Source of the DNA: a virus
Strand: one strand, 5' to 3'
DNA length: 64,000 nucleotides
Virus record (IMG/VR): IMGVR_UViG_3300030012_001430
Coordinates: 1-64,000 of that record
Within the stretch, counting starts at the first letter, position 1. Every line of letters begins with the position of its first letter. The translations under genes were made by a program, and so were the position numbers. The notes below the pieces were generated by a model that did not search any database, was not told where the DNA came from, and worked only from the letters and a program-made list of their open reading frames with translations. Of this stretch, positions 1-64,000 are shown piece by piece.

Positions 1-656
1 TTTAACTTCCTCAAAATTTTCGGTATTGTAGAATAGGCTTTTCTTTGAGGTGGAGACATCTTCCTTTGCATTCTCCCATCGTGGGAGTAAGCGAGCATTT
101 CGTAAAAGTAGTCTGAACTCCACCTTCTCTTGACCTTAGCATCAACGAACATCAACTTGTTAGGATGGATGTTTGGTGCTAACCAAGAAACGAACTGAAT
201 GTCTGCTGGTTTGCTAATCTTCAGACTCTGCATTATCAATTCCCTGTTTGGGTTTCTCAGATAATCTCCAACTAGAGTAAAGATGTCAGTATCGTAGTTG
301 TGAGGCTCATCAGAACGTGGTGCTAACTCTTTGATTTCATCAACATCTAGTTTCTTCCCACGTTTCAACTTACATAGGTTGAACAGTTTCTTTGGCACAT
401 CCTTCTGATTGATAGATGTGAGAACCACTTGACCTCTATATTCTAGAATGGTTCTCCTGATTAACTCGACATTTGGTTTGTAATTACATTCTCGGATAAT
501 GATTCCCGTATCAGCAGGTATGCTGTAATTATCTTCAATGTCATACTCGTTGGCATACATTACAATCGGTGCTTTAGAGACAAGTTTCATTGCCTTTTCC
601 AATTTATCTGTACCATCTTTGCCGACTATTATTATTGTTCTATTCTGATTCTGCAT
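1..656 (-). CDS. Clamp-loader/AAA-like protein, 3' end cut by the window
   Basis: An open minus-strand frame of 218 codons runs from an ATG at 656 off the left edge, so the C-terminus is missing. The N-terminus (TIIIVGKDGTDKLEKAM, residues 8-24) looks like a degenerate P-loop. A later stretch, QVVLTSINQKDVPKKLF, resembles the strand and helix after Walker B in small clamp-loader (RFC) subunits, where the host form reads like VLTSN..IP..L. This suggests a diverged replication-factor or AAA-family subunit. No clean Walker A lysine-threonine pair is seen, so catalytic activity is doubtful. The start overlaps the upstream zinc-ribbon gene by 17 bases, so it belongs to the same early operon. A diverged DNA-binding protein of another family remains possible. 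Confidence 0.5.
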   Translation of the reverse strand, partial: MQNQNRTIIIVGKDGTDKLEKAMKLVSKAPIVMYANEYDIEDNYSIPADTGIIIRECNYKPNVELIRRTILEYRGQVVLTSINQKDVPKKLFNLCKLKRGKKLDVDEIKELAPRSDEPHNYDTDIFTLVGDYLRNPNRELIMQSLKISKPADIQFVSWLAPNIHPNKLMFVDAKVKRRWSSDYFYEMLAYSHDGRMQRKMSPPQRKAYSTIPKILRKL

Positions 657-951
657 ATTCAATAGGCTCATCTACCCTCACTTCCATTATTTCTTCGTAG
701 GCTTTTTCACAAGCCCCACAATCAACTAAAATGACAAACCACTTTAGTCCATTCTCTTCTTTCACTCCTGCCTCATAAGCAAAGGAGTGGCTACCACATT
801 CCCTGCAACCTTCTTTTATTCGTTGCATGACATGATGGTTTACGATTTCATCATCTGTTGTATGTTCAGGCTTGTTCATTTGAACCTTCAACATACAGAC
901 AGAACACAGAGATGCCTCTGTTTCTCTGAGATTGCATCTCGGACATAGCAT
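640..951 (-). CDS. Double zinc-ribbon protein
   Basis: A 103-residue protein with two zinc-binding knuckle pairs: CPRC at residues 3-6 with CSVC at 16-19, and CREC near 49-52 with CGAC near 79-82. The tail is acidic. No catalytic motif is visible. Two ribbons in a small early viral protein suggest nucleic-acid or protein binding, for example a transcription cofactor, but the sequence gives no specific role. It overlaps the downstream clamp-loader-like gene by 17 bases and abuts the upstream gene by one base (951), typical of this translationally coupled operon. Confidence 0.75.
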   Translation of the reverse strand: MLCPRCNLRETEASLCSVCMLKVQMNKPEHTTDDEIVNHHVMQRIKEGCRECGSHSFAYEAGVKEENGLKWFVILVDCGACEKAYEEIMEVRVDEPIEYAESE

Positions 952-1346
952 CAGACAAGCCCCTTCATCTTGAGTATCTTCTCAAGTCCTTCGGCTCTCA
1001 GATGTTCTTTCTCTGTTATCATTCTGAGAGACTTGTTGAATGTCTCCCAATCATTGTTTGTGATTAGTTTGCTGTCCATCATCTCTACCAGTCTAGTTAG
1101 GTTGTCCAGCCCACTGATTACCAGTATTGGTTTTGGTCTACCACTATGTTCCTTGTCCTTGTAGTTGGACTCGATTTCATGTTGTAGTAGTGAACGGTTG
1201 ATACCCCAAAGGAACGTATCTTTACCTCGTATGCAAACTCTTAGTCTGACACGATAGCCTAACTTTGACTTACTACTGTTAACAATATTAACTTCAGGAT
1301 TACCAATGGAAATAAGGATACCATTCAATACATCCTTACCATACAT
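951..1346 (-). CDS. Unknown early protein, 131 residues
   Basis: I do not recognise a family. The N-terminal half is beta-rich (GYRVRLRVCIRGKDTFLWG) and the C-terminal half is helical and charged (NDWETFNKSLRMITEKEHL). The stop shares a base with the start region of the next zinc-ribbon gene, and it sits about 20 bases downstream of the DNA ligase stop. Its position between ligase and clamp-loader-like genes suggests a DNA-metabolism accessory role, by context only. Confidence 0.65.
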   Translation of the reverse strand: MYGKDVLNGILISIGNPEVNIVNSSKSKLGYRVRLRVCIRGKDTFLWGINRSLLQHEIESNYKDKEHSGRPKPILVISGLDNLTRLVEMMDSKLITNNDWETFNKSLRMITEKEHLRAEGLEKILKMKGLV

Positions 1347-1367
1347 GATACTCCGAGATAGTTAGAG

Positions 1368-2900
1368 TCAATATATGTTGCTACACTGTTCTACTACGTC
1401 CTCGATAGTATTGCAATCACTAGGATACTTGTCATCTCTTATTCTGAGTATTCTTGGAAACCTCATACCATAAGTGCCATCCTGATTCTGACTGATTAAA
1501 TCACAAGTAACCTCAAGGACTATTCTAGGCAAGAAATGATACGTCCCACCATTGAAACTGTCAACTATTCGCTTCAATTGATTATCCAGTGAATACATCT
1601 CTTCCTCTGATATACCACTACCAACCTTTCCGATGTCCACATAATCTGAGCCATCTCTAACGCTAACCCCGTATGTGCCTATCACACCTGCTCTCTTTCC
1701 CTTGCCATATTCACCTGATGTTATCACAACATCTAGTTCAACTCTCGGTGGTTTATACTTCAACAGGGAGTCAGTTCTCTTTGACTGATAAGGAGCATTC
1801 AAGTCCTTTATCATCACCCCTTCAAAGCCGCCGTTGATTGCCACATTATATGCAGCATCCACATTGCCATGCCTGAATGTCTGAGTCACAAACTCAGATG
1901 GCACGATAGTCTCTAGATACTCTAGCCTATCTCCATATGTATCACTAAGAATAGATTGACCTTGATACAACAGACAGTCAAACACTACTAACTTAACAGG
2001 ACACTGCGATATGGCCTGTTGCTTATCCTTTGAATGCACTCTCGTTGCAAGAGCCTGATGTGGAGCAGGACTACCATCTCTTGTTATTGGATAGATTTCA
2101 GTATCCAAGATGAAGTCATTGGCCTCCCACTCATTGACTATCGCTACGATGTCTGCGTATTGCTCTGTGACAATCTTACCCTTCCGATTGAAGATGATAA
2201 CATCACCATCCTTACCGTGTATCTGATAGCGATTACCATCATACTTCACATCCATTATGAAACTCTCAGGTAGTTTACCCAAGTATTTCTTGGCAAGCAT
2301 AGGCTTAACGAAGTTACCATGCACCAGTTCAGGTGGTTCTAGGTCATTCTCTAGATAGTCTACAAGACTCGTTAATGAATGACTTATCGTATACATCTTC
2401 ATGTCACGTTGGTAGTAGTCTCCCATTGCCTTCTCCACTGTGCTTTTGTTAACTCCGTTTCTAGGAGTTCTCAACCAATATCGGATAAACCACTTTATCT
2501 CTAAGGCAGACATCTGTGCTACTGCTTCTCGTATTACCGAGTAGTTACCATCTTTATTTAGTGATGAACAGTTTAATTCCAACAACCTCACTATGTCTGA
2601 TAGATTGAACGTGGAGTCAGGTCTGTTCGCACTAACAAACTCCTTCATTCCTTCTCCTAAGTCCATCCAAGTGTGGGCTGAATCTGCAATCTCATCTTCA
2701 AAGACATCGAACATATTAGCAAGCCACTTTACGGCTTTCTTCTCACCAATGTTGTTCTTCTCATAGTCCATTGATAGAATCTTAATTGCTGACTTCTTAT
2801 CTTTGAAGTGCGGTAAAGTCGCACAAATCATATGTCTTTTTTCTGATGGTGTTCTATCTTCTAGTGCTTCACACATCCTGCTGAATCGTATCATTGTCAT
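1368..2900 (-). CDS. lig: ATP-dependent DNA ligase (early cluster)
   Basis: This joins nicks in duplex DNA through an enzyme-AMP intermediate. The nucleotidyltransferase motifs are clear: motif I VKYDGNRYQIH with the adenylated lysine near residue 219, motif III LDTEIY, motif IV GFEGVMIKD and motif V LLKYKP. An N-terminal helical DNA-binding domain (about residues 1-200) and a C-terminal OB domain complete the archaeal/viral ligase layout; at 510 residues it is slightly shorter than host archaeal ligases (about 560-600). The ATG at 2900 is preferred over a TTG at 2915 because AGAGGA lies six bases upstream of it. It overlaps the PC4-like gene by about 30 bases. A second ligase-like gene occurs at 40979-43543. 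Confidence 0.93.
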   Translation of the reverse strand: MTMIRFSRMCEALEDRTPSEKRHMICATLPHFKDKKSAIKILSMDYEKNNIGEKKAVKWLANMFDVFEDEIADSAHTWMDLGEGMKEFVSANRPDSTFNLSDIVRLLELNCSSLNKDGNYSVIREAVAQMSALEIKWFIRYWLRTPRNGVNKSTVEKAMGDYYQRDMKMYTISHSLTSLVDYLENDLEPPELVHGNFVKPMLAKKYLGKLPESFIMDVKYDGNRYQIHGKDGDVIIFNRKGKIVTEQYADIVAIVNEWEANDFILDTEIYPITRDGSPAPHQALATRVHSKDKQQAISQCPVKLVVFDCLLYQGQSILSDTYGDRLEYLETIVPSEFVTQTFRHGNVDAAYNVAINGGFEGVMIKDLNAPYQSKRTDSLLKYKPPRVELDVVITSGEYGKGKRAGVIGTYGVSVRDGSDYVDIGKVGSGISEEEMYSLDNQLKRIVDSFNGGTYHFLPRIVLEVTCDLISQNQDGTYGMRFPRILRIRDDKYPSDCNTIEDVVEQCSNIY

Positions 2901-3114
2901 TTTTATTCCTCTCAATTATCTTATTCAATGCCTTAGCGACATCTTTCATTTCTTTCATATTCATTCTAACGCCTTTCTTTGTTGGTGTTCCGTTAGCATA
3001 CCAACGAATGTCAACGATGTCAACATTCCAATAATTACCCGTTCTCACTGTTAGTTCTTCATTCCCATTTCTTGGGACTCTCACTACTATCTTTTCATCC
3101 TTCAAGCCAACCAC
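2869..3114 (-). CDS. PC4-like single-stranded DNA-binding coactivator
   Basis: An 81-residue protein resembling the C-terminal domain of transcriptional coactivator PC4 (p15): a curved sheet (EELTVRTGNYWNVDIVDIR), the characteristic VDIRWYANGTPTKKGV segment, then one long helix (MNMKEMKDVAKALNKIIER). PC4 domains dimerise, bind single-stranded DNA, and help open promoters or stabilise replication intermediates. The first codon could be GTG 3114 or TTG 3105. In the same operon as a viral TFB, it could help redirect host RNA polymerase; a replication role beside the ligase is equally possible. Confidence 0.72.
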   Translation of the reverse strand: MVGLKDEKIVVRVPRNGNEELTVRTGNYWNVDIVDIRWYANGTPTKKGVRMNMKEMKDVAKALNKIIERNKNDNDTIQQDV

Positions 3115-3493
3115 CCTTAAACTGCTGCAAGTTCTTCCACGATTTGAAGTATCGTGGAGACTCCTGCTCGTCTACTCTGTGTGCTACCCATACAACGCCA
3201 CCGAGACTACTAATCTTAACTAACTCATATGTTCTTCCTTCTACCTCAAACATGTCTTCTGTTTGAACATCGGGAACTAAACCGAACTTCTGTGATAGTT
3301 CGTTAGCAACCTCATCCATATGTTCAGCAATATACTGAACAATAAGATGGCGTTGTATTGGGACTTTAGCATCAACTGTGACTTTGATTTTACCTTCCAT
3401 GTCACATACCCTGCACTTGTTGCCTTCGCAGATTGGGCATGGTATCTCCGCAGGAAGCGGAGCAGGAAAGCGAATAGTCACAGCCTTCTTCAT
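3095..3493 (-). CDS. DnaJ-type zinc-motif protein
   Basis: A 132-residue protein with a compact cysteine cluster CPICEGNKCRVCDMEGK near residues 19-35, of the CxxCxGxxCxxC type found in DnaJ zinc fingers and in many phage small proteins. The remainder is a helical stretch and a C-terminal beta-rich part ending KGGWLEG. The ATG at 3493 is chosen because it overlaps the upstream stop as ATGA; the longer frame would start inside the neighbour. Function unknown; it may be a protein or nucleic-acid binding module. Confidence 0.7.
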   Translation of the reverse strand: MKKAVTIRFPAPLPAEIPCPICEGNKCRVCDMEGKIKVTVDAKVPIQRHLIVQYIAEHMDEVANELSQKFGLVPDVQTEDMFEVEGRTYELVKISSLGGVVWVAHRVDEQESPRYFKSWKNLQQFKGGWLEG

Positions 3494-3972
3494 TCTCTGC
3501 CATCCCACACTCTGTAAACCACTTCATACTCAACTGTAACATCGAATGGGAAGGCTGCAAAGTGTAGGGTAGCATTACCGAACTCAGGAGCAAAACCACT
3601 TGACCAATAGTTACCACCTTGGACTAGGTAGCCCTGCATGTTTACCCAACTGTAATTGTTGAATATCACTGAGTTGTTTATTACCTCAAAGGAGAGGTGT
3701 GTGATGTTATACTTGAACGACTGAAGTTCAATCGCTCCATAACTTGTATTCACATCCAACCAAATAGTCGGTGCGTGAATCAGAGTCTCGTTCGTGGTGT
3801 TATCCATAACAAGAGTAAAGTCACCAGTTAATGTCGTCCATTCTTCATCACTAACCTCACCCTCAAACTCTTCAGATGGAGGGTCAGGCAATGCTTCGGT
3901 GCATCCTGCTAGGAAAGCACCTACTATCATAAGCGTCAATAGTTTGTTCATGCTGTTCGTCATCGCAATCAT
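3490..3972 (-). CDS. Membrane lipoprotein with many N-glycosylation sequons
   Basis: The N-terminus (MNKLLTLMIVGAFLAGCTE from the ATG at 3951) is a lipoprotein signal with lipobox LAGC, so the mature protein would be lipid-anchored at its cysteine on the outer face of the cell membrane. The 130-residue ectodomain is acidic, beta-rich, and has seven N-x-S/T sequons, fitting archaeal surface glycosylation. A TATA-like TATTTATC lies about 24 bases upstream of the 3972 ATG, so the gene may have its own promoter. In a virus such a protein could alter the host surface, for example to block superinfection, but that is inference. Confidence 0.72.
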   Translation of the reverse strand: MIAMTNSMNKLLTLMIVGAFLAGCTEALPDPPSEEFEGEVSDEEWTTLTGDFTLVMDNTTNETLIHAPTIWLDVNTSYGAIELQSFKYNITHLSFEVINNSVIFNNYSWVNMQGYLVQGGNYWSSGFAPEFGNATLHFAAFPFDVTVEYEVVYRVWDGRE

Positions 3973-4012
3973 CCTCTCGCAAGTACAGGAAGGATAAATA
4001 TGTTGCTACATC

Positions 4013-4099
4013 CTATTGAAAGACGAATCCGAACTCTTCTAGAGTCGTCTGTCTCTCTCCAAATGTAAAACCGAACTCACTTAATTTAGTCTGTCTCAT
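4013..4099 (-). CDS. 28-residue micropeptide with two tandem PIP-box-like motifs
   Basis: A small gene starting at ATG 4099, overlapping the upstream stop as ATGA and preceded by GGAGG. The peptide is nearly a tandem duplication: RQTKLSEFGFTF followed by RQTTLEEFGFVF. Each unit fits Q-x-x-L-x-x-F, the core of the PCNA-interacting peptide, though the second adjacent aromatic is replaced by G-F. PCNA is the archaeal sliding clamp. A free double PIP peptide could recruit or block the clamp, similar in logic to the small PCNA inhibitor of Thermococcales. Binding is inferred from the motif alone. Confidence 0.6.
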   Translation of the reverse strand: MRQTKLSEFGFTFGERQTTLEEFGFVFQ

Positions 4100-4230
4100 T
4101 CCTCATCCTCCATCATTTCTGTAAATGCCAAACCAGTTAGCATCCTCGTCTGTATCTCAAGCAACTTGATTATGTCATCTAGTTTTCTCTCGACTGCTCT
4201 CTCATGTCTTTCGTATCTTCCGTTCTTCAT
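4096..4230 (-). CDS. Small helical protein, 44 residues
   Basis: Starts at ATG 4230, overlapping the upstream stop (ATGA), and ends in an ATGA overlap with the PIP-like micropeptide. The sequence is charged and helical, with a heptad-like stretch AVERKLDDIIKLLEIQTRML, then an acidic tail MMEDEE. It is probably a small coiled coil. The double overlap makes it a real translated gene; no function can be assigned. Confidence 0.6.
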   Translation of the reverse strand: MKNGRYERHERAVERKLDDIIKLLEIQTRMLTGLAFTEMMEDEE

Positions 4231-4457
4231 TCTTTCACCACCGACTTAGGGAAGAATACATCCTCCCAAACAACCATCTCTGCTTCTGTCATAATAGTAG
4301 TGAAGATTGTTCCACTCTTCAAGTGTATCTCAACATCATAAACAGACCTCTTCAACATACCCTGTGGCGTTTCTACCACAGAGTATGCTGATACGTCTGC
4401 CATGTTTAATGTCGTCATTCCTGATTCTGTCGTCAATTTGTAATATTTATCTCTCAT
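4227..4457 (-). CDS. Unknown small protein, 76 residues
   Basis: A beta-rich small protein (KYYKLTTESGMTTLNM, VYDVEIHLKSGTIFTTI) followed by a short helix, without recognisable catalytic residues. It overlaps both neighbours by four bases, so it is co-translated. The pattern of alternating polar strands resembles small PH-like or Sm-like folds common in phage early regions, but I cannot place it in a family. Confidence 0.6.
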   Translation of the reverse strand: MRDKYYKLTTESGMTTLNMADVSAYSVVETPQGMLKRSVYDVEIHLKSGTIFTTIMTEAEMVVWEDVFFPKSVVKE

Positions 4458-5212
4458 TCATTATCCTCCTGTTGTCTTAATCTGTCTAGACTCTGTTGAG
4501 TCCATGCTGTTGTTAGTTCTCCGTCCTTCGTGAAAATCAAGTTACTTTCAGGACCGCCATTGTTTATCCTACGGTTCGTTCTTTGCACCTTTGAATCATC
4601 GATGCAGTCTAGACAATACGGTTTGTTAGCAAGTCTCCTTCTGTTAGGAGCATAGCAACACGCTGAACGGTGATGCTCATGTGGTGTTCCCTTCCTACCT
4701 TTCTTGACATAGTTATCACTCCAAAGAACCCACTCGTTAGGTTGAATCTTCCACTTACCCCAATACTCATAGTGGGTATTCTCCTCTTGTAGAAGATAGA
4801 GTGAGCCATCCACATGTCTCTTGACAAAGAAATCTGTGTCGAGACCATTTGTTAGTATCTTCACTACTGTTCCTTCCACTGATTCCCTCACTTTCTTGTT
4901 CTTGAAGCGTTGTTCAGCAGATACAGGAATATGAACAATCTCCGTCTTACCACCTGCTCGTATCTCATGTCTAACAGGCATTTTACTGTCCTTCTTCTTC
5001 TTACTTGATTTGAGTTTCTTGTTCTCCTTTGGATTCACCGTTGATACAACTTCAGACTTGAGTAACTGAACATTATCAGTGATGGCATCTACACCAACAC
5101 CTGACATCACATCGTATTCTTGATGCTTACCAAGCAGGAACACTCTCTCAATGTCGTTGCAGTTGATGAGTTTATCATCACCAGTTTTCATTTCAAATGC
5201 CCAATACTTCAT
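4454..5212 (-). CDS. Unknown protein with basic linker and zinc-like cluster
   Basis: A 252-residue protein. The N-terminal 60 residues resemble the small beta protein downstream (a strand-rich KYWAFEMKTGDDKLINC start). A lysine/serine linker (residues about 65-78) follows, then a beta-rich domain and a C-terminal part with HEHHRSACCYA and YCLDC that may bind zinc. No family recognised. It overlaps neighbours at both ends by four bases. The basic linker suggests nucleic-acid contact. Confidence 0.6.
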   Translation of the reverse strand: MKYWAFEMKTGDDKLINCNDIERVFLLGKHQEYDVMSGVGVDAITDNVQLLKSEVVSTVNPKENKKLKSSKKKKDSKMPVRHEIRAGGKTEIVHIPVSAEQRFKNKKVRESVEGTVVKILTNGLDTDFFVKRHVDGSLYLLQEENTHYEYWGKWKIQPNEWVLWSDNYVKKGRKGTPHEHHRSACCYAPNRRRLANKPYCLDCIDDSKVQRTNRRINNGGPESNLIFTKDGELTTAWTQQSLDRLRQQEDNE

Positions 5213-5547
5213 TCATCTTCACCTCCCCAATATGGGTCTAATCTGTCGTTAGGTATCATGTCCCAACTATTCTTCATTGAATCCTCAAAGGATACAGTCT
5301 CTGTGAAGTCAGGATTCTTCAATAGAAGGAGAGGCTCATGCCAATCTCCATCCTCTTGTGCTTGTCTTATTGCCTCATGCATTTGTTCTGCTTTGTCATC
5401 AGGTAGTTCAACCCAATACACCAAAGCATGTCTCTGCCTGTTCAGACTCGCTCTCATTGTAAGAGTCATAGGTGCAGAACCCATTCCTTCGCATTCCATG
5501 AATGTCTCTAAACCGTGAGCATCTGCTATTCCACAATAAGTCTTCAT
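5209..5547 (-). CDS. Unknown acidic protein, 112 residues
   Basis: An acidic soluble protein with one likely helix (DDKAEQMHEAIRQAQEDGDW) and a C-terminal tail rich in Asp/Glu. No motif recognised. It starts at ATG 5547, overlapping the stop of the ribbon-helix-helix gene upstream, and ends in a four-base overlap with the next gene. I considered an E2-like conjugating role because of the nearby E1 and JAMM genes, but no E2 signature is visible. Confidence 0.6.
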   Translation of the reverse strand: MKTYCGIADAHGLETFMECEGMGSAPMTLTMRASLNRQRHALVYWVELPDDKAEQMHEAIRQAQEDGDWHEPLLLLKNPDFTETVSFEDSMKNSWDMIPNDRLDPYWGGEDE

Positions 5548-5687
5548 CGATAATCCTCCCTGAATTGTGTCTCTAGTATTCCAACTACTATGAGATATTC
5601 AACAGTTTCATCGAATGACATGTTCATCTTCTTCATCACAGACTCAATGAAATCCATCTGCTTCTCTGTTACTCTTATCATAGTCAT
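5544..5687 (-). CDS. Ribbon-helix-helix type regulator, 47 residues
   Basis: A small frame with the layout of CopG/Arc-family DNA-binding proteins: a short strand (MTMIRVTEKQ), helix 1 (MDFIESVMKKMN), a turn starting with Ser, then helix 2 (FDETVEYLIVVGI). Such proteins bind operators as dimers. The ATG at 5687 overlaps the JAMM gene stop, and the TGA at 5546-5544 overlaps the next ATG. Its target may be one of the palindromic sites in this virus; that is inference. Confidence 0.55.
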   Translation of the reverse strand: MTMIRVTEKQMDFIESVMKKMNMSFDETVEYLIVVGILETQFREDYR

Positions 5688-6253
5688 TCTTCTTCACCAT
5701 CCAAAGAGATTTTGCTTCCGATTACTTCCTCTGCTGTTTTTACCCATTCAGGCTTCTCAACAGGCTCTTGCTTGTAAATACCATACTGGACTTTCTTCGC
5801 TATCTCGCTATTACAATCATAGGAGATGAACTGGTTATCACCAAGAACCGTTGCACTCTCCATCATTCCCTTCCATGACTTGATTGTTTTCCAATCAGTG
5901 CCACTGAAGAATGCTCGACCAAACGGATGTGTGTGTATCCAACACTTCAATGGTGTCTTCATTCCATCCAGTTGTTCACCTTGGTTCTTAAAACTCACAA
6001 AGCCAAACGTCCCTACACTGATATACAAGTCATCCTTTGCATCTACTAACACCTGAACTTCTCTAGGTGAGTCGAAGGCTTCTAGTGACTTATTCCAAAT
6101 CACTGTGAAGAATGCCTCGGTCTGTGGGTCAGGAAATGGATACTTGAACTCTATTGCATTAAATACAGTTCTGATATCCTCCTGCCAATTCTCATCTTTT
6201 ATTTCCAATCCTTCTATCGTTCCATTTTCATATTCTGTTTCATCTGTTTTCAT
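5684..6253 (-). CDS. JAMM/MPN metalloprotease (ubiquitin-like isopeptidase type)
   Basis: A 189-residue JAB/MPN-fold protein. The zinc motif is intact: H107-T-H109, then seven residues, S117-G-T-D120 (HTHPFGRAFFSGTD), the JAMM signature H-x-H-x7-S-x-x-D. JAMM enzymes cleave isopeptide or peptide bonds after the C-terminal Gly-Gly of ubiquitin-like proteins, or release sulfur-carrier adducts. There is no NlpC/P60 domain, so it is unlike the lambda tail protein K, and it lies in the early operon, not with tail genes. With the E1-like protein (7358-7951) and the GG-ending Ubl (12515-12721) it would complete a modifier cycle. The metal-activating glutamate should lie in the N-terminal half (E65 is a candidate). 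Confidence 0.88.
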   Translation of the reverse strand: MKTDETEYENGTIEGLEIKDENWQEDIRTVFNAIEFKYPFPDPQTEAFFTVIWNKSLEAFDSPREVQVLVDAKDDLYISVGTFGFVSFKNQGEQLDGMKTPLKCWIHTHPFGRAFFSGTDWKTIKSWKGMMESATVLGDNQFISYDCNSEIAKKVQYGIYKQEPVEKPEWVKTAEEVIGSKISLDGEEE

Positions 6254-6255
6254 TT

Positions 6256-6498
6256 TTATATTCCTCCCATTTGTTCTACTCTCAGGTCTTGCTCGTTCTC
6301 AAACTCATGGTATGCTCTGTGTCCTGCTATGAACCCACCAGCATGTCTCTTTGTTCCTAAGAACTCCTCACCACAAACAGGACAAACAACCTTCACAATC
6401 ATTGCCTGTTTGTAGTATCCATCTGTTGATATTATTGTCAACATATGTCCTATGTCGTCTTCGCTTATGTCGTCTATATTTGCATCTTCCTTTGTCAT
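6256..6498 (-). CDS. C2H2-like zinc-finger protein ending in Gly-Gly-Ile
   Basis: An 80-residue protein with an acidic N-terminus, a beta strand segment (YKQAMIVKVV) and a zinc finger CPVCGEEFLGTKRH...H...H at residues about 39-64. The C-terminus reads EQMGGI. A di-glycine one residue before the end is what an immature ubiquitin-like modifier has, and the JAMM gene starts three bases after this stop. The zinc finger, not a beta-grasp fold, dominates the sequence, so I treat the GG as suggestive only. It probably binds nucleic acid. Confidence 0.65.
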   Translation of the reverse strand: MTKEDANIDDISEDDIGHMLTIISTDGYYKQAMIVKVVCPVCGEEFLGTKRHAGGFIAGHRAYHEFENEQDLRVEQMGGI

Positions 6499-6794
6499 GC
6501 TTTCACCTTCATATAATGTCGAAGTGATTTGATTGGTCTCGGTGGAGACAATCGAGGTTCTTCGACAACAACCTCTATTTTCTTCTTCAACTTCTCTGCT
6601 AGTTTGTCTTTCTCTTTTACACTAACACCATGCTTCTTGATGTAAGGTAGCAATGTGTTTCTTCTGTACTCTTCCTTCCACATCACCTGTATGCAGTCAT
6701 GGCACAATCTACCGTTCTTCGCCTGTTCCTCAGAAGGCTCTTGATACTCAGCACCACATAGGGTCTTGTCTAGGATTTGAAAATGTATAATCAC
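6495..6794 (-). CDS. Zinc-knuckle protein, GTG start
   Basis: A 99-residue protein with LCGAEY and LCHDC (a probable CxxxxxxC...CxxC zinc site) and a very basic C-terminal half (EKDKLAEKLKKKIE), ending RHYMKVKA. The GTG at 6794 is chosen because it overlaps the upstream stop as GTGA and has GGAGGAGG just before it; a longer frame from 6821 would begin inside the neighbour. The pattern resembles the CGxxxxx...CxxC phage cofactor-like proteins. Function unknown. Confidence 0.65.
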   Translation of the reverse strand: MIIHFQILDKTLCGAEYQEPSEEQAKNGRLCHDCIQVMWKEEYRRNTLLPYIKKHGVSVKEKDKLAEKLKKKIEVVVEEPRLSPPRPIKSLRHYMKVKA

Positions 6795-6970
6795 TCTTCC
6801 TCCTCCTTTGGTGGTATCCAACTTTTATCAGTTAGAACTTTCAATCTTAGTTGGTTTGTGGTAAGACCATACTTGAGTTGATTATGTATCCACTCACTTC
6901 TATTGGTTAGATTCTCCCACTTTTCCATGTCTTCTGCTCTTACATACACATTGAATCTCTTACCCCTCAT
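6791..6970 (-). CDS. Ribbon-helix-helix-like protein, 59 residues
   Basis: The N-terminus RFNVYVRAEDMEKWENL then NRSEWIHNQL fits a ribbon-helix-helix DNA-binding domain, with the N-S/T-x-W-I turn seen in phage CopG-like proteins. An acidic tail follows. ATG 6970 overlaps the upstream gene, and TGA 6793-6791 overlaps the downstream GTG. Too small for the usual gene length cut-off but well supported by the coupled overlaps. Confidence 0.6.
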   Translation of the reverse strand: MRGKRFNVYVRAEDMEKWENLTNRSEWIHNQLKYGLTTNQLRLKVLTDKSWIPPKEEEE

Positions 6971-7197
6971 TCTTCCTTCTCCCTGTACGCTGGATGTGTC
7001 TTCGGCAACCTGTGCAGTCTTCTTACAATCATGTTGTTCACTAGATTGGATACTGAGTCAGCACCATCTGCAAATCTCTTAGTTGCAACATCATCCCCTG
7101 AAGGACACATCCTCTCTTCTAATTCTGTTAAGTCTATTTTATCCATTATATATCTCAATACTTCATATTCAACGTGTATCTTTGAACTCGCTCTCAT
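6967..7197 (-). CDS. Unknown small helical protein, 76 residues
   Basis: A mostly helical, charged protein (MRASSKIHVEYEVLRYIM, VSNLVNNMIVRRL) without a recognised motif. It overlaps neighbours by four bases on each side. The first 20 residues could form a strand followed by helix, as in antitoxin-like or RHH dimers, but this is weak. Confidence 0.55.
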   Translation of the reverse strand: MRASSKIHVEYEVLRYIMDKIDLTELEERMCPSGDDVATKRFADGADSVSNLVNNMIVRRLHRLPKTHPAYREKEE

Positions 7198-7361
7198 TTA
7201 TCTTCACCTCTACATTTTTTACATGATAGATTCTGCATACATCTACCACAAATCAAAGTTGCTTCCTTAAGTGGAAGAGGTACTCCTGCACTACTCGCTT
7301 CACCTAGAAAGGTCTCAAGTGGATAGTGACAGGAACACTCTTCACAATCACATTCTTTCAT
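7194..7361 (-). CDS. Cysteine-rich zinc protein, 55 residues
   Basis: Starts at ATG 7361, which overlaps the E1-like stop as ATGA; longer frames run inside the E1 gene and are rejected. Cysteines are arranged CDCEECSC near the N-terminus and CGRC, CKKC near the C-terminus, giving two probable zinc sites. Translational coupling to the E1-like enzyme makes it a candidate partner of that enzyme, but no known E1 accessory protein matches. Confidence 0.65.
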   Translation of the reverse strand: MKECDCEECSCHYPLETFLGEASSAGVPLPLKEATLICGRCMQNLSCKKCRGEDK

Positions 7362-7951
7362 ATGTTCAACACCATCATGTCTTTGACATCGTTGTTGTCG
7401 TTGAACCACTTCTGTATCCATTGTGCTGCTGTTGCAGCAATTACAATATTCATGCAATCAATATCTCTAGCAGTGCCATCCCAAGATTGTGCCTGACATG
7501 AAAATGACCCTTCAGCACCTTCTCCAAGACTTTTCATCGAGGGGTCAGCGAGATAAGAAAGCAATAGGGCATTTCGACCCTGCGCCCGTAAATCTAGCCA
7601 CTTCAACTTAGCATCTGCACCAAACCCCTGCTGATACAATAAACGCCTCACAGCAAGGTTATCTGCACAGCAAACCACCAAGTTGTAGCCCTGTAACTGC
7701 TTTGCTGTTAGAACCTTGAAAGGCTCATCGTTAACTGTGCCACGAAAGGATGTGTCCCATATCCTGTCTGCTAGAACACCTGCTTTGTTCTCTCCTATAT
7801 CACTAACAGTGAAGTTCTGATATCCGATGTTCTTCCTCTCAACACCATCATCATCAAACACTGTTATTCTATATCCTAGTCTTTGGAGGAATTGTGTTAG
7901 GAAACTACCAATTCCACCTGCTCCAATTATCATTATTCTTCTATTCATCAT
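7358..7951 (-). CDS. E1-like ThiF/MoeB/UBA adenylating enzyme
   Basis: A 197-residue Rossmann protein. Key features: GAGGIG at residues 10-15 (nucleotide loop), acidic DDD at 33-35, N41 and Q45 of the E-R-x-N-x-x-x-Q segment, K56, and the adenylation aspartate in CCADN (D97). These are the ATP-binding elements of ThiF, MoeB and ubiquitin E1 enzymes, which adenylate the C-terminal glycine of a ubiquitin-like protein. Candidate catalytic cysteines lie in GSFSCQA and DIDCMN in the C-terminal third. The protein is shorter than MoeB (about 250). ATG 7951 is chosen: GGTGAT precedes it. The substrate is probably the GG-ending Ubl at 12515-12721. Confidence 0.85.
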   Translation of the reverse strand: MMNRRIMIIGAGGIGSFLTQFLQRLGYRITVFDDDGVERKNIGYQNFTVSDIGENKAGVLADRIWDTSFRGTVNDEPFKVLTAKQLQGYNLVVCCADNLAVRRLLYQQGFGADAKLKWLDLRAQGRNALLLSYLADPSMKSLGEGAEGSFSCQAQSWDGTARDIDCMNIVIAATAAQWIQKWFNDNNDVKDMMVLNI

Positions 7952-8183
7952 TTTTATCACCTATATCTATTACATTGTTGTCTATCTGTTGTTGTTGATA
8001 GTGATGCCATGCATCTACTATCTCGTTTGTTATTCCATCCATTGTCGCACCGACAACGCTGATTGCGTCTTCTAACACAGTTCTTCTGACAACGTTCTTC
8101 AACTGTGGTAGATTCTCATACTCTTCAATGAACTTACTGAAGTGGTATTGCATTCTCTTTAATGTCTCAATCAGTTCTTCCAT
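7941..8183 (-). CDS. Small helical protein, 80 residues
   Basis: The protein from ATG 8183 is almost wholly helical (MEELIETLKRMQYHFSKFIE) and ends in a Gln/Asp/Asn-rich tail. The start lies just after the TFB stop (8185), whereas the longer frame overlaps TFB and is rejected. The tail overlaps the E1-like gene start region and carries its GGTGAT ribosome binding site. No function recognised. Confidence 0.6.
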   Translation of the reverse strand: MEELIETLKRMQYHFSKFIEEYENLPQLKNVVRRTVLEDAISVVGATMDGITNEIVDAWHHYQQQQIDNNVIDIGDKNDE

Positions 8184-8184
8184 C

Positions 8185-9087
8185 TTAATACGCTCCTGAT
8201 GTGAAATCAGACACAGATAGGCTGTATAGGTCTTCTTTCGATAGACCAAACATATTCTGCATCTCTCTCACCTGTTCTCTCAACCCCATTGCTGATGTTG
8301 TGTTACCCGAAGCCTTCACTAGACTTTCTTGAGTTACTCTGTATTTTCTCTGCATTCTTCCTGCAACCCACAATCCAGCAACAACCTTGTTCGGTGAGAA
8401 TCTCAAATGCTGCTCTTGATAGAAAGTCTCCAAGAACTGAATCATGCTCATCGCTTCCATTCGATATCCTGTGGGCATCTCATCCAACCTATCCAAGATG
8501 GATGATGCCATAGTCATCGCATTCTCCTGTGTGAAGACATACGACTTTCTGAAATGCCTCGCTACTCTCTTACCCCAACGTGAGATATACTTCCTCTCAA
8601 CCATCGAGTATCTACTATGCTCTCTTATGTTCATAGGCACTTTACTTTCCTTCAATATGAAGAAGGTCAAGGCTGCTGCTCTATGTTCGACAGAAGCACC
8701 TCTGAACACATGCTCGTTATTGAGCGAACGAAGATACTCCTCTACCTTCTTCTTGATAGAGGAACTAACTTGATAGTTAGATAGAATCATCTGAGACAAA
8801 ACAATAGTTCTGTTATCTGCCTCAGATAATGCAGAGGCATACATGTTGTGCTTCTTCATCCTAACCATCTGATTGTGATTGTAGTTGGATTTGGTCTCCA
8901 TGATTAGAGAACCCAACCTGTTTGTCGGTTCGTGTGTATGATTACCATCCTTTAGTATTGATGTGGTTTCCTCAAACGGTCTGATGACCTGAACCAAACC
9001 ACAACTGTTGCATACGTTCTCACCCAATACATCATCGAAGAAACTATCATGTTCACCACATTCGGGACAAGCCATGACTATCTCCAT
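8185..9087 (-). CDS. tfb: Archaeal transcription initiation factor B (TFB)
   Basis: TFB bridges the TATA-binding protein and RNA polymerase at archaeal promoters. The protein is full length (300 residues). The N-terminal zinc ribbon is CPECG (near residue 7) and CNSCG (near 27), followed by a B-finger-like linker and two cyclin-fold repeats from about residue 100; SEADNRTIVLSQMILSN and the KVVAGLWVAGRM segment are typical. The 9087 ATG has GGAGG upstream; ATG 9075 is an alternative. A viral TFB could redirect host polymerase to viral promoters, together with the PC4-like protein. Confidence 0.92.
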   Translation of the reverse strand: MEIVMACPECGEHDSFFDDVLGENVCNSCGLVQVIRPFEETTSILKDGNHTHEPTNRLGSLIMETKSNYNHNQMVRMKKHNMYASALSEADNRTIVLSQMILSNYQVSSSIKKKVEEYLRSLNNEHVFRGASVEHRAAALTFFILKESKVPMNIREHSRYSMVERKYISRWGKRVARHFRKSYVFTQENAMTMASSILDRLDEMPTGYRMEAMSMIQFLETFYQEQHLRFSPNKVVAGLWVAGRMQRKYRVTQESLVKASGNTTSAMGLREQVREMQNMFGLSKEDLYSLSVSDFTSGAY

Positions 9088-10316
9088 GTTATGTCCTCCG
9101 TAAACCTAGCAGCACTTAACTTTGCAACGGGTATTCTGAAGTTCGTTTTCTTAACATCAGATAGAGTCCTGACAGCCTTCACAGCCACAGTATCATTGAA
9201 GACAAGTGTTGCTCTCGTTGATATTTGGTCTCCAACCACATTCTTTCCATTGACATCATCGACACAGAACGGTCCTTGAACATCAGTAAGAGAGTTGAAG
9301 AATACCAACTTACATCTCTGAGTTCCTGATTGGTTGTTATTAGGATAACACAACCAATCTCCTAACTGACCTTTGATATGCATAGCAAAATGGTACTTTT
9401 GTGATTTCCCTTCTAGTTTTAGATTGGAAAAAGGTGCTTTTCTCAAATCAACCAGTGTATATTGGGATTTCTTATCCATGTCTTGCAACAAGGTGAACGC
9501 TCTCTCTTCCACAATCCAATCAGTTCTGTTCTGCATCAACCATGCTTTCATCAAACTCTCTTCAGATTCACTGGCATGAGTGCCAAACATATTGAACCAC
9601 AGATTAGAAGGACTAATGTTAGCCCATTTCTTTGACCTGTTTGCCTTGTTCCTGTAACAATCAATGAATGTATTCGCTTCATCGATAGGTAGTGAACCCC
9701 AAATGTTCTTGGATATCTCAAATGCTACTTCATCCCTGCTGATTAGATTGGTGTTAATCTTAACATTGTATTGAGTGCCTTCAGAGAATAACCAATACGG
9801 CGACCTGTTCTGCAATGCATACAGTATGTTTGCTGAATAAGTAACGTTCCTATCGATATATGCATCCATTGCCTCTGCACATCTAGTCATCGAACCATAG
9901 CCGATAATCTTAGCAAGAGCCATACAGACATCGACTTGATTCTTCTTTACACCATTCATGAAGATGGTGCTACCAGTCTTTCTCAGTATGACTGAAGACT
10001 CACCATTTGGATATCGGAATGTTATCCATGTTCTCTCATCTGATTTGCTGTTAGGAGTAGTCCTAACGAATATATCATACATGTTCTTCGCAAATACATT
10101 CCAATAAGTGTTCTCATGGAACTTCTTCTTCGTTAAGTCTCTGCTAGTAAGTCTGATGAATACTTCACCAAACCTGTTAGTTCCCCTGTTAGTGAGCAAG
10201 TGATGATACCTGTTCGTCTTACAAAGGAATGAACTGGTAGCGTTATCTCTTTCTCTATCGCTTCTTATTCTTGGTAGTTCCATTTTTATTTTCATTTTCA
10301 TCACCATTTCTTTCAT
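9078..10316 (-). CDS. Unknown 412-residue early protein
   Basis: A large soluble protein without any motif I can name. It is rich in Asn, Lys and aromatic residues (NTYWNVFAKNMYDIFV, SPYWLFSEGTQYNVKI). Size and position between TFB and ribonucleotide reductase suggest an early nucleic-acid or host-takeover role. Several in-frame ATGs (10316, 10295, 10283) are possible starts; GGTGAT lies before 10295. It overlaps the next gene and TFB slightly. Confidence 0.7.
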   Translation of the reverse strand: MKEMVMKMKIKMELPRIRSDRERDNATSSFLCKTNRYHHLLTNRGTNRFGEVFIRLTSRDLTKKKFHENTYWNVFAKNMYDIFVRTTPNSKSDERTWITFRYPNGESSVILRKTGSTIFMNGVKKNQVDVCMALAKIIGYGSMTRCAEAMDAYIDRNVTYSANILYALQNRSPYWLFSEGTQYNVKINTNLISRDEVAFEISKNIWGSLPIDEANTFIDCYRNKANRSKKWANISPSNLWFNMFGTHASESEESLMKAWLMQNRTDWIVEERAFTLLQDMDKKSQYTLVDLRKAPFSNLKLEGKSQKYHFAMHIKGQLGDWLCYPNNNQSGTQRCKLVFFNSLTDVQGPFCVDDVNGKNVVGDQISTRATLVFNDTVAVKAVRTLSDVKKTNFRIPVAKLSAARFTEDITWR

Positions 10317-10539
10317 AGTATAGTTTCTTATTATACAGGGTATCTAATTCTCCTGTCGATAAATCGGTGTAACCTAACCGAATGTAATATCTTATTCTGT
10401 TGAGAACTAGGGTTGATGGATATTTCCTTCCATCTTCCCTAGTCCTCTTGTATAGATTAGATAGAGACTCCTTAGCACCAGCGTTTGTCATCCTATCGAT
10501 GACCTCGCTTTCTATTGCTAGGACTTGTTCTCTATTCAT
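10255..10539 (-). CDS. Small basic helical protein, 94 residues
   Basis: A charged helical protein (EQVLAIESEVIDRMTNAGA, LSNLYKRTRED) with a very polar Asn/Lys tail. It starts at ATG 10539 overlapping the ribonucleotide reductase stop by four bases. The GYTDLSTGELDTLY segment could be a UBA-like or HTH turn, but no family is recognised. Confidence 0.6.
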   Translation of the reverse strand: MNREQVLAIESEVIDRMTNAGAKESLSNLYKRTREDGRKYPSTLVLNRIRYYIRLGYTDLSTGELDTLYNKKLYYERNGDENENKNGTTKNKKR

Positions 10540-12425
10540 ATCTCACAGACTCCACCTGCACAAGCAAGTTCTCCTTGCAAGTCGGTGTTGTCCTCTAACT
10601 CAACAACTTCAGTCAAATCAATCTCAGTCAGAAGTTTGAGCATAGTTTCGTATTGCTTCTTGCTTATCGGTTCGTGTGGTGCTTGCTTGTAGACACCACC
10701 ATCGAACGGTAGAACAGATAGACCATTGTAGAAGTCTCTGTTCTTCCACATCCAGTTTCTCACATCATCCCATTCATCCTCACGGATGTTGACAGTTGCA
10801 GAAACGTTGTGAGTGTTGACACCTCTGTTGTGTCCTGTTACAACCCAATCAACAGATACTCTCTTCACTCTCTCCAACATCTCCAATGCTGATTCCTCTC
10901 TTGTTATTGAAGTTCCATCAGGAGTCTTCTGTGGTATTGAGATGATTGCCTGATTAGGATTGTGATAGTCATCCTCAACCAAGTCGGGGAACTTCGTTAT
11001 CAGATAGTTGTAGATTGATTCCGTCTTCAACACTCTGATTCTCCTGATGTAGTATTCAGACCACCAAGCGTGAATGCCTGATGATGTTCCCATAACTAGA
11101 CTGGTTGTTCCAGCAGGTTTGACACAAGTGATTCTTGCTGCTGTGTTAATGCCCAACGCATTAGCGAAGAACTCATTCGTGCTTCTTGCTTTGTTAGCAG
11201 CAGACTCCATATCTAAATCTAGAACTCTACCACTTGCTATTCCAGTCATTGATACACCGAGTAGTGCATCTTTCTCAGATGTCTTCTTCCATACTTCTCT
11301 GAGGTAATGGAAGTCAGTGTAGGATGCTTGCAGTGTTCCTAAGAACGTTGCATGTTCTACTCTCTTGTTAAGGTCAGACTGACTACTTACATCTGACACA
11401 TTCACTTCTGTCAAGTTGCAGAACTGATATGGTCGAAGTGCTATCTCACAACAAGGGTTAGTTCCCCAATCCTTATCGTTGCTGAAATAGAATCCGGGTT
11501 CACCTGAACCTGAGTCTTGAACCCTCTTCCATAGATTGTTGAAGAAGTCCCTCTTGATTCTGTGTCGTAGTAGAACTACTGAGTTGTTTGCTCTTGCTCT
11601 CTGTGGGTTCTTCTCCCAAAAGTGTCCTGACTTCGATGTTATCATGTCATCGTCATCAGCACTGAACAAACTGATTAGTGCTGCTCTGCGAATACCACCT
11701 GCTAACACTGCATCTGCGATGTAGCAAACGATATCGTGTGCTTCTAGTGTAGTTAGTTTGTCGCCGTTGTTCTTGTTAGCGAGAATACCCTCGACCTTCA
11801 CTAGACATTCCTTCAGAGGTTGTGGGCCGGGTGCTTTTCCTCCACTGGTTTTCAGTGGGCTTCCCTTTGGCCTGACATCTGAATAGTCGAACCTGACTGT
11901 CGTTGCTCTCTTACCAATATAAGACTCAAACAGAACCTTGACTGCATCTGCCCATCCTTCGATGGAATCAGCAACTAGATGTCTGTAAGTTCTCTTTGGA
12001 TTAGGCAATCTAATCTCAGGCAACTGGTCTACATGATGTCTTTGCACCGAGTAGCCAACGCCTGTTCCTCCTAGTAATAGGAACATTGCCTCTGAAAACG
12101 ACAGGTAATGGTCGATAGGCATGTATGCACAATTGTATACTCTGTTTGGTGAGAGTTCAATCGGCTTACCTGCAAACTGCATCGACCTCATCGAAGGTAG
12201 TATCTTCTTTGGGATAACATAGTTATCATAAGTGTCGTGAATCTTCTCGTAGATTGTTTGTTTTGTTTCTTCGGGTAGGTCTCTCTTTCTGATTGAGTCC
12301 AAATGCATCTGTCTGTTTCTCTGACAAATCTCTTCCCAAGTTTCCTTTCGCTGGTCTGCTTCTTTCCACTTTGCATACTTCATATGCACAGTGATATCTG
12401 ATAGTATCTCTTGTTGTATTTCCAT
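10536..12425 (-). CDS. nrdJ: Class II (adenosylcobalamin-dependent) ribonucleoside-triphosphate reductase
   Basis: This makes deoxynucleotides for viral DNA synthesis. The sequence resembles the monomeric Lactobacillus-type enzyme: YNCAYMPID carries the first active-site cysteine, NPCCEIALRPYQFCNLTEVN holds the thiyl-radical cysteine and its Asn/Glu partners, VKPAGTTSLVMGTSSG is the phosphate-binding region, and the C-terminus CAGGVCEI is the re-reducing cysteine pair. Length is 629 against about 740 residues, so it is a compact form. Being B12-dependent, it needs host or environmental cobalamin but no oxygen. AAGGAGAT precedes the ATG; a terminator hairpin separates it from the Ubl gene upstream. 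Confidence 0.92.
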   Translation of the reverse strand: MEIQQEILSDITVHMKYAKWKEADQRKETWEEICQRNRQMHLDSIRKRDLPEETKQTIYEKIHDTYDNYVIPKKILPSMRSMQFAGKPIELSPNRVYNCAYMPIDHYLSFSEAMFLLLGGTGVGYSVQRHHVDQLPEIRLPNPKRTYRHLVADSIEGWADAVKVLFESYIGKRATTVRFDYSDVRPKGSPLKTSGGKAPGPQPLKECLVKVEGILANKNNGDKLTTLEAHDIVCYIADAVLAGGIRRAALISLFSADDDDMITSKSGHFWEKNPQRARANNSVVLLRHRIKRDFFNNLWKRVQDSGSGEPGFYFSNDKDWGTNPCCEIALRPYQFCNLTEVNVSDVSSQSDLNKRVEHATFLGTLQASYTDFHYLREVWKKTSEKDALLGVSMTGIASGRVLDLDMESAANKARSTNEFFANALGINTAARITCVKPAGTTSLVMGTSSGIHAWWSEYYIRRIRVLKTESIYNYLITKFPDLVEDDYHNPNQAIISIPQKTPDGTSITREESALEMLERVKRVSVDWVVTGHNRGVNTHNVSATVNIREDEWDDVRNWMWKNRDFYNGLSVLPFDGGVYKQAPHEPISKKQYETMLKLLTEIDLTEVVELEDNTDLQGELACAGGVCEI

Positions 12426-12447
12426 AAATTCATCTCCTTATTGAGTT

Positions 12448-12473
12448 AAAAAAAGAAGGGCGTTGCACCCTTC
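12448..12473 (-). terminator. Hairpin plus poly-T terminator between Ubl and ribonucleotide reductase genes
   Basis: On the minus strand a perfect GAAGGG/CCCTTC stem with a seven-base loop is followed directly by seven T residues. It lies after the Ubl gene and before the reductase ribosome binding site. It would limit read-through from the upstream genes, so the reductase probably has its own promoter or receives attenuated transcription. Confidence 0.75.
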
Positions 12474-12514
12474 CGGCAGTCAAACTACTACTGCTAAGAC
12501 TATCTAAAACCGAT

Positions 12515-12721
12515 TTAACAGCCGCCTACGACTTGTTCCATCAGTTTAACTTCATTGACTGAATCCCAGTCAACATCAGGTATTCTTTCCTCGCTGACCA
12601 TTACATCGTCAACTACTACCCAATGTGTCGGATGGTCATTTATCTGCTCCATCAGACCTGCTAGGTTCACTTCCATTTCCGTGTGTCCACTGTCATCTTG
12701 TATTATCAATTTCATTTTCAT
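12515..12721 (-). CDS. ThiS/MoaD-like ubiquitin-fold protein ending in Gly-Gly-Cys
   Basis: A 68-residue protein with the order of a ThiS/MoaD beta-grasp: strand 1 KMKLIIQDDSG, strand 2 TEMEVN, helix LAGLMEQIND, strands HWVVVDDVMVSEERI, then DSVNEVKLMEQVVGGC. ThiS-family proteins end with a strand like DEVEIVxxVxGG, whose terminal glycine is adenylated by an E1-like enzyme. Here GG occupies residues 66-67 and one Cys follows, so a proteolytic step would be needed to expose the glycine, a job suited to the JAMM protease at 5684-6253. GGAGG precedes the start. It may act as a protein modifier (SAMP-like) or a sulfur carrier. Confidence 0.8.
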   Translation of the reverse strand: MKMKLIIQDDSGHTEMEVNLAGLMEQINDHPTHWVVVDDVMVSEERIPDVDWDSVNEVKLMEQVVGGC

Positions 12722-12752
12722 TTTCCTCCATTTTGTTTTCTTTCGTTTTTAT

Positions 12753-12953
12753 TTAGTCGCCATTCAAAGCCCGGATTCTACCGGACAGAATAGCGATTGT
12801 CTTTTCATACTCCTTGGTGAGTGCAATGTGGTTGTTTGCCACCTGCATCACCTGTTGTAGTTGATTAGTGAGTTCTGCAATCCTTGCATCCTTCTCATCA
12901 ACCACAGGCATTTCTTCTTCTTTCTTTTCTTTCTTTTCATTTTTCTTTGTCAT
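12753..12953 (-). CDS. Small coiled-coil protein, 66 residues
   Basis: A lysine/glutamate-rich N-terminus (about 15 residues) followed by a single heptad-patterned helix (DARIAELTNQLQQVMQVANN, then TKEYEKTIAILSGRI). Probably an oligomerising coiled coil. It overlaps the upstream gene by four bases (12950-12953). No function recognised. Confidence 0.65.
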   Translation of the reverse strand: MTKKNEKKEKKEEEMPVVDEKDARIAELTNQLQQVMQVANNHIALTKEYEKTIAILSGRIRALNGD

Positions 12954-14110
12954 TTTATTACCTCCTTGTGTTCATCAATCAACTTAGAGACTTGCCCCTT
13001 TGTTAACTCCTCAGTATTACCTTCGTAGCCCAATGACCGCAGGTAATTCACCTGACGTTCAGTTGGCTTATCATTGTAGCGACTGATTATGGTCTTCAAC
13101 TTAGTAACTTGCCGTGGTGACAGGTCTCTTCGTCTGATTACTCGACTCTCCATGTCAGTCAAGAATCGCTTCTCCCACTGATTGATTCCCATTTCAGGAT
13201 TAAACACTGGAATGTCAAAGTATTCACAGGCATCATGGAACTCATGCTCTTTCTTCTCACGAAGCACACTGTTCCTGATTGCTATCTGCTTTCGATATTC
13301 CTCGTTCTTCAACTGCTGAGTCTCGATAGCCTCATCCTCTGCTGCTACCGTAGCCCTGTGTCTATCAATCAACATGTGAAAGATGTCCATGTCAGTAATC
13401 AGTTTCTCATTGGGATAACCCCTAGTGTGAATCTGAGCCTTCGGATTATCAGGATGATTCCATCGCCAAACGATAGAAGCCATCTCGTAGTCCATTGAAC
13501 CCGGTCTTCCACTACCCTTCTTGCGTATCTTGGTCTCGTCTATCGTGACACCTAGAGATTGGTCATACACCTTCCTGCCTGACCTACGAACATTGACTCT
13601 CAAATCCAACTCCTTGATTTCGTTGAACGTTCTCTCAAAGTCCTCTCCATTGTGTCTCCACCAAGCATCCTTGATTAGTGCTGAGACTCTGACATCAATC
13701 CATTCCTGAATCATGTCTTCTGTAATTGCTTCAGGGTTGATACCTGTCTCTTCTACGATTGCTCTCAGAATCATGTAGGAGTTAATGTGGTCTGAACCAA
13801 CACACTCTCTAACATCAGTCTCAGTGTTGTGTATCTCGAAATGATATACGATGTGATGCTCACACAGGCACTTGTTCGGGTGATTCTCTGCCCATGCAGG
13901 TCTTGGCGTTCCAATCCCTTGCCACCAAACTTCTCCTGTTGCAATCCACTCATGCTTCGCATCATCGTAGTTGTCAGCAACTGAAAGAGCAGTCATGTTC
14001 TCTCTCAGTTTCTTATCCCATCTACCATTTCCTAATTCTCTCTTTGCTGTAACGTAGTCTTGTTTTTCCATTGTTAATTCTATTGCTTCTCTTGGTATAT
14101 CCATTTTCAT
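12950..14110 (-). CDS. Unknown protein with zinc motif and C-terminal SAP-like repeat
   Basis: A 386-residue protein. A central CLCEHHIVYHFEIHN...RECVGSDH segment (about residues 80-108) looks like a CxCxxH...CVGS zinc-type module seen in phage DNA-binding proteins. The C-terminus PTERQVNYLRSLGYEGN followed by LTKGQVSKLIDEH is a helix-turn-helix-like module that recurs in viral DNA-processing proteins. The middle is charged and helical. A DNA-binding or recombination accessory role is likely; no enzyme motif is seen. ATG 14110 overlaps the upstream TGA. Confidence 0.6.
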   Translation of the reverse strand: MKMDIPREAIELTMEKQDYVTAKRELGNGRWDKKLRENMTALSVADNYDDAKHEWIATGEVWWQGIGTPRPAWAENHPNKCLCEHHIVYHFEIHNTETDVRECVGSDHINSYMILRAIVEETGINPEAITEDMIQEWIDVRVSALIKDAWWRHNGEDFERTFNEIKELDLRVNVRRSGRKVYDQSLGVTIDETKIRKKGSGRPGSMDYEMASIVWRWNHPDNPKAQIHTRGYPNEKLITDMDIFHMLIDRHRATVAAEDEAIETQQLKNEEYRKQIAIRNSVLREKKEHEFHDACEYFDIPVFNPEMGINQWEKRFLTDMESRVIRRRDLSPRQVTKLKTIISRYNDKPTERQVNYLRSLGYEGNTEELTKGQVSKLIDEHKEVIK

Positions 14111-14226
14111 TCACCTACATACTCTTTCATGGAACATGCTTTGCAGTAAACACCTCTTCCAGTGTAGGACTTCCATAATACTCCCATCCTCCTGCATTTT
14201 GCACATCTTCCAATCTCTTTACTCAT
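14107..14226 (-). CDS. Zinc-ribbon miniprotein, 39 residues
   Basis: Starts at ATG 14226 and ends in an ATGA overlap with the next gene. The sequence has CAKC at residues 8-11 and CKAC at 28-31 around a short GVYC knuckle, a single treble-clef or ribbon. Preceded by a shared stop region of the upstream gene. Likely a nucleic-acid or protein adaptor; unresolved. Confidence 0.6.
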   Translation of the reverse strand: MSKEIGRCAKCRRMGVLWKSYTGRGVYCKACSMKEYVGE

Positions 14227-14464
14227 GTTCATCAGTTCTATCCATTAATTCATAACCTCTCTGTTCTACTAAGAAAGCAGAGAGTAGTTCGTTTATCTTG
14301 CCGAATAATGCTTCAGCACTTCCACCAATAGTCTTACGGTGTAGAGATAACCAAATCCTATGTTCTGCATTCAGCACAACCTTCGGGAAATCATTCTCAT
14401 CCATCGTTATGATTATCGGTGGCATTGTTGGGTCATTCACTAGTCTAAATTCTACTATATCCAT
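14219..14464 (-). CDS. Unknown small protein, 81 residues
   Basis: N-terminal strands (MDIVEFRLVNDPTMPPIIIT) then a helical C-terminal half (EALFGKINELLSAFLVEQRG). No family recognised. The stop lies just before the start of the zinc-ribbon miniprotein. Context gives no more than membership of the early operon. Confidence 0.55.
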   Translation of the reverse strand: MDIVEFRLVNDPTMPPIIITMDENDFPKVVLNAEHRIWLSLHRKTIGGSAEALFGKINELLSAFLVEQRGYELMDRTDEHE

Positions 14465-14470
14465 CGTTCA

Positions 14471-14650
14471 TCACCACTCATAGCCTTGTCTTTCAGTCTC
14501 TTCTAGCATTCGCAGAGACTTATCATGACCAGCCCTCAAATACACTCTTCGCCAGTGTGCGGGGTCTTTCATGATGTCCGGCTTCTTGCCGAACACTGCG
14601 TCTTTCACATCTTTCATTTTTATTTTTATTATTTCCATTACTTCTTTCAT
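14471..14650 (-). CDS. Small basic protein, 59 residues
   Basis: Starts at ATG 14650, overlapping the upstream stop as ATGA. A basic N-terminus (MEIIKIKMKDVKDAVFGKK) precedes a helical part with WRRVYLRAGHDKSLRMLE. No motif recognised. Too short for standard cut-offs but supported by the coupled overlap and by codon composition like its neighbours. Confidence 0.55.
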   Translation of the reverse strand: MKEVMEIIKIKMKDVKDAVFGKKPDIMKDPAHWRRVYLRAGHDKSLRMLEETERQGYEW

Positions 14651-14940
14651 TTCTTATACCTCCCATTGAATTCGTCTTTGGGAATCAACGCTTGAAACAA
14701 ACCACCAATTGACTTGGCGATTGTCATCAAGATTCTTTCTACTTTCTTCTTCTTCAATATCTCTTCGTAGATACGTTCCTTTCTCAGAAGAAAGTTGATG
14801 CTTGGCGTTCCTGCCAAGTCTATGATACTCTCATATGTTTCACCATAATACATCCTAGTAACATCGAGAGTACAATTAGTCAAATCGTTATACTCATCTT
14901 CAAGGGCTTTCCGCCCCCATATTTTCATTATTATATTCAT
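14647..14940 (-). CDS. Unknown helical protein, about 97 residues
   Basis: A helical protein with a cluster of lysines (ILKKKKVERILMTIAKSIGG). ATG 14940 is chosen because GGTGA lies just upstream; ATG 14949 is possible. It overlaps the previous gene by about 40 bases. No family recognised; an amphipathic C-terminal helix (ERILMTIAKSIGGLFQALI) could touch a membrane. Confidence 0.5.
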   Translation of the reverse strand: MNIIMKIWGRKALEDEYNDLTNCTLDVTRMYYGETYESIIDLAGTPSINFLLRKERIYEEILKKKKVERILMTIAKSIGGLFQALIPKDEFNGRYKK

Positions 14941-15190
14941 ATTGTTCACCTTTGTTCTTATGCTTGAATCTCTTAATCATATCATTCAAGTTGTTCTTAG
15001 TTGTAGCAGTCATGAACTTCTGACCACCACGAAGGAATATCAGGATACTGAAGAACTTCTCAATGTGTTCATGTTCTCTGTTCCTGAATCTGTCCATCAA
15101 TGGGTCATCCTCATCCAACGGTCTCCAAGTGAATGCTTGCATCTCCTCGACAGAGACAATACCATTGGTAAATCGGATATATCCTTTCAT
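14900..15190 (-). CDS. Unknown protein, 96 residues
   Basis: N-terminal strands (KGYIRFTNGIVSVEEMQAF), an acidic loop, a helix with FFSILIFLRGGQKFMTAT and a basic Asn/Lys/Glu tail. No motif recognised. The start overlaps the upstream zinc protein by four bases. Confidence 0.55.
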   Translation of the reverse strand: MKGYIRFTNGIVSVEEMQAFTWRPLDEDDPLMDRFRNREHEHIEKFFSILIFLRGGQKFMTATTKNNLNDMIKRFKHKNKGEQYEYNNENMGAESP

Positions 15191-15357
15191 TCTTCTTCAA
15201 TTCCGTGTAATGCTAACCACTCACTGTAAGTCGGTTCGCACTGACACAGACAAGGGACAGGTTCTTTCTCCCCATCTGCGGTTTGTAAAACTGCCGTTCC
15301 AGTTCCATCACAAACACTGCAATCTTCCTTTCCTCTCATCACCTTAATTATTCTCAT
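15187..15357 (-). CDS. DnaJ-type zinc miniprotein, 56 residues
   Basis: ATG 15357 overlaps the upstream gene stop as ATGA. Cysteines lie in CSVCDGTG (residues 13-20) and CLCQC (36-40), the half-knuckle style of DnaJ zinc centres. The rest is short and acidic. Such proteins are frequent in tailed-virus early regions; the role is unknown. Confidence 0.6.
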   Translation of the reverse strand: MRIIKVMRGKEDCSVCDGTGTAVLQTADGEKEPVPCLCQCEPTYSEWLALHGIEEE

Positions 15358-15932
15358 ATTAATCCCAACCTCGTTAGCAAGGCATTTGCCTCTTGTTCAT
15401 GTTCAAAGGACTTGTTTAGGTAGTGGTCTCTCGGCCACCACTCCGGTTCTTCTCTCTTAGTCCAAGCAGCGAATCGCCACTTGTCATCGAGATAGTATTG
15501 ACGATACTTCTCGATTGTCGTCATCTCATCAAATCCATCTGCTTTCCTACACTCCATGTGAGGAGAGATAGCAATAGCGAATGGCGTAAGTCCAACATCA
15601 GGAAGAAGACTCTCTGCTTCATCCATCTGTTCTGAATACCTGTTCATCTGAACTTCGACTTGATGAATGCGACCATACCTGTGAGTATACTCCCTGCATA
15701 GTGCATAGGTATGCTCACGCAACCACTGGAAGTTCTGTCTTGTCTCTCTCGCCCAAATAGTAGATGGGTGATTCAACATCACAGGCTTCCAACCTGCTTC
15801 CAAACCAAGATGGTCTAGAATAGTAAACAGCATCTGCAAACTCTCAGTTGGCATCTTGACTACATGCTTGTCCAGCATCATCTTTGCACTCGTTGTTGGG
15901 CTTTCGTCTAAAGTAAATATATTCATTTTCAT
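15354..15932 (-). CDS. Widespread phage family protein (DKHVVKM type), possible DNA repair
   Basis: A 192-residue protein with hallmarks I recognise from marine phages: an N-terminal FTLDESPTTSAKMMLDKHVVKM, then HPSTIWARETRQNFQWLREH, then REYTHRYGRIHQ, then PFAIAISP, then YRQYYLDDKWRFAAW. Members are often annotated as pyrimidine-dimer DNA glycosylase-like, but I am unsure that the activity is established. Conserved H, D and R residues suggest an enzyme. It is the first gene of the long minus-strand operon after a promoter at 16008-16023. Confidence 0.65.
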   Translation of the reverse strand: MKMNIFTLDESPTTSAKMMLDKHVVKMPTESLQMLFTILDHLGLEAGWKPVMLNHPSTIWARETRQNFQWLREHTYALCREYTHRYGRIHQVEVQMNRYSEQMDEAESLLPDVGLTPFAIAISPHMECRKADGFDEMTTIEKYRQYYLDDKWRFAAWTKREEPEWWPRDHYLNKSFEHEQEANALLTRLGLI

Positions 15933-16007
15933 TTCCTCCTATTGTTAATCGAATGTGAAACAGAGAAAGACAGAGACCGCCACAGCCTCTACTACAATGC
16001 CAAGCAC

Positions 16008-16023
16008 GTTTGTCTTTTTTATC
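16008..16023 (-). promoter_or_regulatory. Early promoter motif GATAAAAAAGACAAAC
   Basis: Read on the minus strand, this AT-rich box is nearly identical to the box at 16933-16947 (GATAAAAAGACAAAC) and similar to the plus-strand TATAAATAAAGACAAC at 17341. The GATAAAAA part is a plausible archaeal TATA box. It lies about 75 bases upstream of the first gene of the long early operon. Confidence 0.55.
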
Positions 16024-16053
16024 TCGTAGTAAAACTCTGCTCACAGTTGCAGT

Positions 16054-16134
16054 ATATCAGAAATACCAATTACGCACACGGCTGCAATGGAACGGGAAGA
16101 TAAAGCCGATTTGCCGTGTTCTCCCGTCTGATAT
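16054..16134. ncRNA. Possible structured RNA with a pseudoknot
   Basis: An outer perfect 8-bp stem (ATATCAGA 16054-16061 with TCTGATAT 16127-16134) encloses a perfect 7-bp stem (ACACGGC 16076-16082 with GCCGTGT 16113-16119). The loop of the inner stem contains CGGGA (16093-16097), complementary to TCCCG (16122-16126) outside it, giving an H-type pseudoknot. Three nested or crossed helices in 81 bases are unlikely by chance, but no homologue is known to me and a DNA structure is possible. Confidence 0.4.
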
Positions 16135-16594
16135 TGTGAGTGTGATATCGGATAAATGCATGGAGGAGATGATTCCATCACTGCTTTAGATTTGCATTTT
16201 TTACCGCAGTAAACCGATGTTTGATTGTGAGAGGGGGGAAGAAGGTCTGTTCTGTGCCATTACCTACGGGTAGGGAACTGCATTGTGGTAGAACACATTG
16301 CCAATGTTGTTTATGTAACCGAATTAACCTGCTGTTATTTTTATACCGGACAGCCATTCGATTGTTCCACGGTTTGGAATTTAACACACCGCTTCTCAAT
16401 GAGTGCAGTGAACCAAACCTTATCGAACGAACTCGTTTTTCACGCCTACTAATATTGTCGCTAGACTCCATGTTCGGTGCTTCTATTACAACCCTGTCAT
16501 CTTTCCTTCTAATTATTTGGAAACCCCCAAGTCTCCACGTTCACCGAGCAACCGCTAAGATGCTCTTGGTTCTACGAACGTTTGTGGAGTGTGA

Positions 16595-16918
16595 TTACTC
16601 ATCTCTTCTAGAGACAAGTAGTAGAGTCAGATATCCAATCAAGTCCTTGATGATATCGTCATCTGATTCTAGTGAGTCATTACCGAGAACAAGCCTGTTC
16701 AACTTGTCATCGATTCTGACTTTGATTTGTTCTTCTTGGTCTGCATGAGAAAAGAACCTAGTAGGATTCAACACTGAATCCCCATACTGCCTGTTCTTCT
16801 GAAGAAGCATAGTCTTCATCTCATCGCATAACTCAGCAATCCTTCGCTGAGAATCCGTCATCGCATCTTCTGTTTTGCTTGGTGTCTTCGCACCCCAATT
16901 GTTCTTTTCTTCTGTCAT
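16595..16918 (-). CDS. DUF1599-like (nucleotide-modification-associated) protein
   Basis: A 107-residue protein with the DUF1599 pattern: KNRQYGDSVLNPTRFFS, then QIKVRIDDKLNRLV, then SDDDIIKDLIGYLTLLLV. This all-helical MazG-like family is common in tailed phages and has been associated computationally with nucleotide hypermodification; activity is not proven. It is the first gene leftward of the divergent region, with its own promoter box at 16933-16947 about 15-30 bases upstream of the ATG, so the transcript may be nearly leaderless. Confidence 0.75.
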   Translation of the reverse strand: MTEEKNNWGAKTPSKTEDAMTDSQRRIAELCDEMKTMLLQKNRQYGDSVLNPTRFFSHADQEEQIKVRIDDKLNRLVLGNDSLESDDDIIKDLIGYLTLLLVSRRDE

Positions 16919-16932
16919 GTTATTTCCAACCT

Positions 16933-16947
16933 GTTTGTCTTTTTATC
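16933..16947 (-). promoter_or_regulatory. Early promoter motif GATAAAAAGACAAAC
   Basis: Minus-strand box matching the one at 16008-16023 with a single A fewer. It lies just upstream of the DUF1599 gene, at a distance suiting a very short or absent leader. Shared with the rightward transcript in the form TATAAATAAAGACAAC. Confidence 0.55.
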
Positions 16948-17185
16948 ATTTATTATCATAAATTATCAGTAGATGATAAAATACAACTTTAGAGCAGTGT
17001 TGCACTTTTCGCCCATTTTATCATTTTATCAATTTTATCACGTTCTCCATAGGAGAGAGAGAGTAGTATATGTGACATATAGTAGTAGTATAGATGATGA
17101 TAATAATGATAAAATGATAATATTCAATAAAATCAACTATTCTAGCAAGATTTCGCACATTTCTATTTTCTCACTTGATGATAAA
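16942..17185. repeat. TTTATCA iterons in AT-rich divergent region, candidate origin
   Basis: Seven copies of TTTATCA or its complement lie at 16942, 16974, 17017, 17025, 17034, 17107 and 17179, three of them in tandem at 17017-17040 with 8-9 base spacing. The surrounding DNA is very AT-rich (roughly 75 percent) and separates the two divergent gene blocks. Direct iterons plus a melting-prone region at a strand switch are classical for replication origins; partial TGATAA copies at 17115 and ATATGAGAATAT repeats at 17186-17205 add to this. Confidence 0.5.
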
Positions 17186-17340
17186 ATATGAGAATATATG
17201 AGAATATCAGAAATCCTGTAATTACACTACGATATGTGATATGAAAATATGTCATTAGATATCCATATGATATATATGATATAATATACATATAGGGAAT
17301 GTGATTTACATCCTTTCTCTGAACAGTAGTTTTTGGTAAG
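17186..17340. other. AT-rich spacer with short ATATGAGAATAT repeats
   Basis: Contains two copies of ATATGAGAAT in direct repeat (about 17187-17207) and a run of alternating ATATGATATATATGATATAATATACATATA (split across 17266-17293). No gene or ribosome binding site. Likely a DNA-unwinding part of the origin or promoter zone. Confidence 0.4.
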
Positions 17341-17356
17341 TATAAATAAAGACAAC
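17341..17356 (+). promoter_or_regulatory. Rightward promoter TATAAATAAAGACAAC
   Basis: A canonical TATA box followed by AAAGACAA, the same downstream element as the two leftward promoters. An ATG occurs 16-22 bases downstream (17363), so the transcript could be leaderless. Confidence 0.5.
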
Positions 17357-17362
17357 TAGCGA

Positions 17363-17431
17363 ATGTCTACTAAATGCGGTTATAGAAACTACTGCACAAA
17401 TAAGAGTCAGCCAATGGAAACCCACAACTGA
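17363..17431 (+). CDS. Possible leaderless 22-residue peptide
   Basis: A short frame beginning where a transcript from the TATA box at 17341 would start. The peptide contains a CGYRNYC pair and has no ribosome binding site. Only position supports it; it may be chance. Confidence 0.25.
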   Translation: MSTKCGYRNYCTNKSQPMETHN

Positions 17432-17461
17432 ATCTGAGCAACCCTATTCCAATTCATCGCC

Positions 17462-17470
17462 TTATAAAAG
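17462..17470 (+). promoter_or_regulatory. TATA box TTATAAAAG
   Basis: A good archaeal TATA-like box about 130 bases before the first small gene of the rightward block and 70 bases before element E1. It would place the transcript start near 17490, so E1 would be in the 5' leader. Confidence 0.5.
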
Positions 17471-17533
17471 AAGTACCACCCCACTAGCCTACCTAAATGC
17501 ACTGCTGTTGTGCGTAAACTCAGAATATTATGC

Positions 17534-17599
17534 AACCATATGGTTAGACAACTTTGCTCGCTCTAACCTCATAAGGCGATGCAAATCCATAAGGTCATG
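17534..17599 (+). promoter_or_regulatory. Repeat element E1 (palindrome, hairpin, CTCATAAGGCGATG)
   Basis: Perfect palindrome AACCATATGGTT (17534-17545), whose right half opens a 7-bp stem GGTTAGA (17542-17548) with TCTAACC (17562-17568), loop containing AACTTTG, then CTCATAAGGCGATG and CCATAAGGTCATGAAG that runs into the gene start at 17597. The same order recurs in E2, E3 and E4 with compensating stem changes. Confidence 0.65.
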
Positions 17600-17722
17600 A
17601 AGATAGTAAGTTGGTCTATTGAAGCAATGTTAGAGAATGGTGAGACAATACAATTAGCAGACATGCCTGATGATGTCGCTAGTGTAGTTGATGAATGGTT
17701 ATCAGAATTGGAGAGTGATTAA
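17597..17722 (+). CDS. Small acidic protein, 41 residues
   Basis: Starts at the ATG inside ATAAGGTCATGAAG, directly after element E1, and ends at 17722, one base before the next start. The N-terminus MKIVSWSIEAMLENG is followed by an acidic helical part (DMPDDVASVVDEWLSELESD). An in-frame ATG at 17579 would add six residues but is not shared by E2. No family recognised; the short VxEWxxELE end is typical of phage early small proteins. Confidence 0.55.
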   Translation: MKIVSWSIEAMLENGETIQLADMPDDVASVVDEWLSELESD

Positions 17723-17845
17723 ATGTATTACGATATGGAATGTGAAGGATGTAAGAAAGAAGTGACAATCACAGGAGCATACTTGGGTCTGATTGAGGAT
17801 GCATGGTGTGAAGACTGTGGATGGGAAGGTGAAAACCTTGGTTAA
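17723..17845 (+). CDS. Zinc-ribbon miniprotein, 40 residues
   Basis: Starts immediately after the previous stop. Four cysteines form CEGC (residues 7-10) and CEDC (29-32) around a short TITGAYLGLI strand, a classic miniature zinc ribbon. It overlaps the next gene by 17 bases (GTG at 17829). Likely a nucleic-acid or protein adaptor. Confidence 0.6.
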   Translation: MYYDMECEGCKKEVTITGAYLGLIEDAWCEDCGWEGENLG

Positions 17846-18101
17846 GATAAAAGACATAGACGAGATAGAAGTATCATACAACTGTTGGATGACGTTCTCA
17901 ATAGATGGGTTGGAGAATGCAGAGTTATTCAGGTCAGGACAGGTAGTAAGATTTTGGATTAAGTATTGCACACTACACATGGAGTTGAAGGACGGCACTA
18001 TTGTAGAGGAACACTGCTATGATGAGATGCAGGAAGATACTAAGTGGCCTACGCAGACTATGGTTTGTGTAGATGGTGAATGGAGTGAATATAATGAGTG
18101 A
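17829..18101 (+). CDS. Unknown small beta-rich protein, 90 residues
   Basis: GTG 17829 is preceded by GGATGGGAAG and gives KTLVKIKDIDEIEVSYNCW; an ATG at 17793 would extend it over the zinc ribbon gene and is less likely. Sequence is beta-rich with a CTLHMELKDGTIVEEHC strand pair. The end overlaps the next start as ATGAGTGA. No family recognised. Confidence 0.55.
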   Translation: MKTLVKIKDIDEIEVSYNCWMTFSIDGLENAELFRSGQVVRFWIKYCTLHMELKDGTIVEEHCYDEMQEDTKWPTQTMVCVDGEWSEYNE

Positions 18102-18396
18102 TGATTTTGACTACAAGGCAGAGAAAGACGCTGAGATGTTAGCAGACTACTATTCCGACTTAGCAACGGAACAGATTCAGGAGAACTGTCATCATGAAGA
18201 CATTCACATTGATGATGTTAGAGTCAGAGTCAAACTACCAATAGGCGTGTTCACTTCAGGCCAAGTGGTTGAGGAGCATAATTTCGATGTCGAAGGATAC
18301 TTCGTCTGCTACCAGTGCAATAAGTCAAGATGGGTATCCATTGATATTGACGAATACATCATGAACATAGATGACCCTCATGTTCTCGATGATTAA
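18094..18396 (+). CDS. Unknown protein with Cys/His sites, 100 residues
   Basis: ATG 18094 overlaps the previous stop by eight bases. An acidic helix (KAEKDAEMLADYYSDLA) is followed by CHHEDIHID and YFVCYQCNKSRWVSI, a CHH...CxxC site that may bind zinc. It ends before element E2. Confidence 0.6.
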   Translation: MSDDFDYKAEKDAEMLADYYSDLATEQIQENCHHEDIHIDDVRVRVKLPIGVFTSGQVVEEHNFDVEGYFVCYQCNKSRWVSIDIDEYIMNIDDPHVLDD

Positions 18397-18408
18397 ACTA
18401 ACAGCCAT

Positions 18409-18506
18409 CCTTCGGGGTGTGCCGTTTCACTTTACAAAGTTCCCCACCATATGGTAGGCATACTTTCGTGAGCATACCTCATAAGGTGATGTGAAACCAT
18501 AAGGTC
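18409..18506 (+). promoter_or_regulatory. Repeat element E2
   Basis: Begins with a CC-TTCG-GG tetraloop hairpin (18409-18416), then ACAAAGT (18434-18440), palindrome ACCATATGGT (18446-18455), stem GGTAGGC (18453-18459) with GCATACC (18472-18478, one mismatch), loop with ACTTTCGT, then CTCATAAGGTGATG and CCATAAGGTC before the gene ATG at 18507. Here the upstream ATG is followed directly by TGA, so the second ATG is the real start. Confidence 0.65.
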
Positions 18507-18800
18507 ATGAAGCAGAACGTAAGCGAATATGACTTTATTGATGGATTTATGAAAATACGACCCGACAACTTCAGCAGGAACGGCCTACAATGCCTTTATG
18601 ATTATCTTATTGAGTTAGAGGATGACATAGGCCAAGAACTAGAGTTTGACGTTATCGCTATATGTTGCGACTTCTCAGAATACAAAGACCTTAAGGAGAT
18701 AAACGAGGCATACGGGAGGGACTTTGAAGACATTGAAGAACTCAGAGACTACACCCAAGTTATTGAATGCAACAACTCGTTGATTATTCAAGACTATTAA
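18507..18800 (+). CDS. Conserved phage small protein (FSxxGLxxLYDYL type)
   Basis: A 97-residue acidic protein with a pattern I recognise from many tailed phages: FSRNGLQCLYDYLIELEDD, then EFDVIAICCDFSEYKDLKE, then EAYG, then a TQVIECNNSLIIQDY ending. Members are small early proteins of unknown function. Start follows E2 directly. Confidence 0.7.
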   Translation: MKQNVSEYDFIDGFMKIRPDNFSRNGLQCLYDYLIELEDDIGQELEFDVIAICCDFSEYKDLKEINEAYGRDFEDIEELRDYTQVIECNNSLIIQDY

Positions 18801-18890
18801 ACTCAACAGGCTCAATTCTTGAGTATAATGGGCAGGTTAAGAACGGCAGATTTGAAAGAAGCCTCTCATTATTGAGTCATTTGAATGAGG
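18801..18890 (+). other. Short spacer with inverted repeat
   Basis: Contains CTCAA-TT-CTTGAG (about 18811-18823) followed by TATAATGG, possibly a weak promoter. No gene. Confidence 0.3.
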
Positions 18891-18912
18891 GGGCAGTCCT
18901 TCGGGGCTGTCC
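18891..18912 (+). terminator. UUCG-tetraloop hairpin before E3
   Basis: GGGCAGTCC-TTCG-GGGCTGTCC forms nine pairs (two G-T) closed by the very stable C(UUCG)G tetraloop. Similar, weaker UUCG hairpins precede E2. It may end the previous transcript or mark RNA processing. Confidence 0.55.
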
Positions 18913-18935
18913 TCTCTACCCCTTGAGGTGTCTTC

Positions 18936-18995
18936 GACAAAGTTCACACCATATGGTAGTCAAACTTTCGTCAAAGACTACCTCATAAGGCGATG
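18936..18995 (+). promoter_or_regulatory. Repeat element E3
   Basis: GACAAAGTT (18936-18944), palindrome ACCATATGGT (18948-18957), perfect stem GGTAGTC (18955-18961) with GACTACC (18976-18982), loop AACTTTCGTC and CTCATAAGGCGATG (18982-18995). The loop AACTTTCGTC is complementary, with one bulged C, to the upstream GACAAAGTT. Unlike E1, E2 and E4, the gene starts about 60 bases further on. Confidence 0.65.
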
Positions 18996-19053
18996 CACTA
19001 GTGTAGGGTTGTAGTCGTAGAGGTGCGACACACTATAATGGAGATGAAAAAAT

Positions 19054-19527
19054 ATGGCAATGGAAAATTGGAATGAATTTAGCGAGAAAGTAATCAACTA
19101 TGTTGATTCAGAGACTGCCCAATGCGACCCGTTCACTGCTGACATGGCAAGGAACTTTATCGTAAAGGGAACTAACGACCCACGAAGTCAAGTTAGGTAT
19201 TCAAAGACTATCAAGGATATCTTCTCTGATTTCGAGGACAGCCCACTAAGAGGACGCTCAGGCGGAAGCAGAGCATCCGGCGTTCAGAGGCTATCCGCAG
19301 AACTGCAAGCAGTTTGGGCTGATTTAATATCAGTATCAACGGACGATGGCATCACCACTATCACAATGGCGGAAGATGCTTATCAGTATCATACAACCTT
19401 CGCAGGAAGGAAAGACGAAGACGGCAACCCTATGACATCATGGGGAAGCAACGAAAACATGCTCAATGCAACACTATTGGGCAAACTTGAGAGCGGATTC
19501 GTATCCGCCCACAAGGAGGACAACTGA
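19054..19527 (+). CDS. Unknown 157-residue protein
   Basis: ATG 19054 follows GGAGATG. The protein has a W-containing N-terminus (NWNEFSEKVINYVDSE), a Gly/Ser/Arg linker (RGRSGGSRASG, about residues 66-76) and a helical to beta C-terminal half. No family recognised. The N-terminal helix weakly resembles the Trp tag of the virion cluster, but spacing differs. Confidence 0.6.
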   Translation: MAMENWNEFSEKVINYVDSETAQCDPFTADMARNFIVKGTNDPRSQVRYSKTIKDIFSDFEDSPLRGRSGGSRASGVQRLSAELQAVWADLISVSTDDGITTITMAEDAYQYHTTFAGRKDEDGNPMTSWGSNENMLNATLLGKLESGFVSAHKEDN

Positions 19528-19560
19528 TTAGGTAGTCCTTGCACCTCTACGCCTACCCTT

Positions 19561-19581
19561 AGACCGATTCCATCGGTCTTT
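19561..19581 (+). terminator. Hairpin plus T tract
   Basis: AGACCGA (19561-19567) and TCGGTCT (19573-19579) form a perfect 7-bp stem with a five-base loop followed by TTT. It lies between the 157-residue gene and element E4, so it probably ends that transcript. Confidence 0.55.
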
Positions 19582-19594
19582 GAGGTAGTCCGAG

Positions 19595-19682
19595 GACAAA
19601 GTATGACTACCATATGGTAAGGTAAACTTTCGTGAAGTCGCAGACGGCCTTACCTCATAAGGCGATGACGATTGGTAGGGTC
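19595..19682 (+). promoter_or_regulatory. Repeat element E4
   Basis: GACAAAGT (19595-19602), palindrome TACCATATGGTA (19608-19619), perfect stem GGTAAGG (19616-19622) with CCTTACC (19648-19654), a longer loop starting TAAACTTTCGTGA, then CTCATAAGGCGATG and GGTAGGGTC before ATG 19683. Fourth member of the family. Confidence 0.65.
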
Positions 19683-19859
19683 ATGGAAGCACAACAACTG
19701 CCAATACTAACGCCAGCCTACGAAATAGAACTTGGTCATGCCAAATCAGGCTCTGACCATGTTCTCATCATCAAGAGCATCAAAGTTCGTGGTGATGACC
19801 TATCTCTAGCGATAGCAGAACTCAAAGCAGGACTTGCTACTGTTCAGGAGTTGATTTGA
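19683..19859 (+). CDS. Unknown small protein, 58 residues
   Basis: The ATG at 19683 aligns with the starts after E1 and E2; an in-frame ATG at 19665 would add six residues. The sequence has a beta hairpin (YEIELGHAKSGSDHVLIIK) and a helix ending (LSLAIAELKAGLATVQELI), a compact alpha/beta layout. It abuts the next ATG at 19860. Confidence 0.55.
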   Translation: MEAQQLPILTPAYEIELGHAKSGSDHVLIIKSIKVRGDDLSLAIAELKAGLATVQELI

Positions 19860-20597
19860 ATGCAGTTGCACAAGAGAACAGTAGAGATATCATACCCGTT
19901 CGGGTTTGGTAGCATGGAGAAGGACTTGCTCAACCTTGAGTTATTCCGACACAACATAGTCAACGTGGATAAGTGGGATAGTGAATTACCATCCTTTGAG
20001 CCTCAGACTGTTGAAAGCACTGTTGATAAGTATACTGTCGTGATGTCTAACGCTGAGTTAGTATTCAACTATCGAAGCGATGCCCAATCAGTCATAAACC
20101 AACTAATAGCACAAGGGCTTGAAGTAAACGATGAGCCTACTCACACACAGGAGACCACTTCTAAGGTTGTTAACCCACAGTGGCGTGGTGAGACAATCCT
20201 TTTCTTGGATGTCCCGCATCACTTTGGTTCTTACAGTGAGAAGTTTCACATCGTATCAGAAAACGAAGTCGGTGAAGCAGTTGTCAAACTGTATGTGTCT
20301 TACAAGGCATACTCGTATACCAGCACATTGACATTCACTGCTGAATGGGCTACTGACAGAGTTCAGAAGTCTGATGTCATCGAGAAACACTTGGTTGATT
20401 TACCTACACCGATGATGGGTAAGATACAGTCAATCTTTGAGAGCATCTTCTACTCAGAGTCATTTGATAAACCAACAGAAGAACCAATTATCTCTTGTAA
20501 GTTCGATGTAGTGTCAAAGCACTCATCTGAATGCAAGCCCTCAGTCATTGAGATGCTGAGAGAAGCAAGAGACAAAGCCTCTTCGGAAGAAGAGTGA
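19860..20597 (+). CDS. Unknown 245-residue protein
   Basis: Starts one base after the previous stop. Mainly beta-rich (GETILFLDVPHHFGSYSEKF, STLTFTAEWATDRV), ending with an acidic helix. No motif recognised. It is the last gene before the long structured non-coding stretch. Confidence 0.6.
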   Translation: MQLHKRTVEISYPFGFGSMEKDLLNLELFRHNIVNVDKWDSELPSFEPQTVESTVDKYTVVMSNAELVFNYRSDAQSVINQLIAQGLEVNDEPTHTQETTSKVVNPQWRGETILFLDVPHHFGSYSEKFHIVSENEVGEAVVKLYVSYKAYSYTSTLTFTAEWATDRVQKSDVIEKHLVDLPTPMMGKIQSIFESIFYSESFDKPTEEPIISCKFDVVSKHSSECKPSVIEMLREARDKASSEEE

Positions 20598-20962
20598 ACG
20601 TAAACTAGGCGAGGCTACACATGTGGGGTAGTCCAAACCATTATCCAAGCACCTGAAATATTGGAATGCGAGCCGTTGGAAAGCCTAGACCTACCACTCC
20701 ACCCTTAAGGGGAAAGCAAGGTTTCACCAGCGAAGGTGATTCATGAGAATAGTTCGCAGTCTCAGCCTTGCTTGAACAATGGGGATGATGGACAAACAGT
20801 AAGTTCGACATGAGATTATGTGTAGCAGTGCAATTAGTCTTAGATGAAGCCGGACTAGTCTAAGCAATGAGGCGGATATGAATCCTTAACCATGCAACTA
20901 CTGTCCCTGTCCTGACTCCTCAGTTAATGAGGTAACAACGCTACGCTCTACAAAGTCCGTGT
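20598..20962 (+). ncRNA. Structured non-coding stretch, candidate viral RNA
   Basis: No gene in about 365 bases, but many helices. GGCTAC/GTAGTCC at about 20614-20632; an 8-bp perfect stem AAGCAAGG (20714-20721) with CCTTGCTT (20766-20773) closes two arms, TCACC-AGCGAA-GGTGA and TGAGA...TCTCA, a three-way junction; CTTAGA/TCTAAG near 20840-20864; CCTCA-GTTAA-TGAGG near 20923. This density is high for plain spacer DNA. It does not fold as tRNA or RNase P that I recognise. Confidence 0.5.
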
Positions 20963-20974
20963 TACCATATGGTA
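20950..20974 (+). promoter_or_regulatory. Repeat element E5 (truncated)
   Basis: ACAAAGT (20950-20956) and palindrome TACCATATGGTA (20963-20974) match the E family, but the GGTANNN hairpin and CTCATAAGG box are missing. It lies at the end of the structured stretch and before the promoter at 21004. A further half-match AACCATATGCC is at 21054. Confidence 0.5.
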
Positions 20975-20995
20975 GCAGATTACAAGTATTCTGAA

Positions 20996-21044
20996 ACTGA
21001 GGGTATTTAAAGTTCCGAATGTTTAACATTTCTACACCCTCAGT
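20996..21044 (+). promoter_or_regulatory. Late-block promoter flanked by a 9-bp inverted repeat
   Basis: ACTGAGGGT (20996-21004) and ACCCTCAGT (21036-21044) are perfect inverted repeats around TATTTAAAG (21004-21012), a TATA box. A third ACTGAGGG lies at 21113-21120, just before the next gene. This is the arrangement of an operator controlling the promoter of the virion block. Confidence 0.55.
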
Positions 21045-21060
21045 AATAATGTCCAACCAT

Positions 21061-21112
21061 ATGCCAAAATTTTTTCCTGTTGTTTTTTAATCTCTAAAGT
21101 TAAGATTCATTT
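21061..21112 (+). terminator. T-rich tracts upstream of the virion block
   Basis: TTTTTTCC (about 21070) and GTTTTTTAA (about 21081) are two T runs of the type that stop archaeal RNA polymerase. No stable hairpin. They could attenuate transcription from the 21004 TATA box. Confidence 0.35.
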
Positions 21113-21129
21113 ACTGAGGGGTTATCGGA

Positions 21130-21360
21130 TTGTCTACTATGGTCAATGATGAACACCTAAAAGAAATGTTGGAAAAAGCGGGTAAGTTACAAAGAGAGAT
21201 TGTAAAAGAGATAGATAACTTACAAAACTCAGGTACACTGCCAAAGGATTTACACATTAAAATGAACTCTATAAAATCGGGCGTTACAGAGTTAATCAAG
21301 GAGATTAACAAGAAGATATACAGACAAACAACGCTCTCTGACTATACAACTGATGAATGA
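21130..21360 (+). CDS. Small helical protein, 76 residues
   Basis: Mostly one or two helices (HLKEMLEKAGKLQREIVKEI, VTELIKEINKKIYRQ), then RQTTLSDYTTDE. The tail QTTLSDY fits Q-x-x-L-x-x-Y, a weak PIP-box-like pattern near the C-terminus, where clamp-binding peptides often occur. Starts TTG 21130 or ATG 21139. The operator-like repeat directly upstream suggests a regulator, but no DNA-binding motif is clear. Confidence 0.55.
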   Translation: MSTMVNDEHLKEMLEKAGKLQREIVKEIDNLQNSGTLPKDLHIKMNSIKSGVTELIKEINKKIYRQTTLSDYTTDE

Positions 21361-21461
21361 TAAAGTCTTATCTTGGGAATGGAAAGGAAAGGAGGAAAAA
21401 AGTTTTGCTAGTGCCAAAAAAATTCCAGCCCATTTTTTGAAAAAAGAAGGGGATAAACATA
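21361..21461 (+). other. Spacer with promoter-like box
   Basis: Purine-rich spacer with AGGAGGAAAAAAG near 21390 and GAAGGGGATAAACATAT just before the TTG start. The GGATAAACATATTGCTAC segment resembles 3993-4010 (GGATAAATATGTTGCTAC). Confidence 0.3.
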
Positions 21462-21935
21462 TTGCTACCTGTTAAAACCAACGATAAGGGTGAATGGTTC
21501 TCAGGTTTCATGAGGGAGAGTGAGATTCAGGCTCGTTGGGGAGATGGTTTCCTGACTGCTTTGGAGAAGGGATATCCTGAGCATGTCTGTGAGCGATTGT
21601 TCGTTATTGGAAAGTTCGTGGAAGACGAAGTAGTGGCTCACACATCGTTTGCTGATATGGGAACTTGGTATTTCATAGGCAACAACTACGTCAAACCGAA
21701 ACACAGGAAGAGTGGGATTCTGAAGGAAATGGTTCAGCGTAGGAACAGCAGGTTGGCTCACTACCCTAAAATCGCAATACTAAGACCGATAGAAGAGACC
21801 AATTTGGTCCGGCTTACAGAGTTCATACAGACACTTGGTTATTCAGAAGTATTATCGTATGCCGATGTGTCGGATGTCATGCTAGAGTCCGAGTATGAGT
21901 TAATCTCAGACGAGGAACTATGGAGATGCGACTGA
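21462..21935 (+). CDS. GNAT-family N-acetyltransferase
   Basis: Transfers an acetyl group from acetyl-CoA. A GNAT core is visible: ERLFVIGKFVEDEVVAHTSF (strands 2-3), the acetyl-CoA pyrophosphate loop in VKPKHRKSGILKEMVQRRN, and the final ILRPIEETNLVRLTEFIQTLGY segment in which a residue pair follows the N-x-x-A-like helix. Starts at TTG with GGGG nearby. Substrate unknown; it stands at the head of the virion block, so it may acetylate capsid or host proteins. Confidence 0.7.
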   Translation: MLPVKTNDKGEWFSGFMRESEIQARWGDGFLTALEKGYPEHVCERLFVIGKFVEDEVVAHTSFADMGTWYFIGNNYVKPKHRKSGILKEMVQRRNSRLAHYPKIAILRPIEETNLVRLTEFIQTLGYSEVLSYADVSDVMLESEYELISDEELWRCD

Positions 21936-21996
21936 TGAACTACACTACTCGTATTGATTTCGAGTTGCTATACAATCAAGGAGAGGTGTATCGAAA

Positions 21997-22506
21997 ATGA
22001 GTTGGCAAGATATTCTGAAAGAGATGGATGCTGAAGAGGAACTTGAGAGAGATGCTCTAAGAAGAGATATTGAAGCGGAGCGATATTCAGAGTCTTATGA
22101 GAAACCTAGTTTCAAGAAGGTTGAAGAAAAGTTGAGGGAGTTAAGAGACATAACTATTCCGCAGGATAGGCGAATGTTGGAATTTGTAACTCGTCAAGGA
22201 TTCAAACATCCAACACTTACTATTGGAAAACTAAACTCTCTTCTAAGGAAGATTTATCAGGCCGAGAGAGAACTTGAAAAGGTAAAGAAAGAGGCTAAGA
22301 AGTATGCTGATGAGAATCCAAACTACGGCCCTGATGACGTATTATTGAATGAGGTATTTGAAGACTCAGATTCGGAATACGCTACTGATAGGGGCTTTCA
22401 GATGTTAATGAGCAATCAGATTGATGGTGAAAATCTTGGTTTTGGAATAAACATAGCAAGCAGTGTTAGAGAGTATCAACAGTTATTTTCGAGGCGCAAA
22501 CTATGA
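21997..22506 (+). CDS. Trp-tagged protein 1 (MSWQDILK), helical
   Basis: A 169-residue protein. Residues 1-8 MSWQDILK are the shared terminal tag. The remainder is long charged helices (FKKVEEKLRELRD, QAERELEKVKKEAKK). No enzyme motif. SD GGAGAGG lies upstream. It overlaps the next tagged gene by four bases. Proposed to be an internal virion protein on the strength of tag and location. Confidence 0.7.
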   Translation: MSWQDILKEMDAEEELERDALRRDIEAERYSESYEKPSFKKVEEKLRELRDITIPQDRRMLEFVTRQGFKHPTLTIGKLNSLLRKIYQAERELEKVKKEAKKYADENPNYGPDDVLLNEVFEDSDSEYATDRGFQMLMSNQIDGENLGFGINIASSVREYQQLFSRRKL

Positions 22507-22733
22507 GTTGGTTCGATGTTCTGAAACTCGACCCTTTGGAATACAACATGCGAATGCGAGAGAGGATGGCAAGCAAAACTCCTGAAGTTCCTAAGACAGA
22601 GGCAGAAGCGGAGAAGGTGTGTGCCAAGTGTGGTTCTTCTAATTTCATGAGAGGGGATTCAGACCCTGAAGGAAGGGAGATTTGTGCTTTGTGCAAAAAG
22701 CGATTTTATTCTGATGCAGCAGCGACATCATAA
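22503..22733 (+). CDS. Trp-tagged zinc-ribbon protein (MSWFDVLK)
   Basis: A 76-residue protein: the tag MSWFDVLKLDP, a helical linker rich in Glu, and a C-terminal zinc ribbon CAKC (about 39-42) with CALC (about 60-63). A short tag-plus-ribbon architecture suggests DNA binding inside the capsid. Confidence 0.7.
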   Translation: MSWFDVLKLDPLEYNMRMRERMASKTPEVPKTEAEAEKVCAKCGSSNFMRGDSDPEGREICALCKKRFYSDAAATS

Positions 22734-22759
22734 TTAACTTGGGTGGTATGGGATTAACG

Positions 22760-23314
22760 ATGAGTGATTGGACAGAGGTTCTCAAGGTAGTGCCAACCTT
22801 TGGTGTAGAAGGGAATGAGGGAGCGATAAATGCTCAGATAGAGCAGTTCCAAGAGAAGCAGATAACTCCATTCGTTACGAACATAGTTGGCAATCTAAAA
22901 ATGGGTCAACTTCCGGTGTTCAAGTTGAGGGTTGACAACAACGCTGCTAACAGTGGTGGTCAAGGAGACACGTTTGTTATTGGTCGAGACCAAATCAGAA
23001 GGTTAGGGGGAGACCCAAATAGAATCAAGGCAAAGTTGAAGCAGGTTTTCAACAAGGCAGGATATAAGGTAAAAGACGCTTTCTTGGGCAAGGACATGAC
23101 TGTTCAGATTCCAAAAACTATGAAAAACAGGTTTAGCGGAAAAAGTATGACTGACCCAAGACAGATGCAAGCCATGCAAGCCCAAAGAGGTTTCATGAAC
23201 AGACTTAGGCGAACTAAAAGAGGTCTCAATCCAATGAACTTAGTTAGGGACAGAAGAGCAAGAAGATACATGGAAGATAACCCCAATGCTAGGTCATTAC
23301 AGGGTTCATTCTAA
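22760..23314 (+). CDS. Trp-tagged basic protein (MSDWTEVLK)
   Basis: ATG 22760 puts MSDWTEVLKVVP at the N-terminus; the frame upstream to 22739 lacks a site. A beta-rich central part (PVFKLRVDNNAANSGGQGDT) is followed by a very basic C-terminal tail (MNRLRRTKRGLN, LVRDRRARRYMED), suggesting DNA binding. The tail fits a genome-condensing cargo protein. Confidence 0.7.
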   Translation: MSDWTEVLKVVPTFGVEGNEGAINAQIEQFQEKQITPFVTNIVGNLKMGQLPVFKLRVDNNAANSGGQGDTFVIGRDQIRRLGGDPNRIKAKLKQVFNKAGYKVKDAFLGKDMTVQIPKTMKNRFSGKSMTDPRQMQAMQAQRGFMNRLRRTKRGLNPMNLVRDRRARRYMEDNPNARSLQGSF

Positions 23315-23379
23315 ACTCGTCAACAGAACGATTTTAGAACAATGTTTATTGTCCACAGTATATTCAGGAGGTTCAGGTT

Positions 23380-23577
23380 GTGTCATCAGTATACGATTCA
23401 TCTTGGTTTAATATTCTGCGAAGTGCTGGCGCAGTTACCACAACCTCCGGCGGTACACAGGCACTATTCAATGTAAGATTCGGGGGAGGAAAGAAGCGTG
23501 GTAAAGGGAAAAAGAAACGTGAAAAAGAAACCCACGACAACCGAACTCGCACCCGGATTGGACGTAGAGTTTCTTGA
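23380..23577 (+). CDS. Trp-tagged basic peptide (SSWFNILR), GTG start
   Basis: AGGAGGT stands eight bases before GTG 23380. The 65-residue product reads SSVYDSSWFNILRSAG, then a Gly/Lys/Arg-rich tail (GGGKKRGKGKKKREKE). The last 80 bases overlap the next gene in another frame, and this gene itself supplies that gene's GGGGGAGG ribosome site. The basic tail suggests DNA contact. Confidence 0.55.
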   Translation: MSSVYDSSWFNILRSAGAVTTTSGGTQALFNVRFGGGKKRGKGKKKREKETHDNRTRTRIGRRVS

Positions 23578-24574
23578 AGAAGTTCCTAACTTTTCTGAGT
23601 TGTTAGCATCTTGGACTTCAGAGGCTGGCAAGAGCATTCCGAAAATGCCGCAGACCATCTTGGAGTTCGTCAGGAACATGGGAGTCAAATCTAGGAAGAA
23701 CTCGAAGGGTGAGACTCAAGATGTCAAAGCACCAGCACAGGAATACATCAATAGGGCAGCAAGTGCAGGTGCTGAAGAGTCCTATACTCCTGAACAAATC
23801 GCCGCAGTTAAGGCATTGCGTAATTATCTAGAAAGCAACAAGACTGATTCTTCAAAGTTAAACCCGCAGAATATCAAGTACAACAGCATTGCTGATTATG
23901 ATAGGAGCGGTAAGGTTCTAGCACCATTGGATGTTTATGGTGATTACCGAACGAGGAAGTTCGTTAACTATCAGAAGAGATTCAAGGATAAAACATATGA
24001 GCAAGCACCTTCACATTGGATTGCAAAAGAACCCGGACAGGCGAAAGTTCCAGTTTGGCAAGCACTCTTCGGAGAAAGCCAAGATGATTTATTGGACTTC
24101 AAGCACCCTAGTCTCCTTATGATTTGCAATGATGTTCTAGAGGCATTTGAAAGTGGAAAGGCGAAGGCGAGGAACACTAGGCGAAACCCATTCAACTTGA
24201 CTGTCAAGAATCCGAAGATGAGAGGAGAGGCAGCAAAGTGGGTCTATGAGAACATTCCAACTTTCAAGACATGGTTTGACAGTAAAATCAACAACCCCTC
24301 CTACGTCTATCGCACAGGAAACATAAATGCTAAGAAATTGCAGAGGGAAATCCTGAACACTAAACTTCCATTGAACGATGATGAGTCTAAGAAAATACAG
24401 TCTTGGCTACAAACCGACCTCAAGGTGGACTTAGAGGAAGTTTACCTGAAGATTTCAGTAAGGCAACTTAACAACATGGCAGAAATCGCTGGTTTCAAGA
24501 ATAAGAAAACAGAAGAGAAGGTAGAAAAGCAGGATTTTTCCGATTGGAGACAGATAGTAAAGATGGTGCAGTAA
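23498..24574 (+). CDS. Unknown 358-residue protein with C-terminal Trp tag
   Basis: GTG 23498 is preceded by GGGGGAGG at ideal spacing. The protein is charged and helical, with a QQSWLQTD region and no enzyme motif. It ends FSDWRQIVKMVQ, which matches the tag in reverse location: D-W-x-x-I-V-K. Thus the tag can sit at either end of a protein. The possible link to the preceding small gene by frameshift is discussed in the findings. Confidence 0.65.
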   Translation: MVKGKRNVKKKPTTTELAPGLDVEFLEEVPNFSELLASWTSEAGKSIPKMPQTILEFVRNMGVKSRKNSKGETQDVKAPAQEYINRAASAGAEESYTPEQIAAVKALRNYLESNKTDSSKLNPQNIKYNSIADYDRSGKVLAPLDVYGDYRTRKFVNYQKRFKDKTYEQAPSHWIAKEPGQAKVPVWQALFGESQDDLLDFKHPSLLMICNDVLEAFESGKAKARNTRRNPFNLTVKNPKMRGEAAKWVYENIPTFKTWFDSKINNPSYVYRTGNINAKKLQREILNTKLPLNDDESKKIQSWLQTDLKVDLEEVYLKISVRQLNNMAEIAGFKNKKTEEKVEKQDFSDWRQIVKMVQ

Positions 24575-24664
24575 ATGAGATGTAGAGGAATTGTAAAAGT
24601 TGGAGAAGATGATATGGCGATATCGAGTTGTTGCCCATATTGCTACACGAATTGTGAGAGATGA
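24575..24664 (+). CDS. Cysteine-rich micropeptide, 29 residues
   Basis: ATG 24575 follows the previous stop directly. Cysteines lie at residue 3, then CCPYC, then C near the end. It could bind one zinc. Short, but bounded by coupled genes on both sides; chance not excluded. Confidence 0.4.
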   Translation: MRCRGIVKVGEDDMAISSCCPYCYTNCER

Positions 24665-24668
24665 GTAA

Positions 24669-25325
24669 ATGATTACGAGAAAGCGTTGCCCTTTGTGTAT
24701 GCATGAGGATAGACCCCAACTTGAGGCTGATTTGGAAGCCATGAGTTACTCGGCAGACGCTTTAGACCAGCAAATGAACTGGAAAAGTGGCACAACAGCA
24801 AAGCATCAGAGGAATCACATGGGCGGATATGTCGATTCTGCGAATCCAAGTTGCAATATCTGCTCCAACCCGATGAGAGCAGAGATAGAAGCCCAACTTC
24901 ATGCCGGGGAAATCACACCTTCTGCTGTTGGAGAGATGGTTGGATGCTCAGATGTCCAAGTTATGCGTCATATGGAGAAACATCTTCAGCCAATCGTCCA
25001 ACAATCTGCTGCAAACATGATTGCGGCGAGAGAAGTTGATGAAATTGAGACTTTGAGCGTGAACGTTCAGAGATTGGAGCAAAAAATTGATACACTTTTT
25101 GCTGAAGACTCAACAGACCCGAAATATATCGACTCATTGACGAAATTAGCGAAGGAAGTTCGTGAGTCTCTGAAGTATTTGCTAGAATTCAAGGGCAAAC
25201 TGGTGCATAAGAGGCAAGACACTATCATCGTTCATCAGATGCAGGTCATCAAGGAGGTTCTAGCACAGAACCATCCTGAAGTTTGGTTGGATGTGAGGGA
25301 CAAGATGCAGGAGAGGATGCAATGA
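24669..25325 (+). CDS. terS?: Two-zinc-finger protein, possible small terminase subunit
   Basis: A 218-residue protein: two related modules, CPLC...HQRNH (residues 7-50) and CNIC...HMEKH (about 62-104), each with a helix-turn-helix look (SAVGEMVGCSDVQVMRHM). Then a helical part with DPKYIDSLTKLAKEVRESLK that resembles the oligomerisation region of phage small terminases. It lies six genes upstream of the large terminase. The role as TerS is a good guess only. Confidence 0.5.
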   Translation: MITRKRCPLCMHEDRPQLEADLEAMSYSADALDQQMNWKSGTTAKHQRNHMGGYVDSANPSCNICSNPMRAEIEAQLHAGEITPSAVGEMVGCSDVQVMRHMEKHLQPIVQQSAANMIAAREVDEIETLSVNVQRLEQKIDTLFAEDSTDPKYIDSLTKLAKEVRESLKYLLEFKGKLVHKRQDTIIVHQMQVIKEVLAQNHPEVWLDVRDKMQERMQ

Positions 25326-25762
25326 GTTGGAAGGACACACTAAACAAGTTCGATATTAGGAAATCGAGCCAAATTAGATGGGAGATGAATCCAAGAGATG
25401 TTTCTGTATTTCTGAAGAATGCTCCTGATGGAAGAGATAGTGGTGAGACAGTAGGTAGATGTATCGTAGAAGGTGCGTTTCAGGCTGACGTTAGAACTTG
25501 GGGAGTAAAGGGCGTTGGCTCTTACGCTACTAGTGTTGAGTTAGACTTTGAATACCTAGTCTATGAAAAGGACACTGGTGACGAACAGGAGATTGTTCCA
25601 TACGAGATAGAGTTTGATGCCGAAAAGTTGAGCAATAATATGCCAACTTCTGAATCAGCATTGAATCCCTCTGATGTCACAATCTACATCGACATGAAGA
25701 ATCAGAGAGATAAAGAGCAGTTTGAGATTAGTGGAGACTTTGAGTGGCAGGGTTCGTATTAG
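25322..25762 (+). CDS. Trp-tagged beta-rich protein (MSWKDTLNKF)
   Basis: ATG 25322 overlaps the previous stop as ATGA. Tag MSWKDTLNKFD, then a beta-rich domain of about 130 residues (GRCIVEGAFQADVRTWG, TSVELDFEYLVYEKD). No catalytic motif. Likely a soluble cargo or connector protein. Confidence 0.65.
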   Translation: MSWKDTLNKFDIRKSSQIRWEMNPRDVSVFLKNAPDGRDSGETVGRCIVEGAFQADVRTWGVKGVGSYATSVELDFEYLVYEKDTGDEQEIVPYEIEFDAEKLSNNMPTSESALNPSDVTIYIDMKNQRDKEQFEISGDFEWQGSY

Positions 25763-25771
25763 GTGATTAAA

Positions 25772-27637
25772 ATGAATTGGCAAGACGTTCTCAAGGAAAA
25801 GGAAACTGGCCCTAAACCAGTTGAGAAGCCAGTAATGGGAACGTGGGACAAGTCAGGCAAGAGAGCGAAGTTCCACAAAGACCGAAAGAGGAAGTTGGAG
25901 AGGCAGAGAGAATCTGCAAAGACGAAGGATGCAAACCTCTTCGATTTTGGGAAGCAGGAAGTCAAGGACTTTCCAGTGAAACCGAACACACCGACATTCA
26001 AGATTTGGCAAGCAGCCTCGAAAGAAGATAGTTGGGAAGAGTATACGAAAGATGGATTGAGTTCCTCCCAAGTTCAAACCGCTCAGAAAGCAAGAAGACT
26101 CCTTCAAGGTGAAACTGTAAACATTAGAGGAACAGACTTCAAGTTGAGGGATACCGATATCTTTCCTAACATTGATGCTATCATCGAAAGACTGAGTAAA
26201 ATAACACCGAAGAAAACCAGTGCAACTAACAAGAGAGGAAACTTAGACAGGGACATCAAGAGTTTCATAGAGAACAAAAAATATGCAGAACTTCTAGAAG
26301 TCCTAGAAGGCAGAGGAAAAAATAAGTATGCTGGACAACTAGATGCTAGAAACAAAAGAGCGAGGAATTTCATACAGTCTAACAAGAGCCTTAGAAGAGC
26401 ATTGTTATCTGACTCCGAGGATAAGTATCCTGAGATAGCGAAGATAAAGAAAATCCTGAAGATAGGTGGAGTTCCTCAAGTGGAGATTAGGACAAGCATA
26501 AGTGATAGCATAGTTATTGACTACATCAAGAAGATAATGAATGTCGCCAACGTAAACAAGAAGTTGCCATTCATCTATGGAGACACTAACTCTAACCTCA
26601 TTGGAACTGCAAAATACATATTTGCAACTAGGGCAATATCTCCTTCATTGGAGTTCATACTCAACAACGAAGCGATGAATCAGTCAGCAATACCAACGAG
26701 TTACAAGAAGCGTAATCTCGTAGAAGACAGAGGATTGAAGAAAATAATCAACGAAGTCGTCAGTGGTCCGAGCATCAGTGTAATCTATGACAAGTACAAA
26801 GAAGACATCGAGGCATTCTATGGTAGGAAGAACGAGACTCCTGAACAAAGGGAAGAGAGAATAAAAATCACATCTGACACATCCCCGAAGAAATGGCAGG
26901 ACATCTCAAGGAAGGGGAACAGAGCAAAGCGGCAGATGTTTGCAGATATAAGAGCAGACGAAGATGCCAATGCGGAGTTCGAGGAAGCAATGTCCGATGA
27001 CGAAGGAAACCCCATGACTGAAGAGATAAGGGATGAGTTAGTCGAAGCATTGGATGATGAATCTGCAAGCAGGTTCATGAAGGCAATAAAGAAACTTGGA
27101 ATAAACGATTCCTTCGAGTCGATAGATGATGTCGAGGAAGAGATAGGTGACATCGATGATGTCATTGAGGCTCTTAACAATATGAGACTAAGGCGTTCAG
27201 ACAATACAATGCAAGCACTATCAGCAGATAAGGCCAAACTCACATACTTTGAGAATGAGAAGGTAGATGCTTGGTCTGTTCTTGAGGATGTCATTCGTGG
27301 AGATGTAGTAGACAACTCAATGACTCCTAACGAAAAGGATGGGACACTAACCCACATAGTAACCACATTGGATAAATTGGGTAAATTGTATGACGCAGGA
27401 GACATACAAGAAGACGAGTATGATTTAGCAGACGGAGAAATAACATCCGAGGAGTTCAAGGAAAGGGTGATTGAACAGTATCCCAAGATAAGGAAGGCTT
27501 TCCTCGATGGTGTGAAGGATAGAATGAAGGACATAAGTGCAGAGGGCAAGGCAATGGGAATCAAGATACCTAGTCCTGAAGGCGGGTTTGTAGAACCTGC
27601 TATTTGGATTCAGATATCACAGGGGGTTAGAGAATGA
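25772..27637 (+). CDS. Trp-tagged large charged protein (MNWQDVLKEKE)
   Basis: A 621-residue protein from ATG 25772 preceded by GGTGATT. Tag MNWQDVLKEKE. The rest is highly charged and helical, with clusters of Lys/Arg (AKFHKDRKRKLERQRE) and acidic stretches (DVEEEIGDIDDVIEAL). It contains KIWQAASKEDSWEEYTKDG, possibly a second tag-like helix. No enzyme motif. A large internal or ejection protein is possible. Confidence 0.7.
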   Translation: MNWQDVLKEKETGPKPVEKPVMGTWDKSGKRAKFHKDRKRKLERQRESAKTKDANLFDFGKQEVKDFPVKPNTPTFKIWQAASKEDSWEEYTKDGLSSSQVQTAQKARRLLQGETVNIRGTDFKLRDTDIFPNIDAIIERLSKITPKKTSATNKRGNLDRDIKSFIENKKYAELLEVLEGRGKNKYAGQLDARNKRARNFIQSNKSLRRALLSDSEDKYPEIAKIKKILKIGGVPQVEIRTSISDSIVIDYIKKIMNVANVNKKLPFIYGDTNSNLIGTAKYIFATRAISPSLEFILNNEAMNQSAIPTSYKKRNLVEDRGLKKIINEVVSGPSISVIYDKYKEDIEAFYGRKNETPEQREERIKITSDTSPKKWQDISRKGNRAKRQMFADIRADEDANAEFEEAMSDDEGNPMTEEIRDELVEALDDESASRFMKAIKKLGINDSFESIDDVEEEIGDIDDVIEALNNMRLRRSDNTMQALSADKAKLTYFENEKVDAWSVLEDVIRGDVVDNSMTPNEKDGTLTHIVTTLDKLGKLYDAGDIQEDEYDLADGEITSEEFKERVIEQYPKIRKAFLDGVKDRMKDISAEGKAMGIKIPSPEGGFVEPAIWIQISQGVRE

Positions 27638-30594
27638 AACCACAAGTGGATTACAATCGAGCCTTTGCCTCGCTGATGGAAGGAGGCGAAGAAGAACTCG
27701 ATGCATACATGAATCGATTGAACGCTGAACACTTTTGGCCTAATGACAAACCAAAGGCATCGTTCAATGAAGATGGAACTCCAAAGAAGAAGGCAGGAAT
27801 GACTAGGAAAGACCCTGAGCAAATGACAACTGAGCAACTGGTCAATGAGATGCAAGCAAGAGGGCTAGAAGAATACGAGGATAAGAAAGTCAAGGAGAAG
27901 AGACCTAAGAAGAATGCAGCAGGTTTCCCTGTTCCAGCACCAAAAGGCACACCTAAATCACAACAAACTGAGGATGGCTATCTAGCAGAAATAGTCGAAA
28001 GCACACAAAGAGTCCCGAAAAAATACTCAGACGAGGAAATGATAAGCCAAATCAAAGAGGACATGGATGCTGATGATGCTGCTAAACCTGCATCGAAGCA
28101 GAAGATTACCGAGAAACTAAAACTCAGGGACATGAAGAAGTTCCCCGATGATGCTCTCTATGTCTTCCTTCAGCAAAAATCAAACTCAAGAGAAGCAAGC
28201 GATATAGCCATCATGCGAGGAAAGTCCCTACAAGGAAGACTCTCTCTAAATGCAGATGGAACAAGAAAGAAGACAGCAGCGATAGCAGCAGATGTTCAAC
28301 AGGAGATACAGGATAAATTTGAGAACTTCAAGAATCTATTGAGAGCAAAGAAGAAGACTTCAATGCTTGAGGAGTTGATTGCAAGAAGCCTCGACATTGT
28401 AAGAGAGGGAACTGAAGCGGATAGAGTTAGGTTGAGTGGGTCTGAAATAGTGAATGAGGTAAAGAAAGACCGACAACTATTGGACATACTAGGCATGTTC
28501 AAAATTAGAGGAGAGAATTTGGATGAGAGGATTGTCAAGTTCTACTTCGATAGATACCCACCAAAGAAGAAGGTCGGTAGAACAAATAGGGCGTGGAACA
28601 ACTATGTTGAGAAGAACATATCATTAGGGTTCGATTCTGAGGTTAAGGCTGTTACTGCGATACGAGTCCTAGATAATGAGATACCTGAATACCTGATTCC
28701 TGTCATGCTTCCATTCAAGAATATGTTGAAGCAGTTGGATGACAAGAAAGAGAGGGGAGAGGGTCAATATCGAATCTCTGAACTACGAGGCTCTCAGATA
28801 ATAGGCAGGGTAGACACTAAGGATATCAAGAGGAGAAAGGAGATTTACGATTATTGGAGTGGTATCAATGACAAGTTCGATGAGTTCCAAAAATCACACG
28901 ATGCGTTCAAGGATGCAATAGACAAATTGGATAGCAAAACAGAATATTCAAGCGAGTTGGAGAAACTCTTCGGAGAGTTGAAGGCTGTCAAAACTAATGA
29001 CTTGAACTATATTAGCCTCTATGATAGAGTAGAGATTGAGGACATAGATAACATAGAAAGCAAATCAGTGATTCTATTCAAGAATTTCTTGAAGGACATC
29101 AATAGATACCCAAAGCAGAATTTCATTGTGCAAGAAGAAGAGTACAAGGATGATGTCAGTAGGTATGGCGAATTAGTTGAATCATTGGAGGCTCAAGACC
29201 AAGAAGAAGAGTTGAAGGATAAAATCAACAATCTCATGAATACCAAGGTAGACCCACTTTACGCCTATGCGATAAAGACAGGAAAGGCAGATGAGTTACT
29301 CGCAGGAACGTTGGTGAAGAAGCAACTTAACGAAATAAAAAGAAGATTGAAAACTGGTTTCGTTCTAATAGAGCGAAGCGATTTGATACCTGCCCTAGAT
29401 AGATACATGAAAGACCTTGAGAGGATGGAGGTCGGTTCTCTCGATAATTTGTATCTTCCATTGATGAAGGAGATAAAGGGTGGAGAAGAAGATGATAAAG
29501 TGCATGAGAGAATAGCCGAGTATCTGAAACTAGTTAACGAGTTCATTGAGTATGGGTCTGACTTTGAGAGGAGTTCCAAGGGCAGCAGTGTAGGTCTTGG
29601 TCAGAGGGAAAGAAAGGACGATGAGGGTAACACCATCAGAGAAGCACGTTCACCTAGAGTCACATTTGCTAGAGCAGGAGCAGGGAACACCCACCTTAGA
29701 GAATTGAAGACACTCGATATGAGTGATAAGTTTGAGAACCTAATAGACAGTATTGTTGACTTCTTCATTGACCCAAGCGGAAGCAAGTTCAAGCCTTCGG
29801 ATGAGAAACTAGGTTATATCGTCAAAGTGGGAAGTCGGCCAATTGAAAACATAGCCCAAGAAACAACAAGGGAAGACAGTCCATTCATGCATGTTCTTAG
29901 AATGGAAAGCACAGACTTCAAACTGAGTCTATCACAAATCGAAGAGATACGAGACTTCACAAGAGTATTGGTTGGATTGAATGTGGGGTCAAAGCAGAAT
30001 GAGTTAATGAAGGTAACAAAAAACTTGGCTGACATGATAGATGACATATTTCAGGGTGAACTCACAGAGATGACAAACACTGAGTTTGGTAATTTCCTGC
30101 ACAATATTTTCGATGATGCTAAATTAAAGCCGATGCAATTCGGCATTGGAGGCACTAAGAAAATGACAAATGAGTGGTCTGAGGAATATGAATCACAGAA
30201 ACTATACCCATTCGAGTCCATACTCAATCACCTAATAGTCAACAAACCCGAATACAAAGACAAGGTGAAGGGGTCAGAAGCACTAATTGGAAACATACAA
30301 CAGGCAGAGGTAGACCTGAAGATAACCAAGTCTGCTGAACAGTCACTTCTCCTGAAGGCACATGACGAAATTAGGAAGATGATGGGCAAGCCTGTCTATT
30401 ACGGCATATCAAACATAGAAAACTACGATGCTGTGTCAGAGGCGATTGATGTTATGAACGACAAGTACAAGGTGGATATGACTGCTATGGAAATAGAGAA
30501 AGTAGTGAAAGAGATTGACTCTATGCAAAGCATCGGCACGAAGTACGGTATTCCACAAGAGGGGGTCTATTTCCTCAAAGCGAACTTTAGGTGA
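27634..30594 (+). CDS. Very large charged helical protein, 986 residues
   Basis: The longest charged protein in the block and not tagged (MKPQVDYNRAFASLMEGG start). Long helices with many Lys/Glu pairs throughout, and a TEQLVNEMQARGLEEYED segment that resembles a SAP-like helix-loop-helix. No Walker, peptidase or nuclease motif found. Its size and place among tagged proteins suggest a virion internal or injected protein. The start overlaps the previous stop by four bases. Confidence 0.65.
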   Translation: MKPQVDYNRAFASLMEGGEEELDAYMNRLNAEHFWPNDKPKASFNEDGTPKKKAGMTRKDPEQMTTEQLVNEMQARGLEEYEDKKVKEKRPKKNAAGFPVPAPKGTPKSQQTEDGYLAEIVESTQRVPKKYSDEEMISQIKEDMDADDAAKPASKQKITEKLKLRDMKKFPDDALYVFLQQKSNSREASDIAIMRGKSLQGRLSLNADGTRKKTAAIAADVQQEIQDKFENFKNLLRAKKKTSMLEELIARSLDIVREGTEADRVRLSGSEIVNEVKKDRQLLDILGMFKIRGENLDERIVKFYFDRYPPKKKVGRTNRAWNNYVEKNISLGFDSEVKAVTAIRVLDNEIPEYLIPVMLPFKNMLKQLDDKKERGEGQYRISELRGSQIIGRVDTKDIKRRKEIYDYWSGINDKFDEFQKSHDAFKDAIDKLDSKTEYSSELEKLFGELKAVKTNDLNYISLYDRVEIEDIDNIESKSVILFKNFLKDINRYPKQNFIVQEEEYKDDVSRYGELVESLEAQDQEEELKDKINNLMNTKVDPLYAYAIKTGKADELLAGTLVKKQLNEIKRRLKTGFVLIERSDLIPALDRYMKDLERMEVGSLDNLYLPLMKEIKGGEEDDKVHERIAEYLKLVNEFIEYGSDFERSSKGSSVGLGQRERKDDEGNTIREARSPRVTFARAGAGNTHLRELKTLDMSDKFENLIDSIVDFFIDPSGSKFKPSDEKLGYIVKVGSRPIENIAQETTREDSPFMHVLRMESTDFKLSLSQIEEIRDFTRVLVGLNVGSKQNELMKVTKNLADMIDDIFQGELTEMTNTEFGNFLHNIFDDAKLKPMQFGIGGTKKMTNEWSEEYESQKLYPFESILNHLIVNKPEYKDKVKGSEALIGNIQQAEVDLKITKSAEQSLLLKAHDEIRKMMGKPVYYGISNIENYDAVSEAIDVMNDKYKVDMTAMEIEKVVKEIDSMQSIGTKYGIPQEGVYFLKANFR

Positions 30595-30598
30595 GGAA

Positions 30599-31084
30599 AT
30601 GGCAGATATACAAATCAAGGAAGTGTCGAAGGATGATGCCTTCTTCATGTGGAACAGGGACAACCCTGATGACCCATTTGTGAGAAACGCTCCTTCTTGG
30701 TATGACTTGGATAATTGGGTTGTCAGAACAAACGATGGTGAGGTCGTTGGTGTTGCTGGTTATAGTGACAAAGGAGACTACGGAATCTTAGGTGGCCTGA
30801 AGGCGAGAGACAGAAATGCACCGAAAGGCGGTGGAAACTGGAAGGCACTCTTGCAATATAGAATGGACAAGTTAGCAGGTAAGCCTAAGATTCTAGGGCT
30901 TCGGTCTACGAAGATACCACAGCAAACATGGGTTGGTTTGCATAGAAATCTAAAGTTTCAAACTGAGGACTTGATGGGAATACCCGAAGAGTTAGTCGAT
31001 AAGTTTCGACAGAGATATGGAGATGATTGGGGAATCAAGAAGAACTTGGGTTGGAGATTCATTCTCGCTAGGGGGCTAATCTGA
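30599..31084 (+). CDS. GNAT-like acetyltransferase 2
   Basis: A 161-residue protein. ATG 30599 has GAGG just upstream. The core GEVVGVAGYSDKGDYGILGGLKARDRNA and the KALLQYRMDKL segment fit a GNAT fold, ending with a helix-strand (NLGWRFILARGL). The Q/R-x-x-G-x-G loop is not standard, so activity is unsure. Sits between the 986-residue protein and a tagged protein. Confidence 0.5.
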   Translation: MADIQIKEVSKDDAFFMWNRDNPDDPFVRNAPSWYDLDNWVVRTNDGEVVGVAGYSDKGDYGILGGLKARDRNAPKGGGNWKALLQYRMDKLAGKPKILGLRSTKIPQQTWVGLHRNLKFQTEDLMGIPEELVDKFRQRYGDDWGIKKNLGWRFILARGLI

Positions 31085-31840
31085 TTGAATTGGTTTCACA
31101 TACTCAAACTAGGAGGAGAGGATTTAGGCGTACCTCCTGAGAAGGATGCGGAGTCCTATGACGATGCGATAAGAGAAAAGAAAGATTTCTTCCACAACTT
31201 GAGAAATGTCGCTACTACTAGACCACATTTTGAATACTCAGCAAAAAAGAAATTTCAAGGAAATAAAATAGAAGGAAACCTGAAAGGAATTGCACAGGCG
31301 ATAGGAAATAAAGGGGCAGTTGGAAGATTACACATAGCATTCTCAGACCCATTCAATTCAGATTATGTCGTATCGTTTAGAAGGCTTAAACCTGAAGACA
31401 CCTATACTTCATCTATGCGTCCCTCAAAGTTCAATAGACCTGCAAAACCAAAAGACTTGGGAAACACTGATTCAGTGATATTGTTTGATAGTGTTTATTC
31501 TACAAGCGATGTCGCTAGACTGAAGAGAGTATTCTCATCACCATTTCAAGCACTACTGCCGATTTGGGGAGAGGATGACAAAAGGAGACTCCGTGAGGTC
31601 ATGGCAGAAAAAAGCCAAACCAATGTAGCAGACGCACTCGAAGAGAGTAGAAAACTAAACAGGGAACTAGAGAGTCTTTACAAGAAGAACAAGAACAGAA
31701 AAATTACCCCTCAACAAAAAGAGAAGAACTTTGACCGCATTGATGAGATAAAAAATCGGTTGCAAAGGCTACGCAGACTTACACAGAGAGGTAAAGGCAG
31801 AAGAGACCGACCCACAAACATATTTGGAGGCTCGACATGA
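31085..31840 (+). CDS. Trp-tagged protein (NWFHILKLGG), TTG start
   Basis: A 251-residue protein starting TTG AAT TGG directly after the previous stop. Tag NWFHILKLGG. An ordered beta-rich domain with GRLHIAFSDPFNSDYVVSF is followed by a helical, charged tail (LESLYKKNKNRKITPQQKE) rich in Arg/Lys. The stop overlaps the terminase start. Likely carried into the capsid. Confidence 0.65.
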   Translation: MNWFHILKLGGEDLGVPPEKDAESYDDAIREKKDFFHNLRNVATTRPHFEYSAKKKFQGNKIEGNLKGIAQAIGNKGAVGRLHIAFSDPFNSDYVVSFRRLKPEDTYTSSMRPSKFNRPAKPKDLGNTDSVILFDSVYSTSDVARLKRVFSSPFQALLPIWGEDDKRRLREVMAEKSQTNVADALEESRKLNRELESLYKKNKNRKITPQQKEKNFDRIDEIKNRLQRLRRLTQRGKGRRDRPTNIFGGST

Positions 31841-33273
31841 CTGACATGGAAAATCTAGATTTCATGTCTTCTATGGACATGGAGTTGTCTAAGACATCCT
31901 TTCCATATTTCTTCAAGAATGTACTAGGAATGATGTATCCCGAATACATGAAAGAGTGGCTAGAGTCTATGGAGAGGACAGACAGGACAGTTATTGTTTG
32001 TAGCAGAGACCACGGAAAGTCAGTCTTCATGCATTGTTGGGTTGTATGGAATCTAATTTTCCAAGAGCCTCCCTTTCAGATGCTATACATATCATCGAAC
32101 CAAAAGCAGACACTTGTTCACATGAGGGAAATTGATAGATACTTCAACCATCCAGCGTTGAAACAATTCAAGCCTAGTCGTGGATGGGCAATTGGGAATA
32201 TTCAACTTACCAACGGCAATGCGATTCTAGAGCGTTCCGTTGGTTCTCAGATTCGTGGTCTTCACCCACAGGAGATTATCATTGACGACCCCTTGAAAGA
32301 GTTCAGTCTCGCTGGTATTCAGAGAGTAACAGATTGGTTCTTCGGTGACATGATTCCGACTCTGCATCATACTTCCAAACTCAGGATGATTGGAACGCCG
32401 TTTACCTACACTGATATCTTCGCACAATTGGAAGAGAATGAAGCATACACTGTGACAAAGTATCCATGTCTCGATGCATTGAACGAACCTCTTTGGCCTG
32501 AGCGTTGGGACTATGACGCACTAATGCAAAGAAAGGCTGAGATAGGTTCTCTGAAGTTTACAAGAGAGTATCTGTGTGTTCCTATCTCCACAGGAACTGC
32601 TCTATTCAATCCTGAGTTCATAGAGAAGTGCAAGAACAAGGAGTATGTTCTGAAACTTGGAAATAGAAAGGATAAGGGATACAAATACTATGTTGGTGTT
32701 GACCCTGCTATCTCGACTGATGGAGACTACAATGTTATCACAGTCCTAGAGGTAGATGAGAATAAGAACAAGGCAATCGTCCATGTTGATAGAGCGAAGA
32801 ACATAGAGTTCAGGGAGAACATCGAGAAGATACGATTGATTGGCAAGGTGTTTGAGCCGGAGGAGATTCTGTTTGAGACCAACACATTTGCAAAGGCATT
32901 TACACAGGAACTGAAGAACATGACAGATTTGAATGTCAGAGACTTCAACACAACGAGAAAGAAGAAACAGGAGATAATTCTAAATCTTCAAATGAATATT
33001 GAGAATCAGAAGATAATCATGCCCTATGGTGACAATGCAAGTAGGAGACTCACTGGTGCATTAATTGAGGAGTTATCCATGTTCTCGATAACAGCATCAG
33101 GGAAGTTTGAGGGAGTTGGCGCACATGACGATTTGGTTATGAGTTTGGCACTTGCCAATGCTGCTTCACAAGGAACGGGAGGACAGTTTGTTTTACTTGA
33201 TGACTTGGACATCTTTGATGAACCTACTACTACTCGGCGTAGTGTATCCGGTGTCATGGGTATCAACTTTTGA
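31837..33273 (+). CDS. terL: Terminase large subunit
   Basis: ATPase and nuclease that packages DNA into proheads. The 478-residue protein has Walker A SRDHGKS at 56-62, Walker B EIIIDD at 146-151, the C-motif region (RMIGTPFTY), and an RNase H-like nuclease domain with VGVDPAISTDGDYN (about residue 288) and an internal acidic residue LFETNTF. Full length. The ATG overlaps the previous stop by four bases. Confidence 0.95.
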   Translation: MTDMENLDFMSSMDMELSKTSFPYFFKNVLGMMYPEYMKEWLESMERTDRTVIVCSRDHGKSVFMHCWVVWNLIFQEPPFQMLYISSNQKQTLVHMREIDRYFNHPALKQFKPSRGWAIGNIQLTNGNAILERSVGSQIRGLHPQEIIIDDPLKEFSLAGIQRVTDWFFGDMIPTLHHTSKLRMIGTPFTYTDIFAQLEENEAYTVTKYPCLDALNEPLWPERWDYDALMQRKAEIGSLKFTREYLCVPISTGTALFNPEFIEKCKNKEYVLKLGNRKDKGYKYYVGVDPAISTDGDYNVITVLEVDENKNKAIVHVDRAKNIEFRENIEKIRLIGKVFEPEEILFETNTFAKAFTQELKNMTDLNVRDFNTTRKKKQEIILNLQMNIENQKIIMPYGDNASRRLTGALIEELSMFSITASGKFEGVGAHDDLVMSLALANAASQGTGGQFVLLDDLDIFDEPTTTRRSVSGVMGINF

Positions 33274-33282
33274 GGTGAAAGA

Positions 33283-34620
33283 ATGGGAGAAAAAGGAGAC
33301 AAACTCAGGGAAGCAGCAGAACTCGCTGACCAAGAAGAGGAACTCCAAGAGAGACAGAAGGAACTCACAGAATCTCTCAAAAGCCAATGGTTGGACGAGC
33401 AGCCACTGACTAGTCACTTTGAAGTTATCAAGAGGTTTTCAGAAGAATACAACGTTGGTCTCTCAAAGGCAAGGAAGGAAATGAGAACCCATCTGAAAAA
33501 GTATGAGATAGAAGGTAAGGACATCCCTGATATGATAAAGGAACTCAGAACTTATCGAAGAACGCTAAAGGGAGAACCGAAGATAGCCGTGACAAAATCA
33601 ATAGACAATCTAATCAATGCATATTCATCACATCTAGATGAGAATGTCAACAAGATATATTGGATTAAGAAATACAAACCTGCATTGAAGGACTTGACTC
33701 TTTCAGAAGAGAACATAATCAAACTGTCTCTCATTCACGATGAAGATACTCGTAGAGAGATAGTAGATACCCTATGCAAATATTGGGAGGCAAGACTAGA
33801 CAGGGATGGTATGGCATATGGTGAAGAGTATGCTAGGTTGACTAAAGAAATGGCAAGCACCAAGAGAGAAGTCAACAGTAAAATCAAGAAGTATGTAATT
33901 AACATCGGGCCAAAGGAACTAATCAAGAGACACATAGTAAGACTGGTGAGCGAGGAACAAGGAATCTCAGCAAGACAAGTTCACGAAAGACTACCAACCA
34001 ACTTGTTCAAGAAAACATCTCCTGCTATGATATCCAAGATGGCACGTTCTGCTAATGTGACAGTCGTAGATGGTGCATTATACAAGATGAGTGATGAGAT
34101 AAAGAAGGACATATATGCCTACACTGCTGCATTCATCGACTCGGATGGATACATAACAATGGATAAGAATCACAATCCAAGAATAGGTTTGGTAGCAACC
34201 GGAGACAGAGGTAAGGCGTTCATGTTGGAGATGCATAAATCACTAGGTTGTGGTAGACTACACTTAGACCAAAAATCTCCACAAGACACAAAGCCAATCA
34301 ATCGACTAAACTTCTATTCTAGAAAAGACGTAGGAGAGATACTGAGCAAGTGTATGCCTTTCTTCAGGTTGAAGAAGAAGAATGCGGAGATACTGGTTGA
34401 ACTACTGCGTATGAAAAAGAGCCATAAGAAGGCTACTTGGTATAACGCTCGTAAGGAAGAACTATTCAAATTAATGAAGTATGAGAACCACAAAGATGAC
34501 AAGAACTACGATTTCGCAAAATATAACATAGACATCGATACTGTTGCTAAGTATTATGAGAATGATAAGACAAGAGAGATGGATAAGTTAGAATCAGTGA
34601 TAAAAAACGAGGTAGAATAA
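33283..34620 (+). CDS. Helical/HTH protein with C-terminal LAGLIDADG endonuclease domain
   Basis: A 445-residue protein. Residues 1-200 are long charged helices. Then a winged-helix-like part (ISARQVHERLPTN, TSPAMISKMARSANV). From about residue 280, YTAAFIDSDGYITM is a LAGLIDADG motif, followed by GLGCGRLHL and FFRLKKKNAEILVELLRMK segments typical of homing endonucleases. It lies between terminase and portal. Only one LAGLIDADG motif is visible, so it would act as a dimer. It may also recognise the cos or pac site; see findings. Confidence 0.7.
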   Translation: MGEKGDKLREAAELADQEEELQERQKELTESLKSQWLDEQPLTSHFEVIKRFSEEYNVGLSKARKEMRTHLKKYEIEGKDIPDMIKELRTYRRTLKGEPKIAVTKSIDNLINAYSSHLDENVNKIYWIKKYKPALKDLTLSEENIIKLSLIHDEDTRREIVDTLCKYWEARLDRDGMAYGEEYARLTKEMASTKREVNSKIKKYVINIGPKELIKRHIVRLVSEEQGISARQVHERLPTNLFKKTSPAMISKMARSANVTVVDGALYKMSDEIKKDIYAYTAAFIDSDGYITMDKNHNPRIGLVATGDRGKAFMLEMHKSLGCGRLHLDQKSPQDTKPINRLNFYSRKDVGEILSKCMPFFRLKKKNAEILVELLRMKKSHKKATWYNARKEELFKLMKYENHKDDKNYDFAKYNIDIDTVAKYYENDKTREMDKLESVIKNEVE

Positions 34621-34621
34621 A

Positions 34622-36253
34622 ATGGTAGAAGAAAAAAGACCCTCCTTGTTTCAGCGTTTAACACGCAGGACAACACCGAAGCCACAAGACAGAACGATAT
34701 ACAATCCGGGTATTCAGGAGAAAGACACATCCTATCTCATTACAGCCCCAATAATCTATCATGTCACATACCAATCTGTGATTGCTAGAACTTGTATCAC
34801 TCAACTAAAGAATGAGATATTCAGAAGAGGATACACTTGGGAAGAGAAGTTTACTGCTAGATGTGGTGACTGTGGAAGAGAACACAAGCAAGCCGTGACA
34901 GAGTGTGTAGATTGTAGTAGTCAGAATCTAATAAAGCCTGATAGAGACCAATTGAAATACATCAAGAAACTACTAGATGGCTATGTAAACAAAGGCGAGC
35001 AGATGTTCGTTGATGTTCTGAAGGAGATGGAAGACGACTTGAACATCATGGATGATGCATACATGGTCATGGTCAAGGAATATTTCGTAGATGGAAACGG
35101 CGATATTCGTATGCATCGAATAAAGGAAGTCTATCGTGGCGACCCTGTTAGTATGCATATATATGCAGATGAGAACGGTACGAGAGGGAATGAAGGATTC
35201 ACTTGTTTGAATCATCGTAACTTCGTCAGCAAGTCTATGACAGACTCCTGTGAGATGTGCGGCTCTGAATTGCATCCAGTGCATTATGTCAATAGAGCAA
35301 ACGGAAAAGAGCAGTATTTCATCGAGGGTGAGGTTCTACACTTCAGTAAGTATGCCCCTTCAAGATTGTATGGGCAATCACCAATCATGACTCTTTGGAA
35401 TCACATCACTACCTTGATTGCTATGGAGAACTATGTGAACTCTTCATACACGAAGGCTAGGATGCCAAGAGGAATACTTGCAGTTCAAACTAGAAACATG
35501 GAATCAATGAAGTCCTTTTGGCGTGGTGTCAAGGAGAAGATGGAGCAAGACCCTCACTTCATTCCAGTTATGGGAATAGAAGGCGAAGGGAAAACAGGTG
35601 CAGTTGAATGGGTCAAGTTCATGGACAGCCTCAAGGAAATGGACTACATACAAGTCAAGGAAGACTTGAGAGATAGAATCGCTGCCTTCTATGGAGTAAG
35701 TAAAATATTCATGGCAGACAACTCTGCCAGTGGTGGTCTCAACAACGAGGGTATGCAGATACTCGTAACCAACAGAGCAGTCGAGATGGCACAGACGATT
35801 TGGAATGAGTATGTGTTCCCATTCATGACAAAGGAGTTTGGAATCACAGATTGGCAGTTGAAACTACCGCCTTCTGAAGAAGAAGATGAGATTGCCAAAC
35901 TACGAAAGAGGGAGATTGAAGTTAACGTAGCAGCGTCAATCAAGAACCTCGGCTTTGAGGTTGACATGGATGACGAAGGCAGATTCACTTTCAAGAAGCC
36001 TGACCCTAAACCCGAAGCACCACCGGAAGAAGCAGCAGAGGGGGAAGTAGAGACTGACCCATACGCAGGAACTGATATCGATGCAAGTCAATTAGGACAA
36101 TTACAAGAACAGGCTTTGATGGGTGGTCAAGGCGGTGGAGAGACTAGAAACAAACCATCTATGGAAACTGGCCCTGATAAGAGATTCACAGGATTACCTA
36201 GAGAAGCAGGTAATGAGAATGTTGATTCACGAACGGAGAGGAGAGTAGGTTGA
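34622..36253 (+). CDS. Portal protein with two zinc-binding insertions
   Basis: Ring-forming DNA channel. 543 residues. Portal core motifs: MVMVKEYFVDGNGDIRMHRI, LHFSKYAPSRLYGQSPIM, FYGVSKIFMADNSASGG and TIWNEYVFPFM. Unusual are two cysteine clusters: C81-x2-C84, C95-x2-C98 near the N-terminus, and C195, H198, C210, C213 in the stem region. I know of no standard portal with zinc fingers. C-terminal tail is acidic and proline-rich. Confidence 0.9.
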   Translation: MVEEKRPSLFQRLTRRTTPKPQDRTIYNPGIQEKDTSYLITAPIIYHVTYQSVIARTCITQLKNEIFRRGYTWEEKFTARCGDCGREHKQAVTECVDCSSQNLIKPDRDQLKYIKKLLDGYVNKGEQMFVDVLKEMEDDLNIMDDAYMVMVKEYFVDGNGDIRMHRIKEVYRGDPVSMHIYADENGTRGNEGFTCLNHRNFVSKSMTDSCEMCGSELHPVHYVNRANGKEQYFIEGEVLHFSKYAPSRLYGQSPIMTLWNHITTLIAMENYVNSSYTKARMPRGILAVQTRNMESMKSFWRGVKEKMEQDPHFIPVMGIEGEGKTGAVEWVKFMDSLKEMDYIQVKEDLRDRIAAFYGVSKIFMADNSASGGLNNEGMQILVTNRAVEMAQTIWNEYVFPFMTKEFGITDWQLKLPPSEEEDEIAKLRKREIEVNVAASIKNLGFEVDMDDEGRFTFKKPDPKPEAPPEEAAEGEVETDPYAGTDIDASQLGQLQEQALMGGQGGGETRNKPSMETGPDKRFTGLPREAGNENVDSRTERRVG

Positions 36254-36354
36254 GCGAACTCCTTGACATTGTTAAGAAGTGGAAAGAAGAAACAGAAAAG
36301 CGTAATGCAGAGACAGATGAAAGAATTAGGAAGTATTTGGAGGGCAAGAAATGA
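36250..36354 (+). CDS. Small helical peptide, 34 residues
   Basis: TTG 36250 overlaps the portal stop as TTGA and TGA 36352-36354 overlaps the next ATG. SELLDIVKKWKEETEKRNAE is one amphipathic helix. The LLDIVKKW start resembles the tag in reverse order, but no W at position 3. Function unknown. Confidence 0.45.
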   Translation: MSELLDIVKKWKEETEKRNAETDERIRKYLEGKK

Positions 36355-37319
36355 CTCTTTGGTTTGAGGAATTGAAGAAAGAGAAAGACGCTTGCTACCG
36401 CAAGGTCAGAAGCAGATACAAGAAGTGGCCTTCTGCCTATGCTTCAGGTGCATTAGTACAATGCAGAAAAGTAGGTGCTGCTAATTGGGGTAACTCAGTT
36501 AAGAAAGCAGAATCGAAATACACACCTGAGAACCTATCAGATGAAAAGAGAAGACTGTTCGAGTCAGAACCCTCTTTCGATGTAGATTTTCCTGACTATG
36601 AGCATCCTGAGAATGAGAAAGAACTTCCAAAGGTTCTAGCCATAATGAAGAAAAAAGAAATTGACGAGGATGAGATAGAAGACCTAGACCAAAACAACAA
36701 CGAGATGATGTTGAAGATTGTTGGTGAGAGTAAAGAGGATAGAGAAGATTTGATTGAGGATATTGATATTCACACAATCAAACTCAAGGTGAAATATGGA
36801 AGACCAAGACCTTACGAGATATCCGATAAGATAGAATCTACAACAGATACGGATGATAGTCCATCTTTTCCAAGTGGTCATGCGATAGAAGCATACGCCT
36901 TAGCCAAGATTCTAGGTAAGGAGTATCCCGACAAGCAAGAGGAGTTGGATAAGATGGCTGCTAAGATATCATTGTCTAGAGTTCAGATGGGCAACCATTA
37001 CCCAAGTGACATCGAAGTAGGAAAGAAGGCTGGCACACTAATTGGTGAGACATATCTAGATGGTGACATGAAGAAATCATGGGAAGAGATGCTAGTCAAG
37101 GATTGGGTTAGTTGTGCATCATGTGAAGATGACAAACCCGGAACAGAGCCTTGTGGAAGAAAGGATGCATCCAAGGGAACAAAGAGAAGATGCAGACCAA
37201 CCTGCTCTGCTTGTGAAGATTACAAGAGAAGAGGCGGGAAACCGAAGAAAAGAAAGGCAGGTACGTTTAGCAGAGAAGAAGACAAGGGACTTCGTGGTTG
37301 GTTTGAAAGGAGGGGTTAG
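36351..37319 (+). CDS. PAP2-family acid phosphatase in a tagged virion-cluster protein
   Basis: A 322-residue fusion. N-terminus MTLWFEELKKEK is a tag-like start. Residues 13-48 (ACYRKVRSRYKKWPSAYASG... QCRKVGAANWG) form a module I recognise from cyanophage proteins. Residues 144-220 hold all PAP2 motifs: K144-x6-R151-P152, PSGH at 174-177, and S209-R210-x5-H216-x3-D220. The C-terminus is Cys-rich and basic. PAP2 enzymes remove phosphate from lipid or small-molecule substrates, but this one lacks membrane helices, so it is a soluble acid phosphatase type. Confidence 0.85.
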   Translation: MTLWFEELKKEKDACYRKVRSRYKKWPSAYASGALVQCRKVGAANWGNSVKKAESKYTPENLSDEKRRLFESEPSFDVDFPDYEHPENEKELPKVLAIMKKKEIDEDEIEDLDQNNNEMMLKIVGESKEDREDLIEDIDIHTIKLKVKYGRPRPYEISDKIESTTDTDDSPSFPSGHAIEAYALAKILGKEYPDKQEELDKMAAKISLSRVQMGNHYPSDIEVGKKAGTLIGETYLDGDMKKSWEEMLVKDWVSCASCEDDKPGTEPCGRKDASKGTKRRCRPTCSACEDYKRRGGKPKKRKAGTFSREEDKGLRGWFERRG

Positions 37320-37607
37320 ATGAGTTGGTTTAGTATTGTCAAGAAGGACAAGAAAGATATGCGAGTTGGAACTGTATATCCTTCAGATAGAGAAGGAAAG
37401 AAAATCATGATGCTGACTCATGAAGGAAAGAAGATTCATGCTGGTGCTAAAGGCTACGGTAACTACAAGAGAAAGGGTAAGAACCGTGGTGGAGGTACAC
37501 ATAGAAACCCCGCTAGGAGAAAGAATTTCAGAGCGAGGCATAACTGTGACCAATGTAAAGGTAGAATTACTACCCCCAAGTGCCTTGCATGTAAAAAATT
37601 GTGGTGA
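37320..37607 (+). CDS. Trp-tagged zinc protein with Arg-His-Asn-Cys motif (MSWFSIVKK)
   Basis: A 95-residue protein. Tag MSWFSIVKKDKK, a Gly/Lys-rich linker, then GGTHRNPARRKNFRARHNCDQCKGRITTPKCLACKKLW (two segments), a module known from phages (RAxFRARHNC type) here with a complete CxxC...CxxC zinc site. Probably nucleic-acid binding inside the capsid. Confidence 0.7.
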   Translation: MSWFSIVKKDKKDMRVGTVYPSDREGKKIMMLTHEGKKIHAGAKGYGNYKRKGKNRGGGTHRNPARRKNFRARHNCDQCKGRITTPKCLACKKLW

Positions 37608-37612
37608 GAGAG

Positions 37613-37861
37613 ATGAATTGGTGGAATGTGATTAAACAAACTGACATGCCGATGCCTGATGCTGGTATGGAAATGGATGCAGAAGAAGGTGGAATAAAAC
37701 CTGCTAAAGACATGCATGAGGCAAGGGAACATCCTGTTGACCCTGCTATTGCAGAAGAAATGGAAAAGACACTTTATGGTGGACAGAAGAAACTTGACAA
37801 AGACGGAGATGGAGACATCGATGGTAAGGATTTCAAACAACTAAGGGAGGAAAAGAAATGA
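37613..37861 (+). CDS. Trp-tagged EF-hand protein (MNWWNVIK)
   Basis: ATG 37613 with GAGAGAG upstream. Tag MNWWNVIKQTDM; the middle is acidic and helical; the C-terminus has a perfect EF-hand loop, D-K-D-G-D-G-D-I-D-G-K-D, followed by a helix. A single EF-hand usually pairs with another; here it may dimerise or act as a dockerin-like or Ca-sensing element. Stop overlaps next ATG by four bases. Confidence 0.7.
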   Translation: MNWWNVIKQTDMPMPDAGMEMDAEEGGIKPAKDMHEAREHPVDPAIAEEMEKTLYGGQKKLDKDGDGDIDGKDFKQLREEKK

Positions 37862-38088
37862 CAGAAGAAAAGAAAGGTGTAAGAGAATTAGAAAAAGAAC
37901 TAGCGAACGCAAGGGCAGAGCAATATGCTCACCACAGTAGGAATGCCACCAAGAACAGGGACTTCTCTGTGGGTGGTATCGACCCTAATGCCGTGAAGAA
38001 GGAGAGACCTGATACAGCAGATGTTCCTGATGCAATTCTACTACCTAAGAGAAAGAGAGCGAAAACACCAAACAATCCGTGGGGATGA
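37858..38088 (+). CDS. Small basic/acidic protein, 76 residues
   Basis: A helical N-terminus (VRELEKELANARAEQYAHHS) and a basic disordered tail (ILLPKRKRAKTPNNPWG). No tag and no family. Overlaps both neighbours by four bases. Confidence 0.55.
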   Translation: MTEEKKGVRELEKELANARAEQYAHHSRNATKNRDFSVGGIDPNAVKKERPDTADVPDAILLPKRKRAKTPNNPWG

Positions 38089-39659
38089 TTATCTTGACGC
38101 AGGATTTCATGGATGTCTTGCGTATTAAGAAGGAAGATGATGATGATGAGGGTGCTGTTACAGAAGCACCTGAGTTTGTTGGCCCTGCTGGAAATGAAAG
38201 AAGAATAGACCCTTCGGAAAAAGAAGGCAAGACCGGAACAGAACTGATTGATGAAGAGAGAAGGAAGAAAGAACGTGAGGCCAAAGAAGGAGAGGAACTG
38301 GCAGAAGCAGACAAGAAACGCAAATTAGAATCTGCAACAACAATCTCAATGTGGAAAGAGATTCTAGAGAGATACAGCAAAACGAATGATGTGTCAGACC
38401 CCTCTATGAGAGGAACTATCAGAGAGTTCAGTAAGTCATATCTAATTCCTAGAAGTACAAGTAAGAATAAGATAGACAACTTCTATCAGAGTATAATCAC
38501 CCAAGAAGCAGACCCTGAGTTGCTCAAGTTATTCTTTGATGATGCAAAAGACTTGGGGATAGAAATATCGGGCGATACAAGTGGGATATCACTAGACCTC
38601 TCGAAAGTAGAGAGAGAATACAACGGCAGACAATCTCTTGAGGTTCTAAGGTCATTCTTTGAAGATGCTGCTGGTATCAAGAGAAGTGTGTTGACTGGAC
38701 AGAAAATGTCAGACAGTGCATTTAGAAAAATAAAAGAGATGCTAAGGGATACTCAAAGCATAGATGTAGATGAACTAGGAGAAAACCCTAGCACACTATT
38801 ATCTCAGTTCAGACAACTCGTTCTAACTCTAGATAGGCTCAAGGAAGAGCAGGAAAAGACACTCTCTAAATCAGCAGACCCTAGCCAACAACCTATCCCT
38901 GATTTCATACAAAGAAAAATCGAAGAAGAAGTAGATAAACAAACTAAGGATATCAAAGACAAAGAGGAAAGGGAAAAGGAAGAAGTAAAGGTTCGTCAGA
39001 AACTAAGCAGAGACTATCGTGATGGCAAGTTCCCCGAAGACACCCCTGAACGCAGAGAAGCAACAAGAAGAATATTTGAGAATGTAAGTAGTGCTGCTCA
39101 AAGAACAACTCAGAAGGTTAGAGAAGGTACACAGAAAAAAATACAGGAGTTGGAGGATAAAATCAATTCAGGTGAGTCATCACTTGAAGAACTAAAACAA
39201 AAGTTAAGCCAAACACCTATTAGTGAGCAAACTAAGATAAAGAGTAAGATACGAGAAACTGAAAAACAGATAAGAGATGCACAGATAACCTTAGAGCAGA
39301 AGTATAAAATTAAGAAACCCAAATCAGAAGATGAGACTACAATCGACACTAAAGATACTACTTGGGAATACAAACCCCAAGACGATGAAGAAGATATTAC
39401 GACAGGGTTCTCATATCTAGGAGAAAGTAGCGTGTTTGATAACTTTCAAAGTGTGGCAAAGACTGTCTCTCAGATAATCGATAAGATTGAGGAGATACTT
39501 CAACATGTTTTGGATTTGAGAAACATGGAAGAAGACTCAGACAAAGCAAATGTGTTTGACAACACTAGAAAGAAGATGATACAACTTGTTAAAGTAACAG
39601 TTGGAAACTTTGAATTTATTGTTGGAAAGGACAAATTAAGGGCAATTAAAATTAACTGA
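38085..39659 (+). CDS. Tag-like large charged protein (TQDFMDVLRIKK)
   Basis: A 524-residue charged helical protein starting with ATG 38085, overlapping the previous stop as ATGA. MIILTQDFMDVLRIKKE carries the tag with Phe in place of Trp. After an acidic segment (DDDDEGAVTEAPEF) there is TISMWKEILERYSK, a second, Trp-containing copy at about residues 87-100. Coiled-coil helices fill the rest. Likely a virion internal or scaffold-associated protein. Confidence 0.65.
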   Translation: MIILTQDFMDVLRIKKEDDDDEGAVTEAPEFVGPAGNERRIDPSEKEGKTGTELIDEERRKKEREAKEGEELAEADKKRKLESATTISMWKEILERYSKTNDVSDPSMRGTIREFSKSYLIPRSTSKNKIDNFYQSIITQEADPELLKLFFDDAKDLGIEISGDTSGISLDLSKVEREYNGRQSLEVLRSFFEDAAGIKRSVLTGQKMSDSAFRKIKEMLRDTQSIDVDELGENPSTLLSQFRQLVLTLDRLKEEQEKTLSKSADPSQQPIPDFIQRKIEEEVDKQTKDIKDKEEREKEEVKVRQKLSRDYRDGKFPEDTPERREATRRIFENVSSAAQRTTQKVREGTQKKIQELEDKINSGESSLEELKQKLSQTPISEQTKIKSKIRETEKQIRDAQITLEQKYKIKKPKSEDETTIDTKDTTWEYKPQDDEEDITTGFSYLGESSVFDNFQSVAKTVSQIIDKIEEILQHVLDLRNMEEDSDKANVFDNTRKKMIQLVKVTVGNFEFIVGKDKLRAIKIN

Positions 39660-39680
39660 GCATACACAGGAGGCAACCAC

Positions 39681-40010
39681 ATGACATGGCAGGAGATACT
39701 GAAAGCCTCCGAGTTTCTAGAGAAACTAGAGCCTAAGCAGAAGAAGAAGATAAAGAAACTTCTTCAGTCAACTCAGCCAACTGAGTACATGGGACAGGAG
39801 ATGACGAAGTTAGAAGATGTCATCAAAGAGATGGAAGACCTCGACTTAGTGAAGAACGACAAACTGCTTGCCAAGAAGATGAAGTCGTTCCGTGAGAAGA
39901 ACCTAGACATACTTGCAAGTGCTGCCGAACTTCGCAAAGACTATCAAACGCTGTATGACCAAATCAGAAGTGTAGCGTACCCAAAGGGAGAGAAGGAGGA
40001 GAAGAAATGA
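39681..40010 (+). CDS. Trp-tagged helical protein (MTWQEILK)
   Basis: AGGAGGCAACC precedes ATG 39681. Tag MTWQEILKASEF, then charged helices (LEPKQKKKIKKLLQS). 109 residues; no motif. Bordered by another tag gene 70 bases further on. Confidence 0.65.
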   Translation: MTWQEILKASEFLEKLEPKQKKKIKKLLQSTQPTEYMGQEMTKLEDVIKEMEDLDLVKNDKLLAKKMKSFREKNLDILASAAELRKDYQTLYDQIRSVAYPKGEKEEKK

Positions 40011-40081
40011 AACTCAGAATCGTTGAGGATATAGAGTGGCATAAGGGTATGAGCCTTCCAATGTTAGGTGATTTAGAATGA
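40007..40081 (+). CDS. Micropeptide, 24 residues
   Basis: ATG 40007 overlaps the previous stop as ATGA and TGA 40079-40081 overlaps the next ATG. Sequence MKLRIVEDIEWHKGMSLPML; no known function. May serve mainly for translation coupling. Confidence 0.4.
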   Translation: MKLRIVEDIEWHKGMSLPMLGDLE

Positions 40082-40260
40082 GTTGGTTTGAAACACTGAA
40101 GGGAGTTTGTGGCACAGAGAAGTCAGATGAGATGGCAAGAGTTACAACAACGGCCTCCACCGGACAAGATGAAGAAGCGGCCAAGAGGACTGAGGATAAA
40201 GAAGCAGAACTACTGGCTATGATACGAGAGAGAAACAGAAAAGCGAGGGAAAGTAGATGA
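40078..40260 (+). CDS. Trp-tagged short protein (MSWFETLKG)
   Basis: A 60-residue protein: tag MSWFETLKGVC, a Ser/Thr-rich linker, then a charged helix (EAAKRTEDKEAELLAMIRER). Start overlaps the micropeptide, and its stop overlaps the next start. Confidence 0.6.
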   Translation: MSWFETLKGVCGTEKSDEMARVTTTASTGQDEEAAKRTEDKEAELLAMIRERNRKARESR

Positions 40261-40481
40261 GTAAGAAAGAAGAAAAAAATGAAATGTTACTATTAATGAA
40301 AGAACTTGTAAACAAGGTTAACGCCTTGGAGCAAGCCGTATACAACAAGGACAACATACTGATGAAGTCAGGATTGGTTGTTCGTGAAACTCCAACACCA
40401 GTAATTGCGAATACGCAAGTACCTGATGGTGGTCAAATGTCTTGGGATGAGATTCGCAAGATGACGGAGAAAATGGGGTGA
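40257..40481 (+). CDS. Protein with C-terminal Trp tag (MSWDEIRKM)
   Basis: A 74-residue coiled-coil (MLLLMKELVNKVNALEQAVY) then a proline linker and the tag-like MSWDEIRKMTEKMG at the extreme C-terminus. Coiled-coil plus C-terminal tag is the geometry of a scaffolding or linker protein. Overlaps the next GTG by four bases. Confidence 0.6.
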   Translation: MSKKEEKNEMLLLMKELVNKVNALEQAVYNKDNILMKSGLVVRETPTPVIANTQVPDGGQMSWDEIRKMTEKMG

Positions 40482-40972
40482 AACAAATGCCTGAGAGAGT
40501 TACGAAAGAAGAGAAAATAGTTGAACTAGCAATACTAAAAGCAAAAGAGATTCTACAAGAAGCAGAGCATCTTGGCACATTAGAACTTGATGAGGATGTC
40601 ATGGGAGAGGAGATGAAAGTCAAGAAACCCAAGAAGAATCCTTCTGAGGAGAAGATGCCTCAGTTAAGCAATATAGAAGGCAAGGAGGATAAAGTCAATG
40701 ATGGAACTATGAAGAAATCCATCTTGGCTGCTGTTGATGACTTGCTGAAAGTCATGGCGGAGCAACAAACAAGAGATGTAACAAGTGGTGCGATGAACGT
40801 ATCAATGAACAGAATAACCGAACTTGCAGCCCAATTAAGAGAGGCTAGTGGAGACAAGGCAACTAGAATTGGTAACGATTTGAAAAGAGAAGTCGATAAA
40901 CTCAGTATGTTAACAACAAGTGGTCTTCCTTCTAAAGACATTGAGAGAAGCCCTGAATCACGAAGGTTTTGA
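40478..40972 (+). CDS. Helical protein, 164 residues, not tagged
   Basis: GTG 40478 overlaps the previous stop as GTGA; ATG 40487 is an alternative. Long helices (EKIVELAILKAKEILQEAEH, SILAAVDDLLKVMAEQQTRD). No motif recognised. Ends eight bases before the ligase start. Confidence 0.55.
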   Translation: MKQMPERVTKEEKIVELAILKAKEILQEAEHLGTLELDEDVMGEEMKVKKPKKNPSEEKMPQLSNIEGKEDKVNDGTMKKSILAAVDDLLKVMAEQQTRDVTSGAMNVSMNRITELAAQLREASGDKATRIGNDLKREVDKLSMLTTSGLPSKDIERSPESRRF

Positions 40973-40978
40973 TGGTGG

Positions 40979-43543
40979 ATGACAACATCAGGCGTATCCT
41001 TTGAGAAGGAAACTAAGGCTCTATCAAAAAGAGTTCTAGATTTCTTTGAGAGGGTGCGTTATGCATATCTATCTGCAAAGGAGAATCCGAAGGAATACGG
41101 TAAGAAGTGGAAGTCAACTGTGAAGTCTATTCGTGAGGAATATGATGGCTTAGGAGAGTTCGCCTCAGAACTGAAAGACAGTATCACAGAGAAGGAACTC
41201 TTCGATGACAAGATATTCGATGCTGAGAGCCTTCTTGCTAGAAGAGTCTATGAAGATGTAAAGAGAATGAGATTCGAGTCGAAGGGAGCATCCGACCCAT
41301 TCTCTGAGCAACTAGGAGACAAGGTTCTAGAGGTTCTTCTAGAAGACAAGGCAACATTTGCAGCATTCATCCATTATGCATTGCGAAGCCATTCAAACCC
41401 AATACCAAAGAAGGCATGGCAAGAGAATGGCCTAAAGCCCGATGAGATAACTCAAGGATACATGGGTCTAGACTTAGAAGACAAAGACATCCCCCTATAC
41501 ATAATAGAGCATTATGGTGACGACAAGGACTCTAGAAGAGTAAAGGGTAAGTTCAAGGAAGCAAGAGAGTTACTAGAGAAGGTATATGATGAGAGTTACT
41601 CAGAGGAAAAGTGGGACTCTCTAGTAGAGGTTGACATCGCAAAGTCAGAAGAGGAGAAAGAAGACATTGATTTCATAATACCGAACAAACCAATGTATCG
41701 AATATTTGAACTCGATGATATGAAGGACATCAAGGGATTGAGCGGTGAGTATGTTGTTCAAGAGAAGTATGACGGAATGAGAATACAGATTCACAAGATG
41801 GGAGATAACATCAAGATATACTCATACAACGAGAAGGATATCACTGATAAGTGTCCTGAAGTAGTCGAGAAGATGGGTAAGAAAGGGATAGGAGATTGCA
41901 TACTGGATGGAGAACTACTTCTCTTTCAAGGAGATGAGGCATTACATAGAGCAAGTGTGATTACTCATGTGTTCAAGAAGAAGATACCCGATACTAAACT
42001 AAGGGCGCATGTGTTTGATGTGATGAAACACGAAGGAAAGGACTTGATGGATGAGCCTCTAAGAGAGAGAATCAACATAATGTTCTATCAATACTCACAG
42101 CATTCTTCTGAAGAACTTGCTTTCCCCTCAAAGAAAGATACTAGAATCGCTGACTCCATGAAGGAAGTCGGGGAGTATGCAGAGAAGATAATGGAGATGC
42201 CAACCTCAGAAGGAGTTGTAATCAAGGACATAGAATCAACTTACTACATGGGTAGGAAGAAGAACCCGAAGTGGATTAAGTGGAAGAAGTTCGTTGACCT
42301 AGATGTGATAGTTCTAGAAGACAAGAAAACGAAGAGTGGCCTACATTCCTATACAATGGGTATTGGTCCTCTCACTGCTGAACAGACTAGGGAAATGAAA
42401 ACAATGGAACTTGATGACAAGAACTACCTTCCTGTTGGTAAGGCATTGAATACCAAAGTCGAGGTTGATGTTGGAAGCATCATTCGTGTAAAGGTGGATG
42501 AAGTCACCAAGAAAGGAAAGGGATTCAGTCTCTATTCTGCTAAAGTGATAGAGTTACCTGAAGTGGATGAGTCTGACAAACTAGAGACTTTAGAACAACT
42601 AGCGACTAAGACCAAGAAAGCATTAGTCCCTAAGCATCCTTTCGTAAAGCCATCTGATTTGGCTAATCCATTGACTGTGATAGCAGAGTTGCAGCAAGAG
42701 AAGAGAGACAAAAAGAGAATCAAGAAGTATATTGTGACTGATTATGTTCATGGAGAAGCAGAGATAATCTGCAAGCATGAGTTAGATGGTTTCACTGTTT
42801 ATGGTTTCGATGGAGACCAATTGATGCAGAAGAATGCATTGCATAACATGGATGTATGGAAGGAACAACTAGAGAAACTAATGAAGTCTAGGAAATCGAA
42901 ACTAAGAGTAGCAATTAGGAAGATAATAGAGGACAATCAGAAAGCAATGGAGTTTGATGAACTAGAGGAGAAACTCAGAGTAACAGAAGAGGATGCCTAT
43001 GATGAAATCTTTGAGGGCAAGCCAAAGAATCTACTATCTTGGATGAAGAATCAAGATGCATTCGTGTTCCTTTCACCTAACAGGTTTGATGTATCTCCTG
43101 AGAATATAGAGAAGGACGAAGATGATGAACTAGCAGGAGAGTTTGAAGTTCGCCAACGTGAAGACGGTAACTTGGATTTTGTCATCCAAACAGACAAAGA
43201 CAGAATGGCTTGGTTGATAGACTTAGAAAAGCCTGAAGACATCTTTGACTTATTCGGTAAGTCCGGCAAGTATCCAGCGAAGGTATCTGAGAAGATAGAC
43301 AGCACGAAGATAATAGACAGTGGAGAACTTATCTTCGGCGTTCAACGAGATGGGTATCATGAATATAGAATGGAAGGAGACAAGTTCCAAACTAGAATAC
43401 ACTTCAGGGTTGTTCCTCTAGATGAGAAAAAGTCTTGGATTGTATTCACAGGCAAGAAACAAGACATGTTGGACGATAAATCTGATGAGGGAATCATCGA
43501 TATCACAAAGGACAAGTATAGCAATTTAGAACTACCTGAATAA
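40979..43543 (+). CDS. ATP-dependent DNA ligase fused to a LigD-like phosphoesterase domain
   Basis: An 854-residue protein with a ligase core in the middle: motif I VVQEKYDGMRIQIH (K263), motif III CILDGELL, motif IV TSEGVVIKD, motif V KWIKWKKF. The first 230 residues are helical and unique. A C-terminal part from about residue 725 (FVIQTDKDRMAWLIDLEK, IDSGELIFGVQRDGYHEYRM, SWIVFTGKKQDML) resembles the LigD 3'-phosphoesterase domain, though the catalytic histidines are not obvious. It is transcribed with virion genes, unlike the early ligase at 1368. A packaged repair enzyme is conceivable. Confidence 0.8.
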   Translation: MTTSGVSFEKETKALSKRVLDFFERVRYAYLSAKENPKEYGKKWKSTVKSIREEYDGLGEFASELKDSITEKELFDDKIFDAESLLARRVYEDVKRMRFESKGASDPFSEQLGDKVLEVLLEDKATFAAFIHYALRSHSNPIPKKAWQENGLKPDEITQGYMGLDLEDKDIPLYIIEHYGDDKDSRRVKGKFKEARELLEKVYDESYSEEKWDSLVEVDIAKSEEEKEDIDFIIPNKPMYRIFELDDMKDIKGLSGEYVVQEKYDGMRIQIHKMGDNIKIYSYNEKDITDKCPEVVEKMGKKGIGDCILDGELLLFQGDEALHRASVITHVFKKKIPDTKLRAHVFDVMKHEGKDLMDEPLRERINIMFYQYSQHSSEELAFPSKKDTRIADSMKEVGEYAEKIMEMPTSEGVVIKDIESTYYMGRKKNPKWIKWKKFVDLDVIVLEDKKTKSGLHSYTMGIGPLTAEQTREMKTMELDDKNYLPVGKALNTKVEVDVGSIIRVKVDEVTKKGKGFSLYSAKVIELPEVDESDKLETLEQLATKTKKALVPKHPFVKPSDLANPLTVIAELQQEKRDKKRIKKYIVTDYVHGEAEIICKHELDGFTVYGFDGDQLMQKNALHNMDVWKEQLEKLMKSRKSKLRVAIRKIIEDNQKAMEFDELEEKLRVTEEDAYDEIFEGKPKNLLSWMKNQDAFVFLSPNRFDVSPENIEKDEDDELAGEFEVRQREDGNLDFVIQTDKDRMAWLIDLEKPEDIFDLFGKSGKYPAKVSEKIDSTKIIDSGELIFGVQRDGYHEYRMEGDKFQTRIHFRVVPLDEKKSWIVFTGKKQDMLDDKSDEGIIDITKDKYSNLELPE

Positions 43544-43581
43544 CCACCTACTTCATATAGTAAGAAGTTTAGGTGCAGTGA
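43544..43581 (+). other. Short spacer upstream of protease/scaffold gene
   Basis: 38 bases with no gene. AGGTGCAGTGAG provides a possible ribosome site for the GTG at 43582. Confidence 0.3.
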
Positions 43582-44814
43582 GTGTTTGTTGAACAGGAGG
43601 TATTGATTAGACAGGAGAGTGCTAGTGATTTCACTATTCTCAAGTCAGATAATCTAGTAATCGGAGGATATGCATCCATCGAAATAGTAGATAAGCAAAA
43701 TGACTTGATAACACTAGAAGCACTTGAAAAAGCCGTTAAAGATTTCATGAGTGAGAAGTCTTACAGAAACGTCATGTCAAATCATTCCAATGTTCAAGTA
43801 GGAGAGGTGATAGAGCAATACCGTGATTCCAATGGTACATTACACAAGACAGGTGTAGATGGTGTCGGATTCTATGTAGTTATCAAAATGAGAGATGACA
43901 TAGAGAAGGCAAAGGAAATTAACAGAGGAATCAGAAAAGGCACACTACGTTCCTTCAGTATCGGTGGACAAGCGATATCAAAGAGAGAAAGGAAATCGGA
44001 GGAATACGGGGAATACAACGAGATTGACAACTTGGAGTTGCATGAAGTTACTATATGTGAAAAAGGAATAAACCCTGAAGCGAAATTCGACATTTTAAAA
44101 GCGAAAGGAGGTAAAGAAATGACGGAAAAATTGACGAAAGCACTGGAAGAACTCAATGGTCTGCTAACGCAGGTTCGTGAGGTCACTGGTGACTCAGTTA
44201 CAAAAGAAGATGAATTGGAGACAATGGAAATGAAAGAAGAAGAAACGATGAAAGAAGAAGAAGTTGAGAGCATGGACATGGCAGATAAAATGTCGATGAA
44301 GGAAGACGAAGTTGAGAGCATGGACGATATGGACAAGGCTCTTGATGAGGACTCGACAAGAGATTACGAGGCCGGAGAAGAAGTAGTAAGTGGCGGAAAG
44401 CCAAAGGCTGCTCCTGCTGCCCTCTCAGTCTCTAAGGGTCTAGAAGGGTCTGACTTTACTACTCTCGACTTGAGTGCCGAGAATGTGGAGAAGGCTTACG
44501 AGGCTTACAAAGCAGAGCAACTAGAGGCAATGGCTTACGATAACCTATCGAAGCAATTCGCTGACAGATTCGCTGCTGAACTCGAAGTTAAGAAATCAGC
44601 CGCAGAGCGAGCAGAGTACGATGCTTCGTCAGAAGTAGCGGCTCTCAAAGAGGAGTTTGCAGAACTACGCAAGTCCCTTACCGCAAAAGACGATGAGATT
44701 AGGAAAGCAACAGAAGTCGCTTTCTCTCTACCTGAAGGATTCCCAACAACTGCTGATGCGGTTGCTGAGATGTCATGGGGAGACATACACAACCTCGCAA
44801 GGAAGGTGAACTAA
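43582..44814 (+). CDS. Prohead protease (HK97-type) fused to scaffold, C-terminal Trp tag
   Basis: 410 residues. The N-terminal domain is an HK97-type prohead protease: GGYASIEIVDKQND, NVMSNHSNVQVGE (catalytic His), GTLRSFSIGGQA (catalytic Ser). A scaffold domain follows, very acidic, with repeats (KEEETMKEEEVESMDM, VESMDDMDKAL) and long coiled coil. The final residues AEMSWGDIHNLARKVN carry the tag motif. Start GTG 43582 is used; TTG 43603 after AGGAGGTA is a rival. Overlap/spacing of one base to the capsid gene. Confidence 0.88.
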   Translation: MFVEQEVLIRQESASDFTILKSDNLVIGGYASIEIVDKQNDLITLEALEKAVKDFMSEKSYRNVMSNHSNVQVGEVIEQYRDSNGTLHKTGVDGVGFYVVIKMRDDIEKAKEINRGIRKGTLRSFSIGGQAISKRERKSEEYGEYNEIDNLELHEVTICEKGINPEAKFDILKAKGGKEMTEKLTKALEELNGLLTQVREVTGDSVTKEDELETMEMKEEETMKEEEVESMDMADKMSMKEDEVESMDDMDKALDEDSTRDYEAGEEVVSGGKPKAAPAALSVSKGLEGSDFTTLDLSAENVEKAYEAYKAEQLEAMAYDNLSKQFADRFAAELEVKKSAAERAEYDASSEVAALKEEFAELRKSLTAKDDEIRKATEVAFSLPEGFPTTADAVAEMSWGDIHNLARKVN

Positions 44815-44815
44815 A

Positions 44816-46177
44816 ATGAGTGGATATATTAACACAGTAAAAGACCTAGAAGCAGCCACCTATGGCTACGCTGGCGCACAGGGCAATGCTCTGCTAAAGG
44901 CTGCTGGTGTTGTTGGTGGTTTCGGAACGCCCCACGATGCAGCAAGCAACCCGTTTTCGGCTGCTGCTGGATTGGGAGACCTATACAACGTTCTTTACGG
45001 ACAGAAAGTATGGTCAATGCTAAACCAAGAGGTTAACCCTCTTGCTATGCTCGCAAAGAGGCCATACACATCTAGTGGATGGAGAGTTCTAAAGAGCAGA
45101 GCAATGGGTGGCTCAGGTTCTGCATTCGGAATCGGAAGCGGTGCTGAAGGTTCAGACACACCAAGACCCGACAAAATCGGTGGTGTTGGTGAGAACGCAA
45201 CTCTAGGAAGTGGAAATGATATCCCACCAATTGCACCTCAGTATGAGAAACTATACGTCAGTCCAAAGACTGTGGCTCATCTATTCGAGTTCTCTGAACT
45301 TGGTATGGAACTTGCTGCAATCGATGACGGTGTTGGTGACATTCGTGCAATCGTTCGTGAGGACATGGGTAAACTACACGCAGAGACTCAGAGCAAGATG
45401 CTAGTCATGCCTCTTGAGAGATATGATGACGGTACTGCAACTCTCATTGAGAGAAACTACACATCTCTCATGAAGATTGTTTCGTCTGCTGCTGAGATTG
45501 CTGCTATGTATAACGCAAACCTAGTGGATGCTAGTGCTAACAACAACAACAACAGTGCAGCCGCAGCAGACCTAGTACGCCTATTCGGAACTTCCCGAAC
45601 TGTCAACGTATCAAACAACGCTGCAACTGGCGATGCTTCCTTCTTGGATGCAGAGGTTGACTTCGGTGCAGGATATGGTAGTGGCGATGCTAGAGTTCTA
45701 ACACTAACCATGCTTAATGACATGATTAGGAGAATCAGGCAGAACGGCGGAAACCCGAAAGTTATCTTGACTGGCTATGACACTGTTCAGCACCTTGCTG
45801 ACTTGCTACAAAGCCAAGAGAGATTCATGGACAGAAAGGAAATCGTACCTACCCACAATGGAGTTCGTGGTGTTAAGGGTGCAGAGGTTGGATTCAGAGT
45901 TGCAACATACTACGACATCCCAATCATCCCAACCAAGGACATGCCATCTACTGGCGGTAACTCAACCAACGAACTGAGTGACATACTCATCCTAGACACA
46001 GACCATCTGTGGCTATCGGTGATGAAGCCTACTCAGTATTTCGAGGATGGTATCACTAGTGGAAACCCATTCGGTGTTGGCAAACTTGGAAACCAAGGAA
46101 TGTATCGAACTATGGGAGAGACCGGATGTTCGTTCTTCAAGGGACAAGGTAAGATAACCAACATTAAGAGTGCTTGA
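44816..46177 (+). CDS. Major capsid protein (HK97 fold)
   Basis: A 453-residue protein right after the protease/scaffold, with GGAAGGTGAAC ribosome site. The N-terminal 80 residues look like a delta-domain/propeptide (MSGYINTVKDLEAATYGYAG). Core signatures: VAHLFEFSELGMELAAIDD, ILTGYDTVQHLADLL, GFRVATYYDIPIIPTKDM, ILILDTDHLWLSVMKPT, which match archaeal tailed-virus capsids. The prohead protease probably removes part of the N-terminus. The most highly expressed virion gene by codon and position. Confidence 0.9.
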   Translation: MSGYINTVKDLEAATYGYAGAQGNALLKAAGVVGGFGTPHDAASNPFSAAAGLGDLYNVLYGQKVWSMLNQEVNPLAMLAKRPYTSSGWRVLKSRAMGGSGSAFGIGSGAEGSDTPRPDKIGGVGENATLGSGNDIPPIAPQYEKLYVSPKTVAHLFEFSELGMELAAIDDGVGDIRAIVREDMGKLHAETQSKMLVMPLERYDDGTATLIERNYTSLMKIVSSAAEIAAMYNANLVDASANNNNNSAAAADLVRLFGTSRTVNVSNNAATGDASFLDAEVDFGAGYGSGDARVLTLTMLNDMIRRIRQNGGNPKVILTGYDTVQHLADLLQSQERFMDRKEIVPTHNGVRGVKGAEVGFRVATYYDIPIIPTKDMPSTGGNSTNELSDILILDTDHLWLSVMKPTQYFEDGITSGNPFGVGKLGNQGMYRTMGETGCSFFKGQGKITNIKSA

Positions 46178-46188
46178 GGTGATTAGAG

Positions 46189-46524
46189 TTGACACACGCT
46201 GTTACTCTAGTTGCTGACCATAAGGGCGTAACTGCCCCAAAGGTCGCAGGTGACGAGTATGTGGTTGATGCAATAGTCAACATAACTGCATACGTTCAGG
46301 GTGGAATAACCCTGACTGCTGCTGAGTTGGGTCTGTCTTCCCTACACTGCGTTCTAGTAACAGGTGTAGAGGAGATTGGACACAGTGCAAGAGCCGTCAT
46401 CAGTGCCGCAGGAGCATACGAGTCAGGAACAAGTGCCAAACTTATCCTGTCTACTGGCTCTGCACAACAATCAGGTACAGGAGATGAAGGCATGGTAAGA
46501 GTCCGTGTCTATGGTAATCTCTGA
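46189..46524 (+). CDS. Small beta-rich virion protein (capsid decoration or neck)
   Basis: TTG 46189 is preceded by GAGGTGATTAGAG. 111 residues, almost all strands (VTLVADHKGVTAPKVAGDEY, VVDAIVNITAYVQGGITLT). Similar small jelly-roll-like proteins often follow the capsid gene and decorate or vertex-stabilise it. No close family recognised. A hairpin terminator follows. Confidence 0.6.
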   Translation: MTHAVTLVADHKGVTAPKVAGDEYVVDAIVNITAYVQGGITLTAAELGLSSLHCVLVTGVEEIGHSARAVISAAGAYESGTSAKLILSTGSAQQSGTGDEGMVRVRVYGNL

Positions 46525-46559
46525 AATGACAATGATTAAGTGATAACGTAAAGTAGTGG

Positions 46560-46585
46560 CCTCTGCCCCTAATACGGGGCAGGGG
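46560..46585 (+). terminator. GC-rich hairpin after capsid decoration gene
   Basis: CCTCTGCCCC pairs with GGGGCAGGGG (ten pairs, one T-G) around a six-base loop TAATAC. Strong hairpin without a long T run; it may stop or process the capsid transcript so that capsid genes are expressed more than neighbours. Confidence 0.6.
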
Positions 46586-46613
46586 TTACTACCACAATAA
46601 AAAGGTGAATAAA

Positions 46614-47117
46614 ATGGCAAAAGTAAAGTTAGTAAGACACAGACCAAGTGGACCTCTTCTACTACGAAGAGGCGGTCAAACATATGCATTAACAGCACAA
46701 GAGGAAACTGTTGTTCCACTAGGAATTGCAGTTGGAATGCTAGGAGATTCAGGACTCCTAGTAGAATTAGATGCTTCTGATTCCTCAGACATCCTGACAT
46801 TGAATGAATACTTACTCAATCTACTCAAGAGAGAGTTTGGCTTAGAGGGAGATGCAAAGGCAGTTAGGGCTGCTTTGTTCCCTTCAAAAAAGAAGTCATT
46901 CATTCCTAACATAATCAAAGAGACTCCCGTAGAGGAGACTCCCGTAGAAGAACCAGCAGTAGAGGAAGAACCTGAAGAACCTGAAGAGGTTGTAGAGGAA
47001 ACTGTTGACTATTCACAATACACAGTGAAACAACTCAAGGGGATGCTTGAGGAGAAGGGACTATCAACTGATGGAAAGAAAGCAGACTTGGTAGAGAGGA
47101 TGTCGGGGGCTGAATAA
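46614..47117 (+). CDS. SAP-domain protein with acidic repeats
   Basis: ATG 46614 after AAAAGGTGAAT. 167 residues. N-terminal beta-barrel like (KVKLVRHRPSGPLLLRRGGQ). Middle has a twice repeated ETPVEE and other acidic proline repeats. The C-terminal 35 residues are a SAP domain (VKQLKGMLEEKGLSTDGKKA then DLVERM), a DNA-binding helix-extended loop-helix. A SAP domain next to capsid suggests contact with packaged DNA, or recruitment to host DNA. Confidence 0.75.
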   Translation: MAKVKLVRHRPSGPLLLRRGGQTYALTAQEETVVPLGIAVGMLGDSGLLVELDASDSSDILTLNEYLLNLLKREFGLEGDAKAVRAALFPSKKKSFIPNIIKETPVEETPVEEPAVEEEPEEPEEVVEETVDYSQYTVKQLKGMLEEKGLSTDGKKADLVERMSGAE

Positions 47118-47413
47118 TGGCATCCCCAACATGCAATTCCACAGGCGTACTTTCTACTAGCACAGTAGCAGTAAAGCATCATGCTAAGATAATGAGCGTT
47201 CATGCCACATCAACGGCAAACGCTGTAATGACTGTCAAGATTTGGGACAGTGACAATTCAACCACAACAGGCAAGAAGGAGGTTGCCCGATTAGTTCTAC
47301 ATGCAGGAGGAACTGCTCAAACCATCGAGCAAGACCTACATGGAGTTCTTGTAGCCAATGGAATCTTCGTTCAGATTACTGGCACAGGAACTGTTTCTGT
47401 AAACTTTGCTTGA
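47117..47413 (+). CDS. Small beta-rich virion protein 2
   Basis: 98 residues, nearly all strands and turns (AVMTVKIWDSDNSTTTGKKE, LHAGGTAQTIEQDLHG). Resembles small carbohydrate-binding or decoration folds. The ATG shares a base with the previous stop. No family identified. Confidence 0.6.
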   Translation: MASPTCNSTGVLSTSTVAVKHHAKIMSVHATSTANAVMTVKIWDSDNSTTTGKKEVARLVLHAGGTAQTIEQDLHGVLVANGIFVQITGTGTVSVNFA

Positions 47414-47423
47414 GGTGATTATC

Positions 47424-47849
47424 ATGCCAAGTATAGATACAGATACTAGACTAATAATGACTGTTCTATTCGTTGGAGCAGTTAGCGGTGTCAATGTTTA
47501 CTTCTTCTCGCAATACGGTTCTACCTTTGTGAGTGCCTATGGTCCTTATCCAGTGGCTATGATATTCGGGGTTCTAACCGTAGGAGGGATAGTGATACTG
47601 AAAGCACTATTCGATTTGATGATTAACGATTACATAGAGGACTTCTTACTTCAGCGACAAATCAATGCTTATTGGAACAGAAAGGCAAGAGATGAGGAAA
47701 ACCGAAAGAGGGTAAGAGAATCCTTCAGAGGCTTCCAGCAGCAGTTTGGCACGACAGCATACGGAGACCCAAATCTACCAGTGATGCAACCAACCGCTCA
47801 AGAAGTGCAAACGGTCAGTCCAACTTTCCTAACAGGTTTCAATGAGTGA
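47424..47849 (+). CDS. Two-pass membrane protein
   Basis: ATG 47424 preceded by GAGGTGATTATC. 141 residues with hydrophobic segments IMTVLFVGAVSGVNVYFF (about 12-29) and PVAMIFGVLTVGGIVILKAL (about 42-62), then a basic, helical cytosolic tail (QRQINAYWNRKARDEENRKR). A holin, egress or membrane-anchoring role fits. First of three genes of a membrane/GTPase group. Confidence 0.65.
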   Translation: MPSIDTDTRLIMTVLFVGAVSGVNVYFFSQYGSTFVSAYGPYPVAMIFGVLTVGGIVILKALFDLMINDYIEDFLLQRQINAYWNRKARDEENRKRVRESFRGFQQQFGTTAYGDPNLPVMQPTAQEVQTVSPTFLTGFNE

Positions 47850-47854
47850 TTTAG

Positions 47855-48076
47855 ATGGTAAGTGAAATCCTATTTGGGATGGATGAATCTACTCTAGCCT
47901 ATGACCTTCAAAGGGCGCATTCTGCTGATGTATGGTTTCTTAGGGCTAGATTCTACTTGTGGGGAGGAATCGCCTCAGTAACTAGTTTCTTTGTAGGACA
48001 TGCTATTTCTCTTTGGGGAATCAACCTTTACGAAGTTGGTTGGCACATACTAAGTTCCCTTTGGGGCGGTCATTGA
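47855..48076 (+). CDS. Small membrane protein with one or two hydrophobic segments
   Basis: 73 residues. A hydrophobic stretch FYLWGGIASVTSFFVGHAIS and an amphipathic C-terminal helix (LYEVGWHILSSLWGGH). Its position between the two-pass membrane protein and the GTPase suggests a shared membrane task. Confidence 0.6.
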   Translation: MVSEILFGMDESTLAYDLQRAHSADVWFLRARFYLWGGIASVTSFFVGHAISLWGINLYEVGWHILSSLWGGH

Positions 48077-48130
48077 CTTCTCAACCATTTTAATGCTCTC
48101 CGACATCCGACTCACTGAAGAGGTGATAGC

Positions 48131-48802
48131 GTGTCGGTGATGGCAGGTTTTGCAATACTAATTGTAGAGGCTATGAATAAGTTGTATAACAGACTACATG
48201 CTATCAATTTCGGCATATATGGAGCAAGCAAGGCAGGAAAGACAACTCTACATCGACAATTAATGACTAGAGGGGAAGTCCCTGATATACAGAAAAGAAC
48301 TGTTGGCAGACATAGGGCTACTCGTAAATTCGTGAAACTAGACGGTGATGCACATACTGTAAAGACTGCCGATATTGGTGGTCAAACTGTATATTGGGAA
48401 GAATGGGTTAGAGACATGAGAGGAAGACATGTGAAGTATGTCATATTCCTGTTTGATGATAGACATCTAGACAAGCACTATGATATAGAGCAACAACTGT
48501 CTTGGACATTTCTAGTTGATACTATATGCAATTCATATTGGACTATTGGAGGTCGAAAGAAGAAAAAGCAAGACCATGACTACCCTCTAGCAGTCGGTCT
48601 TTGGGCGAACAAGTATGACCTATGGAAAGACAAGTATCCACATAATGGAAAAATCGAAGACCATCCTATATTCGCTTCATTCAAACCCGGACTTCAGAAG
48701 TTAAACGAGACAGGCATACCATGTCACAAATACATAGTTAGTGCTAAATCTGATTCTGAAATGGTATATCGTGGAGTATTAACAATGATAAAAGACTACT
48801 GA
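48131..48802 (+). CDS. Arf/Ras-superfamily-like small GTPase
   Basis: A 223-residue GTPase, GTG start after GAGGTGATAGC. Motifs: P-loop G31-A-S-K-A-G36-K37-T38; DIGGQ at residues 81-85, the DxGGQ hallmark of Arf/SRbeta/G-alpha-like GTPases; ANKYD (residues 159-163) for guanine; SAKSD for the base pocket. The N-terminal 22 residues (MSVMAGFAILIVEAMNKLYN) are hydrophobic and amphipathic, so it may be membrane-linked like Arf. It follows two membrane proteins and precedes neck genes. GTP-controlled virus egress or assembly at membrane is a possible role. Confidence 0.82.
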   Translation: MSVMAGFAILIVEAMNKLYNRLHAINFGIYGASKAGKTTLHRQLMTRGEVPDIQKRTVGRHRATRKFVKLDGDAHTVKTADIGGQTVYWEEWVRDMRGRHVKYVIFLFDDRHLDKHYDIEQQLSWTFLVDTICNSYWTIGGRKKKKQDHDYPLAVGLWANKYDLWKDKYPHNGKIEDHPIFASFKPGLQKLNETGIPCHKYIVSAKSDSEMVYRGVLTMIKDY

Positions 48803-48805
48803 TAC

Positions 48806-48826
48806 GTCAGACTACTCAGGTCTGAC
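48806..48826 (+). terminator. Perfect 7-bp hairpin after the GTPase gene
   Basis: GTCAGAC (48806-48812) and GTCTGAC (48820-48826) with a seven-base loop. Lies between the GTPase stop and the next ribosome site. May be a processing or termination signal. Confidence 0.45.
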
Positions 48827-48861
48827 CGCAAGGAAGACCTAGATAGGTAGGAGAAAATAAA

Positions 48862-49542
48862 ATGTCAATGCAATTTAACCCCCCTAGTTTGATAGGAGCA
48901 ACGAATGCAACAGTGAACGCTGGCCCTAATCCATTCATGGATAGATTGACTGCCGCAAGAGCAGCAGGGCCAATAATGCCTTATGAGTATAAGGCACTAA
49001 AACCAAAGAAACAGTTGAAAGAAATAGTAAAGGTATTGAAACCGGAAAAGAAAACTTTTCTCAAGATACCTTACTCCTTCAAGTACAACTACAAAGATAG
49101 ATGTGTCATATGTGGAACACAGAAATTTTGGACGGCAGACGATACTAGAAGACCTCCACTTCCACTGCACAAGGTTCGCAAGGGATATCCAATGAGAGGA
49201 ACATACTGCGAGAAACATGCAGCAATACACATGCAGTATGAAATGCTAGAGCAACAGATACTAGCCGAGGAACATGGTCTTTCCTTCAGTGCATACATCC
49301 CTTCTGCTAAGAGTTTGAATCCAGTTAACCTAGTAAAATCAGGACCAATAACTCAATTAAAACAAGAGGACATAAACTCTCTAACATCTCTAGGATGGTC
49401 AATACAACCTCCTGTCACAGAGAACTCATCTAAGGAAGAACAACTCTATGCCTTGATGATAGAGAACACGGCCATGTCTGCTAAGATTAAATCTTTATTG
49501 ACCGAAGGCGTTAAGATTACCACACAGGAGGAGAGTAACTGA
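48862..49542 (+). CDS. Zinc-containing 226-residue virion-cluster protein
   Basis: TAGGAGAAAA precedes the ATG. Central CVICG...CEKHAAIH (about residues 79-120) is a probable zinc site; the C-terminal 60 residues are helical (EEQLYALMIENTAMSAKIKS). No family recognised. It overlaps the next start by one base. Confidence 0.6.
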   Translation: MSMQFNPPSLIGATNATVNAGPNPFMDRLTAARAAGPIMPYEYKALKPKKQLKEIVKVLKPEKKTFLKIPYSFKYNYKDRCVICGTQKFWTADDTRRPPLPLHKVRKGYPMRGTYCEKHAAIHMQYEMLEQQILAEEHGLSFSAYIPSAKSLNPVNLVKSGPITQLKQEDINSLTSLGWSIQPPVTENSSKEEQLYALMIENTAMSAKIKSLLTEGVKITTQEESN

Positions 49543-50249
49543 TGGGTGTCTTCGGAACAAGCAACTCTGCCCTATCTTCACAGATAAACACAATGGGCCA
49601 AGCCAATTTTAAAATGACTAACAACCTCTTGACTTTGCAAGAGAATCATGTGGAAGAGTTCTTCCAATACCACGGAGAACAATTCCTAAGTGCATTTGAA
49701 AAGATGATGGAAGATGTGATGGCTAGAGTTGTCAGTCAGATGCTAGTCAAAATGAAATTCGTATCTAACACCAATGGAGATTTGGAGATACATCCTGACT
49801 CTCTAAGTGAGTTCACAAGTATCACACAAGAAAATATTGATTTGGATATTGTCAACCTTCTTGCTAGTGCTGTTAACTCAGAAGTTATCATGCAGAGAAG
49901 AATGGCAAAGCAGCAGTATCTAGAATCACAGGGCTTTGCTTCTCCTGCACAAGATATGCCGCAACAAATGGGCGGTATGCCTCAAGGTGGAAACCCTCAA
50001 GGCATGAATCCTACAAACATACAAGGCGCACCTGCTATGGGTGGGATGAATCAGCAAATGATGCAACAGCAAATGGCTATGAACAATGGAAGTGGATATC
50101 CAATACCTCCGAGTGGGTATGACCAATTCAATAATCCATATTGGATTGACCCTGCTACTGGTCAACCATCATACACACCGCCTCAAAGCGGTCTTGGTCT
50201 AGCCTCTGCTCTAAGCAAAGGTGTTGCATGGGCAAAGTGGTTGGCATAG
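49542..50249 (+). CDS. Helical protein with Met/Gln/Gly/Pro-rich tail
   Basis: 235 residues. The N-terminal 125 residues are helical (HVEEFFQYHGEQFLSAFEKM). The tail is low-complexity (MPQQMGGMPQGGNPQGMN, MMQQQMAMNNGSGYPIPP) and ends with a short hydrophobic helix GLGLASALSKGVAWAKWLA that could insert in a membrane. Such tails are unusual and may phase-separate or bind capsid. Confidence 0.6.
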   Translation: MGVFGTSNSALSSQINTMGQANFKMTNNLLTLQENHVEEFFQYHGEQFLSAFEKMMEDVMARVVSQMLVKMKFVSNTNGDLEIHPDSLSEFTSITQENIDLDIVNLLASAVNSEVIMQRRMAKQQYLESQGFASPAQDMPQQMGGMPQGGNPQGMNPTNIQGAPAMGGMNQQMMQQQMAMNNGSGYPIPPSGYDQFNNPYWIDPATGQPSYTPPQSGLGLASALSKGVAWAKWLA

Positions 50250-50263
50250 GTGGAATTTAATGT

Positions 50264-51637
50264 ATGAGTTTGACTATCGACAGCAGTAATGATAGCGACC
50301 TAGAAGATACATTTACTCTAACCGAAGCAGATGTCAAGGCTGCTACTGTTACCCCCACTACTGATGCTTCTGTTATTCTAAGGACATTAGTTCTAAAGAT
50401 GCTTCAGAGTCAAATGAAAGACAGTAGGAGATTCACACAGCAAACAGTCAGGAGAGACTTTAGAATATTGATGTCTCTTACAAAAGAGGATTTCAAAACA
50501 GAGGAAGAGTTTGCACAGTATAAAAAATACATGGGGGAACTTGTGGAGAAAGCACTATCCCTTCCTGTGGCTAAAACTGTTGATGAATTAGAGGATAACC
50601 TACCCGGAAAGAAAGGCTCTGCAATGTTTGAGTTGTTTGGTGGAGGTTCAATGACTAGAGATGATTTCAAATCGGATGAGGCATATGAGGACTACAAGCA
50701 AAGCATAGAGAACAAACCTTCTCCTGTTGCTACTAATATAAGAGAGAAGGACGTTACATTTCAGCAATTACTACTCCCTGCTTACTTGGGTCAGACATAC
50801 GAAGGTAGTTCTAAAACAGGCAAACCATCTAAGGTAATGGAGACTGTTGATAAAGATAAGAGTCTCTTCGATGAAAGTAAGATTGGGCAATACCTAGATA
50901 AAAACGATAGTGATTCATCAACGAAAGGCAAGATATTCTACACATGGGATTTGGAGGCATATCTGAAAGCACTATTGAAGGATGATGGGTTTGATGATTT
51001 CGACAGTGACCATTTGAGGTTAGTTCCTAACAAAGAGAAAGAAACCGCTACGCTAAATTCCACTAGAATGAATACCCTATTAGGCATAAACCCCCCTAAG
51101 ATGGATATTACTATGAAATTCGATGGGGAAAGAAACAAAGTCATACCTTCTAAATACACACTTGGCGATAGAGAGTACGATGCCAAGGTAAAGACTGAAA
51201 GAGAGAAAGCCGCAAAGTATCTGCTTTCCTTCATAAAACTCACCAAAGAACAAGAAGATAAAATCGCTAAGGAAATCTTAGAGAGGTCAAACTTCATGAA
51301 AGCAAGAAGAACTAGAGACAGGGATAAGAAGATGAGAGGTGCAGGGCGTGAGCCAACTGTTTCCGAACTCACTAGAAACTATCTAGACTTAGATGTGGGA
51401 AAGATGACCTTTGTTATATCTGTGAGTGGATATCAATCCATTCTAAAGGGAACTATATCCGCAGAGGAGAAACAAGATGTTCTTGACTATGGTTTGATAC
51501 TAGACAAGACAGGGGAATTAAGATTAGCAGAAGAAGGTGCTTTCGCTATCACTGAAAGAGATAAGGTGGAGGGCATATCTGATATAGTCAGGGGGGTTAA
51601 GACCTTCATGGCTAAGACCCGGAAATTCAGGAGTTGA
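50264..51637 (+). CDS. Unknown 457-residue protein
   Basis: A charged, mostly helical protein with an acidic start. Two small similar segments, EDFKTEEEFAQYKKYMGE and DDFKSDEAYEDYKQSIEN, suggest a tandem repeat. No motif. Placed before the adaptor gene, so likely a neck or head-tail junction protein. Confidence 0.55.
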   Translation: MSLTIDSSNDSDLEDTFTLTEADVKAATVTPTTDASVILRTLVLKMLQSQMKDSRRFTQQTVRRDFRILMSLTKEDFKTEEEFAQYKKYMGELVEKALSLPVAKTVDELEDNLPGKKGSAMFELFGGGSMTRDDFKSDEAYEDYKQSIENKPSPVATNIREKDVTFQQLLLPAYLGQTYEGSSKTGKPSKVMETVDKDKSLFDESKIGQYLDKNDSDSSTKGKIFYTWDLEAYLKALLKDDGFDDFDSDHLRLVPNKEKETATLNSTRMNTLLGINPPKMDITMKFDGERNKVIPSKYTLGDREYDAKVKTEREKAAKYLLSFIKLTKEQEDKIAKEILERSNFMKARRTRDRDKKMRGAGREPTVSELTRNYLDLDVGKMTFVISVSGYQSILKGTISAEEKQDVLDYGLILDKTGELRLAEEGAFAITERDKVEGISDIVRGVKTFMAKTRKFRS

Positions 51638-51641
51638 ATAA

Positions 51642-52718
51642 ATGTCAAAACTATCATCCCCAAGTGACTTTACTAACATTAACCCAAACTACACATTAGG
51701 TAGAGGATTCTATACAACGCATTCTGATGTATCTCAACTATTGCAGATAAATGCCTTTACCTCATCCACTACACCTACTATTGCTGAAGTTGGTAATCTA
51801 ATCAAGAGAGCAGAGGAGAGGGTTGATGATGTGGTTGGGCATTCTTATCGACCTGTTATTTATCACCATGAGTTTCATGGATTCGAGGCTTTCAGGATGG
51901 GTGCTTATCCAGTAAACAGATTCAAAGATTACATTGGCTTTGTTCAATTAGAGAGACCTGATGTTCAGAAGATTGTAAGACTAGAGGTTTGGCAAGGAAC
52001 TGAATATGTAGACTTGGCTTCTGCAACTGCGAAGATAAAAGTACCAAGTGGCCCTGAGAGTGGCTCTTGGAGAATTGTGTTGGGAGTTGGAGCATATACA
52101 TTCCATCTAGATAAAGGAACAGAGTTCTTCGATAACTATGGACCTAAGACAACTGCTAGTCAGATAGCCGATGCAATCAACGAGGTCTTCCCACATAAGA
52201 CTGCGAAGTTCACTGGTGAAACTACTGCTAAGACTGTGACCGCTCAAGGAGCAACTACTGTCAATATCTCTGATTTCTTCTATGCTACAACAGACAGTGA
52301 AGCAGGGGATACTGTTGTAATCTCCTCTCTTCTGATGGGGGATGATGGCTCTGCTTGCACTATATCATCAACGGCTGGAACAGTAACTCAGTTCACAGAC
52401 AACCAAGACCAAAGAAGACTAGGAGATTATTGGGTGATAGGAAAAGACGGTAAGATTTTCTTCTTGAAGAATTATCCATTCCTTCATTCACACTCTGTTC
52501 GTGTAACATATGTCAGTGGGGAGAAGAGAGTTCCTGCTACCATACACGATGCTACTACTAAACTAGTAGCGGCAGAGGTCATACGTCATGATGACAACTC
52601 AATACTCATTGCTGAAACAGGCTCTAACATAGACCTGAAAACTAAGCACGATATACTTCTTGAGGAAGCCAATAAGATACTAAACGGCAAGAAAGATATC
52701 ATACATTTTATTGATTAG
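51642..52718 (+). CDS. Head-tail adaptor/connector protein with an inserted beta domain
   Basis: 358 residues. TIAEVGNLIKRAEERVDDVV followed by GHSYRPV resembles the helical head-completion (gp6/adaptor) proteins of tailed phages. A beta-rich insert occupies the middle (TAKTVTAQGATTVNISDFFY), and the final helix VAAEVIRHDDNSIL closes the fold. Role inferred from order and partial pattern. Confidence 0.65.
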   Translation: MSKLSSPSDFTNINPNYTLGRGFYTTHSDVSQLLQINAFTSSTTPTIAEVGNLIKRAEERVDDVVGHSYRPVIYHHEFHGFEAFRMGAYPVNRFKDYIGFVQLERPDVQKIVRLEVWQGTEYVDLASATAKIKVPSGPESGSWRIVLGVGAYTFHLDKGTEFFDNYGPKTTASQIADAINEVFPHKTAKFTGETTAKTVTAQGATTVNISDFFYATTDSEAGDTVVISSLLMGDDGSACTISSTAGTVTQFTDNQDQRRLGDYWVIGKDGKIFFLKNYPFLHSHSVRVTYVSGEKRVPATIHDATTKLVAAEVIRHDDNSILIAETGSNIDLKTKHDILLEEANKILNGKKDIIHFID

Positions 52719-52725
52719 TGATATT

Positions 52726-52920
52726 ATGAGTGCAGAGAAGAAGTATCTTGAGATTCTAAAAAAGGAACAAGAAAGAAATGAACTCTTGAAAGAACTAGAA
52801 GACATAATTGGATTTGATGTTAGTTTCTCCGATGAGATGGTTATGAGGAATGCTAGAGATGCGTTTGCTAAGGCGTATGACAAGGAACTTAAGGAGAAGT
52901 TGAAGATATGGATGAAGTGA
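52726..52920 (+). CDS. Small helical protein, 64 residues
   Basis: ATG 52726 is used; the frame to 52711 overlaps the adaptor. Charged coil (KKYLEILKKEQERNELLKEL). The start KYLEILKK loosely resembles the tag core with Tyr instead of Trp. Overlaps the next gene by about 13 bases. Confidence 0.5.
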   Translation: MSAEKKYLEILKKEQERNELLKELEDIIGFDVSFSDEMVMRNARDAFAKAYDKELKEKLKIWMK

Positions 52921-53441
52921 CTCTAATCATCAGGCTTCTGCAAGATAACTGGTCTGCATCGGCGGCTGCTTTAGTTAGTGCAGGTGAAATAACGGCTAAC
53001 CATAATGCCACACCTAAGTTTATCGACATACGTTCGATAGAACCGAAAGAAGGTAGAAGAGTAGACATAGATTCTGAATCTGTGATAATTGTCTTTGAAG
53101 ATAGTTCCGCTACTTCCTATCCTACTATCGATTATGCTGCTAGAAGTGAGGACTTCTCTTTCACTCTTCATTTGAGGGTTTTACATAGAAGAGATATGAC
53201 TAGTAACACGTTTTCTAGGGATAGGTTAGAGGCATTATACAAGATAGTCAGATACATCTTTGAAAACAATGCTTTTAGGCCAACTGTCTATGCAACACCC
53301 GCCGATAACACTTCGGCGGCTTTGGGAGATGCAGATTTAATACGATTAACGTCTAGAAATGAAGCCAATGATAGAGGGAAAAGACTATTGGGATACAAGA
53401 TTGGAGTAGAGTTAAAGCGGTTTGCAAGAGCGACATTGTGA
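52908..53441 (+). CDS. Tail terminator/completion-like protein
   Basis: 177 residues, with alternating strand and helix (VTLIIRLLQDNW, DFSFTLHLRVLHRRD, RLEALYKIVRYIF). Position directly before the tail tube gene is where tail-terminator proteins lie. The fold pattern fits, but similarity is not strong. Confidence 0.6.
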   Translation: MDEVTLIIRLLQDNWSASAAALVSAGEITANHNATPKFIDIRSIEPKEGRRVDIDSESVIIVFEDSSATSYPTIDYAARSEDFSFTLHLRVLHRRDMTSNTFSRDRLEALYKIVRYIFENNAFRPTVYATPADNTSAALGDADLIRLTSRNEANDRGKRLLGYKIGVELKRFARATL

Positions 53442-53450
53442 GGAAGAAAA

Positions 53451-54992
53451 ATGGTAAGTAATGAAGTATTTGTAGGAGCAAACGCACAAGTTGGATTATG
53501 CCCGGAATTAGACCTTTTCTTTGACCAAGCAGTATTGGGTGGTAGTGGTCTCACTGTGACACTAAGCAGTGGACAGCAATCAGTGACTAAACTCATTCCC
53601 AATCTCTATGTCGGTTGCACTGCTAAGATTACAACTCAATCAAATGTAGCGACAACATACAGAACAGTCGTTTCCAATACTGCAACTGCTCTTACTCTAG
53701 ATTCCGCACCAACTGACAGCAACGGTGCTGATGTTAGTTCAGGAACAATAGAGTGTTCAATCCTCTCATTTGGCGCACCTGCTTATGGCCCAATCAAGTC
53801 ATCCACAGGAACTATACTCTCCGATAGTTGGGTCGGGCTAGTTAACACATTTACTCCTCCTAATGTAGAAGTTGAGATGAAACAGTTGAATCTCGCTGCT
53901 GCTGGTGGTAGGAACTTCGACTACCAATACAAAGGAGCAGAAACAGTATCGGGTGGTTCTCTAGACATCTCTCTGAACAACGGCTCTTGGCTATACTACG
54001 CATTGGGTAAGGTTGCTCTAGGCACAATGACTGGAAGCAGTTCTTCTACTGTTGACAGTAACTCTCACAATGGGGTGGGCTTCAATGTTGGAACTGAGAG
54101 AATTGTGAGGATAGTAGATGCGAATAACTTCCCTGAAGTAGACAATAGTGGTTCAGACCTAGCAGCAACTCAGTTCAATCTGCTTGAAGGTAATGACATG
54201 TTCAACTATACTTTCTCTGAGGCCAACGATGATGTTCTACCATCATTCGCTCTTGATGTAGTCTACCGCAAGGCAGGGCATTCCAACACTACTGCATTAG
54301 ATGCATTGTCACCAAACGAGAACATGTATTCTCGAATCTTCACAGGATGCCAAGTGAATACCATGACTCTCAACTTTGAGGAGGGTCAAGAATTGAAGTG
54401 TTCCTTGGACTTAGTTACTAGAAGAGCCTTTGATGCTCCTAATGGATACTTACCTCTAGGTGGTAACTCATCTCTAACGGCTCTAAGCAACACAAGCGGT
54501 GGAAGAGGAATGGTGAATTACAGTTCCACACTAACAGACAACTATCCATTCCTATTCTCTGATGGCACAATCACACTCTTTGGTCAGACACTGGCTAGAG
54601 TGAAAGGTGGCTCTCTAGTCATCAGCAACAACCTACTGCCACAGAGATACATTGGAAACTACAACAGGCAGATTACATCGGCACATCTACCCGGACAGAG
54701 GACATACGAACTAACCTTGACTATGCTCATAACAGATACGACACTATGGGATGAGTTGAGAAACGATAACGAATCAACTGGTGCTTTGAGATTGAAGTTC
54801 ACCAAAGACTCAGGTGAGGAAATAGACATTCAACTTGCTGATTACCTAATCAACTCAGTGAACGTCCCGTTCCCTGAAGACAAAGGGCCAGTAGAGGTTG
54901 AGGCTTCAATAACAGCAAGGACTCTAACGACTGCCACCTACAAGGGTAAGTGGGCAATCATGACTCTTGGCGGTAGTGCAACAGGTAATTAG
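53451..54992 (+). CDS. Major tail tube protein
   Basis: 513 residues, beta-rich with several Ig-like inserts. MYSRIFTGCQVNTMTLNFEE and LKCSLDLVTRRAFDAPN resemble the tail-tube fold (Y-x-G-C-x-V-x-x-x-x-L segment followed by strands). Next to tail terminator and tail chaperone, the order supports it. Longer than usual (about 250), so surface domains were added. Confidence 0.75.
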   Translation: MVSNEVFVGANAQVGLCPELDLFFDQAVLGGSGLTVTLSSGQQSVTKLIPNLYVGCTAKITTQSNVATTYRTVVSNTATALTLDSAPTDSNGADVSSGTIECSILSFGAPAYGPIKSSTGTILSDSWVGLVNTFTPPNVEVEMKQLNLAAAGGRNFDYQYKGAETVSGGSLDISLNNGSWLYYALGKVALGTMTGSSSSTVDSNSHNGVGFNVGTERIVRIVDANNFPEVDNSGSDLAATQFNLLEGNDMFNYTFSEANDDVLPSFALDVVYRKAGHSNTTALDALSPNENMYSRIFTGCQVNTMTLNFEEGQELKCSLDLVTRRAFDAPNGYLPLGGNSSLTALSNTSGGRGMVNYSSTLTDNYPFLFSDGTITLFGQTLARVKGGSLVISNNLLPQRYIGNYNRQITSAHLPGQRTYELTLTMLITDTTLWDELRNDNESTGALRLKFTKDSGEEIDIQLADYLINSVNVPFPEDKGPVEVEASITARTLTTATYKGKWAIMTLGGSATGN

Positions 54993-55080
54993 GAGGCGTG
55001 ACCAAGTTAGGGAACGCTATCCGATTTTTGATTCCACCAACACGTTTGTTTGTTGGTATGTATTGTAGGTGGAAAGAAAA
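54993..55080 (+). other. Spacer with CCAAC/GTTGG hairpin
   Basis: CCAACACGTTTGTTTGTTGG gives a 5-7 bp stem near 55035-55055. May end or weaken the tube transcript before the chaperone gene. No gene. Confidence 0.4.
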
Positions 55081-55449
55081 ATGACAGAAAGAAAAATTGT
55101 AAGTGATAAGACTAGGCTGTTCGCAAGAGCAGCAACCGAATGCCATCAGGTTAGGGTAGCCCCTGACTCTGATGAATACCTCCAAGTTTGGATTAAAGAA
55201 CCAACTTGGTTACAGGTAGAACAGGCGTTATCGTCTGTTATGGACATGGATGCTCAGGGTCAAACTATGGGCATCAATCTAAACAAGATGTATAGATACA
55301 TGGTTGAGAACTTCGTAGAGAAGACCGAGCCTCAACTGTCTGCTACTGACTTAATTAGACTCAATCCCTATATTGGTTCACAACTAAAAGAAATACTCCC
55401 CAATCCCTTCATGGATGTCATGGGGGATGATACGGGAAACGAAAACTAA
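55081..55449 (+). CDS. Tail assembly chaperone, short form (gpG-like)
   Basis: ATG 55081 after TTGTAGGTGGAA. 122 residues, soluble, beta then helix (YLQVWIKEPTWLQVEQALSS, then LNKMYRYMVENFVEK). It precedes the tape-measure gene and has the -1 frameshift site G-GGA-AAC at its end (55434-55440), the known arrangement of gpG/gpGT chaperones that coat the tape measure. Short form ends TAA at 55449. Confidence 0.8.
   Translation: MTERKIVSDKTRLFARAATECHQVRVAPDSDEYLQVWIKEPTWLQVEQALSSVMDMDAQGQTMGINLNKMYRYMVENFVEKTEPQLSATDLIRLNPYIGSQLKEILPNPFMDVMGDDTGNEN
55434..55440 (+). promoter_or_regulatory. Programmed -1 ribosomal frameshift site G-GGA-AAC
   Basis: In the chaperone frame the codons are AC-G GGA AAC, exactly X XXY YYZ with X=G, Y=A, Z=C, three codons before the stop. 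After a -1 slip, the frame is open to 55649 without an interrupting stop. Classic tailed-phage site. Confidence 0.8.
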
Positions 55450-55649
55450 TCCGAAGAGGTCTGAAAGGTGGAAGTGTAAGCAGTGAGGTGGCAATGAAGA
55501 TTATGCTATACACTTACTGCACTACTTTCTCCATCAACCCTTTGGAGGCTTATGATACACCAGTATCGGTAGTAAAGGAAATGTTAGAAATACATGGCGA
55601 AGTGAAGAGACTGGAATCGGAGGCGTTGAAAGAAGGAACAAAGAAGTGA
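55440..55649 (+). CDS. Tail assembly chaperone frameshift extension (gpGT tail part)
   Basis: In the -1 frame from 55440, 69 codons follow the slip: RKLIRRGLKGGSVSSEVAM, then TFSINPLEAYDTPV, then KEMLEIHGEVKRLESEAL. The LKGGSV-like start and the P-x-x-x-x-P-V helix pattern are usual for the T domain. The fusion would be 189 residues. An internal ATG at 55494 could give a 51-residue separate protein instead. No strong RBS there, so frameshift is favoured. Confidence 0.75.
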   Translation, partial: RKLIRRGLKGGSVSSEVAMKIMLYTYCTTFSINPLEAYDTPVSVVKEMLEIHGEVKRLESEALKEGTKK

Positions 55650-55655
55650 TTGGTA

Positions 55656-57638
55656 ATGGCAGTTGAGGATGATATCAAGGAACTCAGGTCAGAGTTTGAG
55701 GGTATTGACCGAGCCATTATCGATGGCGCAAAAAACATGAGAAACCTACAATCAACGCTCAGTAAGACAAATGCAGTTTTAGGTTCAAAGAATTGGGAGA
55801 TATTCTCTCGATTCATATCGGGAACAGGACTTTGGAGAGTTCAGAATCGAGTCAAGGCTACTGTTCAACTTCTCAATGAGATGGCTAGTTCCACAGAGAG
55901 AAGAAGACTAGAGGAAGTAAAACAACTCAAGGTGTATGCGGAAATTGCAAACCAATCCAAAGAAATACAAGAAATACAGGCTAACATAGAAGCGGCTGAG
56001 AGTAGCACTGGAAAGGCTAGAGAAGCCGCAATAGAGAAATTGAAAGGACAATCAGTGATATTCAGTGGGCTTCTCTTTCAGTATCAAGACTCAAACAAGG
56101 CTCTCAAGGAAATGTCCCATCTGATGAGCAGACAGACTAAGGACATGGAGAAGTTAGAGAAGATTGCAACGAAAACAGCAAGAAGAAGAAAAGAAGGATT
56201 GATTGCCAATTCATTGACATTCAAGATGGTTAGTGGGTTAGAGCAGAAGATGAAGAGTGTCTTTGGTAGCACAAAGGGAATCGCCAATACTAAACTAAGC
56301 AATATCGCAGAGGCTGCTACGGATGCCAAGGAGGGTTTCTTTGGACTCAGCGAAGAGGAGATTGCTAAGAGATTCGAGGCAATAGGTCGCAGTGAGGATG
56401 ACAAAGATAACGTGAGACACAAAGAAGGGAAGACAACCGGAAAGATAGGAAACAAGTTTGCTAGTGAAGAGCAGATAGAGGAGTTCAACGAACTAGTTAA
56501 GTTGGCAGAGGACAGCAGAAAGATGAGAAAGAAAGCCATGCGAAAGACTGCTGGTTTCTTCAAGTTCGCTGCTACACCAATCACAAACATAGCAAAACAA
56601 ATGGTGAGACTATCAAAGGGAATACTCTCCATTGTCAGATACATGGCAATGGCAGCAGGGTATCTCCTAATCCTAATGTTAGGTCTCACTCTATTGAAGA
56701 GCGTATTTGATGAGACAAAGGACGAACTAGCAACAGGGTTTGCTGCAATGAAGGAAGTCTTTGCAATAGGTATGGCGATTGTATCACAAGGACTAGGTGA
56801 TGCAAAGTCTGCGATACAAAATATAATGAAAGCGTTTAACGAAGGTGATATAATGGGTATCGTTGAAGGTGTAGGGCAGTTACTATTAGCAGGAATTACA
56901 ATACTAGGTGGGTTGCTGGTTGCTACATTAGGAGCAGTTCTTGTTGGCATTGGGACATACATCTCAGAACTTTACAAGCGATTTTACGATGTTGCCATTG
57001 AGAGATTCGGTAGTGTCAGAGCAGCAATAGTAGGAGCGTCATTGAAAGTAATAGGCATCATTGCAAAGATAGTGGCAGCAGTGGCTTTCCTCGCTGTGTT
57101 CTTTGGTGGTGGCTGGATTGCTCTATTAGTTGCTGGAATCGCTCTAGTAATAATGAAAGCAGCAGACATACTGTATGAATACTCTGACCAAATAGCAAAT
57201 GTCCTGTTTGGAATAAAGGACTTCATCGTGGGTATTCCTGCTTTCATTATGGGATTACCAGCAAAGATTGCTGAGTATATCGGTGATAAGTTCAAGGAAG
57301 CGTTGGATGTCAAAGGCAAGGTCAAAGATAAAGTCAAGGGTGCATTCAAGAGTGCTGGAAACCTTCTTGGTTTAGCAGAGGGCGGAAGGATAAGTCAAGG
57401 TGGTCTTGCTGTTGTTGGTGAACGTGGACCTGAACTAGTGCAACTACCAAGAGGGGCGCAAGTACATTCTAACAGTGCCTCCAAAGCAATTGCCTCTTCA
57501 GTTACTAACCACATAACAGTGCAAGTCACAGGAAGAGTCGGTGCTTCTGATGCCGAGATACGAGACATAGCAAACAAGGTAGCAAGGGAAATCAATACTA
57601 GAATGAATAGGACTTCGACATCGGTGGTGAAATTCTAA
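55656..57638 (+). CDS. Tape measure protein
   Basis: 660 residues. Sets tail length and is injected with DNA. N-terminal 300 residues are long helices. A hydrophobic middle contains several possible membrane segments (LSIVRYMAMAAGYLLILML, GIALVIMKAAD). The C-terminus carries LAEGGRISQGGLAVVGERGP and LVQLPRGAQVHSN, the glycine-rich motif found in many tape measures. Modest length means a short tail (about 100 nm by the usual 0.15 nm per residue rule). Start ATG 55656. Confidence 0.88.
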   Translation: MAVEDDIKELRSEFEGIDRAIIDGAKNMRNLQSTLSKTNAVLGSKNWEIFSRFISGTGLWRVQNRVKATVQLLNEMASSTERRRLEEVKQLKVYAEIANQSKEIQEIQANIEAAESSTGKAREAAIEKLKGQSVIFSGLLFQYQDSNKALKEMSHLMSRQTKDMEKLEKIATKTARRRKEGLIANSLTFKMVSGLEQKMKSVFGSTKGIANTKLSNIAEAATDAKEGFFGLSEEEIAKRFEAIGRSEDDKDNVRHKEGKTTGKIGNKFASEEQIEEFNELVKLAEDSRKMRKKAMRKTAGFFKFAATPITNIAKQMVRLSKGILSIVRYMAMAAGYLLILMLGLTLLKSVFDETKDELATGFAAMKEVFAIGMAIVSQGLGDAKSAIQNIMKAFNEGDIMGIVEGVGQLLLAGITILGGLLVATLGAVLVGIGTYISELYKRFYDVAIERFGSVRAAIVGASLKVIGIIAKIVAAVAFLAVFFGGGWIALLVAGIALVIMKAADILYEYSDQIANVLFGIKDFIVGIPAFIMGLPAKIAEYIGDKFKEALDVKGKVKDKVKGAFKSAGNLLGLAEGGRISQGGLAVVGERGPELVQLPRGAQVHSNSASKAIASSVTNHITVQVTGRVGASDAEIRDIANKVAREINTRMNRTSTSVVKF

Positions 57639-58423
57639 TGACAACAAGCGAGGGATATGCAGGAACAAACTTTCGAGTTTGGTTAGAACTACAAAGAAGG
57701 AACGAGATAGGTGGAGATAGGGCAGTCAATAGAATACCTCTCTTCGTGAACGAGATTAGCATTGGAACACAGAAGACCGTTCCCACGATTCCAATTCCGT
57801 TCGGTTCGTTGGCAACGGGAAAATCTGAGACACTGGCTTTCGATATGGGTATAGCGAACAAGAACGTATCACTCAATGGCATACTATTGAATCAACGAAT
57901 ATCAAAGGATACGGGAGAGAACGCTGCCTCTGCAAAGGAGAAGATACTCACTCCATTTGAGTTGGCTCAATTGATACACTCCTATGTAGATAGCAGTGCA
58001 GCACAAGATGACCAGTCAATAAACAAGATAATCATACTCATACCTAGCAGGATAGATACTAACTTTAACTATCATAGTAGTCACAATCCTGCTAATCCAA
58101 ACGCACCTGAAGGCTCTGAAACACTGGACATGGCTGAACTACCATTGATACCATTCACCTTCGATAATAGGAGATACGATGAGAGATTCAAGAGAGCCGC
58201 TAACGATTTCATCGAGAGTAATGTCGGTGTCGAAGGATTGTTAGATTCAACCCCAACAAGTTCCTTTACTGATATTTCTGAGATGGATGAATTACCCGGA
58301 ATGATGGGTTTTATTCGTTCCTTCAACACTACGTTTTCAGGGGAGCAACCCAATAGCGTCCAATTCACCTTAGAGTTTGAAGTTGCTAAGGTTCTCTCTG
58401 AGAACCCAATCAATAACATGTAG
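57638..58423 (+). CDS. Distal tail/baseplate-like protein
   Basis: 261 residues, beta-rich (RVWLELQRRNEIGGD, LFVNEISIGTQKTVPT, PFTFDNRRYDERFKRAAND). Directly follows the tape measure, where distal-tail proteins usually lie. The ATG overlaps the tape-measure stop by one base. No specific family match claimed. Confidence 0.6.
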   Translation: MTTSEGYAGTNFRVWLELQRRNEIGGDRAVNRIPLFVNEISIGTQKTVPTIPIPFGSLATGKSETLAFDMGIANKNVSLNGILLNQRISKDTGENAASAKEKILTPFELAQLIHSYVDSSAAQDDQSINKIIILIPSRIDTNFNYHSSHNPANPNAPEGSETLDMAELPLIPFTFDNRRYDERFKRAANDFIESNVGVEGLLDSTPTSSFTDISEMDELPGMMGFIRSFNTTFSGEQPNSVQFTLEFEVAKVLSENPINNM

Positions 58424-58431
58424 GTGAAGAT

Positions 58432-60999
58432 ATGGCAACAACAGCACATGTAGGAGATACAAGAGCGTTGATATTTCCTGTTATGTGTGATGGACATCTG
58501 AAGATAGAGTATGATGACTACAACACTAACAACTCCAAAGATGAGTTGTGGGACTATGGTGGGCCGTTCTCAATAGAAGCGATAGTAACCCCTTACGATG
58601 TGAATGGAGTGGGACACAGGATATCAGGAAAAGGAAGACTCGATAGTACCAAGACCCCTCCTAGTCCAAACCTATCACTAGACGACCAAGCAGATGCTAC
58701 ATCCAACTATGAGAGTGTCAGTTACTTCGGAGCAGGTAGAGATACTCATAAGATGATGATATTCTGCAATGACTATTTGAAATTCTATCTACAAAACACA
58801 ACCTCATCCAATTTCAATCAACCAGCAGAATACAAGATAGTTGTCGAACTCACAGATTCTATCGGCACTCCGATAAGCCACACAGTTAGTAGTGAACCAG
58901 TATTCGTATCTAAGAAATCATTGACTGGATACTATGACCCTGATGGTTTTTACAGTGGCATAACAACAGACAAGACGAAAATAACCAGTAGTGCGACTGG
59001 CTCTCTTCCCACTGCGACAACTTCGATAACAGGAAACTTGGCTAGTTTCACAAACACTGCTGAAGTACAGGGTACAGCCACATTCACTGTGAATGCTGTT
59101 CCGAGTTCTTCCCATCTAGACGTTGCTGCTTCGAGTGGTACTAATGCAACAGCGAAGATAACATTCTCAACAGGATGGAGTGCTACTCCAATAACACCGG
59201 GTACGACTGCTAGTACCAACAATGCCATCATTCTCAGAAACAGACAAACAGGTTCAGGTGCTAGTTCCAATAAAACATACAGATTCTTTATGACAGATGC
59301 TTCTTCTTCAAGTGCTTGGCCCAGTGAAATGCAGGGAAGTGGTGCTAGAATACACACATTTACTGATTTAGGGAGCAGTACAGGTGGGCCAATGTTGCAA
59401 GCACAATTGAATGACCTTGGCTATGGTTCAACTAATACTCAAGAGGATGTCTTCGTTCCTGAGACTGGTAGGGTTGTGATTGGTAGTAGCACCGTCATGG
59501 GTGCGAATTTTAGATTGATGTTATTCAAGGCTATCAATGACGTAAATGGTAGTGGGAGCAATCCAAGTTCGGGGTTGGATATAACGGCAATAACATCAAA
59601 CACATCAGGAGTAGCAGGAGTGATTACCTTAACACAGGATGCCGTTGGAACAGCAGGAAACCACAGCACGACTCCTAATACTGGTCCTGTTATTGGCTCT
59701 AGCATTGCAAACAGTGGGAAACTAACTGCCACTGTCTTCGGGGATAACTCCTCTGACTCAACCATTGTTGTCGGTACGAACGCTACGAGTGCTAGTAATG
59801 TGAACTACTACATGACAGTCAGATTGCGAAACTCAAATGGTGGTTTAACGGCTGCTAAATACTTCAAGTTCTTTAGTGGTACTTTCGCACATGGAGCATT
59901 GGATAATAACAGCACTACAAGCGTTAGTCCTGTTCATAAGGTTCGGATAGGAGGCAGTACGGGTGTCACTGCTACTTATTTAGCAGCAGCAATCAACAAT
60001 GCATTCACAGGAACTGGCTTTGCGGGAAGTCAGGCAGAAGCCGTTGGAAGCGTAGTCACAGTAACTTCTCCAAGCGGAACAGTCCAATCAAATCAAACGT
60101 TAGCAAGAGTAAGTGGTTATTCTAGTATTATCACAGTAAGTAGCAGTCAGTTTTCCAACTACTCTGCTGCAATTACACCAACCGCATTCATCACTCTAGA
60201 GGATAGTGCTGGTCTAGTCAAGAAGTACAAACCAACTAAGGGAGAGAACAATGAGACTAATGGTTCTACTGCAACAGAAGGAAGCAATGATGTTGTCTTC
60301 TTTACAAATGTAACTGGTACTAACAACAACCTGCAAACGACTGCTCAGAATCTACGAGAAGCAATAAATGGAACTACGGGACACAATGGCTCTCTCACAG
60401 TGACTAGAAATGGTGCTGTGCTAACAATAGTAGCCGCATCAGCAGGAGACCAAGCAATTAGCAATACAGGAATAACTTCGGGATTGTCAATAGGAGCATT
60501 CACCACCAATGTCAATGACATCAATGTAGGGTCAGGTGAAGCAGATGAAATAGGTGCTGGTAATGATATATACAACAATGTCGGGACACTCATAGGAACT
60601 GTTTCTTCAGTAAACGGAAACACGATTACACTCGCATCTGCTCCTGCTACACCAGTCACAGGAACGATATACAGAGACCAACAGAAGGAGGCTTTGTATC
60701 TAGAGCAAGTAAGTAAAGTAGGAATGTCTTTTGACAGAAATACAATCACCTTGTATCTAAATAATCGACCAGTGAAGAGAGCGAAGGTAAACATTGGTAA
60801 GTTCAGATTAGATACCAGTCCGGGTGATTGTTTCATTGGGCAGGATGCAAGTCTTTCTGCTACTGCGAGAAAGGCAACACAATTCATGGGTGAACTCTAT
60901 GAGATTGCATTTCACAAGTCTGCTACTCCTTGCCCTACCATTACAACTCTAACTCCTAATTACAGTGATACTCTGTTCTACTACTCCTTTGGTGATTGA
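58432..60999 (+). CDS. Tail fibre with split LamG-like domain and repeats
   Basis: 855 residues. The first 120 residues (YGGPFSIEAIVTPYDVNGVG) and the last 120 (ITLYLNNRPVKRAKV, CFIGQDASLSATARKA, QFMGELYEIAFHKS) look like two halves of a concanavalin/LamG sandwich that binds sugars. Between them are Ser/Thr/Asn-rich beta repeats (ATYLAAAINNAFTGTG and similar LREAINGTTGHNG). Likely a surface receptor-binding fibre. Confidence 0.65.
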   Translation: MATTAHVGDTRALIFPVMCDGHLKIEYDDYNTNNSKDELWDYGGPFSIEAIVTPYDVNGVGHRISGKGRLDSTKTPPSPNLSLDDQADATSNYESVSYFGAGRDTHKMMIFCNDYLKFYLQNTTSSNFNQPAEYKIVVELTDSIGTPISHTVSSEPVFVSKKSLTGYYDPDGFYSGITTDKTKITSSATGSLPTATTSITGNLASFTNTAEVQGTATFTVNAVPSSSHLDVAASSGTNATAKITFSTGWSATPITPGTTASTNNAIILRNRQTGSGASSNKTYRFFMTDASSSSAWPSEMQGSGARIHTFTDLGSSTGGPMLQAQLNDLGYGSTNTQEDVFVPETGRVVIGSSTVMGANFRLMLFKAINDVNGSGSNPSSGLDITAITSNTSGVAGVITLTQDAVGTAGNHSTTPNTGPVIGSSIANSGKLTATVFGDNSSDSTIVVGTNATSASNVNYYMTVRLRNSNGGLTAAKYFKFFSGTFAHGALDNNSTTSVSPVHKVRIGGSTGVTATYLAAAINNAFTGTGFAGSQAEAVGSVVTVTSPSGTVQSNQTLARVSGYSSIITVSSSQFSNYSAAITPTAFITLEDSAGLVKKYKPTKGENNETNGSTATEGSNDVVFFTNVTGTNNNLQTTAQNLREAINGTTGHNGSLTVTRNGAVLTIVAASAGDQAISNTGITSGLSIGAFTTNVNDINVGSGEADEIGAGNDIYNNVGTLIGTVSSVNGNTITLASAPATPVTGTIYRDQQKEALYLEQVSKVGMSFDRNTITLYLNNRPVKRAKVNIGKFRLDTSPGDCFIGQDASLSATARKATQFMGELYEIAFHKSATPCPTITTLTPNYSDTLFYYSFGD

Positions 61000-61000
61000 G

Positions 61001-64000
61001 ATGGCAAAGACAAATGGAACTATTCTCTATCCCCTGAAATCAGGAGTCAATGAGTCTAATGCCACTGAAGCCTATGCTAGTATGACTACGGAGTTTTCTG
61101 ATGGTTTTGCATTCAAGGATGTATCAGTCAATCCCGTATTGAAAGCGACATATGTGGAGTCTGAGACTACTGGAACTGGAACTGCCACATCCGATGTAGT
61201 TCCATCTGTGATATTCACTGAGATTAGAAAGGGGTCTCATGGTGGCTCTATATCAAATGACAAGCCTGACCAAATAGGAAACAGGCTTCTTCCTAGCAAT
61301 AAGACCATCGCCAACTATGCTATAACCAAGGAAACAACACCTCCTTTCAAAGTAAAGGCATATGATACTAGTATCAGTACGGGTGAGACAAATAGAAAGT
61401 TCGTATATGCAGATACCTCATTGGGTGATTCTGTTATTGACCATCCTGCTACTGATGTTGTGGCATTAGACATAGAGAGATATGATTATTTCATCATGTT
61501 GAATCCTGAGATATATGATTCATCAACACAGACGGATACCGCAAGACCGCATTTTGCTAAGATAACTAGAATATCTACATTCGATGAGTTTGGAGATGGC
61601 TTGGAGTTCAGCCCTAAGTATCCTACTTCTATACCAAAGGGAACTAACTTTGAGATATTCAAAGGACCAGCAAAGACAGATACCGATGTCATGGCTGTGA
61701 GTTATGGGCTTCGTGGGGATAATCAGGCTTCGACAGACAACTATGATGTGCTAAACAGAGTCGATAGACCAACTTTCTACTTCTACAATGACAGGTTGGA
61801 GCAGGATGACCAGTTGGACTACATGGAGAAATACACCGTCACTAGATTGAGATGGTATGACTATAATATTGCATTAGGTACAGGTGACAGTGGGAACGCT
61901 GTTGCTTTCACAAGCAGCAGTGCTGCTTATTCAGCGTTTGAGGAGGGCAGTTCATCGAAGAAACTGTTTGTGAACACAGGCAGTTACCCACAATTTATGA
62001 ATAGAGTATTCCAAGGTATGTCGCTGTTCAATGACTCGGATGATAGTTTTGTTGGTAACGTGAAAACAATCAACACCAGTGATAATTCTATTGAGTTGGA
62101 TTTCGCTAGACAAGCATCAACTGCATGGAGAAGTCAGTCATCTTCTTTTGTTTTAACCTACGGAAAGGGAATACAGAATATAGTATTCAGAACGGAATCA
62201 AAGTTGAAAGGAACAATAACCAATATTGGAAGGAGAAAACTAGATGCAACTCTTGTCGATAATCTAAGGACAACTGATGACGGTGATAGTAATTTCAATC
62301 CTATTCTATGGCATAAAGCGTTTCCAAACATGAAGAGACATACGGGGGATAGCACATCAACAACATCAGCGACTCTTGATGGTAATCGAACTGGTCCTTC
62401 AAGATACATAACATCCGACCCAAGACCTCGTAGGAATGACATCATTCCATTCACTACGGATATAATTGTCAATAACCCTCAGAATAAAATGAGTAAGATA
62501 TTCAAGACTAAATTACTAAACAACTCAGGAATGATGTCAGAAAAAATACGAGAGGGTCAGAAACTCAAGGCTATGAAAACAACATTCAGCGACAAGATGA
62601 CTTTCAAGAAACTGCCATTCAAAGCGTCTAAGGTAGATGGTGCAAATGAGATTCGATTTACAGAAATGTTAGATACACATGACTATGCATTATCCACTAA
62701 ACTCGCTGCTAATTCTATAATCAAGGTAGATGGCTACTACTATGCGATAGATGCAGTGCAGAGTAAATCTTCAGGTACGCAAGATGTCACAGTGAAAGCG
62801 AATAAGACTCTCAAGGCAACAACATTCACTGTGACTCCAACTGTGCATGATTTTGATAATGAGGATGTTGAGATTGCTGCTTGGACAGGAGTTCTAAACA
62901 CAGAGGACTTTGATTCCGATACTCAAGTAGTCTATGCAGATGGAAACAGACTAACTGTATCAGGAACAACCATTCCTAAAGAAGACTCCAAGTTCTATGA
63001 TACTAAGGTGGTATTCTCTAATCTCAGCACTCATCAGAACCATGTGGATTACATAGACAAGGACATGGAGTATGTGAAGTTCCAAGATGCTAGTAGGAAG
63101 TTCTATCAGAATACAAACATACAGAGATTCTACTATTACACAGACACATACAGTTTGCAGGAAGAGGTCTTTGACGGCACAGTTGAATTGAGTGAGACCT
63201 CTGCTGAGAATGGCTTGTCAACATTGGTGATTGAAGGAAGAGATACCAACGCTGCTTTGCTTAACACTCTGATAGACAAGAACCTGTCTTTCTCTGAGGA
63301 CATGGTGTATAGCACACTGAATCCGATTATACCAGCATTGAATGAGGCAACAATGGATGTAAGCAATGTTAGTGGTAAAGTAATTACTCATGCTGCAATA
63401 AGCAACTGGAATACCACCGCTTTAGCAAGAACCCTGTTGTTTACTAGAAGCACCACTGAAGCAGACAACATGATTTTCATTGGAGAGGTAGCATCAGTAA
63501 CAGGAAACAACCAATCTACAACTCTCACACATGAGCCGTTAGTCACACTATCCACTACTGCGAATACTGATATCTACTATTATGACCCTCACTCTGAAGC
63601 AACATACCTCTCAGGCAAGAAAGCAATTGGCAGTAATCCATTGTTAACTAACTCTGCTGCTGACTTCTCAAGAGTCAGCGACAAGGGTTTGGTCTTCTCT
63701 GACTCGTTCTCATTCGATAGAACAGGCACTAGAACCAAATTGGAATCAACATCCAACACTGCTTCATTTGACAATGACAGAACACTAGGATATGATATCG
63801 CTAGTCCAATCAGCATTAATTCATTGAACACTAGCACGTTGAATGCAGACTCGGCTTTTGCAATACAGTTATCAAAAGAAACGGGAGTATCAACAACCAA
63901 GATTAACAAGATGACATATGCTTCTGAGATGTTTGATATTGTAGAGACTATCTCAAAGGATGATGGTGGATTCAAGATGTCAATCGCACCGATTTGTCCT
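61001..64000 (+). CDS. Large tail/baseplate protein, C-terminus outside window
   Basis: Open frame from ATG 61001 (GGTGATTGAG upstream) through the right edge, 1000 codons shown. Beta-rich, Ser/Thr/Asp-rich (TILYPLKSGVNESNATEAYA, NRLTVSGTTIPKEDSKF). Three segments with YYYDxHS or FYYYTDTY patterns. Such giant proteins after the fibre gene usually form the baseplate hub or long side fibres. Function by position only. Confidence 0.7.
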   Translation, partial: MAKTNGTILYPLKSGVNESNATEAYASMTTEFSDGFAFKDVSVNPVLKATYVESETTGTGTATSDVVPSVIFTEIRKGSHGGSISNDKPDQIGNRLLPSNKTIANYAITKETTPPFKVKAYDTSISTGETNRKFVYADTSLGDSVIDHPATDVVALDIERYDYFIMLNPEIYDSSTQTDTARPHFAKITRISTFDEFGDGLEFSPKYPTSIPKGTNFEIFKGPAKTDTDVMAVSYGLRGDNQASTDNYDVLNRVDRPTFYFYNDRLEQDDQLDYMEKYTVTRLRWYDYNIALGTGDSGNAVAFTSSSAAYSAFEEGSSSKKLFVNTGSYPQFMNRVFQGMSLFNDSDDSFVGNVKTINTSDNSIELDFARQASTAWRSQSSSFVLTYGKGIQNIVFRTESKLKGTITNIGRRKLDATLVDNLRTTDDGDSNFNPILWHKAFPNMKRHTGDSTSTTSATLDGNRTGPSRYITSDPRPRRNDIIPFTTDIIVNNPQNKMSKIFKTKLLNNSGMMSEKIREGQKLKAMKTTFSDKMTFKKLPFKASKVDGANEIRFTEMLDTHDYALSTKLAANSIIKVDGYYYAIDAVQSKSSGTQDVTVKANKTLKATTFTVTPTVHDFDNEDVEIAAWTGVLNTEDFDSDTQVVYADGNRLTVSGTTIPKEDSKFYDTKVVFSNLSTHQNHVDYIDKDMEYVKFQDASRKFYQNTNIQRFYYYTDTYSLQEEVFDGTVELSETSAENGLSTLVIEGRDTNAALLNTLIDKNLSFSEDMVYSTLNPIIPALNEATMDVSNVSGKVITHAAISNWNTTALARTLLFTRSTTEADNMIFIGEVASVTGNNQSTTLTHEPLVTLSTTANTDIYYYDPHSEATYLSGKKAIGSNPLLTNSAADFSRVSDKGLVFSDSFSFDRTGTRTKLESTSNTASFDNDRTLGYDIASPISINSLNTSTLNADSAFAIQLSKETGVSTTKINKMTYASEMFDIVETISKDDGGFKMSIAPICP

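Follow-up and report, generated by a model that had tools for sequence, protein, structure and literature searches.

A tailed-virus genome is described here that encodes a ubiquitin-like protein (Ubl), an E1-like adenylyltransferase and a JAMM/MPN+ metalloprotease, and it seems probable that these proteins form a virus-encoded, reversible, SAMP-like conjugation module. The proposal is built on the genes themselves, their folds or families, their intact catalytic residues, the pattern of the Ubl tail and obligatory co-occurrence; enzyme activity, conjugation in preference to sulfur transfer, the role of a linked 412-residue protein, the targets and early timing are inferred from these. The window, that is, the whole stretch of DNA analysed, comprises positions 1 to 64,000 of the 70,155-base IMG/VR virus record IMGVR_UViG_3300030012_001430. 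A sequence-only reading of the window had reported the set, and its three open reading frames do lie on the minus strand where that reading placed them.

Table 1. Features of the Ubl–E1–JAMM block and its neighbours in the window.
Feature	Position	Strand	Evidence or occurrence
JAMM/MPN+ metalloprotease (189 aa; E65, HTHPx6SGTD)	5684..6253	-	AlphaFold2 model, motif
Small (80-aa) zinc-finger protein abutting JAMM	6256..6498	-	39/89 loci
E1-like adenylyltransferase (ThiF superfamily, PRTRC-like branch, 200 aa from GTG)	7358..7960	-	Pfam ThiF
TFB-like transcription initiation factor	8185..9087	-	Zn_Ribbon_TF 2.8e-6 (just below cutoff); 88/89 loci
412-aa protein, always linked; invariant C351 in conserved C-terminal domain	9078..10316	-	89/89 loci
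Adenosylcobalamin-type ribonucleotide reductase (RNR), adjoins Ubl gene, not obligatory	10536..12425	-	PHROG 367 1.6e-131; RTPR 3.2e-84; 63/89 loci
Ubl modifier (beta-grasp, 68 aa, ends VVGGC)	12515..12721	-	AlphaFold2 model, structure matches, Gly-Gly conserved

Viral setting of the gene block

From ~16.9 kb to the window start, genes run leftward and encode the TFB-like protein, the RNR, an ATP-dependent DNA ligase, a UV endonuclease-like protein and others, and the rightward genes from the same point encode terminase, portal, capsid and tail proteins. The strand switch near 17 kb coincides with a switch in skew. The Ubl, E1 and JAMM genes all lie within the leftward, replication/transcription arm, and their presumed early status is read from this position and strand, the arm being shared with TFB, RNR and DNA ligase. 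Two further genes in the window are of note. Positions 15354-15932 (minus strand) encode a pyrimidine dimer glycosylase-like protein (Pfam Pyr_excise, 3.4e-8), likely a DNA repair gene, and a DNA-ligase-like sequence at 40979-43543 (plus strand) lies within the structural gene block, in addition to the ligase at 1368-2915.

The closest named relatives of the window capsid protein belong to the Haloarcula tailed viruses HVTV-1 and HCTV-1. Family B DNA polymerase (PolB) was matched in all but two of 18 related records, in most cases as two separate segments; the window's own 70-kb record, which may be partial, gave no PolB match. ICTV profiles describe Magrovirales as relatives of Druskaviridae that infect marine Poseidoniales, with an HK97 capsid protein near that of Druskaviridae, replication and structural modules in opposite directions, and PolB, one member being described with PolB-NTD and PolB-CTD. 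The capsid relatives, the opposed modules and the PolB of related records fit this description, and the genome may be called magrovirus-like. A megablast of a phage collection with the first 25 kb of the window gave no match.

Conservation and linkage of the set

Direct scans recovered 28 viral relatives with the E1 and seven with the Ubl; profile scans extended this to 250 and 126, and 80 were fetched from each set. When identical E1s were dropped, 89 loci spanning Ubl to JAMM remained, all found through the E1 or the Ubl. Ubl, E1, JAMM and the 412-residue protein are encoded at every one of them, the TFB-like gene at 88 and the RNR at 63, commonly in the order Ubl, (RNR), 412-residue protein, TFB, E1, JAMM. 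The sequence-only reading had pointed to related viruses as a place to look for the triad, and no locus has lost the Gly-Gly, the E1 motifs or the JAMM motif. A second sample was drawn through the terminase and is hence free of the E1/Ubl bias. Among its 23 contigs, each 65 kb or longer, all three genes are carried by 18 and none by five, and partial sets do not occur. The five contigs without the genes (65-77 kb) also lack the 412-residue protein gene, so the whole block is most likely missing there.

Across this sampling, the E1s diverge down to 46% and the JAMMs down to 30% identity to those of the window, and conservation at 89 of 89 distinct loci, together with invariant active-site residues, excludes chance. 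The Ubl–E1–JAMM set can be regarded as part of the core genome of a magrovirus-like archaeal virus family. Furthermore, a very divergent contig, L277, encodes a Ubl that ends at Gly-Gly, an E1, a JAMM and a TFB (hhalign 97, 99.5, 98.5 and 97%, respectively) in a different order, which indicates that the genes stay together at about 30% identity and despite rearrangement. A 654-residue protein of L277 has a Cys motif that weakly matches that of the 412-residue protein (12.7%), and at full length the 412-residue family gave it the top score among 31 operon families. No relatives of the L277 E1 were found among viral contigs.

The Ubl and its Gly-Gly tail

An AlphaFold2 model of the Ubl, built with 18 viral homologues, has the beta-grasp fold anticipated by the sequence-only reading (beta-beta-alpha-beta-beta-helix-beta; pLDDT 84, pTM 0.63). 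VIA-align gave Z-scores of 6.1 to MoaD (3rpf), 5.1 to TtuB and 4.8 to bacterial and Caldiarchaeum Ubls, rows within 1 of each other counting as tied. The list of matches, which also includes SUMO, ubiquitin and UFM1, is almost wholly beta-grasp. Foldseek probabilities reached 0.99 with E-values no better than 0.0097; single structure scores are thus modest (VIA Z 5-6), as expected for a length of 68 residues. By sequence, the Ubl has no significant match. Profile searches with the three families that the sequence-only reading had named gave unequal results: ThiF was matched above its cutoff by the window E1; Prok-JAB was matched below cutoff by the window JAMM (0.0059) and by 21 of 21 members of the JAMM alignment (best 2e-4); and ThiS was matched by only 3 of 19 Ubl members, with a best E-value of 0.071, below cutoff.

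Gly-Gly is present in the window Ubl and in all 88 distinct relatives, followed by zero to three residues. A tail of one to three residues is carried by 78 of the 88, and the other 10 stop exactly at Gly-Gly. Across the family, 12 different codon pairs are used for the Gly-Gly, and no start codon closely follows it in the downstream stretches inspected; the motif is thus maintained for its role in the protein and not as a ribosome-binding site. The tails themselves vary widely (Y, C, Q, NQ, RF, L, SL, CY, none and many others). The special role that had been given to the terminal Cys of the window Ubl was accordingly rejected, and this Cys is regarded as one variant of a short, putatively removable tail, with no particular function of its own.

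The JAMM protease

The window JAMM contains the sequence HTHPFGRAFFSGTD. Its AlphaFold2 model (pLDDT 80), like that of the Ubl, found matches of its family fold: VIA-align gave Z 8.7 to Pyrococcus JAMM1 (PfJAMM1, 5ld9; rmsd 3.2 over 108 residues), 7.5 to Caldiarchaeum Rpn11 and 7-8 to Rpn11 and AMSH, with Cap3 and BubCD also among the matches. RadC, which has the same fold, scores 8.3. Residues E65, H107, H109, S117 and D120 (a Glu plus the motif H[ST]HPx6SxxD) are invariant in 110 of 110 JAMMs.

Processing of the Ubl tail by the JAMM, as the sequence-only reading had proposed, agrees with the short tails of most relatives. It does not account for all of them, because the JAMM and its catalytic residues are intact also at the loci whose Ubl already exposes Gly-Gly, and the protease is therefore not kept for maturation alone. 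This pattern points to a second job for the JAMM, which would most simply be the removal of the Ubl from its partners.

The E1-like enzyme

The window E1 matches Pfam ThiF with an E-value of 1.3e-17 (64.2 bits against a gathering score of 28.1) and contains the motifs GAGGIGS, DDD, N44, K59 and CCADN. The sequence-only reading had named these motifs, with N41 and K56 for the two single residues; its start at 7951 is an in-frame ATG three codons after the GTG, which accounts for the shift in numbering. The best NCBIfam model, PRTRC_ThiF, was matched at 4.2e-16, which at 59 bits lies under the TIGR03736 cutoff of 144.75. ThiF and MoeB models were also matched in this type of scan, and the model of the UbaA group was matched with 38 bits against a cutoff of 450. 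Among PDB profiles, Cap2 was the top match, accompanied by MoeB, UBA1, Uba4 and UBA5, and among PADLOC models E1-E2 (8e-13) was matched more strongly than BilD (8.9e-5).

In an alignment of 108 E1s, the nucleotide-binding glycines and residues D36, D38, N44, Q48, K59, D100, N101 and R105 are invariant or nearly so. Residue C155 is invariant in 108 of 108. When MoeB and ThiF of E. coli and cellular E1s of Methanoperedens are added to the alignment, it coincides with MoeB C187, the catalytic cysteine of that enzyme, and with the ThiF counterpart. The ATP-site Arg of the NxxRQ motif (R73 in MoeB) is present in MoeB, ThiF and cellular archaeal E1s, whereas 99% of the viral E1s have Tyr at this position; the nearest relatives have Phe (L277) or Tyr (E1s of Methanoperedens elements). 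Owing to this substitution, adenylation by the viral E1 is a predicted activity.

In a phylogenetic tree, the viral clade, together with the Methanoperedens-element and L277 E1s, split from MoeB, ThiF and cellular archaeal E1s at 100/100. The viral clade fell near PRTRC and phage E1s; support for the archaeal group was 90/74, and L277 formed a long branch. Correspondingly, hhalign aligned the viral E1 with PRTRC E1s at 99.3% over the full length, with the SC residues placed on SC. The viral E1s form an archaeal-virus clade of their own, closest to PRTRC-type E1s and not to MoeB or UbaA.

The 412-residue protein and other neighbours

No E2 or E3 was recognised, and Pfam scans of the operon gave no match to a PRTRC-B/E2_D partner. 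The sequence-only reading had likewise seen no E2 or E3, although it missed the universally linked 412-residue protein and its one invariant Cys. In 37 aligned sequences, this Cys is the only invariant one, and the conserved C-terminal domain reads GPICIDN...GDQ and GDQxxxRAxxLxND. The protein has no Pfam or PDB match, and none to the Prok-E2_D profile, a kind of relation that is hard to see in sequence. By eye, GPICIDN resembles the E2 active site GxICLDIL. Assignment as an E2 is nevertheless unsupported: hhalign to an E2 profile gave P=0.028, a score surpassed by two unrelated operon families. The comparison is a weak one, as a known positive (E2_D against E2) reached only 9.7%. Constant presence and the single invariant Cys make the 412-residue protein the best candidate partner of the set.

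The TFB-like protein also matched the TFIIB model PRK00423 (3.6e-9), far under the cutoff of that model. The zinc-finger protein was considered as a second Gly-Gly modifier, given that 42 of 47 such proteins have Gly-Gly within their last residues, 41 of them as Gly-Gly plus one residue. This candidate was rejected: in 28 of 41 cases the Gly-Gly is encoded by GGAGGA right before the next start codon, and the best account of the ending is a Shine-Dalgarno site that lies in frame. The case is a caution for searches that rely on a terminal Gly-Gly motif. Other Gly-Gly-ended families in the loci were also set aside, being 61 scattered genes (~3% of genes), several of which end in GGEEE and are compatible with the same artefact.

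Proposed function and alternative explanations

In the proposed cycle, the JAMM would trim the tail of one to three residues from the Ubl to expose Gly-Gly, and the E1 would adenylate the Gly-Gly carboxylate and probably load the Ubl onto Cys155. Lysines on target proteins would then receive the activated Ubl, whether without an intermediary, the route proposed for archaeal UbaA/SAMP, or with the help of the 412-residue protein, and the JAMM would take it off again. The targets may include host transcription or defence proteins, as the constant linkage to TFB suggests, so that infection would reprogramme the cell. In Haloferax, the SAMP system marks a transcription factor, TBP2, for degradation (PMC4895103), which, with the steady company of TFB, makes the transcription machinery a reasonable first guess; TFB linkage may perhaps reflect a mere shared transcription unit. 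Taken together, the set points to protein tagging by these viruses in the course of infection. A bolder version, which is considered unlikely, holds that the virus runs a full cascade of its own, in which the 412-residue protein, alongside Ubl, E1 and JAMM, is a novel transfer enzyme that works through its Cys. Components of the host transcription machinery, for example TBP or TFB, would be tagged and thereby inactivated or destroyed by the proteasome, and the viral TFB would take control. The lack of a recognisable E2 or E3 counts against such a self-sufficient cascade; if it were true, the virus would switch the transcription programme of its host by a ubiquitin-like system of its own.

The same genes could instead serve sulfur transfer, with the E1 activating the Ubl, a host sulfurtransferase making its thiocarboxylate, the sulfur passing to viral or host tRNA, nucleotides or a cofactor, and the JAMM freeing Gly-Gly or releasing Cys in the manner of mycobacterial Mec+. 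This is judged to be somewhat unlikely, even though the Ubl fold is ThiS/MoaD-like with MoaD as its best (tied) structural match, the E1 matches ThiF and MoeB models, and Ubls of this topology also carry sulfur, for which the host could supply the enzymes. Rhodanese and PP-loop thiolase were both detected in control genomes, and neither was found in 19 viral records (that of the window and 18 relatives). The split of the E1 from MoeB, ThiF and cellular archaeal E1s has full support, the JAMM is retained where Gly-Gly is already exposed, and classical thiamine and Moco operons are without JAB proteins (PMC1779556). Iyer et al. 2006 argued for, and predicted, Ub-type transfer by JAB-linked E1s without rhodanese (PMC1779556). 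Conjugation is favoured because the JAMM is kept without a need for maturation, the E1 cysteine is invariant, the E1 belongs to a JAB-associated branch, and neither sulfur enzyme was found.

The presence of an E1, which tail modules do not need, argues against processing during virion assembly in the manner of lambda tail proteins I and K (Ubl and JAB-NlpC/P60). Phage Ubl and JAB genes do classically sit in tail modules (PMC1779556), but those of the window share the replication/transcription arm, and its strand, with TFB and RNR, opposite to the tail genes, and have no NlpC/P60 fusion; the sequence-only reading had likewise called them early and dissociated from NlpC/P60. An assembly role is highly improbable. 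To a similar degree, it is hard to credit that the E1 and JAMM are decayed proteins retained as non-catalytic scaffolds; the E1 is without the ATP-site Arg, but its other catalytic residues never vary among 108 E1s, which share as little as 46% identity with that of the window, nor do those of the JAMM among 110 sequences, for which the lowest identity is 30%. Bacterial E1/E2/JAB systems serve antiviral defence, and the viral E1 matches defence models (PADLOC E1-E2, more weakly BilD). The virus might flood or mimic a host Ubl pathway, namely a SAMP-like or Bil/CBASS-like antiviral conjugation, with the JAMM stripping host-made tags. An own Ubl and an active-looking E1, as a full set in every genome, exceed what such counter-defence would need, and this explanation is distinctly doubtful.

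Relation to known systems

PRTRC plasmid systems, presumably operon type 6d of Iyer et al. 2006, comprise an E1, a JAB protein, the Ubl-like PRTRC-C and the E2-like PRTRC-B and, as in the viral set, no rhodanese. PRTRC-like sets also occur in large phages (Bacillus KLEB27-3, crAss-like cr126_1), in which the E1 adjoins a JAB-motif protein. The PRTRC and phage enzymes are the closest relatives of the viral E1, and their JAB protein has a similar AFFSGTD motif. However, the two PRTRC-C Ubls examined end in a single Gly (GTKG) and not in Gly-Gly plus a tail, and the viral set is tied to TFB, has no detected PRTRC-B/E2_D and has Tyr in place of the ATP-site Arg.

The archaeal SAMP/UbaA/HvJAMM1 system shares with the viral set a Gly-Gly-ended Ubl, one E1, one JAMM, no obvious E2 and the archaeal setting, but the viral E1 lies outside the UbaA group, in a clade apart from cellular archaeal E1s, and the viral Ubl carries a tail to trim. 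The bacterial Bil, CBASS Cap2/Cap3 and Bub operons follow the same logic of Ubl, E1 and JAMM, and Cap2 is the nearest of them in the PDB search; they differ in having an E2 domain and in belonging to bacterial defence or other operons, whereas the viral set is a core block of archaeal viruses. In the sulfur-carrier sets QbsE/QbsD and CysO/Mec+, a JAMM processes the Ubl C-terminal end, but no metabolic or sulfur-transfer enzymes were recognised near the viral genes. Lambda tail proteins I and K are also a viral Ubl and JAB pair, but belong to a tail module, with NlpC/P60 and no E1.

Prokaryotic Ubl/E1/JAB operons are therefore already known. As far as checked, the novelty lies in the viral form: marine archaeal viruses have the set as a core block, its Ubl bearing a tail after Gly-Gly, its E1 falling in a separate clade and a TFB accompanying it. 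The open literature yielded no paper linking magroviruses with ubiquitin, and one magrovirus paper did not name these genes, although single genes may have been mentioned earlier. Eukaryote-infecting viruses hijack ubiquitin; in the accessible literature, no virus lineage was met whose core genes include a modifier, an E1 and a JAMM of its own. If it conjugates, the module would amount to a minimal Ubl system that exists naturally outside cells, in viruses presumed to infect some of the most abundant marine archaea, and would show whether an E1 and a JAMM, with or without the 412-residue protein, suffice. Its parts are small and easily expressed, which makes the question directly testable.

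Related genes in cellular genome bins

Two loci of Ca. Methanoperedens encode a virus-like E1 between a 712- or 718-residue protein and a 166-residue protein ending in KGKGG. A full triad was rejected for these loci, which have the E1 homologue but no JAMM motif anywhere in their 20 kb, and the KGKGG protein has no match to the Ubl profile. Motifs like those of the 412-residue protein were seen by eye in Methanoperedens proteins adjoining the E1. A UQ_con search of Methanoperedens genomes gave no match, the controls being likewise silent.

The compact set of L277 (654-residue protein, Ubl, E1, JAMM and TFB; positions 743-5987) lies on a marine MAG contig that is labelled Acidiferrobacter and is probably misbinned archaeal-virus DNA. 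Similarly, contigs binned as Altibacter (L273) and Maricaulis (L274) carry E1 and JAMM-motif genes of the present virus group, L273 also with a Ubl, and are likely misbinned viral contigs within GTDB genomes.
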